Positions 1 to 64,000 of a stretch of 64,000 bases of DNA are shown in pieces. The stretch comes from Coptis chinensis (lineage: Eukaryota; Streptophyta; Magnoliopsida; Ranunculales; Ranunculaceae), in the NCBI GenBank assembly GCA_015680905.1, contig CM027381.1:13555501-13619500 (forward strand). The letters run 5' to 3'. The translations under genes and the position numbers were made by a program. The notes beneath the pieces are model-generated. The model worked only from the letters and a program-made list of their open reading frames with translations, did not search any database and was not told the DNA's origin. Each line of letters starts with the position of its first letter. The first letter of the stretch is position 1.

Positions 1-1480
1 TCAAGGATTAGTAGATGCAGTTGTTGTTGGTGACACGAGGCCTGGTACTGTAGGCAAACGGTTAGTTCTTCCTTCATCTTTCACAGGTGGTCCGCGGTAC
101 ATGGTACAGAACTATCAAGATGCCATTGCAATATGCAGGCACACAGGTTCCCCAGATCTCTTCATTACTTTTACATGCAACCCTAAATGGCCAGAAATCC
201 AGAGATGTATTGACATGATAGCTCCTGGTTATAAACCAGAAGACTTTCCCGATATTGTTGCAAGAGTTTTTGAGATGAAATTGCACGAACTGATGACTGA
301 TTTACAAAAGCGCAAGAAATTTGGGAAGGCTTGGGCAGGTAACCTATATACTATACTGTTTTAATTAATTTAAAAATTCATAATATTTTATGAAAATATT
401 AATAAATACGTGTTTTGTTAATGTTTTGCAGCATTATACACTATTGAATTCCAAAAGAGAGGTTTACCGCACGCTCACATTTTACTTTTTCTGGACAACG
501 CTTCGAAGCCTACTACTCCTTCACTAATCAACAAGCTCATATCAGCAGAGTTACCAGACCCAATTGGTGACAAAATTGCTTATGATTCAGTGCTAGAATT
601 CATGATACATGGGCCATGCGGAATAGAAAACTTAGATTCCCCTTGCATGAATGAGAAAAAGTGTACTAAGTTCTATCCAAGACCGTTTAGTGAAGAAACA
701 ACCATTGACGACAATGACTTCGCAGTTCTGAGGCGAAATAACAATCGAAAGGGAATGAAGAAGAATATAGAAGTTGATAACAGATGGGTTGTTCCACACA
801 ATGTTGATTTGATAGTTAAGTACCAAGCTCATATTAATGTGGAACACTGCAACAAGGGAAGATCAATCAAATACCTTTTCAAATACATTAACAAGGGAAG
901 GGACAGGGCTACTGCAATTATTGTTGAAAACATGGTTACAGACAAAGATAGTACTCATCAAATAGTAAAGGACGTTGATGAAGTTGCAAATTTCTTAGAC
1001 TGCCGATTCTTATCTGCTTCTGAAGCGGTTTGGAGACTATTGAAATTTGATATTCAGTACAGAAGACCTGGCGTTGAAAGGTTACCATTCCATCTTGAAG
1101 GTGAGCATTTGGTTTATTATAGTGAGAGAGATGATGCAAGAGATGTTGTAAACAGGAAATCTTCATCAAAAACCAAGTTTACAGAGTGGTTTAAAGCAAA
1201 TATTGAGTATCCAGAATTAGCTATGGGTCTTACGTATGTCGATTTTCCTACTCAATTCGTATGGGATAAGAAGGAAAGGAAGTGGAAACCAAGAAAAAAT
1301 GGGAAAAAAATTGGACGTGTCTACTACGCACATCCTACTTCGAGAGAGAGATTTTATCTCAAGGATTGTTGGTGAATATCGTCAAAGGTCCTTTGTCTTA
1401 TGAAGATATTAAAACTGTTAATGGAAAAGTTTATCCAACTTTCAAAGCAAGCATGTCGTATATTTTATTACATATTCCAT
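1..1480 (+). pseudogene. Helitron Rep (HUH endonuclease) exons, copy 1
   Basis: Encodes the replication-initiator part of the Helitron replicase, which nicks and joins single-stranded DNA during rolling-circle transposition. The first exon (to about 345) ends with KRKKFGKAWAG and contains FITFTCNPKWPEI, the Helitron-like N-terminal domain. A short intron (donor after GGGCAG, acceptor TTTTGCAG at about 431) leads to the second exon with GLPHAHILLFL (the HUH metal-binding histidines) and KYLFKYINKG (paired catalytic tyrosines). The open frame from 590 runs to 1375. The junction to the helicase intron at about 1448 differs from copy 2 (CATGTCG instead of CATGTCAGG), so the donor looks lost here. 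The 5' part of the gene is outside the window. Confidence 0.88.
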
Positions 1481-1489
1481 ATTAACTTT

Positions 1490-3050
1490 TTTTTTTTTTT
1501 ATATTGAATTAGATTGGATGGGACGATGTGGAATAAAATTAGGAGTTGTTCTCTGTCCAAGTCTGACATAATCAATATGTGTTGAGTAATTATAATCCAA
1601 CACACTAACATAAATAATTATCCCAAATAAACTTTAACATAACTATGTAAAGTGTGAACGTCTCGAATTCGAGCTCGAGTTTTAAACTGTGCTCAAACTT
1701 GACTCATTATTGAATGAGAGAGCTGTTGACGAGCCAAGTTCGAGTTACTCACTCACCCACGCCTCATAATAAATAGAATAGATGGAGATGGGCATGGCAT
1801 CCCAGACGGGAGACTAAAACCGAATCCGAGGTTGCTTCTCAGATTCCAACATTCAACTATAAAACTACCTTTGGATGTTTCTTTGGCATTTCATTAGTTA
1901 TCTGTAACGGCCATGAGCCCATGACGTTGTTGCTCCTACAGTCCTACTTTTTAGTATCAAGATATGTCGATTTGGCCGGATTGTGAATATAGGCAGACTA
2001 GGCACAAAAAAAGAATGCACTTCTAAGTTCTAACACCTCGATATTACTTTAAAATATAATCTATTCGTGAAAACGATTGTGAAAAATAAAATGAAAAAAA
2101 TCTTAGTAGTAATGTCCACGGGATTGTTATGAACTGCCAAAAATAACACCCAGAATGGAACATTATAGACACAAATACTTAATTGGGTGTTTACAGACAA
2201 CAACAGGGCTATTAGAAAAGCAGCCTCTAAATCTGATATATTTCTTTCTAATGAATATATAACAATTAAGTTACAAATGGACCTATCCTGCAGTCCATAA
2301 TATGTACTGTGGGGAGCTGATGGTTTTACTCCCCCTATCTCTGAACCTCTGCAATGAAGGCCTTTAGGAGATTCAACTTCCACTTGCCAAGTCCAAGTCC
2401 ACCGTACCGAGATGAACACTAATTTACTGGCAGTTTCTCTTGAATTTGCATCAGCTGAAATGGACCTCCTCCATAATGCTTAAGAGACTCAAATTTGGTG
2501 CACTTAGTGTACATTGTCCACCTCTATGCATATTACACAAGTTTGCTGCATATTATGCAAATTTTCAACTCCCAGCAACTAGGAACTGAGCAGATGGACA
2601 TTCGCACAAAAATGGTGGGAGATCAACATCTGATGGATCTGTTGCAGGAATGGCTTTTGATATATCTTCGGTAGAAAAGGGAATGCTGCAATAAAGAGAT
2701 GGAAGAGAATAGGATATATACTATGGTAGAAAATCTACAGAAGTAGTAAATGAGCTCAAGTAATCAATTTCACACGAAGTAAAACTACGCTTCAAATTAC
2801 TACAATATTTTGAAACAGCAATGACCAAGAGATCTTTCATTATGCATGCACTGTAAGCTCAAATATCTAAAAGGTAATAAGAAACTCCAGATCAAAAATA
2901 TTCAGGGTCCGACCTGATTCGCGGAAACCAATCCTGCAAAACAGTTATTCCAATTAAAAGGCCATTAAATGTAATAAATATTTGAATACATTAGAAGAAA
3001 AATAATAATAAGAAGATAATATTATATATAAAACAAAACCTTAGCTCATT
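1490..3050. other. Intron-resident insert in Helitron copy 1
   Basis: This sits between the Rep and helicase exons, where copy 2 has a quite different 1.1-kb sequence; the two copies become alignable again at about 3040 (42711 in copy 2). No recognisable protein. Around 1660-1750 there is GAGCTCGAG-rich sequence resembling the interior of the hAT MITE at 31934-32281. It probably holds one or more secondary insertions or captured pieces. Confidence 0.6.
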
Positions 3051-3122
3051 TATGATGGTTTACTATTAAAATGCAATTCATATTGTTACATTATTATTCT
3101 AATTTTTCATTTTTATATCAAG

Positions 3123-4989
3123 GCACATGGATTACTTGAGGACGACGGTGAATGGGATGACGCTTATGGAGGAAGCAAGTCATTATAAAGTTCCAAAATC
3201 TTTGAGACAATTGTTCGTCACATTGATTTTGTTTTGTGGGGTGACATATCCTGAAAAACTTTGGGAGAAACATCAAAAGCACCTCGGAGAAGATATTTTG
3301 TTTCGATATAGAAAGAAGAACAATAATGAGAATCTCACACTCATCAAGAACAGATTAGAAATGAGACTCTCTCGTGAGATTGAACAAATTATGGCTGAAA
3401 AGGATTATCTCTCACAAACATTCCCGATTTCCCAAATTTAATATGTCTTCAAGGATCTCCACAGATAATGATTGATTGTGAAGAATTAGATTACGAATGC
3501 AATGAGTTGCTAAAAAGAATATGAGATTCTTAACAACGGAATGAATGCTAATCAACGCCGTATTCAACTCTGTTAATGATGCAGATTCAATCTCAATCGA
3601 GGTGTTTTTTTCGCGGTAATGGATCGGAGGAACTGGCAAAACATATCTTTACAAAACAATTATATCTAAACTTCGGTCCGAAGGAAAGATTGTTCTTGCA
3701 GCGATGCGTCTTTCTGGGATAGTCAGGCGCCTACTTCCGTGTGGAAGGACTGCTCACTCTAGGTTTAAAATTGTTATTCGACCGATGAAAACACCAATTG
3801 TGACATCTCTCAAGGGACATTATTACACAACCTTATCGACGGGCTGATCTAATAGTGTGGGACGAAGCACCAATGACTCACGCACATGGATTTGAAGCAA
3901 GAAACCGCATTAATTGGAGGATCTTTTTAAATCACAAGGCAAAGAATTTGGTGGTAAAACATTCCTAATGGGAGGAGATTTCGCATGTGATATTACCACC
4001 ATTCCAAGAGGCACAAGAACTAATGTTGTTGATGCTTCTATCAACAAGTCAAAATTATGGAAAAACTCCAAAGTCTTTCACTTAACTGAGAACATGCGAC
4101 TGAAGAATGGAAATATAGAATCAGCTACAACAAAGTCTATTGAAGAGTTTAGCAAATGGGTTTTAGACCTTGGAGACGGAAATCTTCCTACTTCTAGAAT
4201 GAGTGACGAGGTGGAATCAACTTGGATCAAAATTCCAGAAGACCTGCTTATTCCGGATAGTGATAATCCAGTAGAAGATATTGTGTCATGCATATATCCG
4301 GATTTGGTCAACAAATATACAGATATTCAATATCTTAAAGAAAGAAGCATTCTAGCCCCGAGGAACGAAACAGTTGATGAAATTAACTCCACAATAATTT
4401 CAGAACTCCCAACAGAACTAAAGAAATACTTAAGTGCAGACTCACTAAGTCCAATTCAAGGTAAAAGTGCTGAACAAGATGTTTTATACCCGACAGAATT
4501 CTTAAACACTCTAGAATTTTCCGGCATACCGAACCACAAACTAGATTTAAAAGTTGGTGTTCCGATCATGTTAATGAGAAACCTTAATCAGAGTCGAGGA
4601 CTGTGCAATGGGACTAGGATGATCGTCACAAAATTGGCTTCCAAAGTGATATATGCAGATATCATTACAGGGAACAGAGTAGGAGATCCAGTTTTTATTC
4701 CAAGAATAATTTTGTCCCCAAGCGATACGAAATGGCCATTTGAATTCAGAAGGAAGCAATTCCATGTTAAAGTTTGTTTCGCTATGACCATAAACAAAAG
4801 CCAGGGACAAACATTCGAAAAAGTTGGAATATATTTGCCAAACGTTTTTCACTCATGGCCGCTTATATGTTGCAGTTTCAAGAACAAGCTCACGAGAGGG
4901 ATCAAGTTTTTAATCGAAGGAATGGGGACGAGCCCGAAGGACATACACAAAACATTGTCTATAAAGAAGTTTTCAATTCAATCTGAATA
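3123..4989 (+). pseudogene. Helitron PIF1-type helicase, copy 1
   Basis: SF1B DNA helicase half of the Helitron replicase, expected to unwind the donor strand. It starts after an acceptor-like TATATCAAG at about 3122 with HGLLEDDG, typical of Helitrons after the Rep domain. Walker A residues (GGTGKTYL) are recognisable at about 3625-3648 and Walker B (IVWDEAPMTH) at about 3852-3885, but these are in different frames. From 3914 a longer frame carries FLMGGDF (motif III), LTENMRL, LAPRNETVDEIN, VGVPIMLMRNL, GLCNGTRMIV and INKSQGQTFEKVG (motif VI). The usual C-terminus, HTQNIVYKEVFNSI, ends at 4986 in another frame. The gene is therefore nearly complete in content but interrupted by several indels. 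Confidence 0.87.
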
Positions 4990-5048
4990 TTATTACACTC
5001 AAAGGTATTTTCTTAAAACAAATGATTATTATATTTTTATATTTTAGA

Positions 5049-5640
5049 CAACGATTTTATTTTTTTTTTTACATTGTTTAATAGGAAAATCTCCTTTCAA
5101 CGGAATATAGGGAAAACAAATAGAGACAAGATGGCTATAAACAAAGACGTAGATCAAATCCTCCTTACTTCAACAGAATTGATTATCTCCTAAGTACTCA
5201 GAGTACTACGGACAAGAGGGAGATAATGTTAGCTACCTTAACGTTCCCTTCTACTCTGTCTTCTTCATGGTTCTATTAAATCATATTGTATGGAATCTTA
5301 TCTATTCTTAATTATTCTTTTAATGTTTGGAATTCTTCTTAACATGCAAACTTTATTAAGTACATTAATGTTCGGATTGTGTACTCATTCAACAATGCAG
5401 TGAGAAGACCATTTTGGAACCGAAGGTAATGATTCTAAACACTAGATGCTTCCAAACACCAAATTTTTTGTTTCTATGTCCCCGATTTTTCGGTGCTTTT
5501 AAGTTTGTTAGAGTATGTATAAAAAGACATATAGTGACATGCAAATAAATTGAGGTGACCAACATGATTACTTGGACGGGTTCGAGGGGCAGGTAGTGTT
5601 AGCGTAGATTTCACCGAAAGCAAAGAATCAGAATTCGCAC
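5049..5640. other. Helitron 3' flank, non-coding
   Basis: AT-rich sequence after the helicase stop. Probably includes the Helitron 3' terminus, but no clear hairpin plus CTRR could be placed by eye. No gene seen. Confidence 0.4.
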
Positions 5641-7340
5641 CTACCTCGTTATATATCGTTTAAATAGATCCAAGAAACAAGATATGTTTTTCATGCAAGG
5701 ATAAGAAATATAACATAAAATTAACCTGAAGTCCAAGAGCCCATTTCCGCCAACCGGGAAGTGACGCCTCAAGCCAATTCCCCGATAATCCCTATACCCC
5801 ACAAAGTGATGCCCCATGGTCAAGCTCGCAGTTCACTTGGATGCATACGATCAAACCGCTATCCCGTTTTAAGCAATACCACGTAATATAATATAAAAAG
5901 TGTTGGGAAACCAAAGTGTAATAAAACAACATATGCAACAATAATATAAATAACACTTTTGATGACAACAATGACGCATTTATAAGGAAAAAAAAGAAAA
6001 CTAAACTTAAGTGTCCATATAAGAGGTCTCAAAAAGATGGATCCCCGATAAAAGGTAAACCACTTTGGGATTTATATACAGATTAGTGGTGCCACATGCC
6101 TAGAACATGACGCCGGTGAGAAAGTTAACCATGCTCCCAATTCGAAGTTTGTACATGCACTGTAGAGTGTTGATGGTATCAAAAAGAAGTTGATACCTTC
6201 TTAGTAAGTTCTTTTCCTCACCAATCTCAACCAGATGAGCAGTTAGTTCCATCGCACTACCACTCTTGACATCTTCGGATGATTTCAGGTATTTATCGCC
6301 GTAATAGTCCCATCGCCGCTAACACAAGAACTGATTGATTAAGATGTTAGTGAGAAGATGGGAAAAGGTGTCTTCGGTTGTTTTCACTTATCTACTTAGT
6401 CGTAACTATGCAACGTGGTCGTGAGAGCATGTCAACAAAGCAGATCTCAAACAACTAATTTCATGGTCTCCCCAATACATCCGGGTACTATGGATTGACA
6501 TAGTTTTCAAAAATATAGTGCTTTGGTGTCAAAACATCCTAAAAGTTAGGAAAAGAGAAGAAGTTGCATAATACAATGTGGTATTTCAAATATATTGATG
6601 GTCAAGGAAGATAGGGGAAAGATCTTAAGTTAAACATAGTCATAAGAACCAAGCTGTCATCACATTGCTATACATATTAGTGGAAGGACCAAACCAAGGG
6701 TCCCGATAAAAGGTAAACCACTATGGGATTTATATACGATTAGTGGTGCCACATGCCTAGAACATGACGCCAAAGGAGAAAGTTAACGATGCTCCCAATT
6801 ATGAGTTTGTACATGCACCGCAGAGTGTGTGTGTGTGTGTGTGACCGCGTCTCCGTGTCTAAGATACACATAATTGAAGATAGCTAGCCAATTGAACAGC
6901 GCAAATCAACGCCATGTATCACAGTGTCACTAATTAAGTAAGTCGTATGATAAAACTGATACCAGAGTATCTTGAGCAGCGAGTATTTTGACCACAGAGT
7001 GTTGATGACCTAAACTCACGTTGTATTTTTGTAGTGTCTAGAGTATAGATTATCACACTTTACATACAATTCCTAATCACGTGATTTAGCATTCATGGTA
7101 TCTTCGAGCATTCCTATCTAAACTCTCAGGTACCTGAAACGAGAGTGGTTTCCCATGGGAAATATTATCTTAAATAAATATAAATAAATAAACTCTTGAT
7201 GGAGATATGCACCGCTGATTCCTGAAACTCTGCCCCTAGATAGCCACTGGTGGAACGAAACCGATCTCTGTAGTCCTCCTTAACAGCCTCAATCAATCCA
7301 ATGACCTCAGAGAAACATCGACAACAAGAAAGCTTGGTAG
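5641..7340 (-). other. Unassigned exon-like pieces, minus strand
   Basis: I do not recognise a family here. Read on the minus strand, three stretches look exon-like: about 7240-7335 (contains FSEVIGLIEAVKEDYRDRF), about 6105-6330 (contains SAMELTAHLVEIGEEKNLL and a stop after FLTGVMF), and about 5695-5815 (contains GYRDYRGIGLRRHFP). They are amphipathic and charged, not low-complexity, and lie in one orientation, as is the aspartic protease fragment just upstream. They could be the 3' exons of one decayed host gene or several captured pieces. There is no proof of a joint frame. Confidence 0.25.
6045..6835. repeat. Direct duplication, about 130 bp
   Basis: The segment 6045-6175 (CCCGATAAAAGGTAAACCAC onward, through GCCACATGCCTAGAACATGA) recurs at about 6700-6830 with a few substitutions. 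The second copy ends in a short (GT)n run at about 6826-6842. The copies are direct and about 650 bp apart. Confidence 0.75.
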
Positions 7341-7355
7341 AAACATTCCATTTAC

Positions 7356-7367
7356 ATATGTATATAA

Positions 7368-7440
<73 letters not shown>
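7356..7440. repeat. (TA)n microsatellite
   Basis: Uninterrupted TA dinucleotides from about 7374 to 7440, preceded by imperfect TATAAATA units. Such tracts are slippage-prone and polymorphic; no other role is evident. Confidence 0.95.
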
Positions 7441-7444
<4 letters not shown>

Positions 7445-7473
7445 CCGGCGAGATTGATGCAACATCAGTCCAA

Positions 7474-9330
7474 TTAGATAAGTAAAATAAATGGACAGAA
7501 CGGCAATAGCAACATTCTCATCATACAAAACTGGGTGAGGAAATGTGGGGATGCGGTGGAGGGATTGGGCGGCGTTCTCCCAGCAACAGCTGGAGCCACT
7601 GCCTGTCCATGTGGGGTACGTTGCTGTTCATTTGTTGGCTGTGGATTTTCTGGCCCGGGTGACAGGGCTTTTCCCTTGCTGTCACTGAGATCTTGACCTG
7701 TATAAGGTACATAACCATGGAAACAGGCAGTGGAACATAAGCTAATTTTGGCTGTGGAACATAATAATTTCAAATTTTGGTCGGATTTTTCAGAATATTT
7801 CAGAATTCCAAACGGAATTCCAACAATTCTGAAATCCTTAACTATGGTAGTATTACACATTAATATGCCAAGATGAAATTCAAGTTACAAACAGCTAGCG
7901 AAAACGGTTAAATTGTTATACAAGATAAATGTGAGTAATTTGTGTACTCACAATTTGAACGTGACCAATGCAGTTTCAGATTTTCCCGATCATACACAAT
8001 GCGGTAGCCAGTCATAAAGTTCTCTGCATAAGCAATTCACTATGAAGTAATAAAACCAAAGGAGGAGGGGAGGGGAGGGGGGATAAAACATTAAAATTCT
8101 GCAAAAGTATCTCAACTTACGGCCGATGATTCCAAAGTCTCCTTCGATGGACTGTATAGCTAGACGAAAACCGTGACTCCCTCATGCCCAACAAATCCAA
8201 CCATTTAGGTTTGACTACTTTCTTTGGAGTTCACATAAGAACCTCCTTGCACAACAAGAGTTAAAGAAATATGTGTTCCTCAAAGAGGATTATATAATTT
8301 GAAAACAAGTTTTAGTTATTCAATACAAGCTATTACATTCATTATTTGAGAAGTGTTTTGACGTTATTGAAGTGAGTCTCAGAAGTGCTTTTTGACGCTT
8401 GAAGTTTGAGGCTTAATAATTATTATTATTATCATAATTTTCTAATTATAAATAGTAATAATAACAGTAATAGCAATAATAGTAGTAATACCAATTGTAA
8501 TAAAATTTATAACAAGTAAATGAGGAAAAATGTGGTTGGATGATGGAAGGTTGTGATTTCTAATAGACTGAGGTGTTTTGATTTTCAACACATAGCCTAA
8601 CAGGGAGTTTGTAGTCATTACTCTTTAAAGAAGTTATGAGGTAATCAAAAGAGATACATAAAATTAGAAAATGGAAAAAGATATAAGACTTGAGCCTCAA
8701 GGCAGTAAAATCATAAAAGGCTCCAGGCGCACCTTGAGGCTTAAGCCTCAGCGAGTTTTCTTAAACCCTATCCAGGATTTAATGCAATAGAGAATAAGCT
8801 CTAGCACACACTTTGCAGACAATTAACAAGTTAAGAGATGAAAACTCGGATCAAGAAACAAAGAATATACCTGATCGCCATGTATAAGGAAAATTGGATT
8901 ACGAACGACAAAGGTATTGTTGAGTGCAAACATTAATGTCACAGAGGGAATCTTGCGCAACTCCTCAGAGCTGTTACATAAGCAGCAGCACAAATAAGCA
9001 AGAATCACGTGGGAGAAAGCTCATAAAGTACCCTTTACCAAGTGCTGCAACTTACATGGCCTCATAGCAGTACTCCCATGGGGATCCTTCACAGCTGGAC
9101 CTTTTGGCATTTACTCCTCTGTCAAACTAACATAAAGAAAGAAAAGTGTTGGGCTGGTGAAAAGGAGCCAAAAACATAGTTTAAAAAGGCAAGAAATACC
9201 TCCAAAGAAACTTTCTTATAGGCTTCATCTGGAAGCAATGTGAATGATGTCCCACTATCAACCTGTGCTTTTGAAGCCAGATTGCTTAATACAAGAAGTC
9301 CCAATACAACAATCCTTCACTTCAACCATT
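7474..9330 (-). pseudogene. Aspartic protease (A1 family), 3' half
   Basis: Plant pepsin-like aspartic protease of the secreted/GPI-anchored type. Exons in correct order on the minus strand: about 9200-9330 (second catalytic site VDSGTSFTLLPDEAYKKV), 9057-9128 (KRSSCEGSPWEYCYEA), 8871-8970 (IPSVTLMFALNNTFVV), 8126-8200 (LAIQSIEGDFGIIG), 7950-8022 (ENFMTGYRIVYDRENLKL, SRSNC) and 7474-7700 (Ser/Pro-rich tail ending in a hydrophobic run typical of a GPI signal). The N-terminal half with the first catalytic Asp (DTG) is absent. A frame change lies next to the catalytic Asp in the first exon, so this is a decayed fragment. Introns are kept, so it is a genomic duplicate or capture and not a retrocopy. 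Confidence 0.8.
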
Positions 9331-10320
9331 GTTGGCAATACTGAATCAAAGAATTAATTAAGAAGAGCGTGAATTGAAAGGAGAAAACAACTGAAAGGGA
9401 AAACAAATCAATAAGAACGAAAATCATCTAAGATAGATAATTAGGAAACATGAACAGCTGACCATCATCGCTTTAACAAAATAACCTGATTGATTAAGAT
9501 GTTAGTGAGAAGATGGGAAAAGGTGTCTTCAGTTGCTTCATCACATTGCTATACATATTAGTTTTTTATTTTGAAAATTGAAACTGAGATTTTTTGTTAA
9601 GAAAGAGAAGTCCACTATGGATCTATCTAATTTCTTTGCAAGTGGCCTTATCCTTCGAGGCAGTAATAGAAAATCAAATCGATTTTTCCGATGTGAAGAA
9701 TCCCATTTTGAATTTGCCTATTAAATACCACTCTTCAATTGCTAAGTTATGTATTGAATGGGAAGTGGTTCTTTCAGAGTTCAGTACTTAGCTGGTGCCT
9801 ATGTTGTTAGGGGGAAGGCGAAGCACTGTGCTTCCCAAGTGGGAACCTTGCCACCCCCTCCGGAAACAACACTCAACTGTTTAAAAAAAAAAATTGTCTC
9901 CTTGGGTAACTTTGGCACAGTCTTGATAAATCATTGGTGGGTCGAGTGCCGCTGTAAAGAAAACGTGTCTCATCCTGATCAAGAACCTATACCAGCAGTT
10001 CGCAAAGAAACAATAATACAAGCTGAGAAAGCGAATGTGATGTGTCTTTCATATTATTGATTAACTAAGTGGCTCAAGAAGTGAAAGTTTATAGTAATGA
10101 GTAACCTTATACTTGCAGTGTTACGAGTACCAAAAGGTTTCCAACATAATTGATTGCCTTATGTTATTTTATTTGATAAAATAAAATAGCTATACATGAA
10201 AGGATTACAACTTACAAGTCAGAATCTTGAAAGGGGATAACAACTTGTGTCATTCAATAGCTCCTATGTACCCAAAGATCCCATATTCAAGTTCAAGAAA
10301 ACCCCCACACACTAAACATA
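9331..10320. other. No clear gene
   Basis: Two modest plus-strand open frames (9594-9791 and 9758-10060) overlap and have no recognisable motif. The first contains EAVIENQIDFSDVKNPILNL and could be a real exon remnant, but I cannot assign it. The rest is AT-rich non-coding sequence. Confidence 0.35.
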
Positions 10321-10339
10321 TCTATTTATGCTTATAGTA

Positions 10340-11660
10340 AAGCTTGAAAACGATCTAACTCCACACTCATTTGAACTCCCAGCAACCCGTGATGAGCACT
10401 CTAGCAACAGTGGAGAAGATTGTTAATCTTTACTCACTACCTTAACGAAGATACCAAGGCCAACATGGGGAAAAAAGAATTTGGAAGGCATGTTCTATCT
10501 CTAAATCGAAGTTTTTCTTTTCCGATGTACGTTTCCATTAATGGCAAGGAGGAGCAAACATATTAGATTCTGGCATCGGAAAACCCCATTCCCGTGAGAC
10601 GGGTTGTAAGATATTTTCTGTATTCATGCTCATGCTGAACTCTACCACCATAAAATGCATTTCTGCTTTGATTTTATTTACGCATTGTTTAAAGGGACTT
10701 TTAAACCTTGGATCCAAGCTGAAAAGTGATATAGGATCACATACCCAAAGTTAAAGTGGTGTTGGAAACCAATGCTAATGAAAGCATATCCGACAAACAA
10801 GAAAAGAAAGAACATTGGTTGTGAAGGGGGTATCGTGGGCATAGCGGTGGCCATTAAAGAAGATTTCCTGGCCCAATGCCTTTCAAACAAGAGTAGCTGA
10901 GGCAAACCGAAGTTGTTAAATGGGAGGTTACTACCATGCATGAGCTGATGATACCATTACTCCTATATTGAAACTTACTCTTCAAGTTCATACTGTTTTG
11001 AGCCCCGAAGCTCTTTTCTATCAAAGTGAAATCCCGGAAGTGACCCTTGGAAAGTTTCCTACTGTCTTAGTTTCATGATAATAACACCCACATATGCAGA
11101 TGCTTATCGTAGTGAGGCTTTCGCTTTCCTATTTACTATTGTTATGCATGTATTTAGTTCTATCTTTCTTGTCCTTCGATTTTTTCGCTCATCATCGAGG
11201 TTATCGGAGGACCGGCAGAGCTTAACAACCGCGGTTGTGAAGGTCCGGTCCCCATGCCGCTCTAGGATGGAAAAACTACACTTCTTCCCCTGAGTAAGCT
11301 TTTGAAAACGATCTAACTTCGGCACTCATTTGGAGCTCCGTGCAACCACAAGATAGAGCACTCAAGCAAACAAGCGGAGAAGATTCTAATCACACTTCCA
11401 TTTTAAATTTAGAATGGTGACGATAAAAAGAATTTGGAAGGCATAGGTCCTTGTATCCTCAGAAATGAAGCTTTTTTCTCATGTACAAGTTTCCATTAAT
11501 GGTAGGAGGAGTAAACATATTAGATTCGAGCATTGAGAAAAACCCCATTCCGTGAGACGGTTGTGGATATTTTCCGTGATTCATGCTCATGAACTCCTGC
11601 ACCATACCACGGATATTTTCCGCTTTTGACTTTAATTAATACATTGTTTAAAGTAACTTT
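10340..11660. repeat. Duplicated 350-bp block with a 600-bp spacer
   Basis: 10340-10690 and 11295-11660 are diverged direct copies. Both contain GAAAACGATCTAACT, then GAGCACTC, GGAGAAGATT, TTTCCATTAATGG, AACATATTAGATTC, CATTCCCGTGAGACGG or a close variant, and end ACATTGTTTAAAG near TTTTAAACC. The spacer contains no recognisable gene, although open frames occur on both strands. The arrangement could be two diverged copies of an unknown repeat or the ends of an old element; no terminal TG/CA or coding domain was found. Confidence 0.65.
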
Positions 11661-13160
11661 TAAACCAAGGTTCTACTTCTTTGGAAGCTCATTTCGCCAA
11701 CATCCATATAATAATCTTAAACTTCTAGCACCTTAACTTTGCTCTACTTATTTGTCTATTTAAGGAGTTGGAACATATCGCTTATTTGCAATTATTCGAA
11801 AATCAAGTGGAACTCTTAAAACATAGAAATATGTTAGAAACCACCATTCAATCAATATGACCCTGAATCCAAAAATGATGAACTTCCATACATTTAAACT
11901 TTTGATTACAAAACAGCCCTAAACTTAGAGCTTTAGGGCTCAATTGCTTTTTTGTGTGCAAATGATCTTTAACATGGTAAGTAGGGCTAATAGATATTGC
12001 CAAACATAGAGCACTTTAAAAAAGTGGTAATGTCCCTACGCTCGTGTTTATCGGTGTTATTTCTAGACATGGCCATCATCGGATCTAAACGTAATATTGG
12101 CTATGGGTGATGGGAGTCAATTGGTCATGTGAGCTCATGAAATGAATAGCAAGGAGTTCATATAACGTCTTTGGACTCAACCGAAAAGAGATTTGGATGT
12201 CATGAGACAACTACACAAGACTCAAAACACTAATGCATAGTGACCAACTCTAACAAAAGACTCCTCAGAATTGCCATGAAATATCTTCGGTAGACCCATT
12301 TACACCTTCAATCAAGACTACATATCAAAATGGACTCCTACTTAGAGTTTTCATAAAATAGAAACACTATAAAGATGAGTTTAACTAAACTTCTAAACCA
12401 TATCACAATAGATCCTTATAAATTTAACAACACAACTTCCGTGATACCACAAAATGCAAAGAGTCGAAGGTAAAAAAAAAAAAATTATATTGACAATTTT
12501 TATACAGGGCTTATCATAAGTATCGAGGGGTTATTTTTTTTAAAACTTACACAATTGTTATTTTCTTTGCAGATTATTAATAAGAGATAAAATCATCTGA
12601 GGTAATTTCATAATCTACCATGGTATTTATTAAGCTGTATTTGTTCTTAGCAATAGAAACAATAGTGCATGTTTTACAAGCTAATCTGATTAAAACCTAA
12701 TTTGAATAATAAGAAAAATATAGTTCAAGATCATATTCATATTTTCTCGTTATATAGGAATCAAATTTTATATTAATTGTGACTAAAATTGATCAAATAA
12801 TGCAGGTAAACGACATGGATAGCATAGATGTTGACGAAAAATAGTTTCAACTGCAATGGAAATGATGATTACTCAAAAATTAAGTGATCGGGTGGATTAT
12901 AATTGAGCAAAAACAGACTGCATCTGCGGGATACACAAGAATACTATTTATTGTGAAGACTACAAAAGGATTGACAGATGAAGTGAAAAATAAAGTCCAA
13001 GCAGATCGCTTAGAAAAAAAACCAGAAAAGAAGAATTTAGAAGAATAATAGGAAGAAGAAGATGAAATAATCGATGAAAAGGAGCACTTATTGTTTCAAC
13101 TACATTTCATAGAATAGGGTTGTGAATTTTGTGGCTTAATAGCAGAACTTGAGACACTTC
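11661..13160. other. No clear gene; acidic coding scrap near 12.8-13.1 kb
   Basis: Mostly AT-rich and non-coding. Around 12805-13120 on the plus strand are short frames rich in Glu, Lys and Asp (for example TKGLTDEVKNKVQADRL) after an acceptor-like TGCAG; too short and broken to assign. Confidence 0.35.
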
Positions 13161-13164
13161 TATA

Positions 13165-15400
13165 AATAATAATATGCATATGCAAAAAAACTCTGACCCT
13201 AGATATTGAGAACGCACCGGATGAAGAACAACGTGTTTTTACGACGAATGGCTTGGTCGATATTTTTGGCTTGGTTAATGAAAATGTCATCCAACCCGTG
13301 GCGGTTGGGCAAGAATTACGTATGGTGTCCCATCTCAGAACCGAGGGTTTTCAACCTTGGAGGAAACAACCTTACTTGGAACAACAATGCTAATGTAGCT
13401 CCAAAGTGCATGTTGTCTCAATTATCTTTGAGGTCATGTCGTCGAACCCGTTGATCTAAAGCGAGAATGAGCTCAATGGAAACTTCCATGAATGGCTTGT
13501 TGAACACAATATCTAAAACTATAATTCTATCTATCGGATAACAAGCTCAAAAACTTCTACGCCACCTCCTCCTCATTTTTTAGTCTCTCAAATTGTCGAA
13601 TTTACTTGCTTTGTCAAGAAATTATTTCTCCGCAAATTGTCTAGAAACATGGGAGATACAACTTCCGTCATGATACTTATGTTATCAAACAACAACTTTT
13701 TAGGTACCATTCCTAAAGGCGATCTCAAAAATTTATCGACTACTATTGTTGGGACTTCGTCGCAATAAACCTCCTCAACATCGGTTTCTAAACGATAAAA
13801 ATTATGCGTGTCTTAACAATTACAATGTCGGACAAAACATCTCAATAAATAATAATATGCATATGCAAAAAACTTCTGATGGCTAGATATTGAGAGCTAT
13901 TTGGATGAAGAACTACGTGTTTTTACGACGAATGGCTTGACTTCGATATTTTTGGATTGGTTATTGAAAATGTCATCCAACCTTTGTGGCGGTTGGGCAA
14001 GAATTACGTTTGGTGTCCCATCCGCAAACGAAGAGAGTGGAGTAGATCATCATCTTATTTATTGCCCTCGCTAGAAACTTGAGTTCACTAGAGTTGAAGA
14101 GGTGCAACCTACACTCGGTCGTCTTATGAAAGACGTCTCTTCCAACAGATTTGTCGATGAGTTTCCATAAACTTTGCATTAGAAACAAAGATACTTGCAT
14201 TAGGTCAAAATGAGTTTTCAGCTCCCTAACCTCAAAATCTTAGCAGCCGAGCTTAAACTTCGAGCACCTCGATCTCCATAACAACAATATAATCGAGAAT
14301 AGCTAGAAATCCTCTACCAAATGTCTAGCCTTCAAGTTCTTAATCTTAAAATAATTCTCTTGAAGCCCGAATCACAAAGACGCCAAGGTAAAACCATATA
14401 CAAGGGTTCGAGCATCAATAGGCGAAGGAAGAGTTGATTCCTTCCATGGGAGAGCACCCATTGTTAGCGATTCTCTCATGAGAGGTCTCGGGACGAGAAT
14501 CCACACCTAAAGTTTTATCTTCCTTATGGTTGGATTTACAATGGATCACTGGAATGACGAAGTTATCAATTTAATCTAGAGCTCGGGCACCTCGATCTCC
14601 ATAACAACAATATAATCGGAGAATAGCTAGAGATCCTCTACCAAATGTCTAACCTTCAAGTTCTTAATCTTAAAATAATTCTCTTTGAGCCCGAATCACA
14701 AAGACGCCAAGGTGGAACCATATACAAGGGTCGAGCATCAATAGGAGCCGAAGCAAAGAGTTCATTCCTTCCATGGGAGAGCACCCATTGTTTCCAGATT
14801 CTCTGCGAGAGGTCTCGTGACGTAATCCACACCTAAAGTTTTATCTTCCTTATGGTTGGATTTACAATGGGGCAACTGGAATGACGAAGTTATCAATTTA
14901 ATCTATAATACTTTTTAGGTACCATTCCTAAGGCGATCTCAAAAATTTATCAACTACTATTGTTAGACCTGTCGCATGAAAACAAATTTTATGGTAACAC
15001 ATTCCCAAGCTTTGGTCCGGATGCTTTACTTGCTTATGGAGACGCGTCTCTTCCAACAGATTGTCTCGATGAGGTTCCATAAACTTTGCATTAGGAACAA
15101 AGATACTTGCATTAGGTCAAAATGAGTTTTTAGCTCCTTACCTCAGAATCTTAGTGCTGAGTTTTAACTTCGAAAGCACCTCGATCTCCATAACAACAAT
15201 ATAATGGGAGAATAGCGAGTTCCTCTACCAAATGTCTAACCTTCAAGTTCTTAATCTAAAAAATAATTCTCTTGAAGGCCCGGATCCTAAAGACGCCAAG
15301 GTGGAACCATATACAAGGGTCGAGCATCAATAGATGCGGGGAGGACAATGCATCAAGCCGAATGGTAATGGCTGCCTTCCAAGAAGAGGAGGCCAAGTGT
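13165..15400 (+). pseudogene. LRR receptor-like protein fragments, shuffled
   Basis: Decayed leucine-rich-repeat coding sequence of the plant receptor-like protein kind (extracellular pattern recognition or development). Visible LRR shards include FNLGGNNLT (about 13350-13375), CMLSQLSLRSC (about 13407-13440), LMLSNNNFLGTIPK (about 13677-13718), NLSSLELKRCNLHS (about 14080-14120) and MSNLQVLNLK (14645 onward). No signal peptide, transmembrane segment or kinase domain is visible. The same shards recur out of order: the segment with ACCTCGATCTCCATAACAAC appears at about 14258, 14590 and 15179; GGTACCATTCCTAA appears at 13702 and 14918; and 13165-13340 is duplicated at 13845-14035. No frame is long enough to be functional. 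Confidence 0.7.
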
Positions 15401-15795
15401 CCTGAAGTTTAAAAACACCCGAAGAGCACCTAGAGTTTGATTGTTCTAGCAAATCTGTACAAGTTTAAATTGTTGTTAACTCACTTAGATTTGCACTAAA
15501 CACGGGCCAAACTTGGATTGGTCCGCCATTTACCATACTAAAATTAATTCTATTTTTATACTTATCCGATTCTAATTTAGAGAAGTATTCCTTAATTCAA
15601 CTTCTACCTACGGGGGTTTCAAATTTTGATAAGTATTGCCTAATTAAACTTATACATACGGTACAACTCCAAAGCAGGTACACTTCTAAAACTAGAACAA
15701 CACCTTTGGAACTTATAAATACAACACAACCGATTAATATAATTTAGAGAAAACTATAGAGCTACTCTGGAGAAAAGGTACACATGACAATAATT

Positions 15796-16412
15796 TCTTT
15801 TTCAATCTTATTAGATTTTTTAATAGTATTAGTAAACTGTTGTTATTTTAATCCATGAACTCAGCATAAATAATACATCTATCCATGCATACATAGCAAA
15901 ATGGTTGTATATTCATCATAATTGTGATAACAATTGTAATTCTAATAGCTAGATATCTTTATAGAAGAACATTATGATTTGGAAAATTCAATTTTTTGAT
16001 TCTTTTTCAATCTTATTAGATTTTTTAATAGTATTAGTAAACGGTTGTTATTTTAATCCATGAACAAAGATAAATAATACATCCGTCCATGCATACATAG
16101 CAAAAAGCGGTTGTATATTCATCATAATTGGGATAACAATTGTAATTCTAATAATTTGGATATCTTGTAATAGAACATTATATTTGGAAAATTCAATTTT
16201 TTCGATTCTTTTTCAATTTTATTAGATTTTTTAATAGTATTAGTAAAAATTTGTTATTTTAATCCATGAACTCAAAGATAAATAATATATCTGTCCATGC
16301 ATACATAGCAAAGCGGTTGTATATTCATCATAATTGTGATAACAATTGTAATTCTAATAATTTGGATATAATGTGAAGAACATTACATTATGACTGAAAA
16401 TTCAATTTTTCG
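15796..16412. repeat. Tandem repeat, three copies of about 206 bp
   Basis: The marker TCTTTTTCAA begins at 15796, 16001 and 16207, giving units of 205 and 206 bp. Each unit contains TTTTTTAATAGTATTAGTAA, CCATGCATACATAGCAAA, GGTTGTATATTCATCATAAT and ends near AAAATTCAATTTTT. The three copies differ by scattered substitutions and short indels. The array lies directly upstream of the RPA-like gene and has no coding capacity. Confidence 0.9.
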
Positions 16413-16439
16413 ATGAGGTAAATGACAAATCGACAGGTT

Positions 16440-18388
16440 GAAAGGTTCGAGCACGCATAAGCGAGAATGTGGGAAGCTGTTAATCTACTGAGGACAAGAC
16501 ACAATCATATGGTCTACACATGTCGCTACTTTGAAAAAAAGGTAGAAACGGACTCAAAAATTACTTCTTTTAGATCAAAATAATTTTTGAATTTTAATCC
16601 ACTTATATTACATCAGGCAAATCGAATCAAATTCATGCAAAGATTTCACCCGGGGAATCCAACACATGTTTGAAAAGAAACTGATAGAAGGAGACATATT
16701 TGTAATTGATAAATTTGAAGTCAAAGAAACAACCGGAAGATATCGTCCAGTAAGATCTAAGTACACTATTTCTTTCACAAAAGATACTATAGTATCTCTT
16801 TCGAAAGAAATTGGGACGACATTCAACAGATATAATTTTTCGTTCGTAGAATTTGAAGATCTTATGAAAACAAAGGATATCTCAGTTTTTCATACCAAAG
16901 GTGAGTTCTTTATACATACCATATTGTTTATTATAACTAATTTCTAACAATGTCTACAAATCAGATTTCATAGGAAAACTTATCAGAGTCGGGCCAAAGA
17001 AACCTCAAGGATTTAGTGGAAATCACAATACAAAGCGAAAGGTAAACAAAATCTACATAAATTAGTTTTAACTTAATTTCTTACCGCGACTAACTATGTA
17101 AATCGAATCGGGGAAGTGAGCTTACTATAGCCTTATGGGGTGACAACTCCGATGGTAGCAAATATCGGTAATCAAGAAGAAGATATGATGCTCATCATCA
17201 CATCATTATACTTGAAAATGATTGGAAGTAAGTACAATTCTTAATCATCAGTTATATAGACTCAAGTTAAACATATATAATGGAAGTAAGTACAAATCTA
17301 ATGTTTTGAATTTTCATATTTTCTGAGAGGAATACAAACTTTGTTTAACATCTGCGACAAAGTTGTACTTGAATTTGGAACATTTTGGCCACGTCGACCG
17401 GATGAGAAACAAGGTGATATTCGTTAACAAAAGCATTACTATTCCTCACAAAAGCATTAACAAATATGACTTATCCCTAATTTGTTTTTCGTAGATATCA
17501 AATAAGAAATACAAGAGTTCAAATTGAACAAGTAGTGACAGACGAGCCTACTTCAATGAAGGAACTAATGAATCAAGACAGAGTCTCAATTTCGGAGCTA
17601 ATTTCACTAGGAAAAGAAACACACAATCAGGTATACCAAGTAAATGTCTAAATAATACCGTGATAAAATTAATAAAAACTGAACTAATAAACATATTTTT
17701 TGCTGGGAAAGCAATTCACTTGCAGGGCAAAGTTTGTGAAGATATTTGGAAACCAGTGGAGCTACAAATCATGCGAGAACTGCACTTATAAGCATGTTGA
17801 CAAAGGATCGGAACCTTTTTGCACTAATTGTGAAACAACATACAAGACTCCACAAGGCAGGGGTAAAGGAATCACTAATAAATACTACATCTTGGTTTTA
17901 TAATTCATTACTAATTCCAACTTTAAAACATCAACAGGTACCTACTTAAACTATGCGCACAAGATGAGAGGGGAGATCAAAGCGACTTTTTGTCGTCTTT
18001 TTGGTAAAAAAGGCGAGAAAATAGTCGAGTTTCCTATCCAAAAATAATGGAGCTGACTTCGGAGGCAAGTACATGACTAAATCTAAAAAAATTATTTTAT
18101 AGAATGATACAAAGTTCGTAATTGAACCGTACCTACATTTATTTTGTCAAAAAGCAGGGAAAAACTACTGAAGAAATTAAAGAAAAGCTTGAAAAGAATG
18201 CGGGGAAGGAGTATATTTTCAAAGTTAAGCTGAATGAGTATAGTATAAAAGAAAAGTTCCCTTCATTCAGCGTTACGGATATATTAGAAGACGATGAAGA
18301 CTCTGTTGAAGAAAATCGTCTATCAAAAAAACCCCGTAAAGATTCAGAAACAGAGGAAAATGAATACAACAAAGAGATCAAAGGATGA
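16440..18388 (+). pseudogene. RPA70-like single-strand DNA-binding protein, Helitron-associated type
   Basis: Replication protein A large-subunit relative; such proteins coat single-stranded DNA, and plant Helitrons frequently carry RPA-like genes. Segments in order: an N-terminal piece with RISRMWEAVN (about 16452), an OB-fold exon to about 16902 (KISPGE, then EGDIFVIDKFEV, YRPVRSKYTISFT), an exon with DFIGKLIRVGPKK (about 16966-17040), one with LTIALWGDN (about 17122), one with NICDKVVLEFGTFWP (about 17345), one with SISELISLGKET (about 17590), and the zinc-ribbon exon 17714-17867 (SCENCTY and FCTNCE, two CxxC pairs). The C-terminal OB exon (about 17939-18060) has frame damage here. 18122-18388 encodes an acidic/basic tail ending at a stop. 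GT-AG borders separate most segments. Unlikely to be functional. Confidence 0.78.
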
Positions 18389-18769
18389 AAAATATCTCCT
18401 TAGGATGGAAGATTACTAGGAATTCTATTACGATTTATTCATATTTCATCAACAACATCTGTACTTTGAGATACATTAATGATGTTTAAGTTTTAAACTA
18501 TTTGAGGTATTTAGTAGTGTCTTTGGATTAATTTTACTTTAATTCATTAATTCAATCTGAAATTTCGAAGTTCAATTTGAAATCTTTATGATAATTTATT
18601 TGTCCAAGTTTGTGTACACAAGTCCTACATCTTGCAATTGTTTGCATGCTATGAAGTTGTGTCATGGGAAATTCTTAACATGATTTTCTAGAAAAGGTTC
18701 CAATAAAGTTTCATTTGTTACTTTTGTGTTGCATTAAGGATTCATTAACGGTGACCATTTTGGTACCTC
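18389..18769. other. AT-rich spacer
   Basis: Follows the RPA-like stop; looks like 3' untranslated or intergenic DNA. No gene seen. Confidence 0.5.
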
Positions 18770-20110
18770 AAAAGGGGAGGTGCTCCTTATGATGCTGCTA
18801 CGGACGGGCTGTCCGAAGTGCAATGACGGTAAAACTTCGGATAGGATAGGATTGTGCGCGTTCTGACCCTTCGGGTGTCATATTTTTTTTGGGCGAAGTT
18901 CCCTCGTACCATATCCCCCCTAAGCTACGCGGTCGTAATATTGTGTTCGTTCGTTCCACAGCTGTTACGCCCGAAAAAAAAAGGTTCCACCACGAACTCC
19001 CCGCTTCGTGGTGGCGAGGACCGCTAGGGGATTGGCTCAGGTGTAGATAGGGGTCAAATCTGTGGGGGTCATGCAAATACATAGGCCCCCTTCCTTCCTC
19101 GGCCGAAAGTGGTTTTAGGCGCGCTTTCCGATCTACGGTCCCCGGGCGAAGGGGGTTAGGCGGTAGTACGGCTCCTCGACTTCCGGCCATATGTCTTTGT
19201 ATGGAGGCTTATGTAACTAATGTGCCAAGCACTTGGACGCCTCAAGCCCGTGTTTTTAGGAAAAACCTATTATATATAAATGTTTCCCCAAGATTCACGG
19301 CTTTCAAGGTATAGAAATACCTTCAGAAGAATGATCTCATAGAGTACCTCTTTTGAGCTCTCTATTGCCCATTTCTCCTTAGAGAAATCTGTTGTTTTAG
19401 GACTCGGCGATAGATGTAGCATTTGAGGGATGGGGCCAGCCCAAGCACTACCTAGCTTATTCAAGTGGCAACCCTCATTTTGGCCGAAGCTATTTTCTGA
19501 ATTCAGTCATTCAATTTGCCCCACATCCCGGAGTAAGGCATGATCCCTCTTGCTCCCATTTCGAAGCGCGTTTCATTGACTATACTCATTACTTGCTTTA
19601 TCCCGGCTTCACCGACTATAGCCAATTAGAGTTCGTTCCCCACTCGGGCCGCTTCTTGAGGATCGCTCAAACTCTACCTTCCAATGCTTGAAGTAGGAGT
19701 GGAATGTTTAAATGCATACCGTGCTTCAAACAAGAATACTAGGAAAAGCATAAATTCTCCCCGCGATGTTTCCTCCCTAAAGGCTTTATCCGTTCCACCA
19801 AATTCTTGCGGCTTTCTTCGAAGGCGACCAAGGAGCGTAGCTAACGGTTACCGACCCCATCAAGGCCGCGACCTTATTAGTATGGGGCAACTACTGGTGA
19901 AGGTTTCTTGCTCATCAAGATAGCATTCCGGTGTTCTCGAGAACAGATTATGGTAGACCTCACGGTTACCTACTCTAGGAGTCCTGGTTCGTGATCGTTC
20001 AATCGAATCGTTCCACTGGAAGGAATCAGAATTCCGATAAACAAGTTCTTTGTTGATTCTGAAACTGGGACTAGATCCATTAATAGGATTAGTAGAATCG
20101 TCTTCTCAAA
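18770..20110. other. Probable mitochondrial DNA insert (NUMT-like)
   Basis: Base composition changes abruptly to much higher GC between about 18770 and 20110, then returns to AT-rich. The style (GC-rich short inverted motifs such as CCACCACGAA...TTCGTGGTGG at about 18988-19014, CGGCCGAAAG, runs like CCCCGGGCGAAGGGGG) is that of plant mitochondrial genomes. A minus-strand frame at 18798-19190 (130 residues) contains LHDPHRFDPYLHLSQS and SSWWNLFFSGVTAVERTN. I cannot name a mitochondrial gene with certainty. Alternative: a GC-rich transposon or a bacterial-like contaminant, but the sharp, colinear embedding argues for organelle DNA transfer. Confidence 0.5.
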
Positions 20111-20440
20111 CAAGTTAAAACCGAAGATACCGGGTAGAGGCTATCGAGGAACAAAGGATGCAAAAGCAAAGACAAAGATTAGTTGAACTTAGAAGGCAAG
20201 AAGCCATGTGGAAAGATGAAGAAGACCATCGAAAGCCGGGGAAGAAGAAAAAAGACAAAAGACACGAGATGGTGGACGAGTATTTTGATGCCAAGCCAGC
20301 GTAACCGGATCGTAGGTTGCCAGGAGGGGAACGGGCCAAAAATAGGTGGTCCGTGGTTGAGCTTGGAAATTATGGCGCAGAATACGCCCCACAAAGTAAA
20401 CGCCGTAGGGGAGAAGCATGGGAGGTACTATTTTTTAATT
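20111..20440 (+). other. Unassigned exon fragment, basic coiled region
   Basis: A plus-strand frame reads EEQRMQKQRQRLVELRRQ, then KKKKDKRHEMVDEYFDAKPA followed by a stop, and beyond that, in the same frame, VVELGNYGAEYAP and SKRRRGEAW. The charged coiled-coil part and the Lys/Arg-rich stretch look like a nuclear host protein, but I do not recognise the family. The stop inside an otherwise protein-like frame suggests a decayed exon. Confidence 0.35.
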
Positions 20441-21110
20441 TTTACCCTACATTTATTGATAGGCCTATATAGTTTCTCTTAGTACGTAAACATTTGTATA
20501 TATATATTATTTACAGCCCAACTACTCATGTTCTACCTAATTAAAAAAAAAAATCTAATTTAAAATAAGGTTATTTAGTTTTAGGTCGTCCCAATAATAT
20601 GGGTATTTGCATTGGACCCAAAGTTTTACGTTTCTTAGCTTTAGGTAACTCTATCGTTAGTTAACGATTAATTTACCAAGTTTGACCGTCTATTGTGGTG
20701 TGTATGGTGTTATGCCCTTCAAAATGCAACAACGACCCTCACATGTTTTGCACGTGCCCACACTATAAAAATTCAAAATCCAAATTTTAAAATACCGACC
20801 GCGTGTCATAATCCATGATCCGATAAAGTGGAGGTTGCAAAAAGGAGAAGCCCATTTGTTCCAAAATATCAAAATTTAAGAGATATACAAAACTAAAACC
20901 TACGAAAATTGAACTTCCAATCCCTTAGTAAAACATAATCTATTAACCTAAAAAAACAATTTAACTACACATGAGAAAAACCGGGTATCCTATTTTCTTC
21001 CTCTTCTCTATTATTTACAATTGTTTATTGACTTCATTTTATTATGTATATTGCGGATAATGGCGTATGAAAATTACGACTTATGTAAAAAAAAAAAATG
21101 CTAAAGGAAA
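20441..21110. other. AT-rich spacer, nothing recognised
   Basis: No protein-like frame on either strand beyond short chance ORFs. Confidence 0.4.
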
Positions 21111-21119
21111 TTCTAGAAG

Positions 21120-21560
21120 CGGGGACTTAACATTCAACAAGATCCGGTCTACAACACGTAATTAGAGAGCGGACGATTCAAAAAGCAACTGTGACATTAA
21201 AGTTACCAAAAGACTTATTCTTTAACGGTGAAGGCGTCATAGTTAAAGAAATTGATGGAAGCCTAACATATTACATTTGCAAAAGCAGAGGATTCAAAGT
21301 GACTTTTCACGCAATCTGAGTTTATAAAGGATGAATGTGATATGGAAATTGAAGACTTCAATTTCAAAGAACTTATGAAGAAAAGAATAGAAGTTGAAGA
21401 GAAACAGAATCAACTTCGACATCCTCAAAAAATATTATGCTAGATTGTTTGGTTGATGATAAACACAACAAAAGATAAAATATATTATCTCGAAGAAAAA
21501 ATTAAAGGAATGAAAGGCATGGAGAGTTCCATAATAAAAAAAAAAAACCATGAGGATTAG
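21120..21560 (+). pseudogene. Coding remnant, unassigned, coiled C-terminus
   Basis: One plus-strand frame contains VTLKLPKDLFFNGEGVIVKE and YYICKSRGFKVTFHA (about 21190-21318), a pattern weakly like a B3 domain beta-strand region. A second frame continues with MEIEDFNFKELMKKR and a Glu/Lys-rich coiled segment to about 21470. It stands just upstream of block X and the first minisatellite array, a position comparable with the dsRBM-like remnant (46060-47170) before the second array. Family uncertain. Confidence 0.35.
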
Positions 21561-22479
21561 TATTTTAATACCAAAATTTTATTATGTTGGTCACATAGTA
21601 TTTTTTTTAATAGCAAAGGTTTAACGCTTCTTATTTATGAAAGTTTGTCACTATAGAGTCGGGTTAATTTTTAGTTTAAATTTATAATATAAGCCACGCT
21701 CACTTTTACAATTCTACTACTTCAAGTTATATTGTGTTCGATATCAAAAAAAAATGCCAAGCAAAGATAACATATCCATATTAAATTTTTTGGATGTAGA
21801 TGGAGGAGGAAAACAGGGAGCGAAATCAAAATTATATTTTTGGATTAAGGTTTGTTTTGATATTTTACATTAGTACAAAACAACATGTAAAGCTGGCTTA
21901 GGGGCTGAAAGTTTACAAGCAGAAAAATTAAACACAAATACAAATCAAAGGAATTAACACATCAACATGTTTAATCAGTCTTAACTATCGTATGTCTGAA
22001 GAACCTATATACGTCTTTCGTGGTTCTTCTAATTTCAGTCTAACCAAAGTGGGTAAGTATATTACAGAAGGAGGTAAGTTAAAGAAATTCAGTCCTGGAA
22101 CTAATGTTTCGAGTTTAAAATCCTTCTTGAGTGTGTGTGTGTATAAAAAAAATGTATAACTTGATAGTTCACTAAATTACTTTTAGATTACTTTTGCTTC
22201 GATAGCAAATATGACATGATAATTGTACTAGCAACTTTTTATGCATTGCATAGGTAGGTTCGGATTCAAGACATAGAAATGCTCAAGTCTTGAAAAATGT
22301 ATGCCAAAGTTTCGTGTAGATTTGCTTTTGAAATTTGAAGTAATCAACAGCTTAACAATGCATCAAATAGAATCTCAGAGCCATTAATTATATATATGTA
22401 CTATGTATATCACAAGAATGTATTATCTTACACGGACCTTTCATAAAGTGTCTATCAATTTTGTAAGCTATATATAAAA
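21561..22479. other. AT-rich spacer
   Basis: No gene recognised. Contains poly(A)/poly(T) runs and a short (GT)n at about 22130-22142. Confidence 0.4.
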
Positions 22480-22727
22480 AAAATAGGCTAAACAATATTA
22501 TAGTAGACAAAATGACATAAACCAATTTTTAATCCAAAACATTAATACGTAGAAACCAACTTCTAATCAAAAACATTTTTTAATTTAGAGCAACACAAAG
22601 CAAACAATATATTATTCTTGCATTATTTATTCGACATAAGCTTCCAACCAACTCAATTTTTTAATTAACTTACTTGGCCAAGCAAAATGCATCGCTTATT
22701 CAGTCGAGTCTTCAATTTATCGCAAAT
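22480..22727. repeat. Block X, copy 1
   Basis: About 240 bp starting AATAGGCTAAACAATATTAT and running through CATTAATACGTAGAAACCAA and AAGCTTCCAACCAACTCAA to GTCGAGTCTTCAATTTA. Near-identical to 51707-51985. In both places it is followed by the 55-bp minisatellite, so the two parts belong to one dispersed element. Confidence 0.85.
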
Positions 22728-23280
22728 ACAACGAACTAACGAAAAATCGAAAACGGGATACAAATGCATTGGACTGACCTCATAGAATAATTAATAGGAA
22801 TCGAAAGCTGGATGCAACTACATCGAATTAAGCTCATACAATAATTAAAATGAAATTAAAAATATGATGCATATGCATCGAATTAACGAGAAATTGGAAA
22901 CTGGATACAAATAAGGAATTAATTTAAAAAATAATTAACAATAAATCGAAAATTGGTTGCAACTGCATGGAACTAATCTCAAAGAATAATTGATGGAAAA
23001 TTGGAAACTTGATGAAATTGCATTTAACTGACCTCAAAGAATAATTAACAAGAAATCATAAAACTGGATGAAAATGTGTTGAATTAACCTCAAAGAATAA
23101 GTAACAGAAAATTGGATATAAATACATTTAATTAATCTCAAAAGAATAATTAACTGAAATTGGATGCAAATCGTTGAATTAACCTCAAAGAATAATTAAT
23201 GGAAAATCGAAAATTGTATGCAAATGCATTGAATTAAGCTAAAAAAATAATTAACAAGAAATCGAAAACTGTATGTATAG
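22728..23280. repeat. 55-bp minisatellite, array 1
   Basis: Diverged tandem units of about 55 bp built on AATAATTAACGGGAAATC, AGAAACTGGATGCAAATGCA and TTGAACTAACCTCAAAG. About ten units are recognisable, with many substitutions. No coding capacity; spacers are not unique, so it is not CRISPR-like. Confidence 0.85.
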
Positions 23281-23637
23281 ACAAGTGTTCATAGTACTGC
23301 ATGTAAAACAGGACAAGATGTATGCTAAAAAAACTCATACAAAGACTGGACTTTGATTGTTACGTGTAATTGAAGCAAATTTACATACACATTTTCATAA
23401 ATTAAAATTGATATTTTCATGGAACTATATATAATATAAATGCATAACAAATACTAACATATGATTGCGTGAGACAAAAACATCATCCTCTTTTATATTA
23501 GTATGAATATTTTAGAACGAAGATCTATGTTATAATCATTCTAACAAAAAATGGAAGTCCAAAGAAAAAAAAAAAAAAAAAACTATGATTACTTGCAGTC
23601 GAAAACCCATCGAGTAAAACCATAACAGGAGAGCAGT
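23281..23637. other. AT-rich spacer
   Basis: Ends in a poly(A) run at about 23563-23581. No gene recognised. Confidence 0.4.
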
Positions 23638-23962
23638 TTAGACTTTAGACAAAAACCAAATTCCATACCTGATAGAAAAGTGCAGAATCTTGGTTTTTCT
23701 CTTTGGTCCCTTGCTGAGAATATATAGAAACAAGTTTTGGACAGCCATTTGAGTGCACAGTCTCATCCATGAGTAGAACATTATCATGTGTATCATTATC
23801 CTCTTTAACCTCTGAAGATGCAAACGAAGTACAGTTTCCCATCCCCACGAATACAAAAGTCTGACCCCTGTAGCAGCAATATATATAAGTAGTATTCCAC
23901 TCTGCCTCTTTCCAAGGACGGCTTGTGTTGGCATTAAAAACATATACAACTTGTCTGTTCAA
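23638..23962 (-). other. Unassigned exon-like ORF
   Basis: The minus strand reads through about 100 residues (AEWNTTYIYCCYRGQTFVFV, GMGNCTSFASSEVKEDND, then LVSIYSQQGTKEKNQDSALF) and ends in a donor-like CAG/GTATGG at about 23667. Composition is protein-like and differs from the AT-rich surroundings. I do not recognise the family; it may be a captured exon. Confidence 0.35.
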
Positions 23963-26559
23963 AAATATCCTAAAAGGGGAAAATTAAAGGAGTGGTTCCT
24001 AGCTATTGGATAAGATATCAGAATATTGAAATTAATTAGTGTCCCTTGCTCCCTTCTAACATGCACCCTTTTCATTGTGTTTTTATACTCTACGTTATAT
24101 CTTAATGCAAAGTTGTTCTAGGCCTAATTTTGCGGTTCACAACTGACTCTCTTCTTCTTCTTATTTTTTTCTTTTTTTCTTTTTTTGTTGTTTTTGTCTA
24201 TCTTTCAAGTTTAAACTATAGCCTGAAGTATGGTTTTGGTTGATGACGGCTTATATGTCTTAATGATGTATGTTCATGTTGTTCTATATAATCTCCACGC
24301 CCACCTGATAATCTGCAATCATAGTTATCTCCACCGCCCAGGCTCTATAAGTCAGTTGTTTTACTAGTCACTCTTATCGACAAGGTAGGGCGCACTTACT
24401 TTTGATGGGGTTCACGAGTCAAGGGTGCGATGAGCAACTCAGCTGCATTGTTATCACAGCGTATCATTTAGAAAGTTATCAATTGTGCAGCAGATTTTAA
24501 AGTGATGTCGTATATGCTATTGATTAACTAACTAGACGCAATAATACACAAGATGACTTTGATTGAGAGTAAATGTTAACTGGAAGAGGACCATGTACTT
24601 TTTATAGCAGAAGAAAAACAAAAGACAAATAATCTCTTTGCAATAGAAGGAATTTAAGAAAATAAAATAAATAAGAGAGTGCTTTAATACGGAAAGAATT
24701 TTAAGTTGCTGTGTTGATACAACTATTCTAACAATCTTAAGGAAAGAATTTTTCGTAGTAGAACAAAAGAGAGTGCTTTAATACGGCAATCAAACGATAA
24801 GTCTTTTACTTTGAGTTATTGTTTGTGTTATTGGGTTATGACTTCAGAAATTTTCTAATAATTTTGTTTTTGTTAGGGAAACCAATTAAAGATTGAATAT
24901 TTATTGATCTTTTGTGGTTTATCAAACCCTATATGGTTGTAGACCTTTCTCCTATGTTTGTGGGAGTCAAATATGAGATTTCTATTAAGAAAAACGTCAA
25001 AGTTCGTCTTTTTAACAGTTGCGTCACTCGTTACGGAAACTGCTGTAACTTTCAGCTCAGAGCTCGGTTTTGCAATCTGCTTCTTGTGTTGGATAGCTGA
25101 TTCAAAGAGCTTTCCAGTGGTATAAGGCTTGATACCCAATTCGTCCTGAGCTGGTTCAGAATTACAGTTCTTTTGAACTGTTTTTCTAGAATGAGGAAAT
25201 TATGGTAATCCGATTTTTCAATCGGTTAGGTATCGTATTCTTTCACTCTTTGCAATTCTTTTGGTTTGATTATATGGTGATATTCTTGCCTTGAGTTGCA
25301 TGCTAGTTTTCTTAGGAGGAAATCCTTTTTAATTTTTTTTTTAATAACCTAGTCAACATATTATACGTGTTTTTATCACTAAGATATTAATTGGTTTGAC
25401 TAGAAGTAGTTTGATATTAATTTTCTTTGTACATATGTAGATGTATGTAGATGGTCTAAGAGAGACCTTAAGATAGTTAATATCAACCACACTCAAATCT
25501 TGGATAGTAATTATAATGTATTCAACACATAATTGCTTATCTCTATTGAAAGTGTAATGCGTGTTGTTAGGCGATGGTTATATTATTTGTTGTGAAAATA
25601 CATGTTAGATGAAGTAACTTGTAGCTTATATCCAATATAGCATATGTTAAAGTTATATAGCATGCTAGTTTTGGATATTAATCATCGTGGATTTACTTTG
25701 AACTTGATGATAGTTTATTGGTAAATTTTTTATAGTTTAAGACATTAATGGGTTGAGCCATTAGATGTTGTGGTAGTACTTGAGGTCTTGTTAATAGGGT
25801 ATCCTATCTTGCTTAAGCTCATGTAAAAGGAGGAGGTGGAGTTCTCTGTTGTTTTGGATATTCAGTGGCTAGATTTGCTTAAATATCGTATACTTTTTGT
25901 TGTGAGGGGTACAGTTAAAGTTTACTTTTCCTGAACCTATGATATGATATTAACCATATTTGGCATGGATGCATTATTTAACATTGACATGAAGCTTAAC
26001 CATGTCATATATTATTAAGTAATGAGCATCGTTGTCTACGAGAGGAAACAATATGGGAAACAATCAATATCCTTATAAACCTAATTTAGTCAAGGAGATG
26101 TAAGGTTATGGATTGTCTTATTAGACAATATCCTCCAGTGACTATTTTAGACAAGGAGATGTAACGCTTGTGGATTGTCTTATTAGGTATTATCTTCCTA
26201 TGACTATGAATAAATAGCCAAGGTGATGTACAAGTGCGTGGATTGTCTCTCTATGTAAATTGGAATGTTGAATGATGAAAAGAAGAATGATAATGATATT
26301 ATCTTGGGTAAAACCTTTTTCATCTAATTCTTCTATTCTTTAAAATTCATTTGAATCACTTGTGAATTTCCTTTCATATAGATAGCATGAACATAATATG
26401 ACTATGTTTAATATGATCCATAATCACAAACTTGAGTAAATTATATTCTTGTCATAAGAGTGCATATTTGTTGTTGTTTCTTTTAGTGTTTGTAGCGGTA
26501 TATTATGTTTTGCATGTAAGTTTGATTAGGTTGAGTAACCATTGAACTGTGGGGGGTTG
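23963..26559. other. Non-coding; possible old LTR-like sequence
   Basis: No gene. The stretch 24872-25300, beginning TGTTAGGGAAACC and with TTTATCAAACCCTATATGG, has the look of a Copia-type LTR, but I could not find a second copy after the Copia fossil. At about 26085-26200 an AAGGAGATGTAA...GGATTGTCTTATTAG motif is repeated twice. Confidence 0.3.
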
Positions 26560-28400
26560 TGACACATATGCATGACACTGTTTTACCAAAGTTTACCTCA
26601 CAAGATCATTGGAAAAACACTGAACTACAAAGTATGGAAAGGTCTTGGGCCTATCCAAAAATGCTTCAAAATGTGGGGGGTGTCTTGCCAAGGCTATTGT
26701 GAATGAATCTAAAAAGAAGTCTTTTTAGACACGGAATTATCTAGTAGATGTTCATTGGTGAAACTCATAATAGTGATGTTTGTTTTCGGTTGTCATGAGT
26801 GATAACAATTTTGTAGATACCACACTATTATTGAATGTCTTATATGCTAATTTTATTTGAGGTTGTGCTTTCGAGAAATTGGCATAGAGTGGTTGAATGT
26901 TCATAATGAACTACATAAGATAATCCCATTATTTCTCGCGACAAGAAATTTGGAAGACTATCAATGAGTATTTCCATCATTCACGGTGATGATGTTTATA
27001 TGTTTCTTGAGGAAGATTCATTAACCTATAAGGAAGTTGTCTGTCTATGAGAAGTGTCCTTTTTTTAAGGATACAACTCTTCTAAACTGAACTCTTGATT
27101 TATTGGGGGATCTATAGGTTGAATTTGATCTTTAAGAGAAAACTAAAACGTGATAGTTGTATTGCAAAATACAATGTTAATAATAATAGCCAAGAGGTTT
27201 CAATCAGAGACAAGATTTATACTATTTTGAAACCTTGCTCATATAACTAGAATTTCTTCTACAGAATTCTAAAGACTCTAGTTGAGTAGTTGTGCGTGGA
27301 ACTACAATACCAAGTAGTACCAGGTGATGAGCTGAAGGTATACAATTTAGTTAAATCTTTGTATGAGTTTATTCAAGCGCCTATAAATGGCATGAGCAAT
27401 TCAACAACATATTAGTGTCATATGGATGTCAAAGTACCGTTGTTGATAAAGGTGTGTCTTTTCTTTAGAGTAAAGCAAGACATATGTGTTAATCTCTCTT
27501 TGTTTAGATGATTTAATATCATGAGTGCTAGCATTGAGAATGTGTATGAGACAGAGAAATTCCTATTTGAAACACATAATAAACCGTCATTGAAAATGAT
27601 AGTTTATTATGTTGTTAAACTCATTTCTGTAACTGCTATATTCAGTTGTCAAGATGTTGGCGTTTGAATATGGTTGTAGCCCACAGAGTACCTTAAACCA
27701 GACCGGCCGGATGGTATAGGAGAATTTCGGGCACTATAGAATTGAATGACTGGTGAATATAGGAATTAAAACTCATGTTGGTCTCATTATGTTGTTATAG
27801 CACTTAGTAGAAATATTTTTCATTGAAAAGTATGGGTATTATGATAGTAAGCATGTGTTAACATCTTTTGTGTAAATATCCATCTTATGAAAAATAATCT
27901 CCTTGTGTTTTCTCATACTAAATATGTCAATATCATTGGTAGCCAATTGTACTTGATGGATAATGTATGTGAGACATGACATTGCCTACATTAATGACAT
28001 ACTGAGCTGATAACCCATTGTGTCCTTATAAGAAACTTTTATGTATATTGTCAGATTATCCAAGTACTATAGCAAAGTCATTGATTATGGACTGATATTT
28101 AGTAGATTTCCATAATTGTTAGAAGGGTAATATGTTATAAACTGGATCCAGTAATGTTTATGTGTTTACCTTTGGTGGAAATTGAGTGTCTTGGATATCA
28201 TCCAAGCTAATCGCCTTAGAAAAGGCATGTGATGATGCTGAGTGGGTTAGCAACCTCTTGGCAAATCTTCCCATTGGCCCTAACTTGACCTCATGATGTG
28301 TATATGTTTTGGTAACTCATTGCTAGACAAGCAACACATGTTATCTTATGTGCAATGGGAAAAGAATACATGTAAGTTGATATATAACTTAATCAAGCCG
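26560..28400 (+). mobile_element. Ty1/Copia retrotransposon fossil, internal part
   Basis: Fossil of a Copia-superfamily LTR element in plus orientation, heavily broken. Recognisable parts in the usual Copia order: the C-terminal side of integrase (about 26630-26720), reverse transcriptase (about 27110-27530), and the RNase H region (about 28150-28260, YVFTFGG...VSWISSKLIALEKA). No flanking LTR pair or target duplication was identified, so the ends are approximate. It is old, judging by the very large number of breaks. It lies directly 5' of the first B3 gene and replaces, or sits within, that gene's missing 5' part. Confidence 0.75.
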
Positions 28401-28456
28401 CTGCTAGAGATTATGTTAGGTTGGACTTAGTTTGGCCATATGTCTAACCCTGGTTA

Positions 28457-29867
28457 GAAAGGAAGAACGGCAAATTGAAGATGCTGGTAAGAAGAGAAGT
28501 TCACTTAATCCAAATGAAAATAACAGGTCTGAACAGATAGGAAATGAGGAAGGTCACTTCATGTTTTATACCGATGATGTTGTGAATTTGCCGAAGTCAA
28601 ATTGTCAAATATGTAGTTCTAGCCTTTTAGTTAGGAACGAAGGAAAGGACAATGAAGATGTTGGAAAGGAAAAAAAATTATTTGATTCCATTGATTCCAT
28701 AGGAGAGAATGGATTTGAACAGATTGAAAATGGAGAAATCATCTTCATGGTTGATAAGAACGGTGAAGTTTATTTGTCGAATTCTGGTCGTTTTGACCCT
28801 AGTGAAAGTATCATGCCCACTCCCCTCAAGATGACATCTGATAGGATTGATGATGAAAACTGGAATAAAACCAACATTTTCAACGATGAACAAGGAGGCG
28901 CACTTGGTTTGTATTGTCCGGTTAATTATGGAACAACCGTGTCTTTATGTAATGCTACAGTAATTAGGCCCACTCGTGACACAGCTCGTGCTTTTGAGAA
29001 TACAAAATCTCCATTGGAGTCATCTTCATCACCTCTTTACACACGTGTTCAGCCCAAGGAAAATAACAGTAAATTGTCAGAAACAGCTGAGGATGATTCA
29101 CTTCTAACCAAGCAAGAATCTATTCGAAAAGATTCATTAGTTATTGTGAAAGTACAAACTGATGTCTGTAAGTATATTATAATTTGCAATATTCAGGTTT
29201 TGATTTTTATCATACTTGTTCTAAGTTTTTTGCATCATTCAGCTTGTGTGGTAAGAAGGGATGTGCCAACTCAGAAGACGGGAAAATCTATTATAGCAGC
29301 CAGAGCATTCACATCCAACAATCCTGTACGTGCTGTTTCTGTCCAACCCTTATATGTGCATGGGAAGTTTAAACTGGTGAGCCCTTGGCTTGAATACAAT
29401 AGCAATCTTAACAAAGTTACACTGACTTTCGATTAGAGTCGCACACCAAAGCGTCAAATTGCTGAATAAACACAGGAATTTTTTTCAGAGGGAAGCTTTA
29501 GTTTTATTCATAACAACTACCGATCACCCATTGTTCTCTTATATGAAATCCTGCACACTTACAATTACCGTGGGTAACAGTTGTACCTTTCCTAATTGTG
29601 CAGAAAATACCAAGCAGCTTGGCCAACAAGTATCTAAACAACACCTTTGGATTCAGACTTCAACTTTCAAATAGGGGAATAGCCCATGCCAGACGTGATG
29701 CTGGCCAAGATCTTCATATAGTAGCCAAGAGCTGGAAGGAATTTGCTTTAGATAATCACGTGAATGAAGACGATGTTTGCATCTTTGAGCTTGCTGACAG
29801 GAACCATATTCAGCTGAAAGTGTCCATCTTGCGTACCCTTAAACATTCGCTACAACTGGATGAGTAA
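28457..29867 (+). CDS. VRN1/REM-like B3 DNA-binding protein A, 5'-incomplete
   Basis: Plant-specific B3 transcription factor of the REM family; VRN1, the best-known member, binds DNA and helps maintain vernalization-induced repression. Model: exon from an acceptor CTGGTTAG at about 28456 to 29167 (acidic, Ser-rich linker), intron 29168-29242, exon 29243-29376 (KSIIAARAFTSNNPVRAVS, QPLYVHGKFKL), intron 29377-29603, and exon 29604-29867 (IPSSLANKYLN, then SWKEFALDNHVNEDDVCIFEL). The last two exons form one complete C-terminal B3 domain, frames join across both introns, and the gene ends at a normal stop. The N-terminal B3 domain typical of VRN1-type proteins is missing; Copia remains lie where it should be. 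An in-frame ATG at 28432 exists but lies before the acceptor, so I doubt it is the real start. Confidence 0.75.
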
Positions 29868-31353
29868 CTGATATATATCTTAAAGTACTTTGTAAAGCAT
29901 GCATTGGCTATGTTGTGCGGTTAAACATATGGATATGGATATCTAAACTCGTGTCATTAGGATCACTTGTTTTTTATGTGGTACCTCTCGGATCTTATTG
30001 ACTCTTTGTATGAAATAATTCCTTTTTCTATTTACTGGTCATTTTATTCTCTTGATTAAATTTTGTACTTGACCAAATCACCTACCGGTTTGAAATCATC
30101 CTAAAGGAGTATTCCTCCAGTTTTACTCTACCTCCCAGCAGATGCATATTTGGAGTGCTTGTATGGATGAGTGCTAAAAACCTTTGTATTTGGCGTTTGT
30201 CATTTGAGGGTTCTTAATCCCTTTTTGTTTATTTTATTTTGTTTCTACTTTTTTGGTGGTTATCAGCTAGTCATTCCACAGGGTGGTTTTCACTTTTCAG
30301 TAATCCTGCAAATTATGGCACATGCATAGCTGGTGTTCATCAGTAATCAAGTCATCTTTCTCTGGGGGTTATAGGGCACTTGCTTCAATGAGTGAAATTA
30401 TTGCTGACGAATATGAGGGGACAGAGCAAATGAGAATGATTGGTGATTTGTGTCATGCATAGCATGCTTTCACCTCGAGTCACCTAATAACTAAATACAC
30501 ATCATCATCATCAGTTGCAAGACAAATAAGAATCTAGTACTCCTTCCAACTGTATATTGTACTCACTTCTTCCGCACTGCTCTTATATTTTAAGTCTGGT
30601 TTCCTTTTGGTGTGGAGTGTGGACTACTCACAAAACCTACCCAACGTTGTAACAATGCAGAGCCCGGAGAGAAAAGATGTCACAAGAGGGGGGAGGAAAA
30701 GGGGTTGCATTTCTACAAGATAATCCGATCTTCCTGTTTTCAACATCGACGCCTCGTAATTATTCTTTCCCTATTCTCTTATGAATTTAACATGCATAAT
30801 TTGTCAATAATCATTGCTCAATATAACTAGTATATATGTGTGCATAGGAATGCAGAGTGGAAGAAAATAGAATAATCAAACTCCTTTCTTTTCACTGATT
30901 TTTTTTTAAAGATTATTGAAGCTCATTTCTTGTTTTCTTCTAGTATTTCCATATGTTGTTTCTGTAATGAATCCCAAATTAGCTAAGCTACCTATACATT
31001 TTGTTTCCCTTAGTTGTTCTGTTGGACCTTATAAGTTATAACATAATGAAGCACAGTAAATATTTTTACAAAACTTCCGCATTTATATCTTAGTGGATTC
31101 CATTTAAAATTTAGTACCTGCAGCTAGACAAGTAGGTCACAGCCCTGGAATTATGTACAGGATTCAGATTGATCTGTTTGCACACAAGGTTATTTACTTT
31201 TTCTTACGATTAATGTTATTACTGAAAAGAAAAATGTATTTAATGTTGGAAATTCGAAATCCCATTTTAATGTCCAACCAAGTAGAGAGGTAATTCTTCA
31301 TGTGAAACATGTTTCATTTTCGGTGACTTTCATAGAACTGAGTTGATATTGAC
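29868..31353. other. Intergenic between the two B3 genes
   Basis: AT-rich, with poly(T) stretches; probably the 3' region of B3 gene A and the 5' region or first intron of gene B. I could not find the first exon of gene B, which in VRN1-like genes is short. Confidence 0.45.
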
Positions 31354-31933
31354 AGGCTATCCCGATGAAATTTTTAAGGAACTTCGGGATGGAGCTTCCT
31401 GATTTTGTAATGATGAAAGTTCCTAGTAGTAAAGAATGGCATGTGGAATTGAGGGAAGTGGAAGGTCAAGTTTGGTTTCATAGTGGCTGGCAAGAATTTG
31501 TAGAATATCACTCCATACTTATTGGCCACTTCTTGCTTTTCCAGTACGATGGCAATTCACGATTTAATGTTGTTATATTTGATATGAGTGCTTCTGAGAT
31601 AGAGTATCCATGGGAAGGAGTTGATTCAGAGGAAACCTGTAATGAAGTTGGATCGCATGCATCAGATGAACAACGAGAAGATGCTCCTGTGGAGATCCTG
31701 GAAGTTTTCCCTATAGAGAAGGCAAGCGATGCATCTGAAAGCCAGAAGATACAGAGTAACTATACTACGACATCCCAACGACCTCAGTACTCTCTACGGT
31801 CCATTGCAGAAAAGAAAGCTGAGACAACTTCTAGCTCAGGATTTAACAAACTGAGAAAAAAGATTCTGGGTCAATCAAAGAACCCAGGATGTAGAGCTAG
31901 TCCCCACAGAAACAAGAAGCTGAACATGGTAAG

Positions 31934-32281
31934 TAAGGGTGGAATTTGAGCTAAACAAACCGAGCTTTACCATGCTCAAGCTCGGCTCGCTAATTACACG
32001 AGCTTTAAATTGAGCTCGAGCTCGGCTCATATATAATAACGCGAAGCTCGAGCCGAGCTTTAAACGAGGCAAGCCCAAGCCGAGCTCCGAGCCCTCAGTT
32101 ATTTTACACTATAAATATGCTATTTGAACTGAACGAGCCGAGCTTCATCAAGCTCATTTGTTACACGAGCTTTTATTTGAGCTCAAGCTCGGCTCATATA
32201 GTAAGCGAGCGAGCTCGAGCTGAACTTAAACGAGCCAAGCCCAAGCCGAGCTCCGAGCCCTCGGCTCAAATTCCACCCTTA
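31934..32281. mobile_element. hAT-type MITE inside B3 gene B
   Basis: A 348-bp non-autonomous DNA transposon. Perfect 18-bp terminal inverted repeats: TAAGGGTGGAATTTGAGC at 31934-31951 and its reverse complement at 32264-32281. Flanked by a perfect 8-bp target duplication ATGGTAAG at 31926-31933 and 32282-32289; 8 bp is diagnostic of the hAT superfamily. The interior is GAGCTCGAGC/GGCTCG-rich with two subrepeats of about 100 bp (about 31995-32095 and 32165-32262). No transposase. The inverted repeats and target duplication are exact, which suggests a fairly young insertion. Confidence 0.93.
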
Positions 32282-32290
32282 ATGGTAAGT
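32282..32290 (+). promoter_or_regulatory. Duplicated 5' splice site
   Basis: The target duplication of the hAT MITE includes the splice donor. The upstream copy reads ATG/GTAAGT at 31926-31934, the sixth base supplied by the MITE's own terminal T. The downstream copy reads ATG/GTAAGT at 32282-32290. Both match the plant donor consensus. Use of the upstream site keeps the MITE intronic; use of the downstream site would place the MITE in the mRNA, where a stop occurs within a few codons. Confidence 0.7.
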
Positions 32291-33171
32291 AGAAGAAAGT
32301 CACAAGTTTATCTCAGGATCGTAGTTTTACAGTTTCATCCTTAAATTAATAGCACTTGTAGTATTTAGTCATAGTTTTTGCATCTTGCAGTGTCCAAACC
32401 TAGCAGGCCTTTGTCTTTCCAGAAAACAGAACGAGCCATTGCCGCAGTCAGAGCATTTACTTCTGAAAATCCCTGTTGCACTGTTACTATGCAACGGTCA
32501 TATGTGGTTAAGTGGTTTGTTCTGGTGAGATCTTCACGCTTTATAGTATTCTGATCAAGTTTCACTATGCGTTCTTGTTATAGGGCTTATGTTGAGCTCA
32601 ATCAATAAATATTTCTTCTTATACATTATAAAAATGGGATAACGTGTCTTCGTTAAAATTTTGTGTAAAATATGATGTATTTCTTTCTTCCTATTTTTGC
32701 AGAAGCTACCAATTGGCTTTGCCAAAACATATATGGAAAAAGACGCTCATGACGTCATGCTCTGCGTTCCAGATGGGAGAACGTGGCAGGCTCAATGCAC
32801 TTCTGGAGAGGGTCAGGCTAGGCTAGTCAGGGGATGGAAGGCATTTGTTTTTGATAATCACTTGGATTAGTCTGGACACGTGGACACTCTAGCTGTGCTT
32901 CCTCAATTGAAGAGGGGAAAACTAATTACGATAGGGAGTGCTAAAAAAAATTAATCTACTTTTTTGTGCCCGAATCTAACCTCAAACTCTAAAAAAAACT
33001 GGGCGATAGATATCTGGAAAAACCCACGATTCAATTTCACGCCATCCACTCCGAAAACCCCAAACTCTATAACCTTGAACTTTGGCTATTTGTTGATTAT
33101 CCAATTCTCCAGCATCTCGACCAAAATCAAGGCTATGGAGTTTATCTGAACACTTAGAATTAATAGCAGTC

Positions 33172-33639
33172 CCTAGCCTATGTCACCCCGAGGTTTTGGT
33201 AGGAAATTATTCCGAGAAGGTGGATGTGTGGAGTGTTGGTGTTCTACTTCATGCCCTCTTAGTTGGGTCCCTACCATTTCAAGGAGATTCATTAGAAGCA
33301 GTTTTTGAGGCAATTAAGAAGGTGGATTTAAGCTTTAATGGTGGGATGTGGGAATATGTGTCTGAACTTGCCCGGGATCTGATTGGGAGAATGCTGACAA
33401 GGGATGTCTCCTTGAGTGTAACTGCAGACGAAGTACTAACCCAAAAAAAACAAGGTTTGCTTTACTTCGTTTTATTTTATACGGTATATTTATTTATTTT
33501 ATTTTTCAAAAAAAAATCAGGACATCCATGGATTTCATTTTACACGGAGCAGGCTTTGAAGAGATCATTGATCAAGTCAAAAGGCAATAACTTGCTGTAC
33601 GATCTAGCCCAATCCAACAAGATTGTTCCTCGACTGTGA
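33172..33639 (+). pseudogene. PEPKR2-like Ser/Thr kinase fragment, C-terminal lobe
   Basis: Matches the end of a plant Ser/Thr kinase related to calcium-dependent and PEP-carboxylase-kinase-related kinases; the sequence agrees best, from memory, with PEPKR2. It begins inside the APE motif (HPEVLVGNYSEKVDVWSVGV), continues through LPFQGDSLEAVFEAIKKV and LARDLIGRMLTRDVS, and after an intron (about 33453-33523, GTTTGC...AATCAG) resumes with GHPWISFYTEQALK. The catalytic lobes before the activation segment are absent. The sequence just upstream looks one base out of frame. Because an intron is present, this is a genomic fragment and not a processed copy. Confidence 0.72.
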
Positions 33640-36120
33640 AAGCAAACAACCTCTGTACATCATTTTGATTCTTCTATGTTAACAGCTGACACCACCCGCA
33701 GACATTTACAACTCTTAAATCTCCAGTGCAATGAAAGATGACTGACGGCGTCCACGTATGGAAATTTTAAGTATCCAAGTGTTTTCATGTTTACTGCTTT
33801 CATAGTTTGAAGTTTAGTCTTTTGGTTTAAGCAACCACGCATGACAGTATGATTTGGTAGTGATTCACTCTACAAGAATAAAATTGAAATCCTAACAAGG
33901 ATGAACCATGCAAGTACAAGCTCCTGTACGGGGCTAATACTCCAGAGAAGGCACAATAAAATTAAAACAGAACTGTATGTTCATTGACGAGTGCCTTTTC
34001 ATGTGTCGTGATAGTGTACGCAGTCAACAATGAAGCTGCAAACAAACTCTTGAGTCTTGATGCAGCATAATAGGATTTGTGCATATTACCATTTGTTCAA
34101 AGAATCTTGATACAACAAATCCTGTATATATAACTTTCTATGAGAATACATGTGTACACTCTTTCGATGCTTACATTTCATTTCACCTCACAATTTCCAT
34201 GCATAAAGAGAGATACACAAATACAAATCCTAAACAGAGGAGCTGTCAACCAAGCAAGATGGACCATCGACTTTCGGTTTCCCAACCATTTCTTATAACA
34301 AGGTAATTCTCGAGAAAACATATGGTTGCACACAAGATGCCTCGGTCATGCAATTAAAAAAAGCGTATTCGATGCGAAATTTGGACTCTTGAGGCTCCTC
34401 TAGCACTTAATGCAATAACCGAGCCTTTCATGAAGAAATTATGTAATAAATAAACAATCCGAACTTCTCGGAGCATGAGTATTAGCTATAATGACCAGTT
34501 TGATCTTTTGCAGGAAGAACTTTCATGCTCACAGAGTCGCATTTAGTAGCTGTTCTTCGGCTTAAGGAACTTATAAGTTCACTTTCAGTGGATGTGGTTC
34601 CAGTGGAGGAACTATTATGTTCATTTTCAATAGTTTAGCTTTCGCTAAAAAAATTATTTTGATCATTTATAGTTGTGGTTTCGGTGAAAAGACATTTCAG
34701 TTCACTTCCAGTGTAGGCACTACCAGACACCTTAACTAGCAGTTCATCCTCATCCTGAAAAACCAACTTCCAGTGTAGGCACTGCCAGTCTTCTCATTCA
34801 ATAGTTGTTAAAATGCCTTGAAAGGTAACCGTATATAGGGTTTTGTTAGTGCAAGTAATGATTCTGTAAATATGTTATTTGAGTCATTGCTCTACAGAGG
34901 ATTGTTTTGTCCATTTTGCTATGTTATAGATTAGTTATAGATTAGTAAAGGTCCTAAGGTGAATGGAGGCACACTTGAAGGTATAGAATTGGGATAGGGA
35001 TAGATCGGTGGTGCATTTTGTAGGAGTTGATGGCAATGCAAAGCCCGGGAACGGCGATGGAAGTGGTAGACACGGGCGTAAGAAGTAAGCATTTGTCTTT
35101 GACAATGGAAAATATTGTTAATTTTCTAACATTTTTAATGCAATGATTGAAGTCCGATTCAGTCAAATTATGGTTATAAAATCTTTGTTGAGTTTGTTTT
35201 TTGACTTTTCGACTTACATTTTGGAGTACATATGCGGACACGCTTAGCAACAGCTGCTGCGCAATCGGATGCACCAACATACCCTGATCTTGATCCGGGA
35301 GAACTCTGGCACGAATGCATCCATTGACTGCTGCAGTCATGCATTCAAAAATAATGAACATGTGATCTTCTTTTTCAGAAAATAATGGGTAAAAAAGTTT
35401 AGACTGATATTGATATTGATTTACATTCATGTTTTCAAGTCTATTATGTTCTCAGTGAACTGGGTCCATGTCATATGCCATCCTAACCCTGTTGAAGATT
35501 TGTGGTTGCAGGTATTAGAAGAAAAATGGAGGTAAAACCAACGGTTGCTCGAGGGCTATATTTGCAGGTGGATTAGTCAGTATTTGCCAAAGTGGATGGT
35601 GCAATGAAATTTTTTGTTGGTAGCGTTAAGGTGGGTACAAAGAAGCGGTTGTTATGGCTTCCGCGGCAGTTTTCGAGATCAAAACAGAACAAAATGAAGC
35701 TTCCAAGAAGCCTTCGCAATAACTTATCACAATTGCTCCAAATTGTTTTTGTAGAAGGATTTAGTGCAAGGGTGGATTTCACCACTCGACTGGAAATTGT
35801 ATCTTTTTGGTTGAATTGTATGAGTATAATCACATGGAAATGAAGGCAAGTGTCATTTTTTTCATGTCTGCCGCACTAACAAGATGCTTGATCACAATAT
35901 TACAAACTTTTGTTAATATAACTATTGCAAATAAGTGGTTGATGCGGTTCGTATATAAATGCCTTAAACTTGAGTGTATTAATGTCCTACTTTTCTGCTA
36001 TTATGTAGTGTCTTAATAAGTCAAAAGTTCGTATAACAATAACACATCGAATGTCCTAGCACAACAGAAACACCGAAGGAACATCCAGAAAATGCAAGCA
36101 GCAATTCAGAAAATGCACAA
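33640..36120. other. No recognised gene
   Basis: AT-rich. Short unassigned frames: minus 34954-35430 (includes AAVNGCIRARVLPDQDQG) and plus 35592-35843 (KKRLLWLPRQFSRSKQNK). Neither shows a family motif. A short repeat, ACTTCCAGTGTAGGCACT, occurs at about 34706 and 34769. Confidence 0.35.
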
Positions 36121-36129
36121 CTTATTCCG

Positions 36130-36235
36130 TGAGTTATTGGATATGGATGGATTAGTTAATTGATATGTATTAGTTATTGGATATGGATATGGATTAGTTA
36201 ATAGATATGGATACGAATTAGTTAATAGATCAACA
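36130..36235. repeat. GGATAT satellite, small outlying copy
   Basis: Contains TTAGTTAATTGATATGTATT, GTTATTGGATATGGATATGG and TTAGTTAATAGATATGG, the same units as the array at 62590-63920, some 26 kb away. Confidence 0.8.
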
Positions 36236-37917
36236 ACAGAATTCTTATGCTATACAACTGCTGTCATATTAAAATCTATATAAAGACATCAATATTCATG
36301 AAGCATTCAACAAAAACCTATTGAAACCATACGCCAATATACAAAAAAAAAATCCTAAGAAAACACATCAATATTCACGAAGCACACACCATCATCCTTC
36401 TACTATAGGTTCATTTTTTTTTCCTGGACTGAAGGTTTTTCCCTGGTACACCATCTTTGAAAGGACTCCAAATTCTTTCCACTGAAGGTTAGTATTTTTT
36501 TACTCTTAGTACATATTTTTTGGTACATAAGAAATACAAACACACTTAATCAAAGTTACTTTTGCAAGGGTAAAGTAGAATATTCATGTAGCAATTCAAA
36601 TTGAAAGAACACCCTCCTGGCATCTCAGTTCTCAGCTTCTTCAACCTCTACAAAATTCAAACGCTGAAAAGCCTCAATTCCAAGACGACATCGGAGACCT
36701 TTGGGTATCGCATTACTAGCTAAGACGCACTTGAACAGCAGATCTAACCTCTTCCCCAAGACCATTCACCGATAGAACTTTCTCTTCTTAATTGCCTTCC
36801 TACAGCTCTGATTGACCCCCGTGGGGTGGGTTCCTTTGCTTCCCTTTTTATCGTAAAAAAGAACCTTAATATTGAGAAAGCTAAGTCTCTGTATCCTATT
36901 AAAGTAACAGCATCAATTTTTGCACAATTCCCTCTATTGTGACTGATTCACCTAACGCCATAGCTAATATCACAGCTCCAATCATAGCAGCCTAACGCCA
37001 TCGTTTCGAAGTCTTTTGCTTAAGCCGCAACAGATCAATCAAATACCTCGGTTCGGTAAAGCGTGTCTATTTATTACTTGGTCGTGTATTCCGGAATGGA
37101 CACATTGAAAACCTTCTTCTCCTAGCTTGCACCCGTCTTCCTTTCCGACTTGCGCAGGACGCCTCTGTCTCTCACAGACTCAGACTTGAGCTCACCTCTC
37201 ACTCTCTCACTCTTTGACGCACAACTGACTCTTTTCTCACTCACTCAAAACCAAGTTACTATTGCAAAGGCAAAAGAAAAACACAACTCTTTTATTAGAA
37301 CAATTTCTCCACTCTAAACACTCATACTCTAATACAAGGAGGAAACACTAAAATCTCTTCTTCTAAACAAATTAGACACCAACTGCAATAACTTTATACT
37401 CCCGGTGGAGTTGGCAGTCACAACCGTGTTTGACTTCCCTCTCCAACAAACACTTGACAATTTCACCTGAGAAGAAAATAGGTGTTAGACTCCAATTCTT
37501 CTCTTTCAGATCAATATTTATAATTTGAACGGGGTTATTAGCTTTAGTGATAAAAAGTAAATGTATGCGATGATGCACTTCTGTAACCAATAGCTCAGAT
37601 GCCTATTGATCCAAAAGTGACATGGTCCGACTTTGTGGAGGCCATCCAGTCTGACATATTTTTCCAACCATCTAGTGAATAGCATGCATCAAACCCTTAT
37701 TGATGCTCTATAGCTGTAAAACTACAACATTTCTCATCCACCTGAAGTGTCCAGATTTAACCCAGAAAGCTTAGCTATGAAATGGTAACTTGCTAGCACC
37801 GGTATAGTCAAAACCTTCATGCAATAAGAACGTGAAACAAGCAACTTAAATCAGTAATCCATGTTAAAAATAAAGACAAACTCCAAAACAAGAAAGAAAA
37901 AGATCTTGATAACATAC
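36236..37917. other. No recognised gene
   Basis: Mixed non-coding sequence, pyrimidine-rich around 36600-37370. A minus-strand frame at 37372-37590 has no recognisable motif. The 3' exons of the transporter piece at 37918-38003 were not found here. Confidence 0.35.
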
Positions 37918-38003
37918 TGCTGCAATGCGAGCAACTATGATAGGACCAAGAATTCTTTCAAGTCTTGGATATAGAAGAGTTTGAGAGATTAGAAGTCCAA
38001 CAC
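37918..38003 (-). pseudogene. Major-facilitator transporter exon fragment
   Basis: One minus-strand exon bounded by an acceptor (TTATTAG/GTG) and a donor (GCAGCA/GTATGT). It reads VGLLISQTLLYPRLERILGP then IIVARIAA, a segment like the mid-portion of plant MFS carriers (zinc-induced-facilitator-like or related). Only this exon is seen, in opposite orientation to the Helitron that starts about 100 bp further on. Probably a captured or stranded exon. Confidence 0.5.
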
Positions 38004-38110
38004 CTAATAATAGATAAATTAGTAAGTAACACTACCACGTGCACAAGAAATATCACTAAATTCACATATTTGTTTGATTCTCTACTTTAACTGACTCCTT
38101 TTCTTTCCAG

Positions 38111-38473
38111 GCTTCCAAAGAGATTTACATTCTACATGATTTAGGTTGACGAGAATTTATCCGCCAGAAAAGTGATGGACACCAACAACAATCCAACTTG
38201 AAAAACTGCATCAAGTATTTGATCAATTCAATGGAAGTCCAAATAAAGAGATAATTAACAATTTGAAGTTTGAACTAAATCAACACGGTAATGTTTGAAA
38301 AAAAAACATAGTTACTTGGTTTCGCAACATGCGTGCTAAGTTGAAAAGAAAAACACTCATTAACGCAGAGAAAGATTCGGATGAAATTCAAGTAGAGATT
38401 CAAATTTCTCCAAAAAAGACCAAGCCTAATAATATGGAAGAAACTTCTGGTGACATTGTTCCTTCACAAGAAA
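38111..38473 (+). pseudogene. WOX13-like homeodomain exon of the Helitron replicase
   Basis: A 363-nt exon between acceptor CTTTCCAG (38110) and donor AAA/GTAGG (38474). Codons 38173-38355 give a 61-position homeodomain with no gaps against the WOX13-type homeodomain as I remember it: WTPTTIQLEKLHQVFDQF, then NGSPNKE, ELNQHGNV and NIVTWFRNMRAKLKRK. Shared key positions include WTPT, FDQ, GxP, QHG and the recognition-helix WF.N.RAK.KRK; by eye about 28 of 61 agree. Three in-frame TGA codons occur (38137, 38173 at the expected Arg before WTP, 38296 before the third helix); at least the second is explainable as CGA to TGA at a methylated CpG. Entry and exit are both phase 1. Alternative: an independent WOX pseudogene lying by chance next to the Helitron. 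Confidence 0.75.
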
Positions 38474-38547
38474 GTAGGTCTTAACTTACAATGATTCTGA
38501 CAAGTACTTTATATATTCATCATACTAATATTACTCTTAAATTACAG

Positions 38548-39868
38548 GTCAGCATCAAGTATCAGTTAGAAAAATAACAACTACAAAGTCTACCCCAGTC
38601 AAAAGAAAACAGAGGAGGAAAACACAGAATAGAAGTTATAAATCTAATCGTCTTAGTAGAATGAAACGTTTTGGTAAATATTTTCTTCTTATCTATTCAA
38701 TTTATTATTCTTATAGCATCAAATAATTTATTAAATGACATATTATTATTTTTTAAACAGTATCTATGCCCGGAACAAGTGAAGAAGAAGCTAAAATAAA
38801 TAGAGCTAAACGAAAAGAGATGCTGAATTTGAAGAGCATTGGAAACGATAATTACATTGACGATAGAAGTGATGATGATTACCTATCACAAATGAGTGGA
38901 TCAGATTCCGACATTAAAGTGGACAATGAAATTGAAGTTTCCATTTCATGTGGAATAGATGTCTCACATAAAAGTAATTTTCTTACAGCAATGTTTTATA
39001 TTCTTATTATAATTAAATTCTTTAATTTTTATTAACTTTTTGCCTTGCAGGAAGTTGTTTTGAGCCTTTGGATTTTGGATGTCCAACATCCATATGTTCT
39101 CATTGTGGAGCTATTGTCTGGTACGAAGAAAGGAATGATAGGAGAAAAAAACCTATTAATCCTAAATTCTCCATATGTTGTCAGAATGGAAAGGTTCAAT
39201 TGCCTCTTCTAAAAGATACTCCAGAATTTTTGAAGAATCTTTTGGATTGCAATGGAGGGTCAAAATCATTAAATTACATGGAAAACATCAACATTTACAA
39301 CTCAATGTTAGATTCACATCTTGGTGGACAAGTTTGAGCCCAGTTAATGATGGAAAGGCACCCTTTGTTTATAAAAAAAAAAGGGCAAAATCACCACAAA
39401 ATTGGAACATTGCTTCCACCTGAAGGAGTACGTCCAAGGTTTGCACAGTTGTACATACATGATACTGAAAATGAAGTCACCCACAGGTTGAACTCTCTTA
39501 GTAAAAAAATTGTTAAGAGGAATCCAAAATATGCTTTAGATTCTAGCATTGTTCAAGGATTGATAAATATGTTGAATGTTACCAACGAACTCACCAAGAC
39601 TTATAGAATGGCAAGAGATAGATTTAAAGAATGTCATGTGGCCGACGTCAGCATACAATTGATTAATAGAAGACAAAAAGATGGAAGACTTTATAATTTG
39701 CCATCATCAAAAGAGATAGCTGGTCTAATCGTTGGCAATGGTGATGAATTTAACGAAAGCCTGAGATGTTATTATTGTGGACAAGAAAGGATTTGGCTTG
39801 AAGAGAATCAACGAATTGCTTCCAAGTTTCATGGCAATGCAGTATCCACTTTTGTTCCCCCATGCTGA
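38548..39868 (+). pseudogene. Helitron replicase N-terminal exons, copy 2
   Basis: Exon 38548-38673 (KRKQRRKTQNRSYKSNRL, basic), intron, exon 38761-38973 (EEEAKINRAKRKEML, then an Asp-rich stretch), intron, exon from 39051. Introns 38474-38547, 38674-38760 and 38974-39050 are all phase 1 and keep one frame. The last exon holds the zinc-finger CSHCGAIVWYEER and CCQNGKVQLP, then LLPPEGVRPRFAQLYIHDTE, SSIVQGLINMLN and ELTKTYRMARDRFKE, all hallmark Helitron replicase sequence. A frame change near 39337-39350 and further damage after 39868 (the expected YPLLFP region is out of frame) show decay. Copy 1 lacks this region because the window begins later. Confidence 0.85.
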
Positions 39869-41560
39869 AGATGGATATAGACTTGACATTCCATATAGAA
39901 ACAATGCAGTAGTTGGAAAAGAAAAAATATTAGCATGAGAGAATACTATGCTTTTAGATTACAACTTCGACGCCTTAATGAAGGCGGACTATAGTTAGGT
40001 GGGAAAAATTGAGACAGCAACTTTGTGTAGATGCTTATACAGCTGTTGAACAAAATAGAATGGATTGGGTTCGAAATAATCAACAAACGATTCGGGCAGA
40101 ATTGTATCAAGGATTAGTAGATGTAGTTGTTGTTGGTGACACGAGGCCTGGTACTGTAGGCAAACGGTTAGTTCTTCCTTCATCTTTCACAGGTGGTCCG
40201 CGGTGTACATAACTATCAAGATGCCATTGCAATATGCAGGCACACAGGTTCCCCAGATCTCTTCATTACTTTTACATGCAATCCTAAATGGCCAGAAATC
40301 CAGAGATGTATTGACATGATAGCTTCTGGTTATAAACCAGAAGACTTTCCCGATATTGTTGCAAGAGTTTTTGAGATGAAATTGCACAAACTGATGACTG
40401 ATTTACAAAAGCGCAAGAAATTTGGGAAGGCTTGGGCAGGTAACCTATATACTATACTATTTTAAATAATTTAAAAATTCGTAATACTTTATGAAAATAT
40501 TAATAAATACGGGTTTTGTTAATGTTTTGCAGCATTATACACTATTGAATTCCAAAAGAGAGGTTTACCACACGCTCACATTTTACTTTTTCTGGACAAT
40601 GCTTCGAAGCCTACTACTCCTTCACTAATCAACAAGCTCATATCAGCAAAGTTACCTGACCCAATTGGTGACAAAATTGCCTATGATTCAGTGCTAGAAT
40701 TCATGATACATGGGCCATGTGGAATAGAAAACTTAGATTCCCCTTGCATGAATGAGAAAAAGTGTACTAAGTTCTATCCAAGACCGTTTAGTGAAGAAAC
40801 AACTATTGATGACAATGACTTCACAGTTTACAGGAGGCGAAATAACAATCGAAAGAGAATGAAAAAGAATATAGAAATTGATAACAGTTGGGTTGTTCCA
40901 CACAATGTTGATTTGATAGTTAAGTACCAAGCTCATATTAATGTGGAACACTGCAACAAGGGAAGATCAATCAAATACCTTTTCAAATACATTAACAAGG
41001 GAAGGGACAGGGCTACTGCAATTATTGTTGAAAACATGGTTACAGACAAAGATAGTACTCATCAAATAGTAAAGGACGTTGATGAAGTTGCAAATTTCTT
41101 AGACTGCCGATTCTTATCTGCTTCTGAAGCGGTTTGGAGACTATTGAAATTTGATATTCAGTACAGAAGACCAGGCATTGAAAGATTACCATTCCATCTT
41201 GAAGGTGAGCATTTGGTTTATTATAGTGAGAGAGATGATGCAAGAGATGTAGTAAATAGGAAATCTTCATCAAAAACCAAGTTCACAGAGTGGTTTAAAG
41301 CAAATGTTGAGTATCCAGAATTAGCTAGGGGTCTTACGTATGTTGATTTTCCTATTAAATTTGTATGGGATAAGAAGGAAAGGAAGTGGAAGCCAAGAAA
41401 AAATGGGAAGAAAATTGGACGTGTCTACTACGCACATCCTACTTCAGGAGAGAGATTTTATCTGCACATCAGAATGAATATCGTCAAAGGTCCTTTGTCT
41501 TATGAAGATATTAAAACTGTTAATGGAAAAGTTTATCCAACTTTCAGAGCAGCATGTCAG
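39869..41560 (+). pseudogene. Helitron Rep (HUH) exons, copy 2
   Basis: Continues the replicase: HAEDGYRLDIPYRNNAVVGK (about 39860-39920), AYTAVEQNRMDWVRNNQQT (40030), VVVGDTRPGTVGKRLVLPSS, DLFITFTCNPKWPE (40250), the intron at about 40440-40532, HUH histidines PHAH (40571-40579) and KYLFKYINKG (about 40973-41002). The frame 40691 to about 41561 is open and ends at an intact donor, CATGTCAG/GTATAT, before the long intron. A small deletion near 40203 (GGTGTACATAACT versus GGTACATGGTACAGAACT in copy 1) disturbs the frame upstream. Otherwise near-identical to copy 1. Confidence 0.87.
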
Positions 41561-41589
41561 GTATATTTTATTACATATTCCATATTAAT

Positions 41590-42710
41590 TTTTTTTTTAT
41601 ATTGTTTTCTTGCCTAAAATTTGTCGCATATAGTTTTAGAAGTTCAAACTGATTCATATGTACTGATTCAAAACCTCTCCAATCTATGCTCATGTTTTAA
41701 AAACCAGCACACAACTCCCACACAACATTTTGTTACTGGCTTTCAAGAGCCTGTTTGGCTACGCATTTTTGGAATTTCAAATATAAGTGAAGTCATAACA
41801 GAAAACCGGGGTGACGAGTATTTTTATTGCTTTACAAGAAGCACTTGCTCTAATGTTTCAGCAGTTTATTGTAGACATTTGTTTCTGTGACCATAGTGGT
41901 GTTTGTATAATAGAAGCGTGACTTCAGGGTTCAGGATCTTATCTTTTTGTAGGACAGACCAAACTATCGCTATTCTAGACGGCAAGATGAGTTAAGAAAA
42001 CTGTGTGGCAGAACCAGTGTAATAAAGAAAACTAAAGAGCTAACCTTAAAGAGGTACGAGGAGAGAAAGATTTCTTAAAATCAGTGAGAGTCCAAGAAAG
42101 TTAGCACACTAGAGAGAGAAGGATTAAAATAGAAGGATTCAAAATTCAAATTCAAAAACTTGGGGGAGAAAAGAAGCTGCTTTTGGCCAAAGGAGAGCCC
42201 TGGGGGTTGGATGTTTTGAACTTAGATATTGATGAGGGCATGTCGCATGAGGCACTAGATAAAGTGCCCACTGACTCAAAAAAACAAAAAGCGCAGAATT
42301 TTAATAATATTTCTTCACGCAAATTTTGTTAATTAGTTATAGATTAGGATACCAAACAACCTTGCCATTATTTCTATCTCAAGCTTGCTACTACGAAGAT
42401 CTTCTGCAGTGACCAATCTCTCCTTAGCTATAGACTTACATGCCAAAACATCTCCAGTCAACTTAAGATATGCTGAATCTAACATTCTAATATATGCTGA
42501 AAATCAAGGAGTCTGCTGAATGTATTACTGAAATTAAGATAAGGGGAGAGTTTACACGTTACTTGGTAATGTACACCTGCATAGTAAAAGTACACGGTTG
42601 GTTGTGAACTAATATATATGTATCCTCATTATCGAGAATTCATTTAGATGTAAAAACATTTAATCAGAAAAAGATATTGAAACAAAAAAAAAATAGTACG
42701 TATTAATCAT
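41590..42710. other. Intron-resident insert in Helitron copy 2
   Basis: Occupies the same intron as 1490-3050 in copy 1 but shares no obvious sequence with it. An 89-residue plus-strand frame (41621-41890) contains TGFQEPVWLRIFGISNISEV; not recognised. The remainder is AT-rich. Confidence 0.55.
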
Positions 42711-42798
42711 AAAACCTCAGCTCATTTATGATCGTTTACTATTAAAATGCAATTCATATTGTTACATTATTATTCTAATTTTTCATTTTTATATCAAG

Positions 42799-43258
42799 GA
42801 ACATGGATTACTTGAAGATGACAGCAAATGGGATGACGCTATGGAGGAAGCAAGTCATTGGCAAGTTCTAAAATCTTTAAGACAATTGTTCGTCACATTG
42901 ATTTTGTTTTGTGGGGTGACATATCCTGAAAAACTTTGGGAGAAACATCAAAAGCACCTCGGAGAAGATATTTTGTTTCGATATAGAAAGAAGAACAATA
43001 ATGAGAATCTCCAACTTACTGAAGAACATATTAGAAATGAGACTCTCTGTGAGATTGAACAGATTATGGCTGAAAAAGGATTATCTCTCACAAACATTCC
43101 TGATTTCCCGAAATTTAATATGTCTTCAAGGATCTCCACAGATAACAGATTGATTGTTGAAGAATTAGACTATGACTGCAATGAGTTGCAAAAAGAATAT
43201 GAGATTCTTAACAACGGAATGAACGCTAATCAACGTGAGGTATTCAACTCTGTTAATG
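42799..43258 (+). pseudogene. Helitron helicase N-terminal part, copy 2
   Basis: After the acceptor TATATCAAG the frame reads EHGLLEDDSKWDDAMEEASH, SLRQLFVTLILFCGVTYPE, ISTDNRLIVEELDYDCNE and NGMNANQREVFNSVND. This is the conserved stretch before Walker A in Helitron helicases and parallels 3123-3580 of copy 1 with fewer breaks. Homology ends at VND; the following KKRT and stop are foreign sequence. The break marks either a truncation of the Helitron or a later insertion. Confidence 0.85.
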
Positions 43259-43403
43259 ATAAGAAGAGGACATAAATTTCAAAGAAAGTGACAAACTAAG
43301 ACATATTTATAACTGTACTCAAGTTACTAGACATCTTAGGTATCGAAAATAAGATGAATTGATATCAGTACAAGAACAAACAGATAAGGGATAAGCCTTG
43401 AGG

Positions 43404-43736
43404 TCACCTCTCAAATATAGGTTTATCAGATGTAACTAAAAATGTCACTCCACCAGTTGCCCTGGGAGCAAAGAAGACAAACATTCCCGCTAGAAGCTTT
43501 GGATGCAGATCTTTTGCATTGGCTTTCTCCTCCTGAAACGAAAGGCGATTAGATATAAGAATGAAACTGGAACTAAATGACAAAGTTATATCAAGAGCTG
43601 ATGGTGACCGATACAAAAAATATGTACAAATACTGGACTACCACACACTCAAAGACCGACTTACCACATCATCTGAGTACCGTATCCGGAACCCTAAATA
43701 CGTTCCATAACCAACCAAAGCAAAAAGCACAACGGC
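43404..43736 (-). pseudogene. DUF4079-type plastid membrane protein fragment
   Basis: Two minus-strand exons: 43665-43736 (AVVLFALVGYGTYLGFRIRY, SDDV; acceptor TTTTTCAG, donor GTAAGT) and 43404-43532 (EEKANAKDLHPKLLAGMFVF, then GGVTFLVTSDKPIFER and a stop). Together they resemble the transmembrane region of plant/cyanobacterial DUF4079 proteins, predicted thylakoid or envelope membrane proteins of unknown function. The family normally continues after DKPIFE with further membrane helices, so this is a truncated piece. It begins about 145 bp after the break in Helitron copy 2 and retains an intron. Confidence 0.6.
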
Positions 43737-44247
43737 CTGAAAAAGGAAAGTGGAAGAACGCATTACCAATTAGGTGGTATAAATTTAACTTTCGTATATC
43801 AAAGAGGACCAAGGGCTATTGTTCATCTATTTTCAGAATAAATGATCCGATTCTTATAACTAAGAGGTCCTTGCTAATTGATTATTTATAGTAATAGTAT
43901 ACATTAAGATAGAGGTGCCAAAATTGCTTAATTTTCGCAATTTTGCAAGTAGTAGATGCAAATGATCCATACATCATCTAGGTTCAGTCCTGTATAATAG
44001 CTCATCGGGCCGTTTGCTGTTTTCTCATCAAGAGCTGACCAGCAGTCCTCATAGAAATATAGTTCAGTAAACTAGCGATCCAAAAATTCTCCTTTGTCTA
44101 AATGCTGACTCAATGCAGTATCTGGTATTATGGTCATATTGCAGAGACGAGTAGTAGAGCCACTGCATACATCCATCAGACCATGAGCTTTATAAGTTTG
44201 AAGCTTCTTCTCTTAAGATAATACATAACTCAGAAAGCCTTCAAACT

Positions 44248-44475
44248 CTAGCCTTGAACTACTTGAATGCTTTGAAACAACGGATTTCCTGCCGATCGAT
44301 TGAATGAAGATTCCCCAGTTGCAACTAAGTCACAATGCAGCAGATAGTGTATGGAAACTGGATCCGTCCGATTCAGCATCTCATGTGTTACTCGGCAACA
44401 TCCTTGCATCGACAGTGGCGGGGTGAGGTCGCCGAGTAAGGAGATTAATGCGAGTCCTAAGTTACCGAGTTTCAC
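44248..44475 (-). other. Unassigned exon-like ORF
   Basis: The minus strand after an acceptor-like TTTCAG at about 44476 reads VKLGNLGLALISLLGDLTPP, then CCRVTHEMLNRTDPVSIHYL to a stop near 44248. A possible upstream exon ends at about 44563 with LIDNNFLFH before GTAAGT. Same orientation as the DUF4079 fragment but not recognisable as part of it. Confidence 0.35.
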
Positions 44476-44757
44476 CTGAAACAAATGATCAACACAATAA
44501 CATACCCAATAGTACTTCACAGATTAGTAAGTATATATGGATTTAAAAACAAGTTCACTTACATGAAACAGGAAGTTGTTATCAATCAAACACATCCCCG
44601 CAGCCTACATTATCGATGCAAGTATTATATGGTATTGTCATCGAAATGGGAAGATTTGTAAGTACTATTCTCCATACACAAAAATGCTCGCAGTAATTAT
44701 GTTCAACTAAGGACGGGGAACCCCCAAATTAAGTAGGAACACTTTAGTAGGATATCG

Positions 44758-45090
44758 ATGGCATCAATAATGGAGGAAGGGAGCTTTATAGTTTGGAACT
44801 TCTCATCAGAGAGGTCAAGGACAAAATCAAAAGTTTTAGATCCAACTTTTCGAGAATCCTTTTCTGCTTGTAATGGTTCTTGGCACGTATGGTCGGGGAT
44901 CAGACCCTTTGAAATAAACTTAGCCGGGGAACAAATTCATCCCAAAGGACAAGAATGGATCAGAATGTTTCTTTCGATGAATTTTGCATCCCAAGGGTAT
45001 AAATGGATAATTATTATGCAAAACTTGAATGTAAAGTGTTCTCACAAACTAATGGATATCAGATTTGCAGGCATAGCCAGTACCCAATGA
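44758..45090 (+). other. Unassigned ORF, weakly MATH-like
   Basis: A 110-residue plus-strand frame: EGSFIVWNFSSERSRTKSKV, SFSACNGSWHVWSGIRPFEI, GQEWIRMFLSMNFASQGYKW. The spacing of WNFS, GSWHVW and WIRMFL is faintly like a MATH/TRAF-like domain, which plants have in many copies. The match is too weak to assert; no start context or partner exon was found. Confidence 0.3.
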
Positions 45091-46020
45091 TTCAAAAAAG
45101 AAAAAACGTGAAACGAGACTAGAGATAGACAATGAAATCAGCCTCTCAATATTGGATAAAACAAGATATAATCCATCTTCATTTGAGTTGGATCATGTAC
45201 TTAAGATGATTAAAAGATTGGAATGGGCATTTCTCCGCGATAGCGTAGGACTTGAGACAGCCTACATCACACCCAGGACCAGTTTACTAGCATATTCATC
45301 AATGTAACATCCCTCATATTTTTAGAACTACTACTCACACAGCATTTAAACGAAACAGGTCGAATGCTGCAGAACCAACAAGTGTCCCAGGACCTAAGCC
45401 TACAGATCATAACAAAAGATGCACTTAGGTGCATAAACAAGATAACCAACATTTATTGAGCAGGAGAGCTAAGCTCATAAGCATACAGTGTTCCATCTGT
45501 GTCAGATTAATTGATGGGTTGCAACAGAAGATGAGTAAAAAAGTTCAAAAGTTGATATTCATTTGACTTGCTTCAAAGTCATGGTTGTCCAATTATTATG
45601 TTTGCCATGTGGTTATCAAAAAGGTTTAAAACATTAATATCATTGTACACAGTGGTTATGGGGAATCCTATATATATTCAATTTATTTCGTACAAGTGTA
45701 ATTGGCTTTTGACACTATATATATTCCTTGCTATCTAGCGTAATTGGCTTTATGATTTCCTTTGGATAAGATTTTCACGCCATAAGCATAGGCAGTATAG
45801 ATGACTACAAGGAATTTTCAATAAGAAAAACAAATAATTGTCTATGAGTCCCACGATACTTTAACTTCTAATTGTCAAACAAAAAAATTTAATTATAGAT
45901 ATGTTCAAAATTAGAATCATACTAATATTGAAATTCTAATGAAATAAGATAACCTTATCTTTCCTTACAAGCAACCTATATATATAATAGAAGATATACA
46001 ATCATGTCTCCCTACCCCTA
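45091..46020. other. No recognised gene
   Basis: AT-rich spacer with short chance ORFs only. Confidence 0.4.
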
Positions 46021-46023
46021 ATG

Positions 46024-46036
46024 CATATAAAAAACA
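46024..46036 (+). promoter_or_regulatory. Possible TATA box
   Basis: GCATATAAAAAAC about 25-35 bases before the ATG at 46060, in an AT-rich context. Position would suit a very short leader; unproven. Confidence 0.3.
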
Positions 46037-46059
46037 CACTTAAACTTTTGGTTATCACT

Positions 46060-47170
46060 ATGGAGATGAGGGAAGGACAGTATTCAAGACGAATTGAAGT
46101 GTCATTCAAACCCATGCTGGAAGATATTATGAGACAACTCAATTTAAATCCACCTATTACAAAAATTATTTGAAGAACGGAATGTATAATGCAAGTGTCC
46201 AGGTGAGCAACGATGTAGTAGGTATTATAAATATTAGAGGAGAACCATCACGATCACTCGAAGATTCTGAAAACAGTACAGCAAGAACCGCAATTAGATT
46301 CAAAAGTAACGTGTATCTTTTCGAAGTTGGTGACTACAACTTGGACAAGTTGAAAGAAAGCCAAAAGTTCGTAAAAGAACAACAAGAAAGAATCGAATTT
46401 CTCGATAAATCAATGAATCTCAAACATCGAACAAAGGCAAGTTTTAAAATTCATATTATTTTTCAAATAAGGTATATATCACTAACTTCTAAAACTTTAG
46501 GTTGGAAGAATTAACGAAGATCACGGAATATCCCGTATAGATATTAAAACTATTATTTTAGACCATACGAAACTCATGATCAAGGAGAATAAATAATGGT
46601 ATTCGAGTCTCAACAGATTCAATAAAAAGGTAAACAAATTCAAAGTTCATATTTGTTTTGTTAATTTTAATTTTTAATTGTTTGACTAACTATAAATTGA
46701 TCTATAAAATTATGCAGCGAAATCAATTTCAAAAACTTATCACTCAAAACTTCAAAGATATGCTGATGTACTGCACCAAAATATTAAAGATCGAAGACCC
46801 ATAATTTCACAACGAAATATTGAGAGAAAATCAATACAGATGTCAAATATCAATTGCCGTTCCAGCCCGAATTTTTAACATCAAAGACAATCACCAATTC
46901 GAAGAAAATTCAACAAGAAGTCTAGAAGATTCGGAAAATTCAGCATCAAAGAAAGCAATTGATTTTCTGCGCAGTGAGATAGGATTCGAAGTAGTTGACT
47001 ATAACTATGAAGAAATAGAAGAAATTGGCAACAAACTTGAGATTGTAGAAAAAAACAACACGCTTAGAAATTAGTTGATACAAATTCAAGAAGAAGAAAT
47101 TACCAGTCTAAAAGAAGAGATTGAGTATCTAAAGGCAATTATGAAGAGGGAATGGGAAAACAAATAGTGG
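46060..47170 (+). pseudogene. Two-repeat dsRBM-like protein with coiled tail
   Basis: Two homologous halves. Half one (46060-46510): ATG, then QYSRRIEVSFKPMLEDIMRQ, and in the next frame KNGMYNASVQVSNDVVGI, PSRSLEDSENSTARTAIRF, FEVGDYNLDKLKES. Half two (46737-47075): KLITQNFKDMLMYC, then ENQYRCQISIAVPARIFN, STRSLEDSENSASKKAIDFL, GFEVVDYNYEEIEE. The layout (short helix, YxxxVxV strands, then an Asn/Ala-rich helix with SLEDSENSAA..AI..L) resembles double-stranded RNA-binding motifs, which read similarly as S..EAE.SAA..AL..L. A Glu/Lys-rich coiled segment follows. Frame damage occurs in both halves. I infer dsRNA binding only by pattern; the family is not identified. Confidence 0.4.
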
Positions 47171-47954
47171 TTTTAAAAGTAGGTGAGTTATTGTTTTGTT
47201 GCTTTAAGTAATTATTTCATTGAACTATCTTTTTCAGTTGAGGTTTTTTAATAATTCTACCTATCTTTGTCGCTATTATGCATTAGTTTGAACATGACTC
47301 GACAAACCACGTTTCAAAACTACTTAATGGAACAAAAGAGCACAAAATACACTTCCAAATTAATAATAAAAATGTGAATGACACGACTTTGTTGGTTCAG
47401 CTTTTCCACATACAAAGCTAGAAGTACATTATCCATCAATACATTACCTAAGTTGCATCCTCTGCCTTTCAAAGCTATTCTAGATTTCAGGTAGGAGGGA
47501 CATAATTCTGCCTACATCAATGACCTTATAAGTGTACGAAAATGCCTACCTCGAAAAAGGTGTCATCGTATCTTGAAAAGTTAAGGTCTGCAGATTCGTT
47601 GCTCTTGGCTGTAAGTCCCTGTATATAGAATACCCTTGGTCAAACATACGATAACTACTGAATTACAAAATGTGTTTTAAAACCACCAAAACACAATAAT
47701 AGCAAGCATATGCTCATGTCATGCACTAAACCTTAAAAATACTTATATCAATTAAAATCAGAATAATAGGAACTCACCAAATCACCAGCATTATCTAGAT
47801 ATACCTGGACAACTGCATCTGCAAATGCGGCAGTATATGATGGTGCAGACAATTCTGACCGTCTGGATGACATGGGGATTGAAGAAACTGGCTAAGGAGA
47901 AGCGCCTTTCAATTCAATCATCTATAAGATGCACATTGCGTGTTCTTGGGCAAA
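47171..47954. other. No clear gene
   Basis: A short plus-strand frame at about 47816-47898 (SANAAVYDGADNSDRLDDMG then EETG and stop) looks like an acidic protein C-terminus but cannot be assigned. Otherwise non-coding. Confidence 0.35.
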
Positions 47955-49215
47955 TACTTGAAAAATATTTAACAGTAAATCGGAAACGGTATGCAAAAAT
48001 GCATCAAACAAACCTCAAATAATAATTAACGATGAATCAGAAACTGGATGCAAATGCATTGAACTAACCTCAAAATATAATTAACAGGAAATCAAAAACC
48101 AAATGCAACTGCATTGAACTAACCTCATAGAATAATTGACGGGAAATCAGAAACTACATGCAAATACATTAAAATAACCTCAAAGAATAGTTAATGGTAA
48201 ATCAGAAATCGGATGAAATTGCATCGAACTAATTAAAATCTTAAAGCATAAATAATCATAAATCATAAAGTATTGAACTAACCTTAAAGAGTTATTAATG
48301 AAAAATCGAAAATTGTATGCAAATATAATGAACTAATCTAAATACTAATTAACAAATATAGAAACATAAAAAAAATGGATGCAAATGCACTGAACTAACC
48401 TCAATGAATAATTAACGGGAAATCATAAATTTGATGCAACTGCATTGAACAAACCTCAAAAAATAATTAACGGGAAATCGAAAACTTGCTGCAAATGCAT
48501 TAAACTAACCTCGAAAAATAATTAATGGAAAATCAGAAATTGGATGCAACTGCATTGAACTAACCTCAAAGAATAATTAACGGAAAATAGAAAACTGGAT
48601 GTAACTGCATTAAACTAAAATCATATATTAACTAACAGGCCGGGAAATCAGAAATTGGATGCAATATCCTTGATGAATATTTAACGGAAAATCAGAAACT
48701 GGATATAAATGCATTAAAATAGCCTTAAAGAATAGTTAACTAGAAATCGAAAACCGGATGTAACTACATCGAACTACCCTCAAAACATAAATAACCGGAA
48801 ATTGATTGGAAACTAGATGCGAACTAACTTCGAAAAGTAATTAACGGGAAATCAGAAACTGGATGCAGATGTATTAAACTAACCTCAAAGAGTAATTAAC
48901 GGAAAATTGGAACCTTAATGCAAATGCAATTAACTAATCTCAAATAGTCATTAACGAAACATTGAAAACTAGATGGAACTGCACTATATTAATTTTAATG
49001 AATAACTAACGGAAAATCGTAAACTTGGTGCAACTGCACTAAACTAACTTCAAATAATAATTAACAGGAAATCAAAAACTTGATACAACTACATTGAATT
49101 AACCTCAAAGAATAATTAATGGAAAATCGGAAACTAGATCCAACTACATACATTGAACTAGCCTCAAAGAATAATTAACGTAAGATTATAAACTTGATGC
49201 AAATACATTGAAATA
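47955..49215. repeat. 55-bp minisatellite, array 2 (largest)
   Basis: About 22 tandem, diverged units of roughly 55 bp: AATAATTAACGGGAAATC, AGAAACTGGATGCAAATGCA, TTGAACTAACCTCAAAG. The unit period is constant while bases vary, so the array is old or gene-converted slowly. It is followed by block Y. Confidence 0.92.
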
Positions 49216-49370
49216 ACCTCGAAATATAGTTGTATTATATATAGGGAGAATATAATATCTCGACAAGTATAGTTTTGCATTTTAAGTAATGCTTATTATA
49301 ATTATTTTATTATGATTGAGAATGTCTTGCTATTTAAGTAGCTTCAATATCATCTTCGCCACATTGAGCA
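49216..49370. repeat. Block Y, copy 1
   Basis: GAGAATATAATATCTCGACA, AGTATAGTTTTGCATTTTAA, TTTAAGTAGCTTCAATATCA. Diverged match at about 59645-59790 (CGAGTATAGTTTTGCAATTA, TTCAAGTAGTTTCAATACGA). In both places it directly follows minisatellite units, so X-minisatellite-Y seems to be one repeat family. Confidence 0.65.
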
Positions 49371-50159
49371 TTCTCACAAAATTTCAATCAAACTTCTATT
49401 ATTAAACATAACAACCAAAATAAATTGACGGGTTTTACTAAGATTTGGTGCTTTCGTTTGATAGAGAGTGGTGCAAAAAATTTAAACAAATGATTAATAT
49501 AATTTTCATAATAGCTAATTACGAAAAAGTAGGAGTGAAAAAAGAATTTTTTGTTTTACTTTTAAAAAAAAACTATAAAATCGCAGATAAAGTAGGAAAC
49601 ATCCTAAAAAATTGGAAATAAACAAGGGCGTTAGTAGAATAAGAGTCCTAAAGCTAACCTCCCTCATTCTACTTTTGTTAGTTTCACCGAATATACAAAC
49701 AGTTTTCTAATCATGGGATTCTATATTTACAAACTACAATCTTCCATTCACTAATTTGTTAGTTTAACCAATAATGGCAGACACTATCCTTGAATCCCTG
49801 AGAGCATATATGTTTCTTATCATTACGTTTGTTATATAGGTAGGTATAGGCAGTGGGCAACAATGAGGAATGGGAACATCCGCTCGAACACTAAAGATGA
49901 TATGCAACAACCGATTGGCAGCAACAAATAACGCATAATCCAAGACGTGAGACTTCCCTGCCTTCAAGTTTATCTTCCATGCATCTTATTAAATTCTAGA
50001 GTTGAAATTGCGAGAAAAAGTTTCCCTCTGTGAGATTATAGAATATCGGTGTGGCTCGCCCTCATCAATTTGGAAGGACTAGAAGTTGTATTGAATAATT
50101 GGTTGGGTGTGACTAAATTGTTTAGTGCTTTTGTTTGATCAGGGACTAGCAAGACTGGG
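49371..50159. other. No recognised gene
   Basis: AT-rich spacer; a minus-strand frame at 49764-49967 shows no motif. Confidence 0.4.
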
Positions 50160-51299
50160 TGTTAGATAGCCTACAGTTGTGCACTTAGGAGTTCGTTCCA
50201 AGTATCAGGAATCCCAGGCAGGCACCTGCATACCCTATTTGGGTATAATGGTGTACTTTGATAAGTGGCCTTCGTCTTTTAGCTGAGATACAACAGTAAT
50301 ATCCAAGATCGCAATAATATGGTGTTCTCAGTAATAGGGTCATTAGAATCATCTTGCAGGACCTCACTTCCACCAGCCAATGGAGTGCTATTATCAAATG
50401 TCCCTAAGTGTTCCAAATTTCCAATCCCTATTGAAATTTTTTTGCACCATATCTACCATTTTCTTATCAGTGTTAGGCCTACCATCAACATACATCATCC
50501 AACGGTTGCTTGCTAGCTTACCACTATTACAATGATGCCCTATAATCAGTGCCAAGATATCAAATTACCACTATTCCAATGATGCCCTGTAATCAGTGCC
50601 AAGACATCAAACGTGTGTAGATAGCCGCAAAAGAATGTTGTTGGACGATCGAGATGCAGGGCATACTCAGTTTTTTTATCAGAAATTAAAATGTGACATA
50701 TGGTCGTTTCCAATCTCTCAATACTGCTCATACTTTGCGCACTGCTTAATTGGTATTAGGTAATAAGTCACCAATTTGAGCTTTTTAACCCGACAACTCG
50801 AAAGAGACTTCGAATTTTATTGGTGTCTTCACCTCAGCATTGTTTTCTCCCTGATTATATAACGATCAACATGGTGTCAAATGTATTTGACTTTGTTTTG
50901 GTGTGAATCGTATTTGACAGTATCAACTATCCTTGGAGACCAACTAGATTGTAAATATATCAGACAAATGTTTTCAACTCACTAACGCAGATATTACTTA
51001 CTTCCACCAGATGTTTACGAAAAACCTAACCAGTAATAAAGAATGTCCGTCTTGCTGCTCGGGAACCGATAAGCCCAACCATCAAGACGAATACGAATAG
51101 CACCACGAGCTTTAACGAGGCCATGCCATAATTGCTTTTAATATTGTGAACATCTGGGATCTCTTCACCCCCAGTAACCATAACCATACGTACTATAAGT
51201 GATTGAAAATGTGGCCTTCCCAAAGAATCCCCTATAAAAGCAATAGTTTTGTCCTGTATCCTAGACCCCATAATAACCCTTAGAAAACTCACCAACACA
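50160..51299 (-). pseudogene. Trichome-birefringence-like (TBL) acetyltransferase pseudogene
   Basis: TBL proteins are Golgi membrane O-acetyltransferases acting on cell-wall polysaccharides. Minus-strand pieces in order: 51026-51299 with KTIAFIGDSLGRPHFQSL (the GDS catalytic motif) and, one frame over, KARGAIRIRLDGWAYRFPSS; about 50600-50735 with YALHLDRPTTFF and FDVLALITGHHWNSG; about 50165-50440 with STPLAGGSEVLQDDSNDPIT and LPGIPDTWNE. The last matches the region of the second catalytic motif (DxxH) near the C-terminus, but the expected Asp-x-x-His is not readable here. Frame shifts within exons make it a pseudogene. The N-terminal membrane anchor and first exon are missing. Closest to the TBL14/TBL16-type subgroup from memory. 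Confidence 0.75.
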
Positions 51300-51706
51300 T
51301 TTAGTCAAATTATTGGCCTGTCTTCTTGCAGCAAAAAATGCACACACATATGGGGTTCCAATTAGATATCCATATATAGTATGTATTAAGTAATCATATC
51401 ACTAATTCAGTGGCCAGAGCTGCAGGAGTTGTTGCTAAAGATGATCGAGAAATGCTTCCAAAATCAGCAGTCAAGAGATTCAACGCATCGTCTTCGGAAA
51501 AAACACAGATAATTTGACTAACCAATTGATTTGTAATGGGGTATTAATTCCCCATGGTGTATCTCTATAACACATAATTTATCATTGTACAGTAAAAGAG
51601 TGAAGATACAACGACAATAGTACAACGAATGAACAAATAATTTTAAACAGACAATAGGCTATATAATAATATATACAGAATAAAATGTAATCTATATAAA
51701 AAAAAA
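51300..51706. other. Spacer
   Basis: AT-rich, no gene. TTATAGTCAATAGGCTAAAC just before 51707 is a small tandem duplication of the first bases of block X. Confidence 0.5.
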
Positions 51707-51985
51707 TAGGCTAAACAATATTATAGTCAATAGGCTAAACAATATTATAGTAGACAAAATGACATAAACCAACTTTTAATCCAAAACATTAATACGTAGA
51801 AACCAACTTCTAATCAAAAACATTTTTTAATTCAGAGCAACACAAAGCAAACAATATATTATTGAAAGAGGTTAGATGCATTATTTATTCGACAGAAGCT
51901 TCCAACCAACTCAATTTTTAAATTAACTTACTTGGTCAAGAAAAATGCGACGCTTATTCAGCCGAGTCTTCAATTTAGTTCGGAC
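51707..51985. repeat. Block X, copy 2
   Basis: Near-identical to 22480-22727 (CCAAAACATTAATACGTAGA, GAGCAACACAAAGCAAACAA, CTTCCAACCAACTCAA). It carries a short extra stretch, GAAAGAGGTTAGATGC, in place of CTTGC. Followed by array 3. Confidence 0.85.
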
Positions 51986-52049
51986 TTTATCCAATCATAT
52001 CATATCGTTAATCAATTTCACCAATTCCAATAAATTTCACCATAGCAAA

Positions 52050-53075
52050 CAATTGTATGCAAATGCATTGAACCAACTTCAAAGAATAATTCACGGGGAA
52101 CCGGAAATTGGATACAAATGCATTGAAAATAAACTTCGAAGAATAATTAACGAGAAATCGAAAACTAAATAAACTTTGATGATCCCATAAAGTGAATCAT
52201 GTATAATTTTTTTAATGTCATGTTTGCAAAGATACTACATAAGGATCAATAGAAGTTGGTGTGTAGGTATTACACATCGCCTTGGATAATTAACGGAAAT
52301 CAAAAACCAGATGCAAATGCATTAAACTACCCTCAAATTAATAACTAACAGGGAAACGGAAACTTGATGCAAATGCATTGAGCTAATATCAAATAATAAT
52401 TAATAGAAAATTAGAAACTAGATGCAACTGCATTGAACAAACCTCAACGAATAACTAACGAAAAATCGTGGGAAATCGGAGACTGAAACAAATTTATCGA
52501 ACTAACCTCAAAGAATTATTAAAGAGAAATCGAGAAACTTGATGCAAATGTAACGAACTAACCTCAAAGAATAATTAATGGGAAATTAGAACATGAATGC
52601 AAATGCATTGACCTAAACACAATGAATAATTAACATAAAATCAGAAATTGGATGCAAATGCATGAAACTAACCTCAAAGAATAATTAACGAGAAATAGAA
52701 AAATGGACGAAAACACATTGAACTAGCCTCAGAGAATAATTAATGGTAAATCAGAAACTGGATGCCAATACATCGAACTAACCTCAAATAATAATTAACG
52801 AAAAATAAAAAACTGGATAAAAATGCATCGAACTAACCTCATAGAACAATTAATGGGAAATTGGAAACTGAAATACATCAAACTAACTTCAACAAATTAT
52901 TAACGGGAAATCGAAAACTGGATCCAAATACATCAAACTAACCTCAAATAATAATTAACAAAAAACCAGAAATTGGATGAAACGACATCGAGCTAACCTC
53001 AAATAATCATTAACTAACATGAAATCAGAAACTAGATGCAAATGCATTGAACTAATCGCAAATACAACGAACTAA
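52050..53075. repeat. 55-bp minisatellite, array 3
   Basis: Same unit as arrays 1 and 2. A non-repeat insert at about 52170-52285 (ATGTCATGTTTGCAAAGATA...TTACACATCGCC) recurs diverged at about 54690-54750, showing that array 3 and the remnant at 54640-54789 descend from the same structure. Confidence 0.9.
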
Positions 53076-53085
53076 CGAATTACTA

Positions 53086-53277
53086 ATAAATACTCCATCT
53101 TCGGTTTTATAATTCATTACTAATTACAACTTTAAAAATTAAACATGTACCTACTTAAACTATGCATACAAGATGAGAGTGGAGAACAAACAACTTTTGT
53201 CGTCTTTGGTAAAAAAGCGCAGAAAATAGTCATGTTTCCTATCCAAAAAATAATGGAGCTGACTTCTGAGGCAAGTA
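53086..53277 (+). pseudogene. RPA70-like C-terminal OB-fold exon, second copy
   Basis: Near-identical to 17876-18066 of the RPA-like gene but with an open frame: LCIQDESGEQTTFVVFG, KKAQKIVMFPIQKIMELTSE, ending in a donor-like GAG/GCAAGT (no GT). In the first copy this exon is out of frame. Only this exon and parts of its flanking introns are present, directly after minisatellite array 3. Confidence 0.75.
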
Positions 53278-53472
53278 CGAAATAGCTTCCAGTTGACATA
53301 TTTACAGTGAGCTCTTATGTAGAAGAAAAAAACATGCCGATAATCCAAAGTCATTCACATGTTGGTTTGGTATCAAAGCTGCTCAAGCAAATGGCAAAGG
53401 CTTGGAAGGCTGAGAGTGGGTAACAATAATCCATAGTGAAGATATCTTTCCCTATTTTTCCAAATTGTAGTA

Positions 53473-53700
53473 TTACTTTCTCCTTCTTCTGTGTGTAACA
53501 TTGTGGGAAGGCTCGACGGCATTTGCCACTAGCTGGAAATTCTTAACAGAAGCAATTGTAACACATCCTCGAAAATTTAAGCACCAACATTGTAGCTGCT
53601 CATGCCATCGAGGTGCTTTGTTCTTCAAGATAAGTGGTTCATTTGCACCCCGTACTGGTAGTAGTAGTGGTTCTGATAGCTTTTTAGAGCTGAAATCAAC
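53473..53700 (-). pseudogene. Tubby-like protein exon fragment
   Basis: Minus-strand frame with [20 protein letters not shown] then [19 protein letters not shown], a signature stretch of the tubby C-terminal barrel, which in plants is usually joined to an F-box (phosphoinositide-binding, ubiquitin-ligase adaptor). The upstream part ([13 protein letters not shown]) is not clearly tubby, and the rest of the domain is missing. An isolated exon flanked by Helitron-associated RPA sequence; capture is plausible. Confidence 0.7.
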
Positions 53701-54639
53701 ATGTTGATCGATCCTTGGAGATTGGAGTTGGCAAGAGACAAAATTGTTCTTCAAGAGACTGAGGGAACAGAGTTGGTGTGGGTGCAGTGCCCCCTTATAG
53801 AATAGAAGAAATGGGTATTGAATACATGGTGCATTGCATTCTCCTAGGTCCTCTGGCACGCAAAACATTTAGCTCATATCCTATGGTGCCTCTGTTGTAA
53901 TTACCAGCTAGGACTCTCGGAGAAACTTGCTTGGAGTGAATTCTTCGATCTCTCACTTATGTTTTAGTCCAATTTTGATCTTATAATATTTTTTACTGGA
54001 GGGGGAGAGGGGATCTTAGTACAAGTTATGCTTGACAAGGATAAGAAGTCTTTGCTTGGAACTTCTTGATGAACTAATATATAGAAGTTAACATTGCCCA
54101 TCCCTTATAGTTAGTAAACCAATTTGTCCATGGTCCCCAAGAGTCACCAATCTTTTTGACGTTTATAGTCTACGTGTTTGTTTTTTAATTAGATAAAGCA
54201 ATATGCTATCGTACTGATGGAAATATCTTTGGCTTAATTTAATGTATGGAAATATCTTTGGAAATATCGACAAGAATGGTTGTATTATTTACTAGATTGA
54301 ATGTTACTTTTTTGTAGGTTATTAGGCTTGACTGTGATAATATATGAGAACGTTGTGCACGGGAGGAGAACCAAGTACCAACTATATATGATAATATATA
54401 TTAAATTCAGCACACATAGAACTTTTAAAGTAATTACCAACTTCGGTTGCATTATGTACCGATGCCATTCTCATCGCACCATGGTTTATGGCCAAGTGAC
54501 CATCATGTTTAGACCGATTTAGTTTTTTCTCCGCAAGTATTTCATTATGACTACTAGATCACTATCTACTCAACTTACAAATCTCAGTAAGTATTCTTTT
54601 GGAAAAGGCTTTGTTACATTATAAGTTTTCATTTGGCAT
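53701..54639. other. No recognised gene
   Basis: AT-rich; short chance frames only. Confidence 0.4.
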
Positions 54640-54789
54640 TAATAAGACCACTTACGATAGACTTGAAGCACTTTATAATTGTTATTTTATGTCATGTTTG
54701 TAAGGACATTACAGAAGGATAAGTAGAAGTTGCTATTACACACCACCTTGAATAATTAATTGGAAATTAGAAAATTGATGCAATACATT
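54640..54789. repeat. Minisatellite flank remnant before LINE
   Basis: Ends AATAATTAATTGGAAATT then AGAAAATTGATGCAATACATT, one minisatellite unit cut by the LINE insertion. The rest of that unit, CAATACATTAAACTAACCTC, continues at 59620. Confidence 0.85.
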
Positions 54790-54949
54790 TTTTTTTTTTG
54801 TAAAGGCAGCGTTTTATTGTCTGATCATTCTTTCAAACTTTACACCACGAAGATCAGAATCTAAACATTCAAAAAGAAAAGATGGTGGATGCAGCCACCA
54901 AAATGAACAGGTAGAAGGAACAACGTTGGAGATTTGCTGATAATCCAAT

Positions 54950-55787
54950 GGTCTAGTCGGTATGTAGTTGGTCCACCATTGATCATCCATAGCTATTGAA
55001 GAAGCATGGCCAGCAAGTGCATCAAGAACCCCCGTTAGCTTCTCTATATGTCCATGATAAAGTTGTGGTAGGAATTTGAGCCAATAACTTGTTAATATCT
55101 TTGAGTAACACCGAAACCTCCATTGGACAATGACTAGTTGTACTAGTAATCATCTGAAATAGTGCTTTTAGAGTCCACTTCAATCACCACTCTATTCAGC
55201 GGTCAACGACCACCATGAGTCCCAACTTTAAAGCATAGAATTCAGCCAACAAAGAAGAGCCGACTCGATAGAATCGGCAATTCCAACCATGAAATGACCA
55301 AGATCGTCTCTTATGACACAACCAGCTCCACCTGGTCCCGAAGTTCCCAATGCATGATCCATCAAGATTTAGTTTGAACCAACCCAAAGGTGGGAAAGAC
55401 CACATTACCATTAAAGAGGTGTTTTTCAACTTTGGGCTCGATCTTCTATACAAAAAGCTTTGCTTATATCTTCCACTAGTCTTCTAATTCGAAAAGACAT
55501 TGCACGGGATCGATTGCTTGCATTTAAATCTATTCTCATTACGATCCTTCCAAATTTGCCATAGACCTATTGTAAAGGTTATACTTAAATCGTCATCCTG
55601 CTGCCAAAGAGTTTGTAAAATCTCTGAAAGCCAAGTTTTGAAGTCCACCATATTAGGTTCTAAAACCTTTTGGTGTAGGTTAAGACCCAACCAAACCGCC
55701 CTTTCAAAAGGACGGTGGATAAAAGATGTAACGTGACTCATCGGAATCGTGAGAATGCACATGTTTTGTCCACCCCGAACTTGCATC
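54950..55787 (-). pseudogene. LINE C-terminal zf-RVT/RNase H region
   Basis: 55484-55786 carries HRPFERAVWLGLNLHQKV and IGLWQIWKDRNENRFKC, the usual bridge from zf-RVT to RNase H. 55196-55453 carries WSFPPLGWFKLNLDGSCIGN, the first strand of an RNase H domain with its catalytic Asp, and LLAEFYALKLGL with the Glu position. Several frame changes are present. Confidence 0.8.
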
Positions 55788-57801
55788 TTCTAAGGAGGTC
55801 AGAAGTTGGTATCACTTGGTTTAGGCCCTGCCATAGGAAGAACTTGATTTTTTGCGGTAATTTCTGCTTCCAAATCTTACTGAAGATAGAAATGCGGTTA
55901 ACCAAGCTTGGATCACACTGTCTAAGCAAACAGTTGTAGGATGATTTAACTGTATATAGACCATATTTGTTTGCTACCCAGATTAACTCATCATCATGGA
56001 ATTCAAGTGCCAATGGAGTAGATAAAATCTTGCGAGCATATTCAGGAGGCCACCAAGCATTGACTAACTCCACATTCCATGTTCGAGTGACCGGTTCGAT
56101 AAAGTCAGCAACTCTGTCAAGAGTGCAATTTTGTGGTTGTTCAAGAAGTGGTAAACCTAGAGGAGAGTCTTGAATCCATGCGTCTCGCCAAGCACGAATA
56201 GAAATCCCACTACCAACCTGCCATCTAAGACCCATGTTTAACAAGGACCTGAGAAGATGCATATACTTCCAGATTCTTGACGCTGAGGTTGGACACTTTG
56301 AAAACATAAATCGGCTATTGGGGAAGTATTTTGCCTTCATAATAACAGCCCAAGGAGAAACCGGTTGGAGTAGGTTCCAAGCTTGCTTCCCCAGCAATGC
56401 GATATTTTGCAATTGCAGGTCCTTGATTCCAAGACCACCTGCATCTGTAGGGCAACAGACCTTCTCCCATGCAAAATAATGGAGTTTCCTCTTTCCATCT
56501 ATATGTCCCCATAGAAAATTCCTCCTGATTTTATCCATTTCATCAATTACTCTTAAAGGTAACAGTGTACAAGACATCACATAAGTTGGAAGGGCAGAGA
56601 GAACAGAATTGACCAAAGTGAGTCTTCCAGGTTTTGAGAGTAATGAACCCTTCCACCCTGCCAATTTCGAATGGAACTTATCAATCAAAGGTTGAAACTG
56701 TGACTTAGTTCTTTGTCCCAAATCAGCAGACACACCCAAATAAGTAGGGAATTGATGGGTGCAAGGTATTTTGAAAAATCTGAAAAGCAGTCTTGAGGAT
56801 GAAAGAGGTAACTTTTTATGATGTATAATTTGTGATTTCGAAGAGTTAATTTCTTGGCCTGAAGCTGTACAATAAGTATCCAAAATATACTTTAGATTAG
56901 CTATCGCTTCCAATTCCAACTTACTAAAAATGATGGTGTCGTCTGCGTACATGAGATGAGATACAGCCTGGGTTCTTGGGGCCAATTTTATTCCTTTAAC
57001 ATCACCATTTACCTGTGCTTTCTGAAGATTCAATGATAGTATCTCCGCACATAGAATAAAAATATACGGAGATATTGGGTCACCTTGTCGAATCCCGCAA
57101 GATGGTTTAAAGAAACCAAAGGGTGAACCATTCAGCAGTATTGAGAAACTGGAGCTTCGAATACAGAACATGATCCTGTCAATCCATTGCTGCGAGAAAC
57201 CAAAGAAAACTAATGTCCTTCTAATAAAGTTCCACTCGAGCTTGTCATAAGCCTTTCGCATGTCAAGTTTCATAGCAAAGAAGTTGGAATTAATATTTGA
57301 TCTCGATCTGATTTTATGAAACGCTTCATGAGCAAGGAGGACATTATCCTGAACGGAACGACCAGGCAAGAAAGCAGCTTGGAAAGGACTGATTAGCCTT
57401 TGGAGAATTGGCCTCATTCTGGTAACCATAATCTTAGAAATTAACTTATAGGTCACATTAAGCAAACTAATAGGTCTGAATTGATCTGGTTCACATGGAT
57501 TTTTATTTTTGGGAATCAGAACAATATGGGCATGGTTCAATTCATGAGTAAATGTACCATTCTGAAAAAAGTTCTGAATCATATGGTTAACTGAATGTTC
57601 GATTTCAGGCCAAAAGGTTTTGTAAAAAATGGCTTGGAATCCGTCGGGCCCTGGCGCCTTAAAGGATCCAATTGACTTGAGGGCAGTAAAAATTTCATCA
57701 TTTGTAACAGGTTTGATAAGGTCCAAATTTTCCATTTCAGAAACAAGTGGGTGAGGAATGTCAAAAAGAGAATCAGGGAGCACTGGTTCGGAAGAAGTCA
57801 T
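55738..57801 (-). pseudogene. LINE reverse transcriptase domain
   Basis: 687-codon frame, overlapping the endonuclease frame by one base. Motifs: KAPGPDGFQAIFYKTFW, LIPKNKNPCEPDQFRPISLL, KLDMRKAYDKLEW, GIRQGDPISPYIFILCAE, HLMYADDTIIFS (catalytic YADD), TYLGVSADLG, LLSKPGRLTLVNSVLSALPT, then the zf-RVT region beginning KIWKQKLPQKIKFFLWQ. All catalytic residues are present. The frame is lost near RRCKFGVDKTCAF and continues in another frame at 55484-55786. Confidence 0.95.
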
Positions 57802-59018
57802 TAGATGAGAAAAAAATTGACAAAAGTGTTGCCAATGTCATCTTTGTTAGTAACCATTGTACCATTGCTGCCTCTGATTTTGCCAATGAATGCCTTATGT
57901 CTCCTTCTGACCACCATTGTATGAAAGTAGCTGGTATTAAGATTTCCATGTAAAATACTATCATTTTTTACCTTTTGAAACCAATGCTTTTCTTGAATCT
58001 TCAACAGTTCATTATACTGCGTAAGGAGGTTATGCTCATATTGGATGTCGGCTTCCTCTGGATATAGTTTTCCTGCAATATATGCTTGATGATTCGAAAT
58101 TTGCTGATTAATATCCTTGATCCTGCTGTTGATGTTTCCAAAATGATGGTGATTCCAATGAATAAGCGATTGTCTGCATTTGGCAAGCAGTTTGCAAAGC
58201 CGAAATGAAGGAGAGCCAACAACATGATTGTTCATAGCATTGTGAATCACTGATTTACAAGTTGGATCAGATAACCACATTACTTCGAATCTGAAAGGCC
58301 TTCTGAGTTTTAATTGAGCTGAGTTGAGATGTAAGAGAAAGATTTTATGATCAGACTCCAAGTTTGGTTTGTGAAAAACTTTAGCATTCGGATGAAGAAC
58401 TCTCCATTGGGCATTAGCAAGGAATCTATTAATCCTTTTGAGAACCCTATTCCTCCCCTGTTGATTATTACACCAAGTATAAATTGGACCATTAAAACCC
58501 AAATCAATCAGACCACACATATTAACCATTTCCATGAAATGTTTAGATTCTTGATTTCCCACTGGCTTACCACCTCTCTTTTCCTCACGATACAAGATAT
58601 CATTGAAGTCGCCCATACATAACCACGGTAAATTTGGAGGAGGAGCAATCAAAGGAAGGGTCTGCCATTGGTACTTTCGAATAGAAGCTTTAGCATTTCC
58701 ATAAATCCCACTCAAGAACCAAGTAGAAGAATCTTCGTTAATTTGCAAGTGAATGATCCACTGATCGTGAAATAAAACATCAACATTTAGAGCCGGATCC
58801 CATAACATCCATAACCCTCCTGATCTACCTAGAGGGGGAACAACAAAATACTTCCATCCTCCTCCTAGTTGAGAAATCAGTAATTCTGACTTGGCAACCG
58901 TGGACATAGTTTCACATAAAAACACACATAACGGTCTGTTTATGCTAATATGGTCTTTGAGAGTACGAATTGTCGAGGGCAGACCCATTCCCCGGCAATT
59001 CCAGCATATGACACTCAT
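57801..59018 (-). pseudogene. LINE endonuclease domain (ORF2 N-terminus)
   Basis: AP-endonuclease-like domain that nicks target DNA for target-primed reverse transcription. A 405-codon frame starts MSVICWNCRGMG, the typical plant L1 ORF2 start, with FLCETM, GGLWMLWDP, LSGIYGNAK, WLCMGDFNDIL (catalytic Asp/Asn), FNGPIYTWCNN and LESDHKIFLLHL (catalytic His). It stops at a seven-T run just before the RT frame (NFFLI); with one more T the frame would continue into the RT, so a single-base slippage has split ORF2. Confidence 0.92.
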
Positions 59019-59628
59019 GGCTCCTTAAGGAAATGCTAATCTGCACATGTTTATGAACACTCTGAATGAAATGCCACTTGGTGGACTGCATGAAATTCTA
59101 TCCAAAGCCATAACCACCTATGTCAAAATCAATCCGTACATCTGGAAAGTCTCGAGTGCAGAAGCTTTAGCAAAATTTTCAATTTACTAGACCCAAAAAA
59201 ATAACCAACCGATCAGCAAACAACTTCGCCAATTTCAACCACCCTCACTACCCAAATCAAATTCAAAGCAAAGAACACAGATTCATTGGACCCGCACTAA
59301 CCACTAGGTCTGAACTCTAATGACCTTTGCCGAAATTTGAAGTAGAAGATTCGGAAATAGGAAGAAAATCGCCGCAAGCTCTCGTAGAAACGGCGTCAAT
59401 TCACGGTATTTAGCATCAACTGACCACTGCTAGAAGCTACACAAAGACACACCCAAAAACAATAACCCGCTGTAGATGAAAGATCTTGAAAGACTGTCAC
59501 AACCCACAAAGAAAATCCACATGCAATCCCTCCATTAGTATTAACACCAACAACAGCAACCCAATCTATTAGAAAGGAGCTAACTTTAGCAGCAGTAATT
59601 ATTTTAGTTAGGTGGTTCCCAATACATT

Positions 59629-59790
59629 AAACTAACCTCAAAGTAAACGAGGTTGAAAATATTAGCTCGAGTATAGTTTTGCAATTAAAATGGTGTGTTT
59701 ATCATATCCCTATTGATATAATCGTGGACGCATTGGTAAGTTGCTATTCAAGTAGTTTCAATACGATCTTCATTTTGTTGTAAGTAAAAG
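59629..59790. repeat. Minisatellite remainder and block Y, copy 2
   Basis: Continues the split unit (AAACTAACCTCAAAG), then diverged block Y (CGAGTATAGTTTTGCAATTA, CAAGTAGTTTCAATACGATC). Confidence 0.65.
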
Positions 59791-60526
59791 TTACTGAATA
59801 AATTTAATATTCATATCTCATAACTCTGCATAATTATAAATATTTTTCCGAACAATTTAATATAAGGGCACCTGTTTGTAGGACGGGTTCGAAAACTAGT
59901 TATTATATGGCAGTAGCTTTGGTTGAAGTTATGACTTTTTAAGGAGGGAGGATGCTTGACATTTAGGAGCTATACTACCAGAGAACTAACCTTATGATTG
60001 AAAGGAAATGTTGTTGCATAGGCCATTTGGCTTGAAAGAAATAGACGGGTTTTTTTAAGACAAGTTCAGCTTGCAACAACTCATTACTAGTTGTAAATTA
60101 CTTGTGTGGAATTGGGTGTCATATGTTCCTAATATATATTAATATTAGAGGAATTAGATATGATGATTTGATGTGATCAGGCCATCTTAATCATGGTTCT
60201 GTACTTACGGTTCTGTGGTGTAAATCTTTTTACAAAATAGTTTTTGATAATTCAATTATTGTTTTACCGATAACAAAAAACTAAAAACTGAACTTTGCAA
60301 CAGAGATAGACTTCGATAGTTCGATTCCTATAATCCTATCATCTTTTCGGCCAAACCCGGATTCCACAATGGCCCGGCTATGATGTCCTTGAACATCTCG
60401 TGGACATTTCTCCAAAATCTACCTGGGCTTATTAACCCAATTTCCCTTAAAGTACTGTAACTGTTTATATTGGGCTTACAAATCCCATATAAGTTCCTGC
60501 TCTTCCAGGCAGTGATGCTTGACCCG
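59791..60526. other. No recognised gene
   Basis: AT-rich non-coding sequence. Confidence 0.4.
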
Positions 60527-61295
60527 CAGGGGCGGGCTCGAGGGCGAGCCAACCAGCGACGCCTAGGGCCCCAAACTTGTTGGTTAAATTTTGGGCCCCA
60601 AGTATAATTTTATACCCACTAGACCATATGTAAAAGGACTCAAAGGTTGTTTCATCAGTCCCACTCAAACATTGGCCCACGCCCCATCGTATGAAAGTAT
60701 TGTTCTAAAATTCGGTCTAAAGCGGTCTCTAGGCTAGCGGCGGTGCCCAACCGACGCCTTAGGCCCTAGTCGTTTAAAAATTGGTGGACCGACTAAGCTG
60801 GGTCTAGGCGGACCGATTAGGCGAAATTTAGGTGAGTCTAAAGGTCCGGTCCAAGTTTTTTTTTTTTTTTGAATGATTAAATATCAAAAATAAAAGGTCC
60901 GCAGAGTTTTTAAGATTTGAATGAGTTTAAAAGACTTAAATCTAATGTAAATTATATGTCACTATAACAAAGAGTATGTTTTATATGAAGTCAATATTTC
61001 TCAACTATTATGTATTTTTTGTAATAAGTATCTTTGTATGTGTTTATTTTTTGAGTTATGGTAAATGATTTTTTCATTTCTTGTAGTATATGTGTGTATT
61101 ACTATATATATTAGGGAAAAAAACTGCCTAGCGCCTTAATCCATAGGCACCTTTGCCAGAAAGTAAGCGTTAAGCCCGACTATCGCTTTAAGCGTTTTTA
61201 GAACACTTGTATAAAAAACTTGTTTTTTTTCTCAATAATATAGGCCCGTTTTAAGAAACTCGCCTTGGGCCCCTCAAAGTTCAGGGCCGGCCCTG
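60527..61295. mobile_element. MITE-like element carrying a second MITE
   Basis: Left edge CAGGGGCGGGCTCGAGGG near a GGGCCCC block, right edge GGGCCCCTC...CAGGGCCGGCCCTG: imperfect inverted ends of the CAGGG...CCCTG hAT-MITE type common in plants. Flanks GACCCG and GACCGC resemble a degraded target duplication. The interior is split by the element at 60702-61204. No transposase. Confidence 0.5.
60702..61204. mobile_element. Inner MITE, about 503 bp
   Basis: Imperfect inverted termini: GTTCTAAAATTCGGTCTAAA at the left and TTTAAGCGTTTTTAGAAC at the right, with GGCGC/CCTAGGC-rich subterminal sequence on both sides. A T run lies at 60857-60870. No convincing target duplication. Confidence 0.55.
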
Positions 61296-61625
61296 GACCG
61301 CAGTGGTGTGCATTTTCACAGGTTGTATGAATGATAAGTGACACCTGCGTAGTCCACTTTTGCTGCAAAGTTGCCATGCAACTAACCTTTCGAGTTCCAA
61401 CCCAAAGTGGACATGAAGACACAACTAAACAGTTGATGAAACTTGATATTGCTCATAAATAAAAGTTAAAGAATATACATAAATCATTTTCTTTTGCATT
61501 TATATCCAAAGGCCACTCGTATATTCAAAATCAGGATTAGCTCTTTGCTGTTGAACATGAACCTTAAAAATTTCTTTTGTTGTACGAACACATTTAGTAA
61601 ACTTAATAACTTAGGGAGAATGTTG

Positions 61626-62215
61626 TAGCCATTGACGAATCCATGATTTTCATAGAGGGTATTTAAGTCGAAATGCAAAATGCTGAATAATTGAGGGCCC
61701 ATTCTTCTATTCTCGTAGACAGTGAAACTGCTCGTTAATTTTCGTGTTATTAAACTTACTACTAGCATGTGTCCTGTGCTACGCATCAGTTCGCCAAGTT
61801 GTAAAGAACTAAAATGAAAATTGTTAAAAAAACTAAAGAGAAACAATTTTTTTGTAAATCTCTCACTAAGAAAAGAGAAACAATTTTCTAAAAATGGGAA
61901 AGATATACAATTCCTATACATAAATTTTAGCTTTTAAATTAAGAAGACTATCCTAAAATTATTGAAGAAGGAGGTGGTTCAATTTTAATAGAGATTAGAG
62001 AGCCAATTGTAATTAATAAATGGGAGAGATATAATTTAAATAAATGTAGGGAGGTGGTTCTAAAATCTTAAAATTGAGAGATTAGAAATACATTGTTCGG
62101 TTGAGAAGTGTGGTTCCTACAAACCCGGCTATCATATAGTGTAGAGATTTGCAACTTTGCCATGTATGATTCAACTGAAGAGCCTCACCCCTACATGGGT
62201 CCGTCCCTGGTTGTA
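61626..62215. mobile_element. Possible further MITE
   Basis: Left: TGTAGCCATTGACGAATCCA then TGATTTTCAT. Right: CCTACATGGGTCCGTCCCTG GTTGTAGCAC. These are weak inverted matches of a kind frequent in plant hAT MITEs (GACGGA.CCA near the ends). The minus-strand ORF inside (61484-61921) has no protein motif. Confidence 0.35.
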
Positions 62216-62589
62216 GCACAAAATCCATAAGTTCTACTTGATATGACAGTTTATCTAAAGATTTGGAATCACATATCAAAACATTCATCAGAATTCAGAA
62301 TGAATTGAACTTAGGGGTTAACCAATATTACCCCACTAGATAAGCCAATTAGAATTCCCTCCTATTAGATTGGAAATTAGAGTCTCCTTCCTAAATACAC
62401 AAAAAAAAAAGTCAAATTGTAATAGGGATAACACTAGTTCACCCTTGGACTTATCAACCATAGTGAAAATGAATTTCATATTACAAAGTCATAGCTGTTT
62501 CTGTTAATTTTACTATCTTTAAAGATCAAATATAATCTACTTGCACAATGTTTTATTGTTAAGGACGCCCCTATCCTACCTATATTAAT

Positions 62590-63920
62590 ATCCGTTTCTC
62601 CCAAGATGCTCATAGTGAGCCACATCAGCAAAGTTTTTAAAATAGTCCATATTTGAAAAATAATTATTTGCCTTATTACCAAACTAACCCTGAATTTGGC
62701 CTGCTCTCTAATTTAATATAAATTAAAATTGTCTTTTCATGTGTTATGCTAAAACAAAAAACAAAGCTACGCATTATTTCATTATTTCAAATGTACGCAT
62801 GGGATAAAAAAAAACAAATTCTAAAAAACAATAGATTAGTTAATTGATATGTATTAGTTATTGGATATGGATATGGATATGTATTAGTTAATAGATATGG
62901 ATATGTATTACTTAATAGATATGGATATGGATTACTTATTGGATATGAATATGTTAAACTTCCAAGTGCTTCCCTTAAATATAGGCCCAGACATGATGGG
63001 TTTAAGAATAATAGGCCCGGCCATCCGTTTCTCCCAAGATGCTCATAGTGAGCCACGTCAGCAAAGTTTTTAAAATAGTCCCTATTTGAAAAATAATTAC
63101 TTGCCTTCTTACCAAACTAACCCTGAATTTGGCCTGCTCTCTAATTTAATATAAATTAAAATTGTCCTTTCATGTGTTATGCTAAAACAAAAAATAAATC
63201 TACGCATTATTTCATTATTTCAAATGTACGCCTGGGATAAAAAAAACAAATTCTAAAAAACAATAGATTAGTTAATTGATATGTATTAGTTATTGGATAT
63301 GGATATGGATATGTATTAGTTAATAGATATGGATATGGATACTAATATCCGTTTCTCCCAAGATGCTCATAGTGAGCCACGTCAGCAAAGTTTTTAAAAT
63401 AGTTCCTATTTGAAAAATAATTACTTGCCTTCTTACCAAACTAACCCTGAATTTGGCCTGCTCTCTAATTTAATATAAATTAAAATTGTCCTTTCATGTG
63501 TTATGCTAAAACAAAAAACAAATCTACGCATTATTTCATTATTTCAAATGTACGCTGGATAAAAAAAACAAATTCTAAAAAACAATAGATTAGTTTAGTT
63601 ATTGGATATGGATATGGATATGTATTAGTTAATAGATATGGATATGGATTACTCATTATTTTATTATTTCAAATGTACGCATGGGATAAAAAAAAACAAA
63701 TTCTAAAACACAATGGATTAGTTAATTGATATGTATTAGTTATTGGATATAGATATGGATATGTATTAGTTAATAGATATGGATATGTATTAGTTAATAG
63801 ATATGGATATGGATTACTTATTGGATATGGATATATTAAACTTCCAAGTGCTTCCCTTAAATATAGGCCCAGACATGATGGGTTTAAGAATAACAGGCCC
63901 GGCCACAGGTCGGGCTGCAT
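62590..63920. repeat. Satellite-like array with GGATAT core
   Basis: Units begin ATCCGTTTCTCCCAAGATGC at about 62590, 63022 and 63347 (periods about 432 and 325 bp), with a partial unit from about 63655. Each has AACTAACCCTGAATTTGGCC, TTCATGTGTTATGCTAAAAC, TTTCAAATGTACGC and a variable number of GGATAT/TTAGTTAATAGATAT short repeats. Units 1 and 4 end with CTTCCAAGTGCTTCCCTTAA, ATATAGGCCCAGACATGATG. Length differences arise in the GGATAT part. Confidence 0.9.
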
Positions 63921-64000
63921 GGCTAGTTGTTAAACAATAATCTGAAATGGGTTACGAAAGACTTTGAGAGTTGAATTTGCGGATAGCGTGATAGAAGAAA

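Follow-up and report, generated by a model that had tools for sequence, protein, structure and literature searches.

A WOX13-type homeodomain exon joined to the RepHel of Helitrons in Coptis chinensis

What is a host-type homeodomain doing at the head of a transposon replicase? The question is raised by a stretch of 64,000 nucleotides of Coptis chinensis (C5:13555501-13619500 in an assembly of 935,630,033 bases; hereafter the window), in which a homeodomain of the WOX13 kind lies upstream of the N-terminal exon of a Helitron. Little is understood of how Helitrons choose and recognize DNA, and the majority of host fragments that they carry look like passengers. On balance, the window copy is taken here to be a decayed member of a set of plant Helitrons that bear an RPA-like gene and have a WOX13-type homeodomain at the start of RepHel.

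The Helitron copy with the homeodomain spans positions 38111-43260 of the window and is decayed; it and all features given for it below are on the plus strand. An alignment of 21 copies places the first exon of the N-terminal extension at 38136..38473, decayed in the window. Within this exon, the WOX13-like homeodomain (WTPT...KLKRK, about 38176..38352) was matched by Pfam PF00046 with an E-value of 2.6e-7 when a stop codon was written as X. The homeodomain of another copy (L014) was matched by the same model at 2.3e-11; both matches are above the cut-off. The best solved structures for the domain are WUSCHEL (6ry3) and STENOFOLIA (6wig). An earlier, sequence-only reading of this locus had proposed a WOX13-like homeodomain upstream of the Helitron exons on the same strand, a proposal borne out by the Pfam match. 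It had also drawn three phase-1 introns with GT-AG borders, and these hold: intron 1 (38474..38547) leads to exon 2, a basic linker (38548..38673), intron 2 (38674..38760) to exon 3, an acidic linker (DDDYLSQMSGSDSD; 38761..38973), and intron 3 (38974..39050) to the N-terminal exon of RepHel (CSHCGAIVWYEER; 39051..39868). This last exon is zinc-finger-like by reading and has a stop near 39336. Further downstream lie the Rep (HUH-type) part (RGLPHAHIL; 40523..41560), matched by the Pfam model Helitron_like_N at 1.7e-5, which is under the curated cut-off, and the start of the helicase part (42711..43260), the remaining helicase being unmatched in the window copy. The stretch from 33829 to 38110 is common to other copies, with gaps, and is assigned to the 5' region of the element.

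The continuous frame that had been claimed from the homeodomain into the Helitron fared less well, for its splice junctions hold but the window copy is dead, its stops and an indel having been overlooked. Translation probably begins at the ATG at position 38136 (many copies read MISVDENLSSRKRWTPT there), outside the 61 positions that had been given as the extent of the domain. A TAG (38142-38144) is the third codon after this ATG, a TGA (38173-38175) stands directly 5' of WTPT, and an in-frame TGA (38296-38298) interrupts the homeodomain. Among the 21 aligned copies (window included), the equivalents of these two TGA codons read CGA in 17 and TCA in 17, respectively. With these stops in its reading frames and one base inserted between the ATG and WTPT, the window copy cannot be functional.

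To which class of element does this copy belong? The features of the class were read from pieces of other copies. Joined pieces of copy L013 were matched by Helitron_like_N at 1.5e-53 and contain an HUH-like LPHAH, a piece of L014 downstream of Rep was matched as PIF1 helicase at 7.1e-88, and joined exons of L009 downstream of RepHel were matched by DUF223 at 1.5e-15. DUF223 marks the RPA-like proteins that many plant Helitrons encode. An HUH Rep domain, a PIF1-type helicase downstream of it, and an RPA-like gene were thus all found, a set described as the outfit of RPA-bearing plant Helitrons (PMC4683698, PMC6431247). A second copy of the same family, with Rep and helicase, lies at 1..5110 of the window (plus strand), and its region at 15340..18711 (plus strand) matches the RPA-like gene that follows RepHel in copies L009 and L033. 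The homeodomain match of this second copy falls just beyond the window edge (C5:13553508-13553777), as does its Helitron exon (C5:13554454-13554819).

Helitrons begin with 5'-TC, end with CTRR-3' preceded by a subterminal hairpin, and insert between A and T. Such ends were sought on both sides of the element and were not found in the retrieved stretches, the shared sequence continuing beyond them or breaking off differently from copy to copy. A 5' terminus at 38131 (TCTACATG) was tried and dropped because homology extends upstream of it in most copies.

Is the joined unit peculiar to the window? Of the 180 candidates in a DNA search of the assembly with positions 38111-39200, a search that the earlier reading had suggested, 40 were scored: the window and 39 other places (88-97% identical). 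In all of them, the match starts no later than query base 20 and covers the homeodomain exon. Twenty of these 39 were retrieved and aligned with the window to give the 21 copies, referred to as group A, and the homeodomain exon is present in 20/20. Many of the 20 carry an ATG at the position corresponding to 38136, followed by a reading like MISVDENLSSRKRWTPTTIQLEKLHQVFDQFNGSPNKEIINNLKAELNQHGNVSEKNIVTWFRNMRAKLKRK. In three of the 21 copies (L014, L018, and L021), the frame stays open from this ATG to beyond CSHCGAIVWYEER by way of three phase-1 introns, and the CSHCGA motif of the Helitron's fourth exon lies within their open frames. In L014, the exons before the last intron measure 337, 126, and 213 nt, so that all three introns are in phase 1, and the frame is open over the whole stretch read. 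L018 has M in place of the last R of CSHCGAIVWYEER and a stop later in the fourth exon; L021 has a frame shift later in that exon. In group A, phase-1 introns therefore join the homeodomain to the Helitron N-terminal exon.

The column-majority frame of the 21-copy alignment contains no stop over 936 nt. Over the first 219 coding bases, 7/21 copies contain neither a stop nor an indel; one of the seven (L027) is out of the ATG frame in the alignment. Much of the frame loss among the 21 copies is caused by a run of A within the homeodomain. Changes were scored against the commonest base per column, with expectations taken from the change spectrum of the same sites; the p values of the four tests are given without correction. 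Changes private to one copy comprise 167 amino-acid or stop changes and 41 silent ones (n = 208; 1.15 times expectation, p = 0.50), and those common to at least two copies comprise 50 and 28 (n = 78; ratio 0.5, p = 0.006). Private changes thus look neutral, and shared ones look poor in amino-acid changes, as would be expected if the source copies coded; those source copies therefore seem to have coded through the junction. For the homeodomain alone, private changes number 42 to 4 (p = 0.03, toward amino-acid change) and shared ones 13 to 6 (p = 0.28), the latter too few to reveal constraint. Taken alone, the data within group A thus do not show constraint on the homeodomain itself.

The domain extends beyond group A. 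A search of the genome with Arabidopsis WOX13 gave 145 matches (144 of 221 candidates were scored), which fall into 124 loci; two of the matches are the homeodomain exons of the host's own WOX13 genes. At 14 non-host loci, several matches lie within 3 kb on one strand, eight loci having two and six having three, one of the 14 including a partial match. This tandem arrangement does not figure in the earlier reading. Three loci outside group A were retrieved (L038, L039, and L040), and the Helitron exon is present in 3/3. L040 (group X) has a single homeodomain followed by CFQPLDFGEPTSVCPYCDAIVWYEERND. L038, the one copy that represents group Y here, has a homeodomain that lacks the tryptophan (WF is read as RF), followed by CFEPLDIGCPTSICFHCGAIVWYEERND; its first junction is in phase 1, and the frame is lost at the guessed second exon. 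In L039 (group Z), three homeodomains stand in tandem (235-1617) before CFQLLDFGEPTSVCPYYDAIVWYEERND. Homeodomain exons 1 and 2 join in frame there, as do the third homeodomain exon, the linker, and the Helitron exon; these in-frame joins exclude that from second to third, the second exon running into a stop if extended to a later donor. By eye, the acidic linker of exon 3 in group A resembles the linkers of two other homeodomain groups, and A and Z share a similar acidic linker as well as the same phase-1 junction. Two further diverged groups (Y and X/Z) thus have the same exon preceded by a homeodomain and, at some loci, by a tandem of two or three. Further loci with three homeodomain matches lie at C2:50257637, C5:80110734, C5:87490130, C9:8092832, and C9:17313401.

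How closely is the homeodomain tied to these Helitrons? The Helitron exon was used as a protein query against the genome (150 scored of 1,331 candidates) and compared with 142 homeodomain matches, the host pair included and three that matched only the WOX13 N-terminus dropped. An exon was counted as linked when a homeodomain match lay no more than 4 kb upstream on the same strand. Among the scored exons, a linked homeodomain was found for 63/93 at 67% identity or above and for 0/57 below (57-66%). By identity, the linked exons are 19/34 at 92-100%, 21/27 at 80-91%, and 23/32 at 67-79%; in the last bin, one homeodomain lies upstream of 16 exons, two upstream of 4, and three upstream of 3. Conversely, 73 of the 142 homeodomain matches have a linked exon downstream, and no pair in the wrong order or strand occurs within 4 kb. 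No homeodomain match accompanies 30 of the 93 related exons, a number that falls to 19 once the DNA-search matches in the top bin are added. With these, the top bin rises to 30/34, so the search itself accounts for part of the misses. The break near 67% identity points to a clade of Helitrons with the homeodomain next to others that lack it, although a strongly diverged homeodomain could have escaped detection in the latter.

Where did the domain come from? The Helitron homeodomains are 42-52% identical to three WOX13 proteins, compared with 27-35% to WUS/STF. They group with WOX13 in a tree with a starred split from WUS/STF, the sole non-WOX13 types compared. Like the domain of the WOX13 clade, to which it is about half identical and closer than to WUS/STF, the Helitron homeodomain lies within one exon. 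It differs in being flanked by linker and RepHel, and in position 50, which is R or K in 5/6 Helitron homeodomains and I in the sixth, versus Q in the five WOX comparators. The Helitron reading begins 6-13 residues before the homeodomain tryptophan and then continues into linker and RepHel, with the other regions of WOX13 absent; it is therefore not a WOX13 gene. In each of the host's two WOX13 genes, the homeodomain lies in one unbroken open frame; their identity is 50-52% with the group A homeodomain and 84% with each other. A close host WOX gene together with family members lacking the exon, the case named beforehand as speaking against uptake, was not what the genome showed. Rather, uptake into the transposon is upheld by the 40 scored places and by related Helitron groups with the same order.

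Long residence in the transposon, which had been suggested from divergence, agrees with the synonymous distances between groups A and Y (dS 0.70 for the homeodomain and 0.63 for the Helitron exon). Their similarity indicates that the two parts were inherited together, and groups A and Y appear, from these distances, to have had the homeodomain since before their split. A single uptake of a host WOX13 homeodomain exon by a Helitron before the groups separated is, in our judgment, probable.

Could the homeodomain nevertheless be a passenger, carried and perhaps translated at the N-terminus of RepHel and useless to the transposon? Amino-acid change has been about ten times faster in the homeodomain than in the Helitron exon, and homeodomain dN/dS between groups is 0.60-0.72 (A/X, Y/X, and A/Y), near relaxed. 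The A/Y value of 0.72 would suit a passenger, as would the lack of constraint in the homeodomain-only tests within group A. However, the X and Z homeodomains compared with each other give 0.19-0.39, the exon keeps the same position in three groups with similar linkers, and over such an age a useless insert should have been lost or have acquired stops. Nor would a passenger readily account for the 14 non-host loci with tandem matches or the 7 Helitron exons with two or three homeodomains upstream. We regard a passenger as unlikely, though it deserves serious weight.

Several independent captures of a WOX13 homeodomain by separate Helitron groups would fit the low identity between the three groups' homeodomains (30-44%), which are as far from one another as from WOX13 or further. 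With its long branches, a tree built from domains of 60 residues does not settle the number of captures. Yet separate events would have to reproduce the similar acidic linker and same phase-1 junction of A and Z, the similar change at position 50, and the sharp boundary near 67% identity, as well as dS values between A and Y that are alike for homeodomain and body. This account is improbable.

It has also to be asked whether the exon serves the host, spliced into neighbouring host transcripts as part of a transcription factor. An acceptor-like AG precedes the homeodomain exon in most of the 21 group A copies, and public gene models (P0001, P0004, and P0007) fuse the exon to varied upstream exons. 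The models look automatic, however, and their upstream part differs in each. Host use is very improbable. In a database, P0001 and P0004 bear the name homeobox protein. Five copies (L015, L016, L017, L020, and L026), which form one supported clade, differ from most other copies in their upstream sequence, and the same acceptor-like AG follows both sequences. Finally, a chance neighbourhood, in which a fresh host WOX pseudogene lies beside an unrelated Helitron, would suit the in-frame stops of the window copy but is ruled out by the joined unit at 39 other scored places, the same order in other groups with no wrongly ordered or oriented pair within 4 kb, the divergence from WOX13, and the linkage.

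The reading of a homeodomain-headed RepHel allows a mechanism to be sketched. A Helitron would have taken up one host WOX13 homeodomain exon, once, ahead of the group split, giving a RepHel predicted to run from one to three homeodomains through a basic and an acidic linker to the zinc-finger-like exon, Rep, and helicase. The homeodomain could then have anchored RepHel on double-stranded DNA beside the zinc-finger-like region. Its sites would most likely be the element's own DNA or promoter, with chosen targets as the alternative, and its binding specificity would have moved away from that of WOX13 as position 50 went from Q to R or K. That the domain is a sequence-specific double-stranded-DNA anchor, tethering the replicase to particular sites, is a real possibility to which we give slightly less than an even chance. 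More tentative still is the wider proposal that a Helitron clade gained the domain once, kept it at the head of the replicase over tens of millions of years, shifted its specificity (Q50 to K/R, with rapid amino-acid change), and multiplied it into two or three tandem copies as a targeting or self-regulation module. If this is true, the element would have encoded a replication-type transposase with a homeodomain as its steering arm.

Similarities and differences to known systems are instructive. Plant RepHel + RPA Helitrons share with the Coptis elements the HUH Rep, the PIF1-type helicase, the downstream RPA-like DUF223 gene, and a multi-exon RepHel, but differ in having no N-terminal WOX13-type homeodomain (one to three) with an acidic linker before the zinc-finger-like exon. 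Extra Helitron domains are exemplified by RPA, an OTU-like protease, and an AP endonuclease, with no homeodomain among the examples (PMC6431247). In the bat Helitron Helraiser, the N-terminal region before the nuclease has been described as required for DNA binding (PMC4778049). The Coptis homeodomain likewise lies before the nuclease, its part in DNA binding being predicted. No report of a Helitron-homeodomain fusion was found among the full-text literature matches listed, a coverage that leaves out most subscription papers. The two papers found to mention Helitron together with WOX13 do no more than count transposons in the neighbourhood of WOX genes (PMC5501002, PMC6482515). Protein searches, run with group A sequences only and requiring shared 5-letter words and similar length, matched Coptis proteins or nothing, which is weak evidence that relatives are absent beyond Coptis.

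In several related Helitron groups, the replicase seems to have gained a domain from a host transcription factor as a durable, in-frame part, which shows a way in which new transposon proteins could arise through gene capture. Helitrons of this genome in which no homeodomain was detected provide a natural control, so that it can be tested directly whether the captured domain changes targeting, regulation, or copy number.

Several minor features of the region deserve mention. Diverged arrays of a unit of about 55 bases lie near Helitron pieces at 47964-49220, 52286-53064, and also 22734-23277 of the window. TAATTA occurs 13 times in the first of these (1.5 expected) and 8 times in the second (0.8 expected). 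This enrichment was set aside as evidence because an array multiplies one unit and the array may lie outside the core element. Arrays of a 115-base unit lie upstream of two group A copies (L029, 6437-7681; L030, 4934-9985). Fragments of a B3 DNA-binding domain and a protein kinase are found upstream of the Helitron copy in the window (31353-31949 and 33097-33639). Long open frames on the minus strand at 55738-59024 read like the endonuclease and reverse transcriptase of what we take to be a LINE.
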